Source of the DNA: Saprospiraceae bacterium
GTDB lineage: Bacteria; Bacteroidota; Bacteroidia; Chitinophagales; Saprospiraceae
Direction: 5' to 3'
Assembly (NCBI GenBank): GCA_015490715.1
Contig: WFXH01000061.1
Span: 1-39,645, forward strand
DNA length: 39,645 nucleotides
In this document: positions 1 to 39,645 of the stretch, piece after piece
Numbering within the stretch: position 1 is the first letter of the stretch
Layout of the letters: each line of letters begins with the position of its first letter
Program-made: the position numbers and the translations under genes
Notes under the pieces: generated by a model
Seen by the model: the letters and a program-made list of their open reading frames with translations, nothing else
What the model was told of the DNA's origin: nothing
Database searches by the model: none

Positions 1-5
1 AGGGC

Positions 6-3000
6 TTAGAACTTCACATTGACGGTGACACCAACGCGTCGAGCAGTGGGGCCAGTCAAGTAATCGAATCCCTGACCGTTGCCCACACCGATACTCAAGA
101 CCTCGGGATCGAAGTTGATACCTTTCGGGAAGTTGACGGCCTTGTACCAGAGGTTGCGACCGAAGGCCTTGATGCTCAGTGCTCCAAAGGGCAGATTTTT
201 GAGCAAGTTCTTCGGCACCTCGTATTCGAGCGCCACTTCTCTCAGGCGAATCGTCGTTCCATCAAAGATGGATCCCTCGTCGGCACCGAAGTATCCCGAA
301 AACCACGCATCACCTGCATAGATCTGTATGTTGTTAGGCTGCGTCGTATCGCCTGCCAGTACTCCCGGAATGACGATGGGCAAGAATCGATCAAAATCCG
401 TATCGATCGTATTGCCGCGGGCAAGAAGTGTCGCCGTCGTCCTCGACCAGATGTCACCGCCGTCACGGTAGCTCACTTGCACGAAGAGTCGGAAATTCTT
501 GTAGGAAAACGTATTGAGCACGTCCAGGAGATAGTTCGGATTGGGGTCTCCGATGACTTCAGGTTTTTCACCCTCGATGTACTCCCCTACACCGTTGACT
601 AAATACTGCCCACTTTTCGTCTTCAAGTACGGCGTACCGACGATCACTCCATAGGGCTGCCCTTCGATGGCAAAGTTACCCAAGTCTGTAAATCCAGCGA
701 TGAGTATGCGCTTATCTTCCCCCTCGCCAGGGATACCGAGCTCGAGTACCGTACTGCGGTTTTTCGTGTAGTTAAAGCGCATATCCCAAGTAAAGGCTCC
801 GCGCACAGGCGTGATATCTAAGCCAAGCTCGATTCCCTTGTTGTTGACCTTTGCAGCGTTGACCGTCGTCACTGTGTATCCCGTCGCGGGATCCAAAGCC
901 AAGTCAATCAACAGATCCCTGGAGTTCTTATTGTACCACGAGAAATCCACTCCTAGGCGATTGCGGAAGAACTGGCCTTCCAATCCAAACTCGAGCTCGG
1001 CATGTCGCTCGGGTTTGAGGTCTTTGTTCCCCAGACGGTTGGATACAGAATGGGTTTGAATCGTAGCGCCTCCCTTGGTGATAAAGGCCTTCGAATCCGT
1101 GTTCAACACGTCTTTGGTCACATAAGGTGCGGGGAATCCAGCCGATGTACCGTAACCGATACGCAACTTGAGATAGTCGGCACCGAAATCCTGCAGCATC
1201 GGCAGCACCGTGGTCGGCACGACGGAGACGCTCACGGAAGGATAGAAAACACTGCGGTTTTCAGGCTCGAGCGCCGACGACCAGTCGTTACGACCCTGCA
1301 AGCCGATGTAGAGGAAGTGATTGTACCCCAGCGTTGCAGTACCGTACACGCCAAGACGGCTCAAGCGCCAGATGTAGGTAAATTGCTCGAAATCGGAGAA
1401 GTTGTCGTGCTTAAATAGGTTGAACACGAATTGGTTGGAGCTATACGTCCTCGTGCGCTTCCAGTCTCGTCGGTTGGCATTGAAACCAACGACGCCTGAG
1501 ATATCGATACTCTCTGTCAGCTGCTTATTGTAGAGGAAGTTAAACTGTTGATCGAGTTGGCGCACGTTGCGGTACGAAGTGTTGTAGTGGCCATCGGGAT
1601 CTTGCGAACCACCGCGATTGGTCTTGTACTCATTAAACTGATTGTACTGGTCGACACCGAGCTGATAGCGGAAGGTCAACCAGTCGAACAAATCGTATTC
1701 GACTTTGACACTGGTGATATAGCGATTGGTCGTCTCCTCTTCCCAGGAGTTGTTGAGCGTCCAAAGCGGATTCTGAATTGCCGAACCCCTACGATAGTAG
1801 ACCATCGATCCATCTTTGGGGCTCTGATAGGGCAGGTGGAGCAAGTCGATGCTCCTCGGAGTGTACAACACATCGCTAAAGAGGGATACATCCCCAGCTC
1901 TCGGACCTGATCCGTATGCGAGCGCTGCCGGTGGATTGCGCTTGTTGTAGTTGATGTACTGCAGCGATCCGCTGATGCGAAATCCGTTCTCCAGCTGTGT
2001 CGAAGCTCCAACGGCAAAATTGTGCTTCTTCAAGTAGTTACTGCTTCCTCCCTTGGCCACTTTCATGTAGTCGAAGCTTTTGGGATCTTCGAAGAGATCC
2101 TTATGTGCTTGATCCAGTAGCTTTTCGTCGTGCAGAGGGAGCGTAAAACCATTGTCGCTCGTATACGTGTAGTTGAGCGAGAAGCTGCTCTTGCCGAGAT
2201 TTTTCGACACAAAGACATTGGTGGAGGAAAACGGCGCAGGGCGGAAAAAGTTTTCCGCGCTGGGATACGGCTTATAGTCATATCGCACTCCCTTAAACAT
2301 GGGAAAGTCGTCGTGGTATTTTTCCTGATCATAGGGATGCTCAATCTGACCGTTTTCGTCAATACCATTCGACCCTTTGACACTAAAGGCCGGACCCCAG
2401 TTGGAGAAGAACCAGCCAAAATATCCCGAAAATCCGTTTCCGTACGTGTTTTGATACTCCGGCAGGTTGGCTACTTCTGCGCGACCGATAGTCTGTGTGA
2501 AGCTCACCTCCATCCCTTTCTCGGTGCTGACGCCTTCTCCCGTCTTAGTGGTGATGAGGATGACGCCGTTGCGCCCCAACTCACCGTACAGGGTGGTAGC
2601 AGCCAAGCCCTTGAGGACGGAAATATCTTTGATGTTGTTGGGGTCGATATCCAGAAAGCGCGACGACGCCGTACCTGCACCCGTTCGGAAGTTCTTGTCC
2701 GTGTTGGTCTCGGCGTTGATGGGTATACCGTCGACGACAAACAAGGGCTGATTGTCGCCCGTGATGGACGAAAATCCGCGGATGATGATGCTCGTACCAC
2801 TACCGGCAAGGCCCGAGGTCGGAATGACGTTGACACCGGTGACCTTACCCGTCATGATTCGAGCGATGTCCGTCTCGGGGCGCTCCGCCAAGGCATCGCC
2901 CTCTAAGGTGGAAACGCCGTAACCGAGGGCCTTCTTTTCACGTTTAATACCCAGGCCCGTTACGACGACTTCCTTCAAGGCCACCCCTTCCGATAATACC

Positions 3001-3284
3001 ACATCGTAATGCGTCGCATCCGTCAGAGGCACCTCCTTGGTTTCGTAACCCGTGTAACTGACTACTAAAGTCTGCGCATCTTCGGGTACTTCAAGGCTAA
3101 AATTGCCGTCAATGTCGGTCACCGTACCCACGGTCGTCCCTTTGACGAGCACAGTAGCACCGATCAACGGCTCGCCTTTGTCGTCCTTTACCGTACCAGT
3201 GATCGCCTTCTGTGCAAGGCCTACGGTCCATGCACTTAGCACGAAAGCCAATGTAAAGATTAGCTGTTTCATAGATTTCACCAT
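6..3284 (-). CDS. SusC/RagA-family TonB-dependent outer membrane receptor
   Basis: TonB-linked outer membrane channel of the SusC/RagA type, which normally works with a SusD-like lipoprotein to import glycans or peptides. Seen in the roughly 1092-aa product: a signal peptide (about residues 1-25, ending GLAQ); a carboxypeptidase-regulatory-like beta domain (about 26-90, with GTVKDDKGEPLIGATV and VSYTGYE); a plug domain (about 95-230, with EVVVTGLG, IIRGFSS and LFVVDGIPI); then a long beta-barrel ending in a terminal phenylalanine (VTVNVKF), as expected for BAM-assembled barrels. The frame also offers a GTG at 3308 and ATGs at 3299 and 3272. I chose 3284 because it follows an A-rich leader and keeps the signal peptide intact. 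The stop lies 6 nt from the window edge, so any susD partner downstream is out of view. The substrate is unknown. Confidence 0.93.
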   Translation of the reverse strand: MVKSMKQLIFTLAFVLSAWTVGLAQKAITGTVKDDKGEPLIGATVLVKGTTVGTVTDIDGNFSLEVPEDAQTLVVSYTGYETKEVPLTDATHYDVVLSEGVALKEVVVTGLGIKREKKALGYGVSTLEGDALAERPETDIARIMTGKVTGVNVIPTSGLAGSGTSIIIRGFSSITGDNQPLFVVDGIPINAETNTDKNFRTGAGTASSRFLDIDPNNIKDISVLKGLAATTLYGELGRNGVILITTKTGEGVSTEKGMEVSFTQTIGRAEVANLPEYQNTYGNGFSGYFGWFFSNWGPAFSVKGSNGIDENGQIEHPYDQEKYHDDFPMFKGVRYDYKPYPSAENFFRPAPFSSTNVFVSKNLGKSSFSLNYTYTSDNGFTLPLHDEKLLDQAHKDLFEDPKSFDYMKVAKGGSSNYLKKHNFAVGASTQLENGFRISGSLQYINYNKRNPPAALAYGSGPRAGDVSLFSDVLYTPRSIDLLHLPYQSPKDGSMVYYRRGSAIQNPLWTLNNSWEEETTNRYITSVKVEYDLFDWLTFRYQLGVDQYNQFNEYKTNRGGSQDPDGHYNTSYRNVRQLDQQFNFLYNKQLTESIDISGVVGFNANRRDWKRTRTYSSNQFVFNLFKHDNFSDFEQFTYIWRLSRLGVYGTATLGYNHFLYIGLQGRNDWSSALEPENRSVFYPSVSVSVVPTTVLPMLQDFGADYLKLRIGYGTSAGFPAPYVTKDVLNTDSKAFITKGGATIQTHSVSNRLGNKDLKPERHAELEFGLEGQFFRNRLGVDFSWYNKNSRDLLIDLALDPATGYTVTTVNAAKVNNKGIELGLDITPVRGAFTWDMRFNYTKNRSTVLELGIPGEGEDKRILIAGFTDLGNFAIEGQPYGVIVGTPYLKTKSGQYLVNGVGEYIEGEKPEVIGDPNPNYLLDVLNTFSYKNFRLFVQVSYRDGGDIWSRTTATLLARGNTIDTDFDRFLPIVIPGVLAGDTTQPNNIQIYAGDAWFSGYFGADEGSIFDGTTIRLREVALEYEVPKNLLKNLPFGALSIKAFGRNLWYKAVNFPKGINFDPEVLSIGVGNGQGFDYLTGPTARRVGVTVNVKF

Positions 3285-3331
3285 TTTATTTCTACCCATG
3301 TGATTCACTCAAGAACTCTTCTCTCCACATG

Positions 3332-3339
3332 CAAATTTA
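3332..3339 (-). promoter_or_regulatory. Bacteroidota -7 box upstream of the SusC-like gene
   Basis: The minus strand reads TAAATTTG, a perfect match to TAnnTTTG, about 48 nt before the chosen start. No well-spaced TTG was found upstream, so the -33 half is weak. The surrounding 3285-3505 gap is AT-rich and holds no gene. Confidence 0.5.
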
Positions 3340-3505
3340 GGACAAATATTCCAATTCCATCCCCCGCCTACAAAAAAATTTCACCCCTCCCCAATGGGAA
3401 ATGACGTATTATATTTTTTAGTGATGCGTATAAAATTGTATTCCAAATAAATAAACACATCACTTGCGAAAAAGTACCTCAAAAAAGGTTACAGATTTTT
3501 TCAAA

Positions 3506-4252
3506 TTAAATAGTTGTTTTTGTTAAGCATCTGCGGTACATGCCGATCACGTTAGCAATTCCGAAGTACAGGGCATCACTGATAAGGGCATGGCCAATGC
3601 TCACTTCGAGCAAGCCGGGCACGTGTTGGGCGTAATATGCCAGATTGTCTAAGTTGAGGTCGTGACCGGCGTTCAAACCCAAACCCAACGCCGCCGCTCG
3701 CTCTGCTGCTGCAATGTGCGGCTCAATGGCTTTTTCACGATTGGTGGCATACCGGCGCGCATAATCCCCCGTGTACAGCTCGATGCGATCCGTACCTGTC
3801 TGAGCTGCGCACTCCACTTGATGGACTTCGGCATTGCAAAAGAGGCTCACGCGTATGCCGCAGGCCTTCAGTCGCGCTACCACCTCGGTGAGAAAATCGC
3901 GATGTGTCCACATATCCCAACCCGTATCGGAGGTCAGTACATCGGGAGGGTCGGGCACAAGGGTACACTGTTCGGGACGGATTTTTTCGACCATGCGGAG
4001 AAATTTTTCCGAAGGATAGCCCTCGATGTTAAACTCCGTCCAGACCACGCTTCGCAGAGGCTCCAAATCGCTATAGCGAATGTGGCGCTCATCGGGGCGA
4101 GGATGCACCGTGATGCCCTCTGCACCAAATTCTTGACAATCTTTGGCAAATTGAATGAGATCCGGTACATTGCCCCCACGTGCATTGCGCAACAGTGCTA
4201 CCTTGTTGATGTTGACACTTAGACGGATATGATCCTGAGTAGGGTCGGCCAT
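3506..4252 (-). CDS. pdxJ: Pyridoxine 5'-phosphate synthase
   Basis: Condenses 1-deoxyxylulose 5-phosphate with 3-amino-2-oxopropyl phosphate to give pyridoxine 5'-phosphate, the last step of the DXP-dependent vitamin B6 pathway; cytoplasmic. The 248-aa protein has the normal family length. Seen: the N-terminal LSVNINKVALLRNARGG; EGITVHPRPDERHI with the His at about residue 50 matching the catalytic His of E. coli PdxJ; the conserved Glu in TEFNIEGYPS (about 73); LVPDPP; NAGHDLN with the His at about 197; and SIGHALISDALYFG near the C-terminus. An upstream in-frame start at 4399 would add 49 unrelated residues and overlap cdsA, so the ATG at 4252 is used. It is divergent from cdsA with 69 bp between them. 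Confidence 0.95.
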   Translation of the reverse strand: MADPTQDHIRLSVNINKVALLRNARGGNVPDLIQFAKDCQEFGAEGITVHPRPDERHIRYSDLEPLRSVVWTEFNIEGYPSEKFLRMVEKIRPEQCTLVPDPPDVLTSDTGWDMWTHRDFLTEVVARLKACGIRVSLFCNAEVHQVECAAQTGTDRIELYTGDYARRYATNREKAIEPHIAAAERAAALGLGLNAGHDLNLDNLAYYAQHVPGLLEVSIGHALISDALYFGIANVIGMYRRCLTKTTI

Positions 4253-4282
4253 AAATCCACCGATTGTTTGGATGCGAAAATA

Positions 4283-4301
4283 GAAAGATTCCCTATCTTT
4301 C
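4283..4301. promoter_or_regulatory. Perfect 7-bp dyad in the pdxJ/cdsA divergent promoter
   Basis: GAAAGAT (4283-4289) and ATCTTTC (4295-4301) are perfect inverted repeats around a 5-nt centre. The right arm lies inside the putative cdsA -7 box, TATCTTTC at 4294-4301, with a TTTG at 4267-4270 about 23 nt upstream. The mirrored arm gives a similar ATCTTTC on the minus strand, followed by TATTTTCG facing pdxJ. It may be an operator or simply two facing promoter elements. Confidence 0.45.
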
Positions 4302-4321
4302 GCAGCAGTGTAATTTCGACT

Positions 4322-5146
4322 ATGCCGATGACCGTCCAATTGCGCAAGCGCATTATCACCGCCATCGTAGCCGGTGGGTTGGCGCTCTTGCTCATCCAAT
4401 CTTCATGGGGATTTACGATTTTATTGGTACTCCTATCTTTAGGGAGTTTGTATGAAATCGTAGGCCTCCTGCAAAGAGCAGCTCTGCCTCGATGGCTTCT
4501 TCTCCTCATACCTTTTCTACAATTGTGGTTAGCCCTTCGCATCTACGTTCAGACCCAGATCGAGTGGTCACTATCGATGAGCCTATTCCTCGCTGCAACT
4601 CTGAGCATATGGTATACCATCGCTGGCCTATACGCACTGTGGCGCATGCCCTTTCGACGGTGGTGGGAATACTTTGGCACCACGGCCCTGTATCCAGTGC
4701 CATCTTTAGCCCTCATCTATGCCTATTTCACTGCAGACCGCGGATTCGATATGCGACCGCTCATTGGCGTGTTGATCCTCATTTGGGCCTCCGATTCCGC
4801 GCAGTATTTTATAGGGCGACGCTGGGGCAGGCATCGGCTGGCACCCACCATTTCACCCGGTAAAACTGTCGAAGGCTTTTTGGGGGCATGGGTGGGCATC
4901 CTTCTGGGTATCGTTGTGGTCGTGGGCTGGGTATTACCGCGGGCATCCTGGGATGAGTGGCTGGGCATTGGTGCCATCGTATGGCTATGGGGCACACTGG
5001 GCGACCTATTCGAGTCGTCACTGAAGCGAAGTGTCGGTGTCAAGGATTCGGGCAATCTCCTCCCCGGACACGGAGGTATCCTCGATCGACTGGACAGTCT
5101 TTTTTATTGCATGCCTCCCATTATCTGGTGGTGGCTGATCCACTAA
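4322..5146 (+). CDS. cdsA: Phosphatidate cytidylyltransferase
   Basis: Integral membrane enzyme making CDP-diacylglycerol from phosphatidic acid and CTP, the entry point to all phospholipid head groups. The 274-aa product is hydrophobic with about seven or eight membrane segments. Near the C-terminus it carries the complete CDS signature: SSLKRSVGVKDSGNLLPGHG followed by GILDRLDS. DSAQYFIGRRWGRHRLAPTI and SPGKTVEGFLGA are further family motifs. Starts at 4322 (MPM...) and 4328 are both possible; the longer frame from 4229 would run into pdxJ and is not hydrophobic. It converges on the giant secreted-protein gene with an 18-bp gap. Confidence 0.95.
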   Translation: MPMTVQLRKRIITAIVAGGLALLLIQSSWGFTILLVLLSLGSLYEIVGLLQRAALPRWLLLLIPFLQLWLALRIYVQTQIEWSLSMSLFLAATLSIWYTIAGLYALWRMPFRRWWEYFGTTALYPVPSLALIYAYFTADRGFDMRPLIGVLILIWASDSAQYFIGRRWGRHRLAPTISPGKTVEGFLGAWVGILLGIVVVVGWVLPRASWDEWLGIGAIVWLWGTLGDLFESSLKRSVGVKDSGNLLPGHGGILDRLDSLFYCMPPIIWWWLIH

Positions 5147-5164
5147 GTGCATCCATCGAGCTAT

Positions 5165-8100
5165 TCAGCGCACTAAAGTCACCGTCCCCACCTCGGTATG
5201 CAGGCGCCCCGTCGCATCTCTCCACTCAATGTAATAGACGTATACACCAGGTAAAACAGGCGTCCCATCAAATCGACCATCCCAGCCCTTATGGGAGCCT
5301 CCGATACCGGTGGTCACATCCGATTCCACATAGAGGCGCTCACCCCATCGGCTGTAGATTTCGAATCGATCGATGACCACCGGTTCGTCCGTTTCGATGC
5401 GGAAGTGGTCGTTGATTCCATCGCCGTTGGGAGTGAACGCATTGGGCACATACACCCCGGTCTCCTTGGTAGTGATCTCTACGGGAAGTTCGAGGGTCCA
5501 TACACACCCGTGGACATCGGTGATCTCTGCACGATAGACGGTGGATTGGACAGGGCTTAACTGCACTTTGCGACAGTCCGTGCAATGGAGCCCTTCCTCC
5601 GGCTGCCATCGAATCACCGCAATTGGGGCATCGGTGATGATCTCCACCGTAGCCGTATCGCCACGGTTGAGTTTTACATAGCCGGGCTGGATCGTAAAGC
5701 TATAATCGTAAAATTCCAAAGATACTTCTACGACCGAGTCGCAGCCATTGACTGCAGCATTGTTAAGGACTACAGTACCCGTCTTTCGATCAATACCAAA
5801 CACTTCTGTGCCAACCTGCACCATTCCACCCGGACAAAGAGTGTCTTGATAGAACGATTGAGCGAGGGGCAATACGGTCACTGCGACGTCCAGCACGCTA
5901 TCGCAACCGTTTTTCGACCCACCGTAGAGGGTATCTCGACCGCGCTCCATTCCACGATAATACGATTTGCCATTGATGTAGATTGTATCGCCTTCGCAAA
6001 TCGTCTCTTCAATGCGCGCCACTTGTACTGTCGAAAAGCTCAGCTGCACGTAGAGAATGCTATCGCATCCTCCCCGACTGGCACCTGACAAGACGAGCGT
6101 ATCCGAGGGATGCATAACATCAAAGTCCTGCCCACCGATATGTACGCGCTGATTGGCGCAATACGACCCCGTAATGAGCGTATCTGTATCGTAATACTCG
6201 AGCTCCACTTCTACAAGGCTATCGCAACCACTGGAGTTTTGAAGTACTTCGATGCCGCTCGGATGACGGGCATCGTAACGCGTCGATCCGACGAAGAGAA
6301 ATTCGCCCGGGCAGAGGACCGTGTCGATGCGCATACGGCTATTGGGCTTAAAATACAACCGAACCGATACGATACTATCACAACCCCAGCGGTTTACTCG
6401 TGGGAGTGTGACCGATCCCGTCGGTCGAGTCTGGTCAAAGCGCATTCCACCCACTACGATGCCATCGCCTTCGCAAAGGGTATCGACTACTTGAGAATAG
6501 CTCAAGGGATGGATGCGCACATGGATCACCCCCGAAGGCTGAAAACAGTACGCCTGATTATCGGCAACGGGCAACAGATCAACGGTCCGGTAGAGGGTAT
6601 CGCCCGGATAAAACTCCTGCCCCTGGGTGCTATCGACGAGGAAATACACCGACTCATTCCAATCGGGAAGCACGTAATATCCGCACGAGACAATGGTATC
6701 GTCGGGAAATAGGATGAGCTCATCGCGTACCTTGACCTTTATCACCAGGGTATCTGGGGGGCAACGGCCGCCCTCCCCAACGACGTAGTAGAGCAGATGA
6801 TCGCCCACTCCCAAAACGCCGCCATCAACCTTCGTCCCATCGCCCACAGGATGAAGCTGGCTACCCTGCGCCCGATACAGCCGCCCGCCAGGTGTGATGA
6901 GATATTCGGGAAAGCGCACATCCAGGGTATCCGACACGCAAATACTCGTATCCAGAACAAAATCCGGACCTGCATCCAGTTGGTCGTTCACATGTATTTC
7001 CACTCGTGCCGTATCGGGTGCACACGCTGTCGTGTCGTCGACGACGTACCACACGACATATACCCCTGTGTCCAGTCCCTCCGTCGCCAAGGTATCCCCT
7101 CTCAATCGAAGGCTATCCGAGGCGCTGACCAATCTACCCATGGGATGTCTTTGGCGTACCTCGTTGAGCACTACCGTATCACCTATACATAGCTGTAGCG
7201 TCGTATCACGTCCCGCATCGACGGTATGTAAGACAGTCACTCGGAAAGAGCGCTCCATCAAACAGGAAGTGTTACTTGCAAAGAGTACAAGCCGCATGCT
7301 TTGACGAATGACCTCGCCCGGTGAAAAAGTATCCACAAGACGAAGCCCCCTATACCCTATGTACTCTACCGTAGTACCCTGAGGCAATGCACTATTCACC
7401 GGTGGAAGCACAAAAGAATCACATACCACTGTATCCGCAATCGGGGGGATGTAGAAGGTATCGTCTAAAAATCCCAAGTAGATCGGCACAATGAAAGAAT
7501 CACACCCTTTGATTCCTATCCTCCCATATATCACCTTGTACTTGCGATAATAGGTCGTGTCGAAGGTGTGCTTAAAAGTCGAGTCTTCCGACAATTCAAA
7601 GGTATAGAGCGAATCAAACCGATCCATCAACGAGTCATGAGCATAATCGTAATGTTTGGGCAGCGATAAGAATACCTCCCGAAGAATTCCCACATCAAAG
7701 AGGGCTCGCTTCAAGGTGTCGTAACACCCCATATGGTGAAGCCCGCTGATTTCTCTATACAGGATGGTCTGAAGTACCAGGCGCATATACCGTGAGCCAC
7801 AGGAATCTCCAAAGATTTTGGCGTAAACGATTGTATCGCGCACGGTAGCGGGAAATCGGAAGGGAACACTCCAATTGCTATCGCTGTAAAATTCGATGGT
7901 TCCACTCCAGGGTAGGCGACTGCTCAGGGACACCTTCGTGATTTTTGCACGGTCATATCGATTTTTATCGGTATCGTAGGCATCGGGCTCTATATCGGGG
8001 CAGAGCAAAAGAGTATCCTGCAGGGTATCTCCGGACACGGGTAAGACTTCCACGACGAGTTCTGCCCATTCGCTATAACAAAGACCATCAAAACTACGCG

Positions 8101-9805
8101 TGTAGTAGACGCCCGATTCAATCGTGGTGGGCATTGGGATTTCCGATTGAGGATCTTTATCGGTATAAAATCGCAGATCTTGCGGGTTGCCTGCTGAAAA
8201 CATCGGGGCATAATCTCGCAAGTTGACCACTTTTGTGCCCGATCCCGGTGGATCTTCGCAGAATTCCAGATACGCATCCCACACCGCTGGCAGGGTGCGT
8301 ACTGTCACTTGCATGGTGCCGGGCCAGGTACATACTCCGTCGGTCACTTGATAGTAGATGATTTCGCCATCGGAGACGGTGTAGGGGGTTTGTGTAATTT
8401 GGACTTGATATTGATCGTCCTGGAAGAACAGCACTTGCAGTGCTGGATTGTTATAGGTGATCAACGATTCGTAGGACATCAGATCGACTTGGCCGATGCC
8501 CGAGCCATAGGTATCTTCGCAGACCTCCACGAGCATTTTATCCACGTAATTAGGGGCTTGGCGGACGACGAGTTGCACTTTAGCCGGAGTGGAGCTACAG
8601 GGCCCTTCTTCAACGACGGCATAAATGGTCGTACTCCCCGTCGTGTAGGGCGAACTTATAGGTATGGTGGCATTGGGATCGGCATACCATCGCACGGTAC
8701 CCGATTGTCCCTGCAAGATATCGTCTTCAATTTCCGTCAGGTCAAAGGTCGCTGTCCCCGTCCGATCGTCGCATGCTTCGAGCGTGGTTTCGTACGCCTT
8801 GGGGCAGGCCACATAGACAGTAAAGCGCTCGGTGTAGGGGTCTGCACAGCAATTGCTGGCCATCCAATCTTCAACCACACCAACGATTTCATACTCCTTG
8901 CCACACCATTCCGATGGAATGGTCCACGTCAAATCGGTGACGGTAGAGCTGAGTTGAAAGGGGTCTGCCACACCGGTAAACTTGCAGTTGTCGTTGGCAA
9001 TAGTGCCGTTGAGGTAGTGATCGCCGTCACCGCTCAGGGTGGCGCAATCGTAAGTCTCCGAGCCCGAGGAGCCACAACTAACCGTCCACGTGGTGGTACG
9101 TGTGCCGGTACTGGTATGATTGGAAAAAGCACCCTTGGTGCGCGTACAGGTGCTGGCCACGACGTACACGGGACGACAGTCCGTACAGATACCGCTCATG
9201 TCGTACACCGTCGATGCTCCCGCACTGGTAAAGACGACCAGTATACTCCCTGCGGGGACATAACCCCCTGGGCCGATGGCATGCACTTCGGGGCATCCCG
9301 ATACCAGCCCGGGGTTGCCCGGCTGAAAGCCACACGGAAAACCATTGCCCAGGTCGTCATTGCCGGCCCCTCCGTTGTTGTGCATGTCAAAATCGATGGC
9401 GAGCTGGTCGATCTGAAATCCTCCTCCTACATCGAAGACCATAAATTCGTTCTGAGCTTCTGGGCCGCAAGCATCGATCATAAAGCCGATGAGCTGCACC
9501 GGCGGTTGGCAAGCCTGTGTCGGGGCTGTCTGTATCAACGCATCGCCTAAATGCGTGCCCTCTCCCTGATACGGATCAAAGCCCGGTTGTTCGTCGTAGT
9601 AATATCTTATGTGCTTGCCGTTGGGCAAATTGACGCCACTGGCCGAAAGCGTCAGCACATCGCCTACGCATAGGGTACAGCGCTGAATGCAGTCGGAAGG
9701 CGTGGCATAGCTGTTTGTAATCTCCGGACATTGTCCGGCGAGGGGCAAGCTGCTGCATAGGATGAGGCTCCCAAGTACGACGATATAGACCAGATGGGTA
9801 TGCAT
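5165..9805 (-). CDS. Large T9SS type-B secreted protein with tandem GCDS repeats
   Basis: A 1546-aa cell-surface or secreted protein. Seen: a signal peptide (MHTHLVYIVVLGSLILCSS..., cleavage near LAGQ); a Cys-rich N-terminal region (about 20-330) with a NEFMVFDV...PAGSILVVFTS stretch that could be a lamin-tail-like beta domain; a long middle of Ig/PKD-like beta segments; five tandem modules of about 50 aa (about 1105-1375), each with a Cys-Gly start (LCEGD, LCPGE, YCANQ, ICEGD, LCPGG) and a GCDS near the end; and a C-terminal type IX sorting domain (about 1453-1546) beginning VPNAFTPNGDGINDHF and ending GTVTLVR. Such proteins cross the outer membrane through T9SS and are typically adhesins or motility factors. 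A TTG start at 9832 lies within the promoter -7 box, so ATG 9805 is preferred. Exact function unknown. Confidence 0.9.
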   Translation of the reverse strand: MHTHLVYIVVLGSLILCSSLPLAGQCPEITNSYATPSDCIQRCTLCVGDVLTLSASGVNLPNGKHIRYYYDEQPGFDPYQGEGTHLGDALIQTAPTQACQPPVQLIGFMIDACGPEAQNEFMVFDVGGGFQIDQLAIDFDMHNNGGAGNDDLGNGFPCGFQPGNPGLVSGCPEVHAIGPGGYVPAGSILVVFTSAGASTVYDMSGICTDCRPVYVVASTCTRTKGAFSNHTSTGTRTTTWTVSCGSSGSETYDCATLSGDGDHYLNGTIANDNCKFTGVADPFQLSSTVTDLTWTIPSEWCGKEYEIVGVVEDWMASNCCADPYTERFTVYVACPKAYETTLEACDDRTGTATFDLTEIEDDILQGQSGTVRWYADPNATIPISSPYTTGSTTIYAVVEEGPCSSTPAKVQLVVRQAPNYVDKMLVEVCEDTYGSGIGQVDLMSYESLITYNNPALQVLFFQDDQYQVQITQTPYTVSDGEIIYYQVTDGVCTWPGTMQVTVRTLPAVWDAYLEFCEDPPGSGTKVVNLRDYAPMFSAGNPQDLRFYTDKDPQSEIPMPTTIESGVYYTRSFDGLCYSEWAELVVEVLPVSGDTLQDTLLLCPDIEPDAYDTDKNRYDRAKITKVSLSSRLPWSGTIEFYSDSNWSVPFRFPATVRDTIVYAKIFGDSCGSRYMRLVLQTILYREISGLHHMGCYDTLKRALFDVGILREVFLSLPKHYDYAHDSLMDRFDSLYTFELSEDSTFKHTFDTTYYRKYKVIYGRIGIKGCDSFIVPIYLGFLDDTFYIPPIADTVVCDSFVLPPVNSALPQGTTVEYIGYRGLRLVDTFSPGEVIRQSMRLVLFASNTSCLMERSFRVTVLHTVDAGRDTTLQLCIGDTVVLNEVRQRHPMGRLVSASDSLRLRGDTLATEGLDTGVYVVWYVVDDTTACAPDTARVEIHVNDQLDAGPDFVLDTSICVSDTLDVRFPEYLITPGGRLYRAQGSQLHPVGDGTKVDGGVLGVGDHLLYYVVGEGGRCPPDTLVIKVKVRDELILFPDDTIVSCGYYVLPDWNESVYFLVDSTQGQEFYPGDTLYRTVDLLPVADNQAYCFQPSGVIHVRIHPLSYSQVVDTLCEGDGIVVGGMRFDQTRPTGSVTLPRVNRWGCDSIVSVRLYFKPNSRMRIDTVLCPGEFLFVGSTRYDARHPSGIEVLQNSSGCDSLVEVELEYYDTDTLITGSYCANQRVHIGGQDFDVMHPSDTLVLSGASRGGCDSILYVQLSFSTVQVARIEETICEGDTIYINGKSYYRGMERGRDTLYGGSKNGCDSVLDVAVTVLPLAQSFYQDTLCPGGMVQVGTEVFGIDRKTGTVVLNNAAVNGCDSVVEVSLEFYDYSFTIQPGYVKLNRGDTATVEIITDAPIAVIRWQPEEGLHCTDCRKVQLSPVQSTVYRAEITDVHGCVWTLELPVEITTKETGVYVPNAFTPNGDGINDHFRIETDEPVVIDRFEIYSRWGERLYVESDVTTGIGGSHKGWDGRFDGTPVLPGVYVYYIEWRDATGRLHTEVGTVTLVR
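5681..6493 (-). repeat. Five tandem ~50-aa GCDS modules (protein-level repeat)
   Basis: Codes for residues about 1105-1375 of the 1546-aa secreted protein. Each module has Asp-Thr then a Cys, a Gly-rich strand (for example VVGGMRF, FVGSTRY, HIGGQDF, YINGKSY, QVGTEVF) and a GCDS or GCDSL/I/V close. The two cysteines per module could form a disulfide. The same module occurs in the other T9SS protein at 28176-28925. Confidence 0.75.
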
Positions 9806-9829
9806 CAATTGGTCCAGTAATTTACCTGC

Positions 9830-9861
9830 CAAAGGTAAAGCGATTTGCCATTTTATACCAA
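9830..9861 (-). promoter_or_regulatory. Bacteroidota promoter of the 1546-aa secreted protein
   Basis: On the minus strand TTG (9859-9861) is followed after 21 nt by TACCTTTG (9830-9837), a full match to TTG-N(17-23)-TAnnTTTG. It sits about 25 nt before ATG 9805 and argues against a TTG start at 9832. Confidence 0.7.
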
Positions 9862-9925
9862 TGGATCACGCGCCTTAGCTCTTTTCATTGGCTATAAAAT
9901 ATTTCACCAGACAGATGCCGTACCG

Positions 9926-9933
9926 TACCTTTG
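9926..9933 (+). promoter_or_regulatory. Bacteroidota -7 box of lysS
   Basis: TACCTTTG matches TAnnTTTG perfectly. Transcription would begin near 9939-9941, which supports ATG 9957 rather than upstream starts. No TTG is found at the expected spacing; a TTTC at about 9902-9905 is the nearest. Confidence 0.5.
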
Positions 9934-9956
9934 TGGAAATGAAAAGTGGGAAGAGC

Positions 9957-11501
9957 ATGCGAAAGTTGAGTGACCAGGAGATCGAACGGCGCAAATCACT
10001 CGAAGCCCTAAAAGAGATGGGCATTGATCCCTACCCTCCTGAAGGTTGGGATGTGCGTCATACTTCCGAAGAGATTAAAGCCCGGTTTGGCAAGGGTGAG
10101 GAACTCGGCGAAGTATCTCTCGCAGGGCGCATCATGGCGCGGCGCATCATGGGCAAGGCCTCTTTTGTGGTTCTACAAGATCACCGCGGGAAAATACAGC
10201 TCTACGTTGCGCGCGATATTTTATGTCCTGGCGAGGATAAAACGCTCTACAACGAAGTGTTTAAAAAGTACCTCGATATCGGCGACATCATCGGGATACG
10301 CGGCGAAGTATTTGCTACACGCACCGGCGAGACGACCGTACGCGTCAAGGAGTTGAAATTGCTCGCCAAGTCCCTGCGCCCCTTGCCTATCGTCAAGGTC
10401 GATGCCGAGGGTAAGGTCCACGACGCCTTTACTGATCCCGAATTGCGGTATCGACAACGCTACGTCGATCTGATCGTCAACCCACACGTGCGGGAGATCT
10501 TCATACGAAGGGCCAAGATCATCGCCTCCATCCGAAAGTACTTCGACAGCCGCGGCTGGCTCGAAGTCGAAACCCCCATCCTCCAACCCGTCTACGGAGG
10601 AGCATCGGCTCGACCCTTTGTCACACACCACCACGCCTTGGACATCGATCTGTATCTCCGCATATCCAACGAGCTGTATCTCAAACGCCTCCTCGTCGGT
10701 GGCTATGAAGGCGTCTACGAAATTGGCAAAATGTTTCGCAATGAGGGCATGGATCGCACCCACAATCCAGAATTCACCCTCTTGGAAATGTATGTCGCAT
10801 ACAGGGACTACCACTGGATGATGGAAATGGTAGAAGACCTCCTGGAATACGTTACGACACAGACCACCGGAAGTTCAACGATTTCATACGGAGGGCATAC
10901 CATCGATTTTAAAGGGCCTTACAAACGATTGTCCATGACCGAAGCCATCCGTCAATACAGCGGGTACGATATACGCTCTATGGGCACGGAAGATCTCGAG
11001 CAAGCCTGTCGCCAATTGGGCATTGCCCCCGAAAAGGGATGGAGCCGAGGCAAGTACATCGACGAGCTCTTCGAAGCTACCGTCCAACCCCATCTCATCC
11101 AGCCCACCTACATTATGGATTATCCTATCGAGCTGACTCCGCTGGCAAAAAAACACCGCAGCGAAGACGGTCTGGTAGAGCGCTTTGAGCTGTTTGTCGC
11201 AGGCAAAGAACTCGCCAACGCCTACACCGAGCTCAACGATCCCATCGACCAACGCCAGCGCTTAGAAGAGCAGGCCCGCCAACGGGCCGCCGGCGATGAA
11301 GAAGCCATGCAGCTCGACGAAGATTTCCTCCGAGCCCTCGAATACGGCATGCCTCCCACCGCAGGACTCGGTATCGGCATCGACCGCCTCACCATGCTCC
11401 TCACCGACCAACATGCCATCCAGGAAGTGCTCCTCTTCCCTCAAATGAAACCCGAAAAAACCCAATCGAAATCCGAAACAAAGGATGCAAACCAGCATTG
11501 A
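9957..11501 (+). CDS. lysS: Lysyl-tRNA synthetase, class II
   Basis: Charges tRNA-Lys with lysine; cytoplasmic. The 514-aa product has the class II LysRS architecture. The N-terminus [19 protein letters not shown] is followed by MGIDPYP, then an OB-fold anticodon-binding domain (about 40-150, with [20 protein letters not shown]). The catalytic core has [12 protein letters not shown], motif 2 [20 protein letters not shown] (about residue 260) and motif 3 [13 protein letters not shown] (about 470) before the usual LLFPQMKPE end. Other in-frame starts at 9888 (TTG) and 9939 (ATG) are upstream or at the edge of the predicted transcription start, so 9957 is chosen. The next gene, a thioredoxin, has its own -7 box. 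Confidence 0.96.
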
Positions 11502-11551
11502 GACAAGAGAGCATGCTCATCAAACTCTGTGCACATACGTCAAAAGATTTG

Positions 11552-11559
11552 TATCTTTG
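11552..11559 (+). promoter_or_regulatory. Bacteroidota -7 box of the thioredoxin gene
   Basis: TATCTTTG lies 25 nt before the thioredoxin ATG and matches TAnnTTTG exactly. The -33 TTG is not evident. Confidence 0.55.
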
Positions 11560-11584
11560 GTGAAAGTATCAATCGCTGAGGATC

Positions 11585-11902
11585 ATGGGCACTTCGAAGC
11601 GAGGCAATTTCCAGCAACTTATCCAGTCGGATAAGCCCGTATTGATTGACTTTTCTGCCGAGTGGTGTGGCCCATGTCGGGCGATGGCGCCCGTACTCAA
11701 GCAACTGGCTCAGCGCATCGGAGATCGAGCAAAGATCATCAAAATCGATATCGACCGAAATCCCCACCTGGCGCAGCAATACCAAATCATGGGTGTGCCC
11801 ACCTTTATGCTCTTCAAAAAGGGTCAGCTGCTCTGGAAAGCATCGGGAATGCAATCGATCGACACCCTCGAGCAGGCTATCCTGCAAGCAAGTCAGTCGT
11901 AG
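11585..11902 (+). CDS. trxA: Thioredoxin
   Basis: Small dithiol oxidoreductase of the cytoplasm that reduces protein disulfides. At 105 aa it has the classic thioredoxin length. Seen: the active site [12 protein letters not shown] with Cys28 and Cys31, the cis-proline loop MGVPTFMLF (Pro72), a buried Asp in VLIDFSAEW, and no signal peptide. It follows lysS by 83 bp and converges on the gamma-glutamyltransferase-like gene with only 2 bp between stop codons. The sequence is typical TrxA rather than a periplasmic TlpA/ResA type. The gene symbol rests on family resemblance; genomes of this phylum often hold several paralogues. Confidence 0.93.
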
Positions 11903-11904
11903 AC

Positions 11905-13419
11905 CTACGGTTGGTCTGCCACATATCCGATCCGGCCGATGCCATGGCGGCGAAAGTCTCCACAGGCTTCTAACAACTCCCCTCGCCTGCGCACCGCATG
12001 CACCCCTCCAAAATACATCGAGTAATCACTCCACTTCTGAATGCGATACCCCTTCCAAGACTCCTTCGACTCCAACCATGAGAGGCCCGGCTCAACCTGG
12101 ATGACGCCATCTTCGACGTGCATACGCGGGTGGCGAATGGCCTCTTCTAAGGTCTCTCCATGGCCGAGATGCTCGATGACTTGCGAAATCATATAGGGTA
12201 TACGACTCGCCCCTCCGCTACCCAAAATCACTCGTCCCAATTCCCCGCCCCGCACCAAGGTAGGACACATCATCGACATCAGCCGTACATTGGGCGGCCA
12301 GGTATGCGGACCGTTGGGCACAAGAGACGGCTCACCGAGCATGTTGTTCATATGGATGTCCGTATCAGGTATGAAATAGCTACTGCCCTCCCCTATACTA
12401 AAGGTGATGCCAATGGCATTGCCCTGGCCATCAATGACACTGAGATGCGAAGTACCCCTTGTAGCTACAGGACCCTGAAAGACTTCCCTTGCCTCGGGAT
12501 TGATCTTTTCCAGAGCTTCGGATATGCGTTCAGGCTGCTTCAACAAGGCATCGCAAATCATGCCTGCTCGTACCTTTCGATCAAAGGCAAGGATGTGTGG
12601 AGAGCGTGGCGGTATGTTGGCCAAATAGATATTCATCAATGCCCCACCCAAACTGGGATACCCCGTGGTAAACACCCGTACGTCGTTGTAACCAAAAGTC
12701 AGCGGTCGGCGGATATTGACGCGGTAATCTTCAAAATCCTCTCTCGTCAAAAATCCCCCCTGTTGCGCCATGTCGCGCGCCACGCGGTCGGCGATTTCCC
12801 CCTTGTAGAACAAATCTTGCCCCTCACGGCCGAGGGCATCGAGAAAATCAGCCATGCGGTCGGGATGAAATCGATCGCCCTGTTGCTTGATTTGTCCATT
12901 TTGATAAAACAGCTCACGCCCGCGCTCACTCTGCTTGAAGATGTTGCGCAAGAGATTAAAGTCCACCGCCTGAAAGCGATCGACTTCCACGCCATTTCTG
13001 GCAAGGGCAATAGCCGGCTGGATGAGCTCGCGCATCGGGATGGTCCCGTATAGCCGATGCAGTGCATACATGCCCGCAATACTGCCCGGCATCGCTACAG
13101 AGGCCAAACCCACGTAATACACCTCCACCGCATCGCCAAAATCCACCTCTATGGGGATGTAATCCACCGGGCGCTCTAAATCCTTGTGCTTTGGCGTGTG
13201 ACAGAAAAAATCGACCATCTGCACCTCACCCGAATCGACCATGCCCACCACGGCGAAGCCACCGCCCCCCGCCGAGGCCATACATGGCTCCGTGATAAAA
13301 GCCGCCATATAGGCCGCTATCGCAGCGTCGACGGCATTACCACCTTCCTGCAAAACCACTTCTGCCACTTCCAGAGTCTTCTCATGTCCGCAGGCTATGG
13401 CATATCCCCTTCGGCTCAT
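11905..13419 (-). CDS. Gamma-glutamyltransferase-family Ntn hydrolase
   Basis: Member of the gamma-glutamyltranspeptidase (GGT) family, which cleaves gamma-glutamyl bonds of glutathione and related amides after self-cleavage at an internal Thr. The 504-aa product shows EGGNAVDAAIAA and EPCMASAGGGGFAVV near the N-terminus, the nucleophile region RGTSHLSVID with Thr at about 323, and the small-subunit motif LGSGGASRIPYM. It is shorter than E. coli GGT (580 aa) and begins directly at MSRRGYAIACGHEKTLE without a signal peptide, so it may be cytoplasmic. Glutathione hydrolase, acylase or another amidase role cannot be separated from sequence. A TTG-started extension to 13464 overlaps the -7 box and is not used. 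I give no gene symbol because the substrate is uncertain. Confidence 0.85.
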   Translation of the reverse strand: MSRRGYAIACGHEKTLEVAEVVLQEGGNAVDAAIAAYMAAFITEPCMASAGGGGFAVVGMVDSGEVQMVDFFCHTPKHKDLERPVDYIPIEVDFGDAVEVYYVGLASVAMPGSIAGMYALHRLYGTIPMRELIQPAIALARNGVEVDRFQAVDFNLLRNIFKQSERGRELFYQNGQIKQQGDRFHPDRMADFLDALGREGQDLFYKGEIADRVARDMAQQGGFLTREDFEDYRVNIRRPLTFGYNDVRVFTTGYPSLGGALMNIYLANIPPRSPHILAFDRKVRAGMICDALLKQPERISEALEKINPEAREVFQGPVATRGTSHLSVIDGQGNAIGITFSIGEGSSYFIPDTDIHMNNMLGEPSLVPNGPHTWPPNVRLMSMMCPTLVRGGELGRVILGSGGASRIPYMISQVIEHLGHGETLEEAIRHPRMHVEDGVIQVEPGLSWLESKESWKGYRIQKWSDYSMYFGGVHAVRRRGELLEACGDFRRHGIGRIGYVADQP

Positions 13420-13452
13420 AACCCATTTCTTATTCCTTCCAATTTTATTTAA

Positions 13453-13460
13453 CAAAATTA
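13453..13460 (-). promoter_or_regulatory. Bacteroidota -7 box of the GGT-like gene
   Basis: The minus strand reads TAATTTTG, an exact TAnnTTTG match, about 34 nt before ATG 13419. A further TACCTTTA (minus, 13512-13519) is a one-mismatch alternative upstream. No clear -33 TTG is present for the nearer box. Confidence 0.45.
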
Positions 13461-13634
13461 ACAAATCCGCATTGCATAGCTAATTGATCCTGAAATTTTT
13501 TTCCATCAAGGTAAAGGTACGCTCCACCCTGCATTGCTTTCACAAAAATCTCTCCTATTTATACTAATGGCAAGCTGAATTTCGTCGAATGTATGAATTT
13601 CGGATTTTATCACCATAGGAAATATCTGCAAAGT

Positions 13635-15275
13635 ATGAGACATTGTATAAAATGGTGGGCGATCACCGCATGGTATTTACCCCTCATCACAGCAGCGCAG
13701 GTACGCGTCGAAACGCAGCTGAGTGCGGTCAAACTCTATCAACAAGGGGCAGAAGTACACCGAAAGGCCACCATACACCTCCGTCCCGGGGTACAAACCC
13801 TCCACCTGACCAATGTATATCACCGCCTGCTTCCGCAGTCGATCCGCATACGCGGCATTGGCGAGTGGAATGTGCTGTCGGTAGAGTTTCGCAAAGAGAA
13901 GCAGCTCGAGCTCAAAACCCATCCCAAACTGCGCGATTTGTATGCACAGCTCGACAACACCCGATCCAAACGCCGAGAAAAGGAGGCTCAAATCCAAACG
14001 CTCAACGACCTCATCCATATGCTGACTGGTAATGCTGCTGCGGACACAAAGCGCAAAGACCCAAAAAAGGTACAACAGCCCGGAGGCACCCCTCTATCCC
14101 TACAGCTCGAACTCCAACCCACCGAGCTCGAACGCTTCCAGGAAGTCTTGCTCAGGCGGCTCAACGAGTATCGCGTACGCATCCTCCAACTTCAATCCGA
14201 AATCGAAAATCTCGCAGAAAAGGAACGCACCCTCATACAAGAGCTAAAACCGCTCGAACAACAGGTGCGGAAGCGAGTGGAGGGCTATATCGAACTCTTG
14301 GTCGAAGCTAAAATTGAAGAAGACGTACCTCTCGAAATCTCCTATATCCTACCAGATGCGCACTGGCAGAGTCATTACGATATACATGCTTCGACGGAAG
14401 AGGAGCAGCTTACCGTCGGCCATTACGCCATTGTCGAGCAGCAAAGCGGCGAAGACTGGACCGGCATACCACTCACCGTGGCCATGGGCTCCCCTTTAAT
14501 ATCGGTATCCGTGCCCCAACTCCAACCGTGGTACCTCAGTTTAGACCCCCCCGTTGTGATCTACCGCCAGCATCGTGCAGCCGAGGCACCCATAGGTGGT
14601 AAGCCCTATACAAGAGAAGACGCAGCGCCTAAACACCAGCCTTTGGCCGAGCGCCAAGAGACAGCGCTCAACCTCCAATACCACATCGACCACGTGGGAG
14701 TCTCCATTCCCAGCGGCCAAAAGCGCAAGATTTTACTCGAATCTCACCACCCAAAAGCGAGCTTCATCTATGTGATGGTGCTCAAATACAGCAACACCGC
14801 CTTCCTGGAGGCGCGCCTTGCCAATTGGTATTCGTACTTTCCCGTCTCGGCCGAAGCACAAATCATCGTCGACGGTGCCGTGGGCTCTAAGACCTATATC
14901 GATGTCCAAAATCCCGAAGATACCCTCCAACTGGCACTCGGAAGAGTCGAAGCCATCGTCGGAAGACGCCAGCGCATAGGAGAGTATAAAAAGGTCAACA
15001 AACTCACCGGCAAGGCCACACGACAGCGCAAGTGGCAGATCAGCGTCAAAAACAACCTCAGCCGAACGGTAACCGTAGAAATTCGCGAACCGATACCCAT
15101 CAGCACCGATAAATCCATCTCCATCGACTATCAAATTCCCCACAACGGCGTCGTGGATCCCGCCTCCGGCATCCTCAAATGGATCTTATCGCTTCAGCCG
15201 CATCAAAGCATTCGCTTCCAATACGGCTACAGCGCGCGCTATCCAGCCAAGAAGGTCCTCTGGGGATGGCACTAA
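13635..15275 (+). CDS. MuiA-like DUF4139/DUF4140 secreted protein
   Basis: A 546-aa exported protein resembling the mucoidy inhibitor MuiA family (DUF4140 followed by DUF4139). Seen: a signal peptide (MRHCIKWWAITAWYLPLITA, cleaved before AQV); an N-terminal beta domain (about 22-90, with VKLYQQGAEVHRKA and LRPGVQTLHLTNV, typical DUF4140); two charged helical stretches (about 95-135 and 170-225) likely to form coiled coils; then the DUF4139 beta region (about 230-546) with ISYILPDAHWQSHYDIH, SGEDWTGIPLTVAMGSP and a C-terminal IRFQYGYSARYPAKK. The start at 13593 would put 14 charged residues ahead of the signal peptide, so ATG 13635 is chosen. The family role is poorly known; no enzymatic motif is visible. 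Confidence 0.85.
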   Translation: MRHCIKWWAITAWYLPLITAAQVRVETQLSAVKLYQQGAEVHRKATIHLRPGVQTLHLTNVYHRLLPQSIRIRGIGEWNVLSVEFRKEKQLELKTHPKLRDLYAQLDNTRSKRREKEAQIQTLNDLIHMLTGNAAADTKRKDPKKVQQPGGTPLSLQLELQPTELERFQEVLLRRLNEYRVRILQLQSEIENLAEKERTLIQELKPLEQQVRKRVEGYIELLVEAKIEEDVPLEISYILPDAHWQSHYDIHASTEEEQLTVGHYAIVEQQSGEDWTGIPLTVAMGSPLISVSVPQLQPWYLSLDPPVVIYRQHRAAEAPIGGKPYTREDAAPKHQPLAERQETALNLQYHIDHVGVSIPSGQKRKILLESHHPKASFIYVMVLKYSNTAFLEARLANWYSYFPVSAEAQIIVDGAVGSKTYIDVQNPEDTLQLALGRVEAIVGRRQRIGEYKKVNKLTGKATRQRKWQISVKNNLSRTVTVEIREPIPISTDKSISIDYQIPHNGVVDPASGILKWILSLQPHQSIRFQYGYSARYPAKKVLWGWH

Positions 15276-15435
15276 TAGCACCACCAATTTGCCCCACCGA
15301 CGGAGTTAAAAACAGGAGTAAGGCCCACCCTACTACGGCGTATTCGCATCTGTGCAAATATGTTTTTCTGTGCCTGTATAAACGGTGTATGAAATCGTAC
15401 GTGCTATAGGGAGGACTTCGGGCGACGTTCGGATG

Positions 15436-15520
15436 TACCCGGAGCGGGACTTGAACCCGCATGCCCAAACTGGGCACAGGATTTTAAGTCCTGCGTGTAT
15501 ACCAATTCCACCATCCGGGC
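15436..15520 (-). tRNA. tRNA-Leu (anticodon UAA)
   Basis: The minus strand folds as a class II (long variable arm) tRNA. The acceptor GCCCGGA pairs with TCCGGGT, including a G-U at the end. The D region is GGTGGAATTGGTATACAC; the anticodon stem CAGGA/TCCTG encloses CTTAAAA (anticodon TAA). The variable arm is TGCCCAGTTTGGGCA and the T arm GCGGGTTCAAGTCCCGC, with discriminator A. The CCA end is not encoded. It lies 10 bp downstream of tRNA-Gly and is surely co-transcribed with it. Confidence 0.95.
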
Positions 15521-15530
15521 ATGGGAAAAG

Positions 15531-15643
<113 letters not shown>

Positions 15644-15648
<5 letters not shown>

Positions 15649-15674
15649 TTACGACTTTTCAACGAGCAATGCAA
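15644..15674 (-). promoter_or_regulatory. Promoter of the tRNA-Gly/tRNA-Leu unit
   Basis: On the minus strand TTG (15672-15674) is followed after 20 nt by TAATTTTG (15644-15651), a perfect Bacteroidota promoter. The -7 box runs into TTTTGC-AAGC-GCAAAA. The tRNA-Arg promoter at 27120-27150 has the same -7 box, spacing and a related palindrome. Confidence 0.75.
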
Positions 15675-15775
15675 GATAAATGCTCAAAAATTTTTCTCGC
15701 CTCTTCGGCAATGACAATAACGCACAAAGGGCAAAAATGTTTTCCTAGATTGCAGCGTACTCTTGCTTTGGTACA

Positions 15776-18643
15776 CTACGATTGTTCCTTGAAATAATAG
15801 GCTTCGTCGACTGGGCGTAGCGGTCTTTTGAGCCACAGAGGACGCCGCAATCCATTGGGTCCTGGAGCAGGGCGCGTCATTTTCAGCCACTCTCGGTACA
15901 CTTCCATCGACTTATTGGTATCGACGACGACATCGCCGTACTTGTCGTTGGGTCCGGGTTTTTCGATGCGGGCACGTTGGAGCCATGCGTGGTGTCCGCT
16001 CACCGGATCAGGGTGGACTGCATGGGTGAGGTTTTGGTGCACGCCGCCATCGAGCCAGAAGATGCGCGCGCTGTCCTTATCGCTGCTCTTAAACGGACGG
16101 ACGCTCTCCACGGGCGACATTTTCCAACGGCCCTTGCCATCGTGTTCAATCTGCACGACATTGGACAACCAGCGATTGCCCGTATCCTGCTTTCGACGCC
16201 ATCGGCCGAGGTGATGGGAGCACGCTACCACACCGGGACGTATCGCATGGGTCACCCACACGCGATCGACAAAATGGCCGATATCGGTTACGATTTTCAC
16301 CAAATCACCCGTTTTAAATCCGTATTTTTTGGCATCGTCGGGATGCATCCAGATGGGGTTGCGATGGGCGATTTCGGCAAGCCACTTGGCATTGGCCGAT
16401 CGCGAATGGATGTGGACTGGCAATCGGAAGTTGGGCAGCAAGACATACTCGCCCTCCTTGAGATTGTCGCGGTGGATATGGCTCTTGATATAGCAGGGCA
16501 AGGCATACTCAGGCCATTTCCAATCGACCATAGTTTGGGAATAGAGCTCATTCTTACGCGACGGCGTCGGAAACCCGACGTAGGCTTTGCCGTCGACCAT
16601 CACCCCTATGGCCTTGCCATCCTTGTATACGACATCCGTCTCAGGATCGACGGTGCTTCCTTCGAGCTCTTCTTCTGTAAGAGGTTTGAGATGCTTGTTG
16701 TACGAGGTCTTTTCGACTTCAAAGGCACCGTATTTGCGCATGTACTCCAGCTCGGCAAACGGCCCTGTAAAGCCGGCCTTCTTCGCCGCTTCGGGCAGCC
16801 CCGGGACGCGCTCGAAGATGTATTGATAATACTCGTCGATGGTAATTTTTTCGCCCTCGCGATAGGGGGAGATAAACTGCTCGCGGATGCCGAGTGAGCC
16901 ATCGGGATCGATTTTCCAGGAAAGCTCGATCCAAAATTCGTCCTCTTCCCAAACTTCGCCGGGGTTGACTTCGTAGGTAAAACGCACCTCTTTGCCCATG
17001 CGGCGCGCTGCTTCGCGCAACACGGGTTGGCGAAAGGCAATCCACACGCCATTGTGGGTCTCGTAGCTGTTGAGATCGTGGCGTTCGGAGGCGTGTCCCA
17101 TGGGTAAGACGTAATCGGCAAAGTAAGCCGTTTCGTTCCACGTAGGCGTCAGCGCAATGTGCATGCCGATCTTCTCCTCATCGAGGAGCATTTCAATCCA
17201 CGAAAATCCATCCGGATAGGTCCATACGGGATTGAATACCCGTGTAAAGTACACATCGATGCTGCCGCGCCCCTCCTTGAGCATGTGCGGAAGGATAAAG
17301 CTCATCTCAAAATGCGCCAGGGGATATTCCGGCGGAAAATGGAGCTCGTTCCAAACCTTAATGGGGGGCGGCACTTTAAAGAATTGCGGTTTGAACTTAT
17401 TCCACGCGTTGGGGCTTGTACCTCCACGCGTACCGACACTGCCCACGAGTACGCAAAGGAAATGCAATGCACGCGAAACGGTCCAGCCCCCGAGATTGCC
17501 GATCGAGGCCGAACGCCAGGTATGCGTAGCAAAACGCGTCCCGGCGCGAGCGATTTCATACGCAATCTCTCGGATGGTTTCGGCCGGAATGCCGCTCTCC
17601 TTGGAAGCAAATTCCACAGTAAAGTCCTTGTACTCGTCGATGAGACACTGGATGAAGACATCGAAGTCGAGCGGTTTGTCGGGATGCCGCGCCTTCATAT
17701 ACTGCTTCCAATTGACCCAATTGCGCATAAATTCCCTGTTGTACAGCCCCTCTTCGAGGATGATCTTGGCCCATGCCAGCATCACGGCCACTTCGGTGCC
17801 GGGATAGGTGGGTAGCCAGTAATCGGCCATCGAAGCGGTGTTGGACAGGCGCGGATCCATTACACAGAGCTTTGCCCCCTTCATCTTTCCTTCGATAATG
17901 CGCTGCGCATGAGGGTTGAAATAGTGACCGGATTCGAGATGGGCAGAGATGAGCAGAATAAAGCGCGCATTGGCGTGGTCGGGACTTGGTCGGTCGTAGC
18001 CATACCAAAGGGCATATCCCGTACGTGCGCCGGCCGAGCAAATATTGGTGTGGCTGTTGTGGCCATCGACGCCCCAGGCCTGCAAGACGCGATTGGCGTA
18101 GCCCTCATGGCCAGGCCTTCCGACGTGGTAGACTACCTTGTCGCGGCGACCTGCCAAGAGGGATTGGCGTATGCGTGCTGCTATTTCATCGAGGGCCTGC
18201 TCCCAGCTGATGCGCTCCCACTTGCCCTCACCGCGTTTGCCCTTGCGCTTGAGTGGATAGAGGATGCGATCCGGGTCTGTTATTTGATTGATCGTCGCAG
18301 GACCTTTCGCACAGTTGCGCCCACGACTGCCGGGATGGTGGGGGTTGCCCTCAAACTTGACCACGCGCATTTCTTCGCGGTCGATGTAAGCCGTCAGACC
18401 ACAGGCAGACTCACAATTAAAACACGTCGTGGGCACCAGCATATAGCGCTTTTTGCTCGGCGCAGGCCAGCTACGACTATCCAGGACCTCCAAATCATCC
18501 CAATGCGAAATATCGGGATACGGCTTGAGCTCGCCACCGTCCGAATATCGCGGCACCTTTGTGATAGTATCTGTTTTCAATTCGGGTATGATGCCCACTT
18601 TTTCGGCTACGCGCTCAATCCAACTCTTTTTCTTCACCGACAT
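15776..18643 (-). CDS. Molybdopterin oxidoreductase catalytic subunit (Psr/Phs/Soe-like, cytoplasmic)
   Basis: Catalytic subunit of a complex iron-sulfur molybdoenzyme (DMSO reductase superfamily), 955 aa. Seen: an N-terminal [4Fe-4S] motif with Cys74, Cys77, Cys81 and Cys111 (TTCFNCESACGL ... GRNCAKG); cofactor-binding motifs including GHNSHTNICSAGARTGY, where Cys202 could be the Mo ligand, and AKLCVMDPRLSNTASMADYW; and a C-terminal dinucleotide-binding region with NPIWMHPDDAKKYGFKTGD. There is no Tat signal: the protein starts MSVKKKSWIERVAEKVG, so it should stay in the cytoplasm. It is the second gene after an FeS-NrfD fusion, 46 bp away. Candidates by architecture are SoeA-like sulfite dehydrogenase or a polysulfide/thiosulfate-type enzyme working with quinone; the substrate is not determinable here. 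It is not the cofactor-free ActB of alternative complex III, because the pair lacks the other Act subunits. Confidence 0.88.
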   Translation of the reverse strand: MSVKKKSWIERVAEKVGIIPELKTDTITKVPRYSDGGELKPYPDISHWDDLEVLDSRSWPAPSKKRYMLVPTTCFNCESACGLTAYIDREEMRVVKFEGNPHHPGSRGRNCAKGPATINQITDPDRILYPLKRKGKRGEGKWERISWEQALDEIAARIRQSLLAGRRDKVVYHVGRPGHEGYANRVLQAWGVDGHNSHTNICSAGARTGYALWYGYDRPSPDHANARFILLISAHLESGHYFNPHAQRIIEGKMKGAKLCVMDPRLSNTASMADYWLPTYPGTEVAVMLAWAKIILEEGLYNREFMRNWVNWKQYMKARHPDKPLDFDVFIQCLIDEYKDFTVEFASKESGIPAETIREIAYEIARAGTRFATHTWRSASIGNLGGWTVSRALHFLCVLVGSVGTRGGTSPNAWNKFKPQFFKVPPPIKVWNELHFPPEYPLAHFEMSFILPHMLKEGRGSIDVYFTRVFNPVWTYPDGFSWIEMLLDEEKIGMHIALTPTWNETAYFADYVLPMGHASERHDLNSYETHNGVWIAFRQPVLREAARRMGKEVRFTYEVNPGEVWEEDEFWIELSWKIDPDGSLGIREQFISPYREGEKITIDEYYQYIFERVPGLPEAAKKAGFTGPFAELEYMRKYGAFEVEKTSYNKHLKPLTEEELEGSTVDPETDVVYKDGKAIGVMVDGKAYVGFPTPSRKNELYSQTMVDWKWPEYALPCYIKSHIHRDNLKEGEYVLLPNFRLPVHIHSRSANAKWLAEIAHRNPIWMHPDDAKKYGFKTGDLVKIVTDIGHFVDRVWVTHAIRPGVVACSHHLGRWRRKQDTGNRWLSNVVQIEHDGKGRWKMSPVESVRPFKSSDKDSARIFWLDGGVHQNLTHAVHPDPVSGHHAWLQRARIEKPGPNDKYGDVVVDTNKSMEVYREWLKMTRPAPGPNGLRRPLWLKRPLRPVDEAYYFKEQS

Positions 18644-18689
18644 TGCTCGTACGATTTTATGCTGTTAAAAAGGTACTTGCACATATGAA

Positions 18690-20273
18690 TTAACTCAAGG
18701 GTATGCGTTGGGGTGCTTCGACCCATATCTTGTCCGAAAGGTAAACGCCAATTAACACGCCTACGGCTGCAATGAGCAGCCCCACCGACTCGATACCGTA
18801 CCACCAGAGCACGACAAGGGGCAACAGATGCCCGATGAGGAGTACGCCAATCCAGAAGAGGCGGCTGTATCGCCCCGAATAGATCATTCGGGCGGTGCGT
18901 TTGGCATCCGCCGTCGGATGGGGAAAAGCTAAATCTACGAACATATTCAAAGCGCTCAACACCAACAAGACCATCAACAGGGTACGCAGAAAATCGAGCG
19001 CTTGCTTCGATATGGAGAACCCTATACCGATTATGAGCCACACTGCCGCACCAGCCAATAGGCTATTCAATAACATGTGTGCTATGAGGCTCGGACTCTG
19101 CCAGAAGTCGCGACCACGAGCCTGCGCAAACAAAAAGGCCGTATAGACGGCAACAAACACCGCTACCATGCCCGCTACAAACTTGGCCACGGGATACAAC
19201 TCACTTTTCACACCAATTAGGACAATCAAAAGCAGGGCCGTCAACACAGCACCAAACACGACAAGACCATATCCACCGCGTACCAACCAGGATTTCCACT
19301 GCGGTCGCAACAGTACGTACAAAAAGCGATCGGGACGATCGAGATCTTTGATCAACAGGGCTGTGGTGAGGCCCAAAAAGGCCAGTGAACCGGTCACACC
19401 CGCAATTTCTGTATTGATGCCGAGGTCGAATCCCATGAGGGACATCAGCGCCATCAACAAGATCAAGCCCGAGGCAATGGCCTTGGTCCAAATGTACCCC
19501 GATACTTCCCATCCCCAGAGTATGCCCTGGCGAGGTGCGGCATACGACACCTGTGTACCGTCGGCCTCCATGAGCTCAGCATCTTTTCGGGCGAGTTCTT
19601 CCAGGTACGATACGACATTGTCGTTGTCGAACGCGAGCTTTTCGGCATAGCGCGCATAGTGTCCCACGCCTAAATCCTTACTCGTCCAGAAGTCCTCTCG
19701 GGACTCGACGGGCAGAGGGGAGACGGAGGCCTCGTCGGCTTCGATGTAGAAGAGTTTGGGGCGGGTATCCTTTTCGGGCTTACGCACCACCGTGGGATAA
19801 CGCGCTAATAGTCGGGCGATTTCAGAATTCGGATCGTCGAGATCGCCTGCAATGATGGCCTGTTCGGGGCAGACGATGACACAAGCCGGCTGCAAGCCCA
19901 TCTCCACCCTATGGGCACAGTAGTTGCACTTAGCTGCTGTCGATGTTTCGGGATCGATGTACAAGGCCTCATAGGGGCAAGCCTGCATACACGATTTACA
20001 TCCGATGCAGCGGCGATTATCAAAGTCGACGATACCGTCGTCACGGACGAAGAGGGCCTGGACAGGACAGATCTCCACACACGGAGCATCGTCGCAGTGA
20101 TTGCAACGCAAGACGGTAAAATACCTCCGCGAATTGGGAAATTCGCCCTTTTCGATGTACTTGACCCAGGTGCGATAGACTCCCACGGGGACCTGGTGCT
20201 CGGACTTACAAGCCACCGTACAGGCGTGACAGCCGATACACTTTCGGTTGTCGATTATAAATCCATATCGCAT
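18690..20273 (-). CDS. Four-cluster ferredoxin fused to NrfD/PsrC membrane anchor
   Basis: A 527-aa fusion that joins the electron-transfer and membrane subunits of a molybdoenzyme complex. Residues 1-190: 16 cysteines in four groups (CIGCHACTVAC, CNHCDDAPCVEIC, CIGCKSCMQAC, CNYC...PACVIVC), enough for four [4Fe-4S] clusters, as in PsrB/DmsB. Residues about 255-520: about eight hydrophobic helices of the NrfD/PsrC type that exchange electrons with quinone. There is no Tat or Sec signal before the ferredoxin part, which places the clusters on the cytoplasmic side, matching the leaderless catalytic subunit encoded next. A strong promoter lies upstream. The order FeS-NrfD then Mo subunit makes a two-gene operon. 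The direction of electron flow is not visible. Confidence 0.9.
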   Translation of the reverse strand: MRYGFIIDNRKCIGCHACTVACKSEHQVPVGVYRTWVKYIEKGEFPNSRRYFTVLRCNHCDDAPCVEICPVQALFVRDDGIVDFDNRRCIGCKSCMQACPYEALYIDPETSTAAKCNYCAHRVEMGLQPACVIVCPEQAIIAGDLDDPNSEIARLLARYPTVVRKPEKDTRPKLFYIEADEASVSPLPVESREDFWTSKDLGVGHYARYAEKLAFDNDNVVSYLEELARKDAELMEADGTQVSYAAPRQGILWGWEVSGYIWTKAIASGLILLMALMSLMGFDLGINTEIAGVTGSLAFLGLTTALLIKDLDRPDRFLYVLLRPQWKSWLVRGGYGLVVFGAVLTALLLIVLIGVKSELYPVAKFVAGMVAVFVAVYTAFLFAQARGRDFWQSPSLIAHMLLNSLLAGAAVWLIIGIGFSISKQALDFLRTLLMVLLVLSALNMFVDLAFPHPTADAKRTARMIYSGRYSRLFWIGVLLIGHLLPLVVLWWYGIESVGLLIAAVGVLIGVYLSDKIWVEAPQRIPLS

Positions 20274-20316
20274 GGGAACGGTCTTTTCACTGAGTCCTAA
20301 GCTTTGAAAGCAATCA

Positions 20317-20348
20317 CAAATTTAGTGGGGTAAGGGGCATTTATCCAA
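20317..20348 (-). promoter_or_regulatory. Promoter of the molybdoenzyme operon
   Basis: The minus strand carries TTG (20346-20348), a 21-nt spacer, and TAAATTTG (20317-20324), a full TTG-N21-TAnnTTTG match, 43 nt before the ATG at 20273. No obvious regulator site was seen next to it. Confidence 0.7.
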
Positions 20349-20683
20349 GATATTTATTAAAAATTTTTCATCTATTGCGCTATACAACCGTAGATAGGGG
20401 AGTTTCGCCACTCTGTTAGAAGGCATGTACGAGACGCACCATTTCATACATCACAAAATAGAAAATGAGCGACCCTTTGATGGAGGGTAAAGGCGCAGTA
20501 CGGTGCTCAACTCAATACATGAGCAATATTTCTAATCTATAACTACCGATTAAAATGCTACCGTATCTTTTAAAGAAAATCACTATGTGTAGGACCCTCA
20601 TATTGTGTATGGTATCAGTTAGAAAAAATGCTTATTTGTAAAATTTTTACCCTGTTGGAAGTACATATATAAAAAAACCATTA
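20349..20683. other. Gene-free divergent intergenic region
   Basis: The 445-bp gap 20274-20718 separates the molybdoenzyme operon from the XRE/S24 gene. Apart from the two promoters at its ends it is AT-rich. It holds only weak structure: a 5-bp inverted repeat GCTCA/TGAGC near 20507-20526 and a TATCTTTT near 20565 that could be a second plus-strand -7 box. Reading frames here are short and have no recognisable product. Confidence 0.5.
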
Positions 20684-20691
20684 TATCTTTG
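20684..20691 (+). promoter_or_regulatory. Bacteroidota -7 box of the XRE/S24 regulator gene
   Basis: TATCTTTG matches TAnnTTTG exactly, 28 nt before ATG 20719. A TTG at 20655-20657 is 26 nt upstream, slightly beyond the usual spacing. Confidence 0.6.
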
Positions 20692-20718
20692 CCACTGTAA
20701 ACGCTAAACCATGAGCAT

Positions 20719-21510
20719 ATGAAGAGCAAAGTGGCTACACGATTCATCCAGTGCATCGATTCGTTAAAGGACCGCGGCACGATTCGGTCTTTTCGGCAGT
20801 TTGCCCTCATGCTCGATTATCTTCCCCAGAGCTTGAGCGAGATCAAAAACGGCAAGCGCGATGTCCCCCTCAGTCTCCTGACAAGGGCCATTGAAACCTT
20901 TCAGCTCAATCCCATGTATCTCTTTCTCGGTATTGGCGAGCCCTTTCTCAAGGGGCAGCTCAAGGAAAATGGTGGCAGTAAGTTTTTGGCCGTGATCGTC
21001 GATTCCGACGGCCAGAAGCTCATCAATTGTATCCCCAAAGACCGATTTGCCGATTACGCTAAGATGCTCGACGACACCGATTTTCTCCTCGAGCTACCGA
21101 CACTGCGGTTGACGCATCCCAATTTACAAAAGGGCAATTACCGCGCCTTTGAAATGCCCGACAACTCGATGTCTCCCATCTTCGAAGAAAACGACATACT
21201 CGTCTGTAAAAACATCCCTCCCGTACTGTGGAATAAGAAGCTCAACGACAAAGACTGTTTCGTCGTCGTCACCAGGGAGGACGTTCACATCGGACACGTG
21301 ACCAACCGCATCTTGGAGGAGCATCTCCTGCTGGTCTATCCCCAAAACGATGCGGGCTCCTCTCACCAGGTGCCGACAAGTCAATTGCGGGAAATCTGGA
21401 GAGTCGAATTCCGCATCACCGACCGGTTCAACAACTTGGGGGAAATGCTGCACCTGTTGCAAAATCTCCTCAACAAGGCCAACAAGGTGCCCGACGAAAT
21501 CGTCAGTTGA
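20719..21510 (+). CDS. XRE-type regulator with S24/LexA-like C-terminal domain
   Basis: A 263-aa predicted DNA-binding regulator. Residues about 8-75 form a helix-turn-helix domain (SFRQFALMLDYLPQSLSEIK, then NGKRDVPLSLLTRAIETF). Residues about 140-225 resemble the S24 peptidase fold of LexA and phage repressors: FEMPDNSMSPIFEENDILVC places Ser150 where LexA has its catalytic Ser. The segment that should carry the catalytic Lys reads VTREDVHIGHVTNR and has no Lys, so self-cleavage is unlikely. The last 35 residues are helical. It is followed by topoisomerase IV subunit A with a 92-bp gap holding a strong hairpin. Target genes are unknown; a phage origin is possible but no phage genes are nearby. 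Confidence 0.8.
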   Translation: MKSKVATRFIQCIDSLKDRGTIRSFRQFALMLDYLPQSLSEIKNGKRDVPLSLLTRAIETFQLNPMYLFLGIGEPFLKGQLKENGGSKFLAVIVDSDGQKLINCIPKDRFADYAKMLDDTDFLLELPTLRLTHPNLQKGNYRAFEMPDNSMSPIFEENDILVCKNIPPVLWNKKLNDKDCFVVVTREDVHIGHVTNRILEEHLLLVYPQNDAGSSHQVPTSQLREIWRVEFRITDRFNNLGEMLHLLQNLLNKANKVPDEIVS

Positions 21511-21541
21511 ACCTTCTGCAAACACTAATACTTCCTCGTAG

Positions 21542-21570
21542 CGTTATAGCAAGGACATCTTGCTATAGCG
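21542..21570. promoter_or_regulatory. 12-bp stem hairpin between the S24 regulator gene and parC
   Basis: CGTTATAGCAAG (21542-21553) and CTTGCTATAGCG (21559-21570) pair along 12 bp with a single G-U and a 5-nt loop (GACAT). No T-run follows, so it is not a standard terminator. It could be a dyad operator, an mRNA stability element or a processing site. Confidence 0.7.
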
Positions 21571-21602
21571 AGTGCCGTGTGCCATTCTAAAGTGAGTAAA
21601 TC

Positions 21603-24254
21603 ATGTCTACGCACAAGGTCATCCCGGTCGACATCGACGACATGTATCGGGAGTATTTTCTCGATTACGCATCTTATGTCATTTTGGAGCGTGCCGTCCC
21701 CGCCATTGAAGACGGATTAAAGCCCGTACAGCGGAGGATATTGTATGCCATGTATGAAATGCACGATGGCCGCTACCACAAGGTAGCAAATATCATCGGG
21801 CAGACCATGCAGTATCATCCCCACGGCGATGCGGCCATCCGAGATGCCCTGGTTCACCTCGGCCAAAAGGATCTCATCATCGACACGCAGGGCAACTGGG
21901 GCGATGTGCGCACGGGCGATCCGGCAGCAGCCCCACGCTATATCGAAGCGCGTCTGCATCCCTTCATCCTCCAAACGGCCTTCAATCCCAAGACCACGCA
22001 GTGGCAGCTCTCTTACGATGGGCGCAAAAAGGAGCCCATCACGCTGCCCATGAAATTTCCCCTCTTGCTCGTGCTCGGTGCCGAAGGCATTGCAGTGGGC
22101 CTCAGTACGCGCATCCTACCGCACAATTTTATCGAAATCATCGACGCGGCCATCCAATACCTCAAGGGAGAGGATTTTACCCTCTACCCCGACTTTCCGA
22201 CGGGAGGCATGATCGACATCAGCGAGTACAACGATGGAATGCGCGGTGGAAAGGTGCGCATACGCGCAAAAATCGAAAAGCGCGACAAAAGCACTCTCGC
22301 CATTACCCAATTGCCCTATGGCATTACCACCGCGGCCCTCATCGACTCCATCATTAAAGCCACCGACAAGGGCAAGATCAAAATCAAAAAGGTCGTAGAC
22401 AACACCGCCGAAGACGTCGAAATCCTCATCCATCTCGCACCCAAGGTCTCCCCCGATCTCACCATCGATGCCCTTTACGCCTTTACGCTATGTGAGGTAT
22501 CCGTATCGATCAATGCCTGCGTGATCGTCGAGCAAAAGCCGCGCTTTTTGAGCGTGTCCGACGTCTTGCGCCACACGGTTGATCAGACTCGTGCACTGCT
22601 GCGTCGCGAGCTCGAAATCCGTTTAGATGAGCTGCGTCAAAGCTGGCTCAACGCGAGCTTAGAGAAGATTTTCATCGAAAATCGCATCTACCGCAAAATC
22701 GAAAACTGCGAGACCTGGGAGGCAGTGATGCAGACCATCTATCGCGAAATGCGAAAATATGTACTCGAGCCCCCGTACAAAGCCGATGCTTCGGATGCTC
22801 GCCTACGGCTCGACCGCCCCCTCAACGATGACGACATCATCCGCTTGACGGAAATCAAAATCAAACGCATCTCGAAATACAACACCTTTAAAGCGGAAGA
22901 GCACATCCGCAAACTCGTACGTGAAATCGAAGAAGTCAAGCGACATCTTCAACATCTCACCGAATACACCATCCGTTACTACGAAGAGCTGCGCCAGAAG
23001 TACGGAAAGGGGCGGGAGCGCAAGACGCTGATCACCACCTTCGACAAAATACAGGCCCGACAAGTGGTGGCGACCAATACCCGACTCTATGCCAACATGC
23101 GCGAAGGATTTGTCGGGACGGGACTAAAGAAAGAGACTTTTATCTGCGAGTGTTCCGATTTAGACGATATCATCGCCTTCCGCAAGGACGGCAAATACAC
23201 TGTCAAGCGCATTGGCGAAAAGGTCTTTATGGGTAAAAATCTCATCCACATCGGCGTGTGGAAGAAGCGGGATCGACGTACTACTTACAACGTCATCTAT
23301 GTCGACGGACAGTCGGGTATTGCCTATGCCAAGCGATTCCACGTCGACGCCATCACACGCGACAAGGAGTATGATCTCACTATGGGCACCAAGGGATCGC
23401 GCGTGCTCTATTTCTCCGCCAATCCCAATGGCGAAGCTGAACGCGTCTCTATCTTGCTGTCGCCGGGCTGTAAGGCGCGAAAAAAGCAATTCGAGTTCGA
23501 CTTTGCACAGCTCGACATCAAGGGGCGAAACTCCAAGGGAAATATCGTCACCAAATACCCCATACGGAAGATTCAACTCCTCGAAAAGGGCAAATCCACC
23601 ATCGGCGCTACTTCCCTGTGGTGGGACCGCAGCACCGGCCGCGTCCACACCGAAGAACAAGGCGACTATCTCGGACAGTTTGACACCGGTGATCTTCTCC
23701 TCGCAGTCTATCGCGATGGAACCTACGAACTCAAGGAGCCCCAGCTCCCTCTGCGATTTGATCCAGAAGAGACCATTGTCCTGAGCGCCTTTAACCCAGA
23801 AATGGTGCTCATTGCTGTGTATTACGACCGAGCAAAGGACCGCACTTTCATCAAGCGCTTTCGCATAGAGACCAAGAGCTTGGACCAAAAATTTCGATGC
23901 ATTCCCGATGATGAAGGGGCCACCCTTCTTGCCGTAGCTGTCGAGCCCGTCGACCAGCTCTCCTATCGCATCGCTACGCGCAAGGGGCGTCAGAAAGAGG
24001 TCAAAATTCAACCTGCTGAGTACGTACCCATCAAGGGGTGGAAGAGCCTCGGCAAAAAACTCACCGATGGCAAGGCTACGGACATCCATTTTACCCAGCC
24101 CAGTAAGGGAGATGCACAAGAAGAAAAGACCATATCGGATACCACATCGACTGGAGCCCCCTCGATCGAACTGCCCTTCTTCGATCGAGACATTTTCAAG
24201 CCCGGCGACAGCTTCGAAATCGACTTAAACGGTGGCAACACCTCCAAAGATTAG
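21603..24254 (+). CDS. parC: DNA topoisomerase IV subunit A
   Basis: Type IIA topoisomerase subunit that cuts and rejoins DNA to unlink daughter chromosomes; acts as a heterotetramer with ParE. The 883-aa product starts MSTHKVIPVDIDDMYREYF and shows DGLKPVQRRILYAMYE, YHPHGDAAIRDALVHLGQ, and AAAPRYIEARLHP with the catalytic Tyr at about 113. A coiled-coil tower region (about 410-480) is followed by a degenerate C-terminal beta-propeller. No GyrA-box is visible, which favours ParC over GyrA; the length fits Bacteroidota ParC. The usual partner parE is not adjacent: the preceding gene is the XRE/S24 regulator. Its stop overlaps the stop of the convergent MDR gene in the tetranucleotide TTAG. Confidence 0.9.
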   Translation: MSTHKVIPVDIDDMYREYFLDYASYVILERAVPAIEDGLKPVQRRILYAMYEMHDGRYHKVANIIGQTMQYHPHGDAAIRDALVHLGQKDLIIDTQGNWGDVRTGDPAAAPRYIEARLHPFILQTAFNPKTTQWQLSYDGRKKEPITLPMKFPLLLVLGAEGIAVGLSTRILPHNFIEIIDAAIQYLKGEDFTLYPDFPTGGMIDISEYNDGMRGGKVRIRAKIEKRDKSTLAITQLPYGITTAALIDSIIKATDKGKIKIKKVVDNTAEDVEILIHLAPKVSPDLTIDALYAFTLCEVSVSINACVIVEQKPRFLSVSDVLRHTVDQTRALLRRELEIRLDELRQSWLNASLEKIFIENRIYRKIENCETWEAVMQTIYREMRKYVLEPPYKADASDARLRLDRPLNDDDIIRLTEIKIKRISKYNTFKAEEHIRKLVREIEEVKRHLQHLTEYTIRYYEELRQKYGKGRERKTLITTFDKIQARQVVATNTRLYANMREGFVGTGLKKETFICECSDLDDIIAFRKDGKYTVKRIGEKVFMGKNLIHIGVWKKRDRRTTYNVIYVDGQSGIAYAKRFHVDAITRDKEYDLTMGTKGSRVLYFSANPNGEAERVSILLSPGCKARKKQFEFDFAQLDIKGRNSKGNIVTKYPIRKIQLLEKGKSTIGATSLWWDRSTGRVHTEEQGDYLGQFDTGDLLLAVYRDGTYELKEPQLPLRFDPEETIVLSAFNPEMVLIAVYYDRAKDRTFIKRFRIETKSLDQKFRCIPDDEGATLLAVAVEPVDQLSYRIATRKGRQKEVKIQPAEYVPIKGWKSLGKKLTDGKATDIHFTQPSKGDAQEEKTISDTTSTGAPSIELPFFDRDIFKPGDSFEIDLNGGNTSKD

Positions 24255-25252
24255 CGGATCTGCAGGACTGTCTTTTTTCTTCCCCCTTTCCATGCCCACT
24301 GGAAGGCTTCTTCGCCTTGCTGGAGTGGAAATACCTTACCGACATCGGGTGTGATGCGGTGGCGTTCGACCAACTCGAGCATGGCTTGAAAGTCTGCATC
24401 GCTTCCCATAGTGCTGCCTACGATATTGAGTTGTTTCCAGAAGATCACCTGCGGAGATAGGCCGTTGACGGGGCCCAATGTGCCTCCGTAGGTCACCAGT
24501 CTTCCGCCATAGCGGAGGAGTCGCACCAGGCGTGCAAAGGCATCACCACCGGCGCTGTCGATGATGAGGTCAAAACCATCGGGACACATCTGCTTGAGCT
24601 GTTTATCCCAATCTCCATCGCGATAATTGACGCCCTCCGCGGCGCCTTCTTCCACTGCCTGTTGGATATAGCTCGGTCGGCTTGAACTGACGTATACCTT
24701 AGCCCCTATGGCAATAGCCATTTTCATGGCTAAGTGGGCGACACCCCCTCCAATGCCCGTAATTAGGACGGTATGTTGAGGTTGGAGTTTGCCGCGAGTA
24801 AAAAGAGCGCGATAGGCGGTCACTCCGGCTAAAGGCAGGGCAGCCGCATGGACATCGTCGAGATGGGAAGGCGCTGGATAGATGTTCGAGCGCGGTACCG
24901 CCACATAGTCAGCAAAGGTGCCATCGTCGGGCATGCCGAGCACGCGAAAATCCCGCGATTGATACTCCGGATTTTCCCCCCAGAAGAGCCCGGGATTGAT
25001 GACGACGCGCTGGCCTTCGCAATAGCCACATGCATCGGACCCCAAGATACAAGGTGCCTTGATGCCCGCATACAGCCCCTGACGTATCCAGATATCGCGA
25101 CGGTTAATCGCAGCATACGCCACGCGTACCAATGTCCATCCTTCGGGTGGTGTGGGTACGGGATAATCTTCGCGATACAGCAGTGGCTCTTGGACCCCTT
25201 GAAAAACGAGCGCTTTCATGTATCCATTCATCTCAAGCGTTTGAGCAGCCAT
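24251..25252 (-). CDS. MDR-superfamily zinc-independent oxidoreductase (quinone oxidoreductase-like)
   Basis: NAD(P)H-dependent medium-chain dehydrogenase/reductase of 333 aa. Seen: an N-terminal GroES-like domain beginning MKALVFQGVQEP at residue 12; AAINRRDIWIRQG and LGSDACG where zinc-dependent alcohol dehydrogenases have their Cys and His-Glu ligands, so catalytic zinc is probably absent; a Rossmann domain with TGIGGGVAHLAMKMA, then DLIIDSAGG and GRLVTYGGT. The family reduces quinones or enones or acts as an alcohol dehydrogenase; the substrate is unknown. It follows ftsY by 6 bp, suggesting one transcript. The start could also be 25231 or 25219 (MKALVF); 25252 is kept because of the tight spacing to ftsY. 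Confidence 0.85.
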   Translation of the reverse strand: MAAQTLEMNGYMKALVFQGVQEPLLYREDYPVPTPPEGWTLVRVAYAAINRRDIWIRQGLYAGIKAPCILGSDACGYCEGQRVVINPGLFWGENPEYQSRDFRVLGMPDDGTFADYVAVPRSNIYPAPSHLDDVHAAALPLAGVTAYRALFTRGKLQPQHTVLITGIGGGVAHLAMKMAIAIGAKVYVSSSRPSYIQQAVEEGAAEGVNYRDGDWDKQLKQMCPDGFDLIIDSAGGDAFARLVRLLRYGGRLVTYGGTLGPVNGLSPQVIFWKQLNIVGSTMGSDADFQAMLELVERHRITPDVGKVFPLQQGEEAFQWAWKGGRKKTVLQIR

Positions 25253-25258
25253 GAACAG

Positions 25259-26212
25259 TTAGACATCGGCCCTTTGAGGGCTGAAGAGTGCTTCGAGGAA
25301 GGCTCTTTTATCAAAGGTCTTTAGGGCGTCCATTTGCTCTCCCACGCCGATGTACTTTATGGGTATGTCAAACTGATGGGACAAACCGATGACGACACCT
25401 CCCTTGGCAGTACCGTCGAGCTTGGTCAATACGAGGCCCGTCACCTCGGTTACTTCGGAAAATTGTTTACACTGTTCAAAGGCATTTTGGCCTGTGGTAG
25501 CATCGAGTACGAGGAGTACTTCATGGGGAGCACCGGGTTTGGCCTTGTGGAGCGCCTTGCGTATTTTCGCCAGTTCGCGCATCAGGTGGGATTTGTTGTG
25601 CAAGCGTCCTGCCGTGTCGATCAGCACGACGTCGATGTGTTGTTTGATGGCCTGTTGGACGGCTTCATAGGCCACCGCTGCAGGATCTGCGCCCATTTGT
25701 TTGGCATAAAATTGTGCGCCGGTGCGCTCGGCCCATATCTTCAACTGGTCAATTGCCGCAGCGCGAAAAGTATCGGCGGCTCCCATGAGGACGGTTTTCC
25801 CCTGTTGGATATAACGATAGGCGAGCTTGCCGATGGTAGTGGTCTTTCCCACTCCGTTGACACCGACGATAAGGATGACGTAGGGTGGCTCGCTTACTCC
25901 TCCCTCTTGATCGGATGTATCTTTGAGCATGGAACCAATCTCGTCGATGAGGATTTGATGGAGCTCATCGGTGGAGATATATTTGTCTCGGGCGATGCGC
26001 TGTTCGAGGCGCTGGATGATTTCGACGGTGGTATCGACACCGACATCTGCTTCGATGAGGGCTTCTTCGATTTGATCCAGCATGTCATCGTCGACGCGGT
26101 CTTTGCCGAGCACGGACCGCTTTAGGCGTCCCCAGAAGCCCTCTTTCGTCTTTTGCAGCCCCTGCTCAACGGCTTCTTTATCCGACTTTCCCCACCACTT
26201 TTTGAAAATCAT
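25259..26212 (-). CDS. ftsY: Signal recognition particle receptor FtsY
   Basis: SRP receptor GTPase that docks ribosome-nascent chain complexes at the membrane for co-translational insertion. The 317-aa product has a short basic N-terminus (MIFKKWWGKSDKEAV), the helical N domain (about 15-100), and the G domain with P-loop GVNGVGKTTT (117-126), GAADTFRAAA (about 144-153), DTAGR (199-203), TKLDGTAKGG (263-272) and GVGEQMDAL near the end. The long acidic A domain of E. coli FtsY is missing, as is normal in this phylum. It lies downstream of rpmB-rpmG-DUF4295, a conserved Bacteroidota order, but a terminator-like hairpin separates it from them. Confidence 0.96.
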   Translation of the reverse strand: MIFKKWWGKSDKEAVEQGLQKTKEGFWGRLKRSVLGKDRVDDDMLDQIEEALIEADVGVDTTVEIIQRLEQRIARDKYISTDELHQILIDEIGSMLKDTSDQEGGVSEPPYVILIVGVNGVGKTTTIGKLAYRYIQQGKTVLMGAADTFRAAAIDQLKIWAERTGAQFYAKQMGADPAAVAYEAVQQAIKQHIDVVLIDTAGRLHNKSHLMRELAKIRKALHKAKPGAPHEVLLVLDATTGQNAFEQCKQFSEVTEVTGLVLTKLDGTAKGGVVIGLSHQFDIPIKYIGVGEQMDALKTFDKRAFLEALFSPQRADV

Positions 26213-26240
26213 GTTTGCTTGGATTTGACTCCTCTACGTA

Positions 26241-26283
26241 TAAAAAAGCCCTGTACCAATGCGTATCAATCGGCACAGGGCTT
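26241..26283 (-). terminator. Intrinsic terminator after the DUF4295 gene
   Basis: On the minus strand a perfect 9-bp stem AAGCCCTGT/ACAGGGCTT (26275-26283 with 26246-26254) is followed by TTTTTTA. It ends the rpmB-rpmG-DUF4295 transcript, 23 nt downstream of the DUF4295 stop, and sits only 29 bp before the ftsY start. It may be partial, allowing read-through into ftsY. Confidence 0.8.
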
Positions 26284-26305
26284 ATATCTTAATGGCACGA
26301 AGGGT

Positions 26306-26476
26306 CTACTTCTGTTTCAAAAAGTCTTGCACGTGGTCTTTGTGGACGATGTACTCTTTGAAGGAATACGCTCCTGTTTTGGGATTTTTGATGCTCTTGA
26401 CGATTTTGACGAAATCGCGGCCACCACCTTTTTGGCCACCCTTCGAAACCCGTACGTTTTTGGATACTTTTGCCAT
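26306..26476 (-). CDS. DUF4295 family small basic protein
   Basis: A 56-aa basic protein, MAKVSKNVRVSKGGQKGGGR then DFVKIVKSIKNPKTGAYSF and KEYIVHKDHVQDFLKQK. It matches the Bacteroidota-specific DUF4295 family, almost always encoded next to rpmG, and by context it is probably linked to the ribosome. The start is ATG 26476, 3 bp after the rpmG stop, so translation is likely coupled. Molecular role unknown. Confidence 0.88.
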   Translation of the reverse strand: MAKVSKNVRVSKGGQKGGGRDFVKIVKSIKNPKTGAYSFKEYIVHKDHVQDFLKQK

Positions 26477-26479
26477 GGC

Positions 26480-26668
26480 TTACTTGATTTCTCGATGGAT
26501 GGTATGTCGACGCAGATAGGGATTGTACTTGCGCAACTCGAGGCGTTCCGGGGTGTTTTTCTTGTTCTTGGTCGTGTAATAACGCGATATGCCGGGCACT
26601 CCTGTGGCTTTTTGCTCGGTGCACTCTAAGATGATCTGTACCCGATTGCCTTTATTTTTCTTTGCCAT
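26480..26668 (-). CDS. rpmG: Large ribosomal subunit protein bL33
   Basis: A 62-aa ribosomal protein bL33 ([20 protein letters not shown]...). [20 protein letters not shown] and [18 protein letters not shown] are the conserved core and C-terminus. The zinc-binding Cys pairs are absent (only ECTEQ remains), so this is the C-minus, zinc-independent form. It lies between rpmB (13-bp gap) and the DUF4295 gene (3-bp gap). Confidence 0.96.
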
Positions 26669-26681
26669 AATGTATAAAATT

Positions 26682-26939
26682 TTAGGCGTCTTTGAGCTGG
26701 AAGCCGATATCCACTCCTTGCTTGATGAGTCGCTTCAGGTATCGATAAATACCAACTTTGTTGATAGTGCGCATTGCGGAGGTAGACACTTTGAGCGTCA
26801 CCCACTGATCGGTTTCGGGTATGTAAAAACGTTTTTTTTGCAGGTTGGGCAAAAAGCGCCTCTTGGTCTTCTTATGGGAGTGCGAGACGTGGTATCCCGT
26901 CATAGGGCGCTTACCCGTCAGCTGACATACTTTAGCCAT
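26682..26939 (-). CDS. rpmB: Large ribosomal subunit protein bL28
   Basis: An 85-aa ribosomal protein bL28. Seen: [20 protein letters not shown], then [20 protein letters not shown], then [18 protein letters not shown]. The single N-terminal Cys shows the C-minus form lacking a zinc site. It is the first protein gene of the cluster. The tRNA-Arg gene lies 70 bp upstream on the same strand and no separate strong promoter was seen between them. Confidence 0.96.
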
Positions 26940-27009
26940 CGTTGCGCAATTTAATCATTACCATTTTCGGCACTACCTCGTGGCAATGCCTCCGGAAATT
27001 GTCATAAAC

Positions 27010-27086
27010 TGGTGACTCCGGAAGGACTCGAACCTTCAACCACCTGATCCGTAGTCAGGTACTCTATCCAATTGAGCTACGGAGCC
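27010..27086 (-). tRNA. tRNA-Arg (anticodon ACG)
   Basis: Minus-strand cloverleaf. The acceptor GGCTCCG pairs with CGGAGTC (one G-U); the D arm is GCTCAATTGGATAGAGT; the anticodon stem CCTGA/TCAGG encloses CTACGGA (anticodon ACG, expected to be edited to ICG). The T arm is GAAGGTTCGAGTCCTTC, with discriminator A. CCA is encoded at 27010-27012, unlike the other two tRNAs of this window. Confidence 0.96.
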
Positions 27087-27119
27087 AACCATGTATTTTC
27101 TATACAGCCTTTGCGGCTG

Positions 27120-27150
27120 CAAAATTAGTGCATTCTTTTGCACTGTACAA
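27120..27150 (-). promoter_or_regulatory. Promoter of tRNA-Arg (and probably rpmB-rpmG)
   Basis: The minus strand has TTG (27148-27150), a 20-nt spacer and TAATTTTG (27120-27127), a perfect match. The -7 box runs into TTTGC-AGCC-GCAAA, and a second stem CAGCC/GGCTG (27106-27119) overlaps it in the leader. Confidence 0.75.
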
Positions 27151-27167
27151 TATCGTCCAATGGATTT

Positions 27168-29975
27168 TTATCGAATTAATGTAACCGTTCCCTGTAGAAA
27201 ATGTTCTTTTCCCAATCCGTCTTCGATGCGCAATTGGTATACGAATACGGCTGGATCACAGAGCTGGCCACGATGGGTGCCGTCCCATCCGCGATCTTGG
27301 AGTTCGTCTAACGGCACATCCCGGATGTGATAGACGCGTTCGCCGTATCGCGAGTAGATGCTTAAATCTCGCACGACTGAGCGGCTATCGTCGGAGTAGA
27401 TCACAAATCGATCGTGCACTCCATCGCCGTTGGGCGTAAAGGCGTTGGGCACGAAAAATTTTCCATAGGTTCGGAGTACGATTTCATACGTATAGACGCA
27501 ATCGTGTACATCGACCACTTCGATGCGCACGGGATACTCGGCCTGGTCGGGATACACGCGCACGACGGTGTCGTCGATGCCAAAGACACCATCGGGGCGA
27601 TACCAGCGGATTTGGGCAATAGCGTCGTCAAGGTTCGTCATTTTGGCACGTATCGTCACTTCTTGACCTCGACGCACTTCCGTTTCGTCGGCAAGGAGGA
27701 GAACACTACCACTTCCGGGCGTGGTAAATTCGATGGAATCCTCCCACCTACATCCGCGCACATCTTCTACTTCGAGAATGTATCGCCCAGCTCGAAACTG
27801 CATATCGCGGAGTTGTGCTATATCTAAAGTTTTGTCGTTGATTTGAACGCGATAGGGTGCTGTTCCTCCCGTGATGGATTGGATTTGTATTTCACCACCC
27901 TCAGGGGCATCGCAGGTGGGATTGAGTGCGGTGTAGGCTACCTGGAGGGGATCGGGTTGGGGCATTTGATATTCAAAAGCGTATGCACAGCCCTGGGCAT
28001 CGGTGATGGTCAGTTTATAGGTACCTGCGCCGAGGCGTGTGATACGGTCGGTAGAGGCCCCCGTGTTCCACTTGTACTGGTAGCTGCCTGCCCCTCCGTG
28101 CGCCTGTATGCGAAGGATGCCATCACTCTGATCGTAACAGGAGATGGGTTGTTCTTCCACAAAGTCGACTTCTACTGGAGGCAAGACGCGCACGTTCCAC
28201 ACGATGATGCTATCGCAACCGTGTCGGGTGTTGTACTCAAATCGCATCACAGCGCTGGAATCCGTCGTCCATCCATCGTAAGTAAATTGCGCACCATGGC
28301 AGATGGTAGTATCGTAAGACTGGCTATAGCTCGGCCACACGTCTAAGTGGACTGTGACGATGCTATCGCACCCGTTTGCCGCTTGTAGGGATATATCGTA
28401 TTGCCCTGGGGAGGTAAAGCGCTGCCCGGCGAGTTGGAGTTGGTCGCCCTGACAAATCGCGGTATCGATCGATCGCTGGGGCCGTTCGAGGACCGACACT
28501 CTCCACACGATCGTCGAGTCACATCCATATCGAGATTGCATTCGGTGCACATATTGGCCTGCAGTGTCGATGGTCTTGCCGAAGAAAATCAATGCATCGC
28601 CTCGACAGATTTGGGTATCGATTTCAATCACGCTTGCTGGGTGGACGGTGAGATGAAGACGTATGGTGCTATCACAGCCATTTTGGCTCGTCAAGGTGAT
28701 TTCGTAAAGGCCAGAACGGTCAAAATTTTTCCCTCCAAAAGTGACGTATTCACCTGCACAGAGGGCAGTATCTATTGTGCGAAGTTGGGCAGGTAATTGG
28801 TCGACGTACAGGATATACGAGCTGTCGCATCCAAAGCGATTGAGATAGCTCTTTTTATATACTCCCTTTTGGGTGATGGTAAGCCCTCTCCAATGGAGTG
28901 TATCGCCTTGACAGAGTTGGGTATCTCGCTCGATATTGGTAATGAGATATCGGTAGGGAAAGGTATCGGATACCAAACAAGTATTGCCGATTTGGAGGCG
29001 CACTTGATAGAGCCCATCTTGATGATCCGCTATGCGGTAGGTGTTGGATGTGGCATTTGGGATGGCCACTCCATTGCGATACCACTGGTATTGGGCTTTG
29101 GGAACCCGCTTTACACGCAGAGTATTATTCTCTCCACAATGGTCGCCTTGCATGCGAATATTGAGCTCAAAGGCGTCTTTGAGAGCAAGATTGAGGGCAT
29201 CGATGTAATAGTAGTTGTCTTTGCCCGGATAGCGATTAATACACGATGGACCGATTGCAATAGCATTCACATCAAAACCCGGTTGGATGTCAATGGTCAC
29301 TTTGACCCATTCGTCCTTTCCACTGACCTCCACGCGGGCCAATTCGGTCCAGTCTGCTATCCCCAAGGGACATCCATAAAATGAGGACTGCAAGGGCATA
29401 AAGGGCAAATTACTGCATTTCGAAGAGCCGAATACAGAGAGATCGATAGGTACATCGGCACCCCAGACTTGGCCCGGCTTGCCAAACCCCACGTAAAACT
29501 GAAGTCGGTAGATTTTGCCGTCTTTCATGGGGCTGGTCAAACATGCTCCAGCGTATTCTTTATAATTATCTTCGTAACGGATGCCGATGAAGCCATTGCC
29601 ATCGGGAAGTGGTTGAGGGGGTGTAGGGCGAAACAGATCGCCCATATATCCGCAGGTGTGAAAATAATCGGTCGTCGCATCGGATGCCTGTGACCAACCA
29701 GTAGCACAATAGAGTCGATTGATCGTCGTAGGACAGCAGGATTGTTGTTCAAAGGAGGGATTGGGGATGAGCGATGCGTCAAAGAATATGGTGTCTCCAC
29801 TGCTATGACACCGACAGTCTGGATCGTTGAGATCGATCAGGCCGTCGCCATCGTCATCGAGACCATTTTCACAAATTTCTACGGTATTGGATGCGGTGAC
29901 ACCGTGTGGCTCTACCCGCACAAACACCAGCATCAACACCGCTGCAATCAGCACAGCTCCTTTGATTCGCATCAT
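27168..29975 (-). CDS. T9SS type-B secreted protein with GCDS and SprB-like repeats
   Basis: A 935-aa surface or secreted protein. Seen: a signal peptide (about 1-25, MMRIKGAVLIAAVLMLVFV); a calcium-loop-like ENGLDDDGDGLIDLNDPDC (about 36-54); a Cys-rich beta domain (about 60-275); an Ig-like segment (about 275-350); five tandem GCDS modules (about 351-600); two SprB-like repeats (about 602-740), the first with GGAGSYQYKWNTGAS and AGTYKLTITDAQGC; and a C-terminal type IX sorting domain starting FVPNAFTPNGDGVHDRF and ending GTVTLIR. SprB repeats occur in gliding adhesins, so an adhesion or motility role is likely. The frame also has a TTG at 29981; ATG 29975 fits the signal peptide. It shares modules with the 1546-aa protein at 5165-9805 but is not a simple duplicate. 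Confidence 0.9.
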   Translation of the reverse strand: MMRIKGAVLIAAVLMLVFVRVEPHGVTASNTVEICENGLDDDGDGLIDLNDPDCRCHSSGDTIFFDASLIPNPSFEQQSCCPTTINRLYCATGWSQASDATTDYFHTCGYMGDLFRPTPPQPLPDGNGFIGIRYEDNYKEYAGACLTSPMKDGKIYRLQFYVGFGKPGQVWGADVPIDLSVFGSSKCSNLPFMPLQSSFYGCPLGIADWTELARVEVSGKDEWVKVTIDIQPGFDVNAIAIGPSCINRYPGKDNYYYIDALNLALKDAFELNIRMQGDHCGENNTLRVKRVPKAQYQWYRNGVAIPNATSNTYRIADHQDGLYQVRLQIGNTCLVSDTFPYRYLITNIERDTQLCQGDTLHWRGLTITQKGVYKKSYLNRFGCDSSYILYVDQLPAQLRTIDTALCAGEYVTFGGKNFDRSGLYEITLTSQNGCDSTIRLHLTVHPASVIEIDTQICRGDALIFFGKTIDTAGQYVHRMQSRYGCDSTIVWRVSVLERPQRSIDTAICQGDQLQLAGQRFTSPGQYDISLQAANGCDSIVTVHLDVWPSYSQSYDTTICHGAQFTYDGWTTDSSAVMRFEYNTRHGCDSIIVWNVRVLPPVEVDFVEEQPISCYDQSDGILRIQAHGGAGSYQYKWNTGASTDRITRLGAGTYKLTITDAQGCAYAFEYQMPQPDPLQVAYTALNPTCDAPEGGEIQIQSITGGTAPYRVQINDKTLDIAQLRDMQFRAGRYILEVEDVRGCRWEDSIEFTTPGSGSVLLLADETEVRRGQEVTIRAKMTNLDDAIAQIRWYRPDGVFGIDDTVVRVYPDQAEYPVRIEVVDVHDCVYTYEIVLRTYGKFFVPNAFTPNGDGVHDRFVIYSDDSRSVVRDLSIYSRYGERVYHIRDVPLDELQDRGWDGTHRGQLCDPAVFVYQLRIEDGLGKEHFLQGTVTLIR
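28176..28925 (-). repeat. Five tandem ~50-aa GCDS modules (second array)
   Basis: Codes for residues about 351-600 of the 935-aa T9SS protein. Each module begins Asp-Thr-x-x-Cys (QLCQGD, ALCAGE, QICRGD, AICQGD, TICHGA), has a Gly-Lys/Gln turn and a G-x-Y strand in four of the five, and ends GCDS. The array has the same layout as that at 5681-6493. Confidence 0.78.
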
Positions 29976-30071
29976 ATGCAAGTCTTCTTGTCCACCACAC
30001 TGGCCATTCGTCTGGCTCAGTGCACCACATCCTTACCTATCTGCAAGGATGATACCAAAACAATTGCTGTG

Positions 30072-30079
30072 CAAAAGTA
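30072..30079 (-). promoter_or_regulatory. Bacteroidota -7 box upstream of the 935-aa T9SS gene
   Basis: The minus strand reads TACTTTTG, an exact TAnnTTTG, about 96 nt before ATG 29975. The nearest TTG (30093-30095) is only 13 nt upstream, so the -33 half is poor. The rest of the 243-bp gap (29976-30218) has no gene. Confidence 0.4.
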
Positions 30080-30218
30080 CAAAAGAATTCCTCAACAGGT
30101 GCTCACATATGAGAAATTTTAATAAAGTATAACCCTTGCATATATCAGGGATTAGGTAAAATACTTTCTAAATCAACAGAATACCGTCCCTCTATTCAAT
30201 TCCAAATTTTTTTATTGC

Positions 30219-31193
30219 TTAGAGCAAGCGAAAAGTTCGCTCTGCCACTTTGTAGCCCTTATTGTACACTTCGATGCGGTAAGTGCCTTTGGCGAAGGGA
30301 TCGCCGGGCTGCCAGATGACGCAGTTTTCGTCTTTTTGACCGTTGTAATTCCACTCCTGGGCATAGGAATAGGGGATTTCTTCACCGCTTTTATAATCGG
30401 TAAAGGTACCCGAACTGCCTTCGATGCGCAGGATATGCCCATGGGGGTCAAACAGGCGCACGTAATACACTTCCTTCCCTTGTGAGGAGTTTTCGTTGAC
30501 ACCGGAGCGGATACAAATCTTCAGGTAGTCGATGTTTTTTGCCCACCATCGGCGCACGCCTTTGCCACCGCCCTTGTCTTTGTACCCTTTGACTTTAATT
30601 TTTTCTACTGGGATCGCTGCGGCGCGGTTGTAACGTATGAGGATGTCCTCTTTTTCCTGGCTGAGCTTTTCTTTTTCCTCCTCGAGGTGGCGCTTTTCTG
30701 TGAGAAGCACTTCTTGGATGCTGTCCTTTTGGCGGATGGTGTGTTCCAGTCGTACGGTTGTCTCTTTGAGCTGCAAGTTTTCCTCCTGAAGGAGTTCGTT
30801 TTGCTTTTGCAGGGCCTCGATTTCCTCGATGTATTGGCGGATCTGGTTTTTCAGCTCCTCGATTTCTTTTCGGGCTTTTTTGAGGCTTCTTCGGCTTCGG
30901 AGGAGGAATTTAATTTGCTCCTTCTTTTTTTCGAGCTCTTCGATGTAGTTGTCGATGCGGGCGTTGAGCTCTTCGTTGACACCTTTGAGATCTTCGAGCT
31001 CGGACTTGGCCTCGTTGTATTGGGACTCGAGCTCGGAGTTTAGCTTTATCGTCTCTAAGAGTTCCTTTTTCTGATCCTCGTTGACTTGTTGGAGCTTGCG
31101 ATTGGTGATAAATTGGTACAGATTACCCGCTCCGAGAGCCAGGATGAGAACGATAATTCCAGCGCGTACGTATTGCGATGATGTACCTGCCAT
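30219..31193 (-). CDS. Membrane-anchored coiled-coil protein with C-terminal beta domain, function unknown
   Basis: A 324-aa protein I cannot assign to a named function. Seen: one N-terminal membrane helix (about 9-27, VRAGIIVLILALGAGNLYQF); a long coiled coil (about 30-195) rich in Glu, Lys, Leu and Gln with clear heptads (ELESQYNEAKSELEDLKGVN); a basic linker (about 200-218, VKGYKDKGGGKGVRRWW); and a C-terminal beta-sandwich-like domain (about 222-324) with KICIRSGVNENSSQGKEVYY, VRLFDPHGH and KGTYRIEVYNKGYKVAERTF. Such proteins are often mislabelled as SMC or chromosome segregation ATPases; there is no Walker motif here. A start at 31199 (TTG) is possible, but ATG 31193 is preferred. Topology suggests the coil and beta domain face one side of the inner membrane. 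Confidence 0.8.
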   Translation of the reverse strand: MAGTSSQYVRAGIIVLILALGAGNLYQFITNRKLQQVNEDQKKELLETIKLNSELESQYNEAKSELEDLKGVNEELNARIDNYIEELEKKKEQIKFLLRSRRSLKKARKEIEELKNQIRQYIEEIEALQKQNELLQEENLQLKETTVRLEHTIRQKDSIQEVLLTEKRHLEEEKEKLSQEKEDILIRYNRAAAIPVEKIKVKGYKDKGGGKGVRRWWAKNIDYLKICIRSGVNENSSQGKEVYYVRLFDPHGHILRIEGSSGTFTDYKSGEEIPYSYAQEWNYNGQKDENCVIWQPGDPFAKGTYRIEVYNKGYKVAERTFRLL

Positions 31194-31222
31194 TGCCAAC
31201 CATTTTATTAATATTGCAACGA

Positions 31223-31252
31223 CAAAGTATGCTCATTATTTTTTATTTACAA
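31223..31252 (-). promoter_or_regulatory. Possible promoter of the coiled-coil protein gene
   Basis: The minus strand has TTG (31250-31252), a 19-nt spacer and ATACTTTG (31223-31230). The spacing fits but the first two bases of the -7 box are swapped relative to TAnnTTTG. Confidence 0.4.
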
Positions 31253-31328
31253 TTGCTATCCGCTCCGCATGTTTTATCAAGTAGACATTTCATCGGCAGC
31301 ATTTTACTGTAGATGCAAATCGTAAAAG

Positions 31329-32051
31329 ATGAGCGAAGAAATTCCCCTTCATCGCATTCTCTTTCTGGATATCGAGACAGCGCCGGCCTTTCCAGGGTAT
31401 CAAGAGATGGATCCCGCGATGCAAAGGCACTGGGATAGCCGAGCAAAGTACTTGATGCGTTCGACTCCATCGACTTCAGAGGAGCTGTACTTCGATCGTG
31501 CGGGTATTTACGCCGAATTTGCACGCGTGGTCTGCATTGGTATGGGCATATTTACCAAACAGGGGACCTTTCGATTACATGCTATCCATCACGAAGAGGA
31601 GGAGAGGATATTGCGCGAATTCAAAGCCTTGCTCGACAAGCACTACCACGAAGTGGAGCACAGCTGGATATGCGGGCACAATATCCGGGAGTTTGACATT
31701 CCCTTCCTCTGTCGTCGCATGCTCATCCACGGCATACGCTTGCCCAACATCCTCTCCCTTTCGGGTAAGAAAGCCTGGCAGGTTCCCCAACTCATCGATA
31801 CGATGGACATGTGGAAGTTTGGCGACCAAAAGCACTTCGTCTCACTCGACCTTCTGGCCACGGTGCTTAGCATCCCTTCTCCTAAGGACAAGGGTATCAG
31901 CGGCAAGGACGTGGCCCATGTGTTTTGGCGCGAAAAAGATATCGACCGCATTGTAGCATACTGCCTTCGCGATGTCAAGACGACAGCGAAAATTTATCTG
32001 CGTCTCTCGCAGCGCACAGCTTCGGTCGACTTTGGCGAAGAGGAGGAGTGA
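31329..32051 (+). CDS. PolB-like 3'-5' exonuclease (DnaQ-fold)
   Basis: Predicted DEDD-type nuclease of 240 aa, related to the 3'-5' exonuclease domain of family B DNA polymerases (the family often named predicted PolB exonuclease). Seen: ExoI RILFLDIETAP with Asp and Glu as metal ligands; ExoII ICGHNIREFDIPFLCRRML; ExoIII YCLRDVKTTAKIYLRL. No polymerase domain follows. Cytoplasmic; probably acts in DNA or RNA trimming or repair, though the in vivo role is not known. Its TGA ends at 32051 and the convergent BNR-protein gene's stop begins at 32052, with no base between them. Confidence 0.9.
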   Translation: MSEEIPLHRILFLDIETAPAFPGYQEMDPAMQRHWDSRAKYLMRSTPSTSEELYFDRAGIYAEFARVVCIGMGIFTKQGTFRLHAIHHEEEERILREFKALLDKHYHEVEHSWICGHNIREFDIPFLCRRMLIHGIRLPNILSLSGKKAWQVPQLIDTMDMWKFGDQKHFVSLDLLATVLSIPSPKDKGISGKDVAHVFWREKDIDRIVAYCLRDVKTTAKIYLRLSQRTASVDFGEEEE

Positions 32052-35000
32052 TTAGTCTTCGCGTATGAAATCGTTGTAGCTCTTCAGTTTGGGAGGCGTA
32101 CAGCCTTTGGCAAATTGTCTTTTGAGCGCTTCCCACTCTTTTTTAATGTCCTTCCACTCGTTGGACAGCTTGTCGAAGTGGCGGTATTGGGCTCCTGTGG
32201 GTTTGCCTGGATAGCTGGCTACATCGCCGTAGAGATCGGCGAGCTTTTCGCGCAGGCGCGGTTTGTCCCGGCCGACGTAATTATCTCCTCGCTGTACGAC
32301 GCACTTATCTTTGAGCGATTCGGCACGCTGCTTCCAAGTCTTTCGCTTATCGTCATCGATAGTACACACTTCGATCGCTTTTGAATACTCGTCGAGCTCG
32401 TAGACGAGATACGCCAGCTGCTGTTGGAGCTCGTATAGTTTCATCACGAGCTCTTGTTGCGCCTTGCGATCTTCTGGGCTATGGGGGGAATCATCGGGAT
32501 AGCGCACTTCAAACGGCATGCGGTAGGTCTTTTTGCCTTTTTTCATCACGGCATAATAGCGTCCTGCGGGAACAACGGGTCCTTGGAGAGCGGAAAAGAC
32601 GAAGGTCTTCCCCTGGGCAACCTTGGGTGGTTTCCGTCTGAAGTTCCAATACACGATATTCAAGCCCTTGGCCTTGGTTGGACTCAAGGTAGTGACGATT
32701 TCACCCCTTTCGTCTTCGATATGCAGACTCATTTTACCAAACAGATGTCGCTTTTTCATGTAGTAGGCTATCTTACCGTCGCGCGAGGGATTTTTTCCGA
32801 CAAAATCGGTAAAATCCCCTTCCCAGTGGGTGAAGGCGGTACGCTCGGGGATGACCATCGGATCCGTCTTGAGGAAGGCAAACTCCGATGCTCGCACCTC
32901 AGGGGTCAATTGCCTCACGAGTGCCATATCGTCGATGATGATGACGCCGCGCCCGTGGGTACCGAGGACTAAAGCTCCGCTCTTTACATCCTGGGCAATG
33001 GCATGGATAGCCACCGGGGGCACACCTTTCTTGAAACGCTGCCAGGATTTGCCGCCATCCATGCTGAGGTAAAGCCCCATTTCGGTACCGAGGTAAAGTA
33101 TGTCGGGATTGCGATAATCTTCGTGGATGGATCGCGCAAAACTCTGTATCTGGTCGGTGGCGAGGGAAGTCCAAGTCTTCCCATAGTCATCGGTGCGATA
33201 GACATAGGGGCGCATGTCGTTGAGAGTGTGACCGTCAAACACCGCATAGGCGCGCCCCTCGTAGAAAGCACTGGGCAGAATCTGGTAACACCACAAATTG
33301 GCGGGCAGATCGGGGATGTTTCGGGTACAGTTTGTCCAGCTCTTTCCACCGTTGATGGTGACCTGTACTTGACCGTCGTCGGTGCCTGCCCAGATGATGT
33401 CTTCGTTGAGGGGGGATTCGGCTATGGTAAAGACCGTGCAGTGATTTTCGGCACCGGAGTTGTCTACCGACACCCCGCCTGAGCGTTCCTGACGCTGCTT
33501 GGAGGGGTCGTTGGTGGTGAGGTCGGGCGATATTTTTTGCCAGGTTTCGCCCATATCGTCGGATCGGTGGACGAACTGGCTACCGATATAGAGGCGATCG
33601 GGATGGTGCGGGCTGAGCGCCATAGCGGTATTCCAATTGAAGCGGAGTTCGGGATCGCCCGGCTCGGCGTACGGCTTGATGACTTTGATATCGCCGAGCT
33701 CGTAATTGTACCGCCAAATGCCCTCGCCGCTCTGCATCATGGAGTAGATGATGGGCTTGGTCGGATGTTTGAAGACGCGAAAGCCATCGCCATATCCCAC
33801 CGTTGTCCAGTCTTTTTCCAGAATACCTCCGTGATAGGTTGCCGAAGGGCCGTACCAGGATCCATTGTCCTGCAGTCCTCCGTATACATTGAAGGGCTCG
33901 GCATCGTCGATGCTGATGTGGTAGTATTGAGCTACGGGTATATTGTCGACAAAATCCAGGGTAGCACCTTTGTTGAGCGATCGATAGACACCGCCATCGG
34001 TACCGACGTAGATGATATCGGTATTTTGCGGGTGGAAGGCGATGTCGTGGATATCGGGATGCATTGCTCCAAGTGGTTTGAAGGTCTTGCCTCCATCTCT
34101 ACTAATAGCACCGCGCAATCCCGCCTTGATGACGATATCGGGATTTTTGGGATCGACCACGATCCGTGAAAAGTAGAAGGGGCGTACTGTAAGAGCGAAG
34201 TCTCCATTGAGAAATTGCCAGGTCTGACCTCCGTCGTCGGAGCGATAGAGTCCTCCTTTTTGTGGTGCCTCCACTACAGCGTACAGTCGATTGGGCATGC
34301 TGGGAGCGACGGCCAGGGCGATTCGACCCTTTTTGCCTGAGGGAAGCCCGTGTTCGATGCGCTTCCAGGTAGCCCCTCCATCGGTCGATTTGAACAATCC
34401 GCTACCCATACCACCCGACTCAAAGCTCCACGGTGTACGGCGGAAGGTCCACATAGAGGCATACAGCGTCGAAGTATCGTCGGGGGCCATGACCAAATCG
34501 CTACACCCCGTGCTGGCATCGATGTAGAGGATTTTACGCCAGGTCTTCCCTCCGTCGGTCGATTTGTACACGCCGCGATGCGGGCTATCTCCCCAGAGTG
34601 CCCCCAAGACCCCCACGTAGATGGTATTCGAATTGCCTCGCGGAATGACGATAGAGGCAATGCGCTCGGAAGAGTCAAGACCCATTGGTTTCCAGGTCGT
34701 TCCTCCATCTTCAGATTTGAAAATGCCACAGCCGACGGACGTAGAATTTCGCACCCAAGTTTCTCCCGTGCCCACCCAAACGGTATAATCGGGGTCGTTA
34801 GGATCAATAGTCACAATGCCTATGCTCTGGCAGTGGTCGTCAAAGACGGGTGCAAAGGTATATCCGCCATCCGTACTCTTCCACACACCTCCTCCAGCAG
34901 TACCGACAAAGAGGATCTGTGGCTTGGTGGGATGTATTTCAATGTCTGTAATTCGACCGCTCGTCAATGCTGGGCCGATATGACGACCGCTAAGTCCCGG

Positions 35001-35096
35001 CAGCGATACTTGCCCGTACACCCAAGGCGTCCATGCTAAGAAGCACAGTATGAAATAGTGGATCGTGCCCAAGCTCCATCCTGCCCACGATTTCAT
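32052..35096 (-). CDS. Large secreted Asp-box (BNR/sialidase-like) beta-propeller protein
   Basis: A 1014-aa exported protein built of Asp-box repeats. Seen: a signal peptide (MKSWAGWSLGTIHYFILCFL, cleaved near VYGQ); about ten Asp-box turns of the form SxDGGxTW, such as STDGGYTF, SEDGGTTW, STDGGKTW, STDGGATW, SDDGGQTW, SRDGGKTF, SDDMGETW and SMDGGKSW, across about residues 60-720, which should make one or two seven- to ten-bladed propellers; then a C-terminal beta and helical region (about 740-1014). No sialidase catalytic Arg triad is evident. It resembles the WD40/YVTN/BNR-repeat (VPS10/sortilin-like) proteins common in Bacteroidota and annotated as glycosyl hydrolases without proof. It is in an operon 19 bp after the LolA-like gene. 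An upstream start at 35192 overlaps that gene and lacks a signal. Confidence 0.85.
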   Translation of the reverse strand: MKSWAGWSLGTIHYFILCFLAWTPWVYGQVSLPGLSGRHIGPALTSGRITDIEIHPTKPQILFVGTAGGGVWKSTDGGYTFAPVFDDHCQSIGIVTIDPNDPDYTVWVGTGETWVRNSTSVGCGIFKSEDGGTTWKPMGLDSSERIASIVIPRGNSNTIYVGVLGALWGDSPHRGVYKSTDGGKTWRKILYIDASTGCSDLVMAPDDTSTLYASMWTFRRTPWSFESGGMGSGLFKSTDGGATWKRIEHGLPSGKKGRIALAVAPSMPNRLYAVVEAPQKGGLYRSDDGGQTWQFLNGDFALTVRPFYFSRIVVDPKNPDIVIKAGLRGAISRDGGKTFKPLGAMHPDIHDIAFHPQNTDIIYVGTDGGVYRSLNKGATLDFVDNIPVAQYYHISIDDAEPFNVYGGLQDNGSWYGPSATYHGGILEKDWTTVGYGDGFRVFKHPTKPIIYSMMQSGEGIWRYNYELGDIKVIKPYAEPGDPELRFNWNTAMALSPHHPDRLYIGSQFVHRSDDMGETWQKISPDLTTNDPSKQRQERSGGVSVDNSGAENHCTVFTIAESPLNEDIIWAGTDDGQVQVTINGGKSWTNCTRNIPDLPANLWCYQILPSAFYEGRAYAVFDGHTLNDMRPYVYRTDDYGKTWTSLATDQIQSFARSIHEDYRNPDILYLGTEMGLYLSMDGGKSWQRFKKGVPPVAIHAIAQDVKSGALVLGTHGRGVIIIDDMALVRQLTPEVRASEFAFLKTDPMVIPERTAFTHWEGDFTDFVGKNPSRDGKIAYYMKKRHLFGKMSLHIEDERGEIVTTLSPTKAKGLNIVYWNFRRKPPKVAQGKTFVFSALQGPVVPAGRYYAVMKKGKKTYRMPFEVRYPDDSPHSPEDRKAQQELVMKLYELQQQLAYLVYELDEYSKAIEVCTIDDDKRKTWKQRAESLKDKCVVQRGDNYVGRDKPRLREKLADLYGDVASYPGKPTGAQYRHFDKLSNEWKDIKKEWEALKRQFAKGCTPPKLKSYNDFIRED

Positions 35097-35115
35097 ACGC
35101 AAAGCTTTTAATCGG

Positions 35116-35892
35116 TTATTTATCCGGAGATGTGACGGAGGTATCTTGAGGCATCTTGAGCATCGTCGAGTCGAAGGGCGGATTGACTTCAAAACTTTTG
35201 ATGGTCATCGAGGAGACCACCTGACCGTCGACTTTGTTTGTGATTTCATAGGGGATGAAGAGCTCTCCAGCTGCATCGTAATTGCTGTAATAGCGCTCCA
35301 TTGCCTTACCAGCCATAGGGCCCTCCCAAATGTTCTGGGATTTGCTCATAATGGGCACGAAGTTTTCCTCATCGAAGTACCAGTACTCGATGTTGGGTTT
35401 TTCCTGGCCGTTGAATAAGACGGTACCCTTGTCGACTTTGAGCACGTAGGTCTTTACGCCATCGATTTCTTCTTCCCCTTCGAGTGTGACTTGATAGCCC
35501 TTGTCCTTCCAATGCAGGAAGGGATTGGGAAAGTCTTTGGACGTCCGCTTGATGTTTTCAATCGTTTCGTTGTCGAGTTTTTCGGCCTTAAGGTTCATAA
35601 AGTTGGTCTTCCAGCCAGTCTTTCCGTCGAAGGCCATGACGACGAGGTCTTTGCCTTGAAAATTGACTTTCTGAAATTTGACGCCGTTGTCGAACTCATA
35701 GGAGACCATGGGCATCTCCATGCTCTGGTACTTGAGGACGGATTCTATTTTCACGCCCTTAATGGCCTCCCAATTTTTCACGCCACCCGTGGCTTCAAGA
35801 TAGCCGTTGACGATATCGTCGACAGTGACTTGTGCCCTACCGACGAAGGATACTGTACAGAGCACGACCAATGCAAAGAGTAGTTTTTTCAT
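35116..35892 (-). CDS. LolA-like outer membrane lipoprotein-sorting family protein
   Basis: A 258-aa exported protein. Seen: a signal peptide (MKKLLFALVVLCTVSFVGRA, cleaved before QVT); then a beta-rich fold with DIVNGYLEATGGVKNWEAIK, VVMAFDGKTGWKTNFM, VTLEGEEEIDGVKTYVLKV and EYWYFDEENFVPIMSKSQ. This pattern is typical of the LolA/LppX-like superfamily, whose members carry lipids or lipoproteins across the periplasm. It sits directly upstream of the BNR propeller gene and is likely co-transcribed with it; thiI lies 116 bp upstream on the same strand. It is probably not the housekeeping LolA, since family membership rests on the fold-like pattern only. Confidence 0.75.
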   Translation of the reverse strand: MKKLLFALVVLCTVSFVGRAQVTVDDIVNGYLEATGGVKNWEAIKGVKIESVLKYQSMEMPMVSYEFDNGVKFQKVNFQGKDLVVMAFDGKTGWKTNFMNLKAEKLDNETIENIKRTSKDFPNPFLHWKDKGYQVTLEGEEEIDGVKTYVLKVDKGTVLFNGQEKPNIEYWYFDEENFVPIMSKSQNIWEGPMAGKAMERYYSNYDAAGELFIPYEITNKVDGQVVSSMTIKSFEVNPPFDSTMLKMPQDTSVTSPDK

Positions 35893-36008
35893 AGGTCAAC
35901 GATTTTATACAATTTAAAATAGTTTTCGCCAGCTATTACGCTCAATGTCGGCGTAATGTTACGGGATAGGCCATGAAGGGCTGGATTTTTTCGACGAATG
36001 CCGGCATA

Positions 36009-37220
36009 TTATGGACGAACGTTGTCTTTTTCCGCTGGGCAAATTTCCCTGCTCTCCACTTGTGGTAGAAGTTTTTCCACCCACTGAGAGGCGTTGAGGG
36101 CATTCCACAACCTGTCCGCTTCTTCTACTTTTGCTCGGGTGACGGGATTTTTGGGGACGAAAAGAGCACAGGTGTCATCGTGGGGCTGGATGGAGAGCTC
36201 ATAGGTGCCAATCTGTCGAGCCAAGGCGATGATTTGTGCCTTGCTCATACCAATGAGGGGACGCATAATCCACTGTTGAGTGACGGATTGGATAGCGCGG
36301 AGGTTTTCTGGTGTTTGGGTAGCTACCTGGCCAAGGGCGTCGCCCGTAACAATGGCATTGGCTCGATGTGTCTTAGCTAACTCTTCGGTGATCTTCAACA
36401 TCATCCTGCGCAAGAGGATGAGGCGATAACGGGGATTGGGCAACTCGACAATGGCCTGTTGGACGTCAAAGACAGGCACCAGGAGCAAGCGTATGTGCGG
36501 ATGATAGAGCGTGAGACGCTGGACGATGGCTTCTACCTTTTCGATCGATCGTGGCGAAGTCATGGGCACGGAGTGAAAGTGTACAGCCACGGGCTGAAGT
36601 CCCCTCAACATGGCCAAATACATGGCTACAGGTGAGTCAATACCGCCCGAAAGCAATACCATCGCCCGCCCAGAGGTACCCACGGGTAGCCCGCCGAGAC
36701 CCTTTTTCAAATCTGTGTACACCAGTGCACGATCACTGCGCACCTTGATGTGCATGCGCAAATCGGGATCGTCGAGATAGACCTTTTTGCCAAGCGTTTG
36801 ACCGATGGCATCGCCTACAGCACAATTGACGCGATAGGCAGAAAAGGGCAGCTTGCGATCAATGCGACGGGTCACCACGCCAAAAGTCTCAAAAGCGTCA
36901 GCTCTTCGTTTGGCTATCGCAAGTGCAGTCTGGACAATCGCCTCCACCTCGGGGCGACAAGTCTCTGCGATGTAAAAGGAAGATATGCCGGGCGTTGTGG
37001 CCAGTACGCGTTCGATTTGTGAAATCTCGGATTCTGTAAGGCTCCCATTAAGCCGAATAAAATACGAGCCTCCCCGTGGGCCCTCGTAGTGGAGGTGCTC
37101 CCGAAAGGGACGCAGTTTTTCGGCCAGATTATCGCGCAATTTGCGTATAAAATCGCGCTGGTTTTTGCCCTTGAGGTAGATCTCATCAAAATTAAATACA
37201 GCCAGTCGCTGTGGTTCCAT
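36009..37220 (-). CDS. thiI: tRNA 4-thiouridine synthase / thiamine sulfur transferase ThiI
   Basis: Transfers sulfur to U8 of tRNA and, in some bacteria, to ThiS for thiamine. The 403-aa product has an N-terminal ferredoxin-like and THUMP region (about 1-165), then a PP-loop ATPase domain with LLSGGIDSPVAMYLAM (about 189-204), VTGDALGQVATQTPENL, and PHDDTCALFVPKNP with a conserved Cys at about 351. No C-terminal rhodanese domain is present, so it is the short form seen in Firmicutes and Bacteroidota. A GTG at 37226 would add two residues; ATG 37220 is chosen. It is divergent from the small lipoprotein gene. Confidence 0.93.
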   Translation of the reverse strand: MEPQRLAVFNFDEIYLKGKNQRDFIRKLRDNLAEKLRPFREHLHYEGPRGGSYFIRLNGSLTESEISQIERVLATTPGISSFYIAETCRPEVEAIVQTALAIAKRRADAFETFGVVTRRIDRKLPFSAYRVNCAVGDAIGQTLGKKVYLDDPDLRMHIKVRSDRALVYTDLKKGLGGLPVGTSGRAMVLLSGGIDSPVAMYLAMLRGLQPVAVHFHSVPMTSPRSIEKVEAIVQRLTLYHPHIRLLLVPVFDVQQAIVELPNPRYRLILLRRMMLKITEELAKTHRANAIVTGDALGQVATQTPENLRAIQSVTQQWIMRPLIGMSKAQIIALARQIGTYELSIQPHDDTCALFVPKNPVTRAKVEEADRLWNALNASQWVEKLLPQVESREICPAEKDNVRP

Positions 37221-37287
37221 ACACACACTTTTCTTCTCAGCTAACGAATTTTATCCTTTGCACATCATATAATACACGGCCATAAAG

Positions 37288-37295
37288 TATCTTTG
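37288..37295 (+). promoter_or_regulatory. Bacteroidota -7 box of the small lipoprotein gene
   Basis: TATCTTTG matches TAnnTTTG, 17 nt before ATG 37313. A TTG at 37258-37260 lies 27 nt upstream, longer than usual. The position rules out a GTG start at 37295. Confidence 0.5.
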
Positions 37296-37312
37296 TGCAA
37301 ATTTCATACTCC

Positions 37313-37798
37313 ATGAGGATCTGGCAATGGATCTCTATAGCGCTCATTGGTTTAACGATTTCATGCAAACAAAAACCTGCCGAAAAGGAAGTGTCCCTGC
37401 TCGAATACGGTGTACCACTCACCCTTCACGTACCTGAAGATGCACAGGTCAAACATTCCCAACTCAGCTTTGAAGAGGACATCACCATCAGCAACGGCAA
37501 GGATTTCAACATGCAAATCTTCATTTCCCCCGTCACAACGACAGATAAACAGAAGCTCCTCCAACAAAATATCGAAGAGATCAAACAACATCCCTACTTT
37601 TCTGAAATCGTCGAACAAAATCCCGAGGGATTTATCTATAAAATGCTCATCGACTCCACACCGAGCTATGGCTTCCGCCTTGTCCACGTGATGGGCGACC
37701 GCGAAATCACCTTCCGAGAATCACTCATGGGTACTTTTAGCCGGGAGCAAATCGATCAGATGTACGCCACCGCCAAAGCAGCCTTGAAAAATCAGTAA
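37313..37798 (+). CDS. Small exported lipoprotein, function unknown
   Basis: A 161-aa protein I do not recognise. Seen: a short N-terminal signal MRIWQWISIALIGLTISC with Cys18 as a possible lipidation site (the -3 position is Thr rather than Leu, which is less usual), then a Lys/Glu-rich linker (KQKPAEKEVS), and a mixed alpha/beta domain with LLEYGVPLTLHVPEDAQV, DFNMQIFISPVTTTDKQKLL and GFRLVHVMGDREITFRES. No enzyme motif. It is alone on the plus strand between thiI and the DUF4403 gene, with its stop 13 bp from the latter. Confidence 0.75.
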   Translation: MRIWQWISIALIGLTISCKQKPAEKEVSLLEYGVPLTLHVPEDAQVKHSQLSFEEDITISNGKDFNMQIFISPVTTTDKQKLLQQNIEEIKQHPYFSEIVEQNPEGFIYKMLIDSTPSYGFRLVHVMGDREITFRESLMGTFSREQIDQMYATAKAALKNQ

Positions 37799-37811
37799 AA
37801 CACCAGCGCGA

Positions 37812-39218
37812 TCATTCCAATGGTTGAGTTGCGCTACCCATCTGAAGCTCCCAATGCTCGGATTGGAGAGTACCAGTACCTTGCGCACGCACGCGCAATT
37901 CGAGCACGCCACCATCCACTCGTTGGACGCGAATGGAAGGTATCCTAAGCGGTAATCGTAAGCGAAGTGCATCTGCCCTCTCCCAATCGATTGCGGATTG
38001 CAATGCTTCTTCCCAATAGGTATTCCAACGACGTTCCATGTAGACATTCCACACACGACGAAACCACCACTTCGACCACCACCAGACAAATTTGATCAAG
38101 CGATTGGTGGTATGAAATTGTAGATCGGGAGACTGAAAATCCCATAAATGCGTTTTACTATCCCATTTGGGTCGAAAGGAGTAATGCAGACGAGCTAGGT
38201 CTTTGTTTCGCACCCCTCTAAGCGTTACTACCAAGCGTATTTTACCGCCTCTAAAGCGTACATGCACCTGCTCTATGATGTAGGGTACGCCCAGAATTTG
38301 GACGGTTTTATCCCTATCGCTCCTCGACGTGAGCAAGGCCTCTACATATTTGGACACCACGCCTTCGCTCAGCTGGATTGGCTGGTTCCACTTCACCACC
38401 CCACCTTTGGGCTCTTGTATTCCGTACAACAACGCGGGCATCGAAACGCTATCCACATATCGCTCTTCCGTCCAGGCAAGTAGTCCAGTGTTCAGCAAAA
38501 CATCGGCGTACAATCTGTTGTTGCGCTCACGGATACGGGAAATGCGCACATCCCTAATGGGAAGATGCACATACCCTGGTTGAGTGTCGAATATCGCTAT
38601 ACCCCGGTAAAGCATTTCAGCAACCGCGCGTACGTAAATGGGCAGTGGATTTTCCTCCTGCATCATACTGTCAAACCCCTGTAGCCAGTGCGGCATGCGA
38701 TCGTAGAGGTATTGCTCGATGATGCCCACAGGGCTAAATTGAAGGCCGAGTACGGAGAATTTCGGCTTTTCTATCCACTCGATGTAGTCCAAAGTTGTGG
38801 ATGTATGGACAGTCCAGTCCGGATCAATCCGAACGGCACTGTGCAAATGCAAACGCAATTTGGCCTCGCCCTTCGTGGTGAGGAATCCCATCCGTCGAAA
38901 GAGGCGTACCTTCAATGGGAGGGCTATCCACAGGGCATCCCCTCGCCAGGAAGCCTCCAAACCTACATCCTTTTGGATGCGTACTTGCGCCGGCATGTCC
39001 GTCGTAGGCTTCATTTCAAACAAGGTGTCGGGCACAAGCTCCCAAAGCCATTCGAGCAATTGCTCCTTTTCAATAGACAGAGGCAAGACCAGCGAGCCCC
39101 TTTTTTCGCCATGGGCGGTACTGGTTGGGTCAACATGATCCAGGGATTTGCGCGTAGTATGACACGCCGCATGGGCTAAGACTATTCCCATCATAAACAA
39201 CACATTTCGCAGATGCAT
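37812..39218 (-). CDS. DUF4403 family exported protein
   Basis: A 468-aa exported protein of the DUF4403 type (lipoproteins with paired lipid-binding-like tubular domains). Seen: an N-terminal signal (MHLRNVLFMMGIVLAHAAC) with a possible lipidation Cys19; two similar beta/alpha halves, including SLVLPLSIEKEQLLEWL, GFLTTKGEAKLRLHLHSAVR, PVGIIEQYLYDRMPHWLQGF, VHLPIRDVRISRIRERNNRL and the C-terminal LRLPLRIPSIRVQRVDGGVL. No catalytic motif. The start is ATG 39218. The next gene on its strand lies upstream across a 212-bp gap. The role is unknown; the fold suggests lipid or hydrophobic ligand handling at the outer membrane, as an inference. Confidence 0.78.
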   Translation of the reverse strand: MHLRNVLFMMGIVLAHAACHTTRKSLDHVDPTSTAHGEKRGSLVLPLSIEKEQLLEWLWELVPDTLFEMKPTTDMPAQVRIQKDVGLEASWRGDALWIALPLKVRLFRRMGFLTTKGEAKLRLHLHSAVRIDPDWTVHTSTTLDYIEWIEKPKFSVLGLQFSPVGIIEQYLYDRMPHWLQGFDSMMQEENPLPIYVRAVAEMLYRGIAIFDTQPGYVHLPIRDVRISRIRERNNRLYADVLLNTGLLAWTEERYVDSVSMPALLYGIQEPKGGVVKWNQPIQLSEGVVSKYVEALLTSRSDRDKTVQILGVPYIIEQVHVRFRGGKIRLVVTLRGVRNKDLARLHYSFRPKWDSKTHLWDFQSPDLQFHTTNRLIKFVWWWSKWWFRRVWNVYMERRWNTYWEEALQSAIDWERADALRLRLPLRIPSIRVQRVDGGVLELRVRAQGTGTLQSEHWELQMGSATQPLE

Positions 39219-39365
39219 TTCCTCATTGCTCTAATGATCAACATACGGGATAAACACGTTGATGCTCATCCTTCATCCAGAGGAACGGCTATGTATGCCC
39301 TTTCATTGCTCTATGGGGAGATATCCCCTGTAAAGTACACTACGCGTGTATTTCTTTTTCCCAAA

Positions 39366-39382
39366 CCACAGAGGCCACAGAG
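39366..39382. repeat. CCACAGAG tandem repeat
   Basis: Two copies of CCACAGAG, 39366-39373 and 39375-39382, separated by one G, are followed by ATTTTT, in the 212-bp gap between the DUF4403 gene and the truncated T9SS gene. Strings such as ACCACAGAGGCACAGAG recur in intergenic regions of many bacterial genomes. Confidence 0.55.
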
Positions 39383-39430
39383 ATTTTTCCTGAGAGCGCA
39401 GAGCAGCGCACCCCATGACCTCTCCCCCAC

Positions 39431-39645
39431 TCACCGCACTAAGGTCACGTCGCCCGAACGGCGCAGCAGGCGTCCCTCGCCGTCGCGGTAGTCTACCACG
39501 TACACGTACACCCCAGCAGGCGCCTCCTCACCCCGAAAGCGGCCGTCCCAACGCACCACGCCGCCATCACTCTCGTACACCAGCTCGCCCCAGCGGTCGT
39601 ACACCCGCACGTGCAGCACCTCCACACCGCCTGCAGGGTAGACCG
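39431..39645 (-). CDS. T9SS type-B secreted protein, C-terminal fragment (cut by window edge)
   Basis: The last 70 or so codons of a gene whose 5' part lies beyond the window. The visible end reads VYPAGGVEVLHVRVYDRWGE, then GGVVRWDGRFRGEEAPAGVY, then YRDGEGRLLRRSGDVTLVR and a TGA stop. This is the second half of the gliding-motility/type IX type-B sorting domain also found in the two T9SS proteins in the window, all of which end VTLVR or VTLIR. The DNA is markedly GC-richer than its neighbours. Domains upstream cannot be seen. Confidence 0.8.
   Translation of the reverse strand, partial: VYPAGGVEVLHVRVYDRWGELVYESDGGVVRWDGRFRGEEAPAGVYVYVVDYRDGEGRLLRRSGDVTLVR

Follow-up and report, generated by a model that had tools for sequence, protein, structure and literature searches.

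A two-gene locus of a Saprospiraceae bacterium encodes a ferredoxin-NrfD fusion and a molybdoenzyme subunit that probably form a cytoplasm-facing sulfite:quinone oxidoreductase

The window analysed here, a stretch of 39,645 nucleotides of contig WFXH01000061.1 from a Saprospiraceae bacterium, carries two genes on the minus strand separated by 46 bp. The first (18690..20273) encodes a SoeB-SoeC-like fusion of 527 residues, in which an N-terminal four-cluster ferredoxin is continuous with an NrfD-type membrane domain of eight helices, and the second (15776..18643) encodes a SoeA-like catalytic subunit of 955 residues, predicted to be a Mo-bisPGD enzyme and without a Tat signal. The ORFs of 955 and 527 residues lie exactly where an earlier sequence-only reading had placed a two-gene system, and its description of a fusion with four 4Cys groups and about eight helices beside a Tat-less catalytic subunit was borne out by the ORFs, Pfam, cysteines, hydropathy and AlphaFold. 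A chance ORF or artefact was ruled out by the presence of orthologues across phyla.

Pfam matches in the catalytic subunit were Molybdop_Fe4S4 (residues 69-120; 18284..18439, minus strand), Molybdopterin (126-527) and Molydop_binding, the molybdopterin dinucleotide binding domain (738-816; 16196..16432, minus strand). The cysteines of the N-terminal [4Fe-4S] motif region (C74, C77, C81 and C111) are unvarying across 44 catalytic-subunit sequences. Cys202, the presumed molybdenum ligand, is likewise unvarying in the alignment, where it pairs with Cys173 of Thermus PsrA, which we take to be a ligand of molybdenum, and it lies within the signature GHNSHTNxCS (residues 194-203; 18035..18064, minus strand), shared by all 98 catalytic subunits of the family. 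An N-terminal 4Fe-4S site together with a Cys ligand, here placed by alignment, in a predicted Mo-bisPGD subunit is what SoeABC-type enzymes possess. A missed N-terminal Tat signal, named in the sequence-only reading as evidence against it, was looked for and not found. The open frame of the catalytic gene spans 962 codons and the called ORF 955, which leaves room for about seven missing N-terminal residues at most, and a twin-arginine regular expression revealed no credible Tat motif among the 95 of 98 family catalytic subunits checked, the three without a start residue being left out. There was one strict match (L033), together with two loose ones (L130 and L143); those of L033 and L130 stand directly ahead of the first cysteine and that of L143 in a charged linker, and none precedes a hydrophobic stretch. 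As controls, the expression finds PhsA and the Azoarcus subunit (strict) and DmsA and NapA (loose), and misses TtrA (TRRQWLK). A missed signal was thus ruled out by open-frame length and by the search over the family, and the catalytic subunit, being devoid of an export signal, is predicted to be cytoplasmic, as in the SoeABC type.

In the fusion, Pfam placed Fer4_11 at residues 51-144 and NrfD at residues 248-512 (18738..19532, minus strand). The ferredoxin part (residues 1-185; 19719..20273, minus strand) contains four 4Cys groups (C12,15,18,22; C57,60,65,69; C89,92,95,99; C116,119,131,135), all 16 cysteines of which occupy invariant columns among 41 family members, and its closest solved structure by sequence is Thermus PsrB (2vpw_B). 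Hydropathy yielded seven clear hydrophobic stretches, the last of which (478-512) could hold two helices, and eight long helices are seen in the AlphaFold model from residue 255 to 522. The geometry of the weld lies outside what this model shows, since pLDDT falls below 50 across residues 12-137 in the ferredoxin half. Fold matches of the NrfD domain include ActC, among the best, and PsrC.

Lysine plus arginine in the NrfD loops amounts to 11.9 on the ferredoxin side versus 0.86 on the opposite side, a pattern shared by all 84 family members compared and reversed in three homologues from Tat-exported enzymes. Positive loop charges on the ferredoxin side imply that the enzyme faces the cytoplasm and that NrfD is inverted in the manner hypothesised for SoeC, with the ferredoxin and both the N and C termini predicted to lie at the cytoplasmic face. 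The pair would therefore combine, on this charge-based prediction, the four-cluster ferredoxin and inverted NrfD anchor of the SoeABC type, and the cytoplasmic orientation proposed in the sequence-only reading gains support from the same test. The inverted SoeC/NrfD orientation is only a hypothesis in the passages of the review that proposed it (PMC8076601), and the loop charges are, as far as we know, its first sequence-level test; among the matches listed by a literature search, which comprised abstract beginnings and passages, there was no earlier paper with a charge test of NrfD inversion.

The gene pair is a member of a known, little-studied kind, which many ordinary bacteria and some salt-loving archaea also have. 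Orthologues at least 69% identical were present in 20 of 59 other, related genomes (two of the 20 cut by contig ends), the catalytic subunit being 98% identical in the sister species, and hosts of the fused family comprise Bacteroidota, Chlorobiota, other phyla and haloarchaea. Of the 76 family loci for which 3 kb or more of upstream sequence was available, 74 had B and C fused, and the two exceptions (L076 and L127) had no B-C nearby. This count rules out the fusion as a local event. The family statistics lean to close relatives, being drawn from the 80 best of 560 relatives. The fusion had earlier been regarded as unusual, a view that does not survive the count, and a passage of PMC5473276 likewise gives the polysulfide-reductase-like complex 3 (PSRLC3) as two genes.

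Passages of PMC8076601 and PMC10100899 describe SoeABC of Allochromatium vinosum and Aquifex aeolicus as sharing the cytoplasmic Cys-ligand catalytic subunit, four-cluster ferredoxin and NrfD anchor, and the former hypothesises for SoeC the orientation predicted here for the window's NrfD; SoeB and SoeC are listed there as separate, whereas they are fused in the window's pair. PsrABC, PhsABC and TtrABC are built from the same modules, but are listed as periplasmic in passages of PMC10100899, in contrast to the predicted cytoplasmic location of the window's enzyme. The PhsA and TtrA rows begin with twin-arginine stretches, unlike the window's catalytic subunit, and TtrB and TtrC are separate genes, unlike the window's fused B-C. 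The pair thus has neither the Tat export nor the separate B and C of PsrABC and PhsABC and falls outside the PhsA clade, and it lacks a TtrA-type Tat subunit, as judged from the tree and a score of 131.7 bits against a cut-off of 1750 with the NCBIfam TtrA model. Alternative complex III has in ActC an NrfD-type membrane domain in common with the fusion. ActB, however, is described in a passage of PMC10100899 as an ArrA- and ArrB-related fusion protein whose Mo cofactor has been lost, whereas the window's pair keeps the Mo-ligand cysteine, a separate catalytic subunit and a ferredoxin-NrfD fusion, and contains no catalytic-ferredoxin fusion of the ActB type without a Mo ligand. Homologous A, B and C subunits also occur in Tat-exported enzymes of Sulfurovum mangrovi (L037) and Azoarcus KH32C (L036), which have a Tat signal, separate B and C, a TorD chaperone and NrfD loop charges opposite to those of the window's family; the Sulfurovum catalytic subunit retains SHTNICSAG and SHHxGRW.

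Trees were built from 66 rows and from a chosen 29 of them by quick searches without bootstrap, and contain several very long outgroup branches. They answer in part the phylogeny called for in the sequence-only reading, setting the family apart from PhsA and TtrA, and also from DmsA and NapA, on a set of rows that excludes characterised SoeA, PsrA, ActB and bSreA. The Sulfurovum catalytic subunit, represented by a partial row with a long branch, is placed within the family rows in both trees; a 29-row tree with the family as one clade was 0.25 log units worse (p-AU 0.43), so that Sulfurovum nested in the family or sister to it are both compatible with the data. As a passage of PMC10100899 places SoeA and the bacterial sulfur reductase bSreA in one lineage, both cytoplasmic with a Cys ligand, a position in the tree would not by itself decide the substrate or the direction. 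That shared lineage favours a reading of the pair as a cytoplasm-facing sulfur or polysulfide reductase resembling bacterial SreABC, in which sulfur, polysulfide or thiosulfate would accept quinol electrons intracellularly, as does the best NCBIfam match by E-value, PhsA, at 213.7 bits far under its cut-off of 694; none of the NCBIfam models among the matches listed attains its cut-off for this family. We consider such a reductase unlikely, given the separation from PhsA, TtrA, DmsA and NapA in trees without a bSreA row and the genes found beside the pair in relatives, which would produce sulfite via oxygen (a dioxygenase-rhodanese or PDO-like protein) or via reverse Dsr, or would transport sulfate or sulfite (SulP, TauE).

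The orthologue in Chlorobium sp. N1 (L142) consists of a 521-residue fusion, 50% identical to that of the window, and a 955-residue catalytic subunit, 64% identical. After the pair come TauE, a DsrC-like protein and a NIR_SIR subunit of sulfite reductase, whose position suggests DsrA. All four Chlorobiota pairs (L133, L142, L143 and L145) are fused, with B-C of 517-523 residues and catalytic subunits of 952-955 residues, 64-65% identical to the window's. PSRLC3, a proposed sulfite oxidizer of the SoeABC type, is presented in a passage of PMC6338057 as another means by which green sulfur bacteria oxidize sulfite. Compared by published description, PSRLC3 agrees with the window's pair and with the Chlorobium sp. 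N1 pair in its two genes, and the latter is adjoined by dsr-type genes, whereas the window's host is a Saprospiraceae relative without detected dsr. In many family relatives a PDO-like protein and SulP, and not reverse Dsr, adjoin the pair.

Neighbours were counted in 98 family loci, after seven duplicates (L043, L044, L046, L048, L049, L053 and L057) had been dropped and with L036 and L037 left out. A sulfur gene lay within 10 kb in 64 of the 98: SulP in 40, PDO-like protein in 37, rhodanese in 29 (a query that also picks up rhodanese domains within the PDO-like protein, so that the figure overstates the number of additional genes), YeeE in 15, DsrE in 11, SQR in 10, TusA in 9 and TauE in 6. 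Restricting the count to the 59 loci flanked on each side by more than 6 kb left 41 with any sulfur marker, 25 with a PDO-like protein and 24 with SulP. By a hand estimate based on 74 full-length PDO-like copies, at least 51% identical, in about 268 Mb, such a neighbour would be expected by chance in less than 1%. No sulfur marker was found in 34 of the 98 loci, partly where contigs end, and eight loci (L033, L121, L127, L134, L137, L138, L141 and L147) had none even with flanks of about 10 kb or more in each direction. In Rhodococcus RHA1 the pair is surrounded by a PDO-like protein, DsrE/F and TusA, and in Natrinema caseinilyticum and Halomicrococcus rhodanese, TauE and a Mo-cofactor guanylyltransferase lie near it. 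Genome-wide, SQR (E below 1e-90) was present in 13 of 21 related genomes with the pair versus 8 of 39 without it, as counted by hand (Fisher p 0.002, kinship ignored); PDO-like matches of some kind occurred in 60 of 60, pair present or absent, so that their mere presence is uninformative. Another oxyanion, such as arsenite, selenite or nitrogen oxides, with incidental sulfur neighbours, might be suggested by the best fold match of the catalytic subunit, ArrA (6cz7), which came ahead of PsrA; by sequence, the best PDB match was PsrA of Thermus. Such a substrate seems very improbable, because sulfur genes recur across unrelated phyla and haloarchaea, the five annotated family neighbourhoods name no arsenic gene besides ArsR-type regulators, and the regulators of this type near 11 of the 98 loci match one from a sulfur cluster.

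The pair is probably a sulfite:quinone oxidoreductase of the SoeABC/PSRLC3 kind, anchored in the membrane and facing the cytoplasm. From the gene anatomy, the lack of an export signal, the fusion, the charge topology, the Chlorobium orthologue beside dsr and the sulfur neighbourhoods of relatives, we infer its cofactors, substrate, direction and reduction of quinone. In the cytoplasm the SoeA-like subunit, with Mo-bisPGD, Cys202 as ligand and a single 4Fe-4S cluster, would convert sulfite, which is toxic, to sulfate. Electrons would travel by way of this cluster and the four of the fused ferredoxin towards a quinone site in the NrfD domain and on into the respiratory chain, the NrfD domain being turned over in the membrane by comparison with Ttr-type enzymes. 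The likeness to Soe sulfite dehydrogenase and the link to quinone, both suggested in the sequence-only reading, are supported, at the level of prediction, by topology, the Chlorobium orthologue and neighbourhoods. In relatives the enzyme would finish the SQR-persulfide dioxygenase route, from sulfide through persulfide and sulfite to sulfate, with export by SulP or TauE.

The window's own assembly (G000; 98.6% complete, 115 contigs) encodes Moco synthesis genes, as the sequence-only reading had proposed to check, although not solely for this enzyme, as a xanthine-oxidase-family protein is also present; the other PF00384 match is, by its domains, the complex I subunit NuoG. The search for dsr, proposed at the same time, gave no NIR_SIR domain, hence neither DsrAB nor an assimilatory sulfite reductase. 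Also absent were a SUOX-family enzyme, SulP, any match to SQR or cysteine dioxygenase queries, and a full-length dioxygenase-rhodanese (three weak matches, best E 7.8e-9). The lithotrophic or anaerobic capacity once envisaged is therefore unsupported. These absences weigh against the sulfite:quinone reading. Together with two TauE and six rhodanese matches, they are in keeping with a narrower role in the window's lineage, in which the pair detoxifies only incidental sulfite, whether from outside, from thiosulfate sulfurtransfer or from organosulfur breakdown, and takes no part in sulfide oxidation. In the window and in the sister species (G001), where the catalytic subunit is so closely conserved, no sulfur marker lies within 10 kb of the pair, the sister contig stopping right behind it. 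However, G001 retains a PDO-like protein, and the absences in G000 could be an assembly gap, one type each of dioxygenase-rhodanese and SQR having been queried. We give this role, which refines sulfite oxidation by the pair and is compatible with it, slightly less than an even chance.

More tentatively, and with the balance somewhat against it, the family may provide the final step, so far overlooked, of oxygen-dependent sulfide oxidation in haloarchaea and in heterotrophs from many phyla, and may also have arisen by inversion of a Tat-exported, quinone-linked molybdoenzyme. SQR and persulfide dioxygenase would act first, then the family enzyme, then SulP or TauE; in the inside-out origin the catalytic subunit would have lost its signal, the ferredoxin joined NrfD, and the NrfD loop charges changed sides. 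If so, one type of active site would be found on both membrane faces, outside in Sulfurovum and inside in the window's family. Sulfite from persulfide dioxygenases needs an outlet. According to passages of a Bohai Sea sediment survey from 2025 (PMC12345210), pdo transcripts were up in twenty phyla, including Bacteroidota and Calditrichota, the direct sulfite oxidizers SoeABC, SorAB and SUOX were rare or absent, and its authors attribute the sulfite oxidation step to Sat-AprAB. Among the literature matches listed, as abstract beginnings and passages, no paper paired the fused family with persulfide dioxygenase in Bacteroidota. A fused two-gene Soe that has PDO-like genes next to it in those phyla, and that scores under the cut-off of every NCBIfam model listed, is a candidate for a direct route of sulfite oxidation that has gone unnoticed.

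The window pair is a candidate for a real, conserved cytoplasmic sulfite:quinone oxidoreductase. Both open reading frames lie where the sequence-only reading had placed them, including its ferredoxin-NrfD fusion, as judged from ORF coordinates and Pfam domains. The catalytic subunit (955 aa, 15776-18643, minus strand) carries three molybdopterin-oxidoreductase domains (Pfam) and the fusion (527 aa, 18690-20273, minus strand) carries Fer4 and NrfD (Pfam), the ferredoxin-NrfD gene coming first with a gap of 46 bp. None of the NCBIfam models listed for either protein reached a fit, the top model being PhsA for the catalytic subunit (213.7 bits, cut-off 694) and, among the 25 of 49 families shown, TtrB for the fusion (211.5 bits, cut-off 416). 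The pair recurs in the sister species G001, with identities of 98% for the catalytic subunits and 92% for the fusions. An ORF of 263 aa that looks like an XRE/S24-type repressor (window 20719-21510) adjoins the pair divergently, and the same repressor-like ORF adjoins it in G001 (L042 5986-6777).

Such an enzyme would be ordinary in kind; what makes it interesting is how widely it is spread, which partners it has and the inversion of its membrane anchor. In the portions of the papers available, a Prosthecochloris genome note (PMC5473276) names polysulfide-reductase-like complex 3 (PSRLC3) and gives it two genes, and another paper (PMC6338057) presents PSRLC3 as an alternative system by which green sulfur bacteria oxidize sulfite; SoeABC is placed in the cytoplasm, with a Cys ligand, within a substantial bSreA/SoeA lineage (PMC10100899), and all phototrophic sulfur bacteria are said to have its genes (PMC8232776). 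With PSRLC3 and SoeABC in print, the kind is thus already known. The literature searched, as far as its text was available, yielded no description of the fused pair beside a persulfide dioxygenase and SulP in Bacteroidota or other heterotrophs, and no charge-based test of NrfD inversion.

In the available part of one review (PMC8076601), NrfD-like subunits have the quinone site and their partners on the P side, and the opposite orientation is expected, but hypothesised, for SoeC. Lysine and arginine residues were counted in the NrfD loops, with borders drawn by eye on the hydropathy of the window's protein and transferred by alignment. The family mean was 11.9 on the ferredoxin/C-terminus side against 0.86 on the other, a ratio of about 14 where neutrality would give about 2.5 rather than 1, the loop sets being unequal (about 80 against 32 window residues); the ferredoxin side held more in 84 of 84. 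This order was reversed in Tat-exported homologues (ferredoxin side against other: Azoarcus 2/6, Sulfurovum 4/10, TtrC 4/7), a small control set of three, two of which come from the closest plasmid-borne homologues that fall outside the family. By the positive-inside rule, these counts predict that the ferredoxin domain, and hence its catalytic partner, faces the cytoplasm. A Tat signal would not fit into the window's frame, and no credible Tat motif was found among the 95 family members checked; RRTFLK is present in Azoarcus, and RRSFLK in the frame upstream of the Sulfurovum gene. The earlier proposal of a cytoplasmic catalytic subunit without a Tat signal was supported by frame, family members and loop charges.

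Of the 60 genomes searched (own, genus, family and order), 21 held an orthologue of at least 69% identity; two of the 21 were cut by contig ends, and three matches were listed with one in-frame stop. Plasmid homologues at 51-61% identity were found in Thermomicrobium roseum, Rhodococcus jostii RHA1 and haloarchaea. A scan of named genomes, the names being record titles and mostly of MAGs, gave at least 560 relatives, of which the best 80 were used. Among these 80 were Bacteroidota (Saprospiraceae, Flavobacteriaceae with Lutibacter and Gaetbulibacter, Cyclobacteriaceae), Calditrichota, KSB1, Neomarinimicrobiota, Pirellulaceae, Acidobacteriota, Spirochaetia, Deltaproteobacteria and Chlorobiota, the last including Chlorobium sp. 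N1. Adding the loci on plasmids and those from the related genomes, and dropping seven duplicates, gave a family set of 98 loci, all of which carry the motif GHNSHTNxCS around Cys202, the presumed Mo ligand. Of the 76 loci whose sequence reached 3 kb or more beyond the catalytic gene on its upstream side, 74 had the fused B-C gene, so that fusion is the rule of the family as sampled. It lies on the strand of the catalytic gene in 84/84, within 250 bp in 74/84. Two loci, L076 and L127, have no B-C gene nearby, although about 10 kb of sequence upstream of their catalytic genes is available.

A phylogeny of the catalytic subunit had been proposed, and two quick trees, with PhsA, TtrA, DmsA and NapA as outgroup rows and without rows for ActB, PsrA or a characterised SoeA, answered it in part by setting the family apart from PhsA and TtrA. 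In both, the family and the Sulfurovum row came together with support in a single group, the Chlorobiota rows falling within it and all four outgroups outside. The Sulfurovum row, partial and on a long branch, was placed among family rows; a family clade without it was not rejected (p-AU 0.43). The predicted catalytic model (mean pLDDT 83.5) had ArrA and PsrA as its nearest folds, and the predicted membrane half of the fusion matched ActC and PsrC; the ferredoxin half was poorly modelled.

The biochemical role of the window's enzyme is supported by family evidence. In 64 of 98 loci at least one sulfur gene lay no farther than 10 kb from the catalytic gene: SulP in 40, PDO-like (metallo-beta-lactamase-rhodanese) in 37, rhodanese in 29 (partly the rhodanese domains of the PDO-like protein itself), YeeE in 15, DsrE in 11, SQR-like in 10, TusA in 9 and TauE in 6. 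Moco genes did so in 13. Where more than 6 kb of sequence was present on each side (59 loci), a sulfur marker was found in 41, PDO-like in 25 and SulP in 24. Chance would give PDO-like at about 0.6% per 23 kb, by a hand estimate in which about 268 Mb held 74 full-length copies of at least 51% identity, and still under 1% with more distant copies included. PDO-like matches of some kind occurred in 60/60 related genomes, so closeness to the pair is the evidence and mere presence is not. The protein, a metallo-beta-lactamase with two rhodanese domains, we take from its domains to be a putative persulfide dioxygenase; against the NCBIfam sulfurtransferase-dioxygenase equivalog (Blh) it scored 60.7, far under the cut-off of 625, so we infer that name. 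The SQR-like protein scored 231 against the type III SQR model (NCBIfam cut-off 525), and DsrE2 passed its NCBIfam cut-off (213.7 against 210). TauE, DsrC and a NIR_SIR protein (Pfam) come after the pair in Chlorobium sp. N1; the Rhodococcus jostii RHA1 locus combines DsrE/F and TusA with PDO-like and rhodanese genes, and at the Natrinema caseinilyticum and Halomicrococcus loci a Mo-cofactor guanylyltransferase accompanies rhodanese and TauE. Locus L126 (Bacteroidetes KatS3mg041, 5729-14677) would be the whole proposed route in compact form. Its single-strand row runs from a regulator-like small ORF through an ORF clustering with PDO-like, then TusA-like, DsrE-like, fused B-C and catalytic subunit genes, to SulP.

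The window's own genome is small (2.45 Mb). Molybdopterin biosynthesis genes, which the sequence-only reading had suggested looking for, are present as a Moco cluster (MoeA, a ThiS-family MoaD-like protein, a ThiF-family protein, MoaE, a MoaC-MoCF fusion and MoaA). Searches of this genome gave two TauE and six rhodanese hits, and found no SUOX family, SulP or cysteine dioxygenase. NIR_SIR was not found either, hence neither DsrAB nor an assimilatory sulfite reductase. The lithotrophic capacity once envisaged found no support in these searches, which gave no DsrAB, no full-length PDO-like protein and no SQR of the query type; a PDO-like protein is present in G001. The genome's other PF00384 protein is NuoG by domains. 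Its only xanthine-oxidase-family molybdoprotein has 800 aa (L161, G000:C59:17314-18066); the 250 aa tested gave glyceraldehyde dehydrogenase and CO dehydrogenase as best models, far under cut-offs, and L161 showed no AYRCSFR-type motif.

Outside the family, the Sulfurovum mangrovi plasmid (L037 4084-9169) carries a Tat-type homologue whose B and C are separate, along with a TorD chaperone; its catalytic gene, split over frames in the record, encodes the motif SHTNICSAG. This enzyme is possibly a periplasmic mirror image of the window's. The Azoarcus KH32C megaplasmid (L036 6245-14136) encodes a Tat-type A (33% to the window's), B, C and TorD, along with a further 4Fe-4S protein, and arsenite efflux genes are not far.
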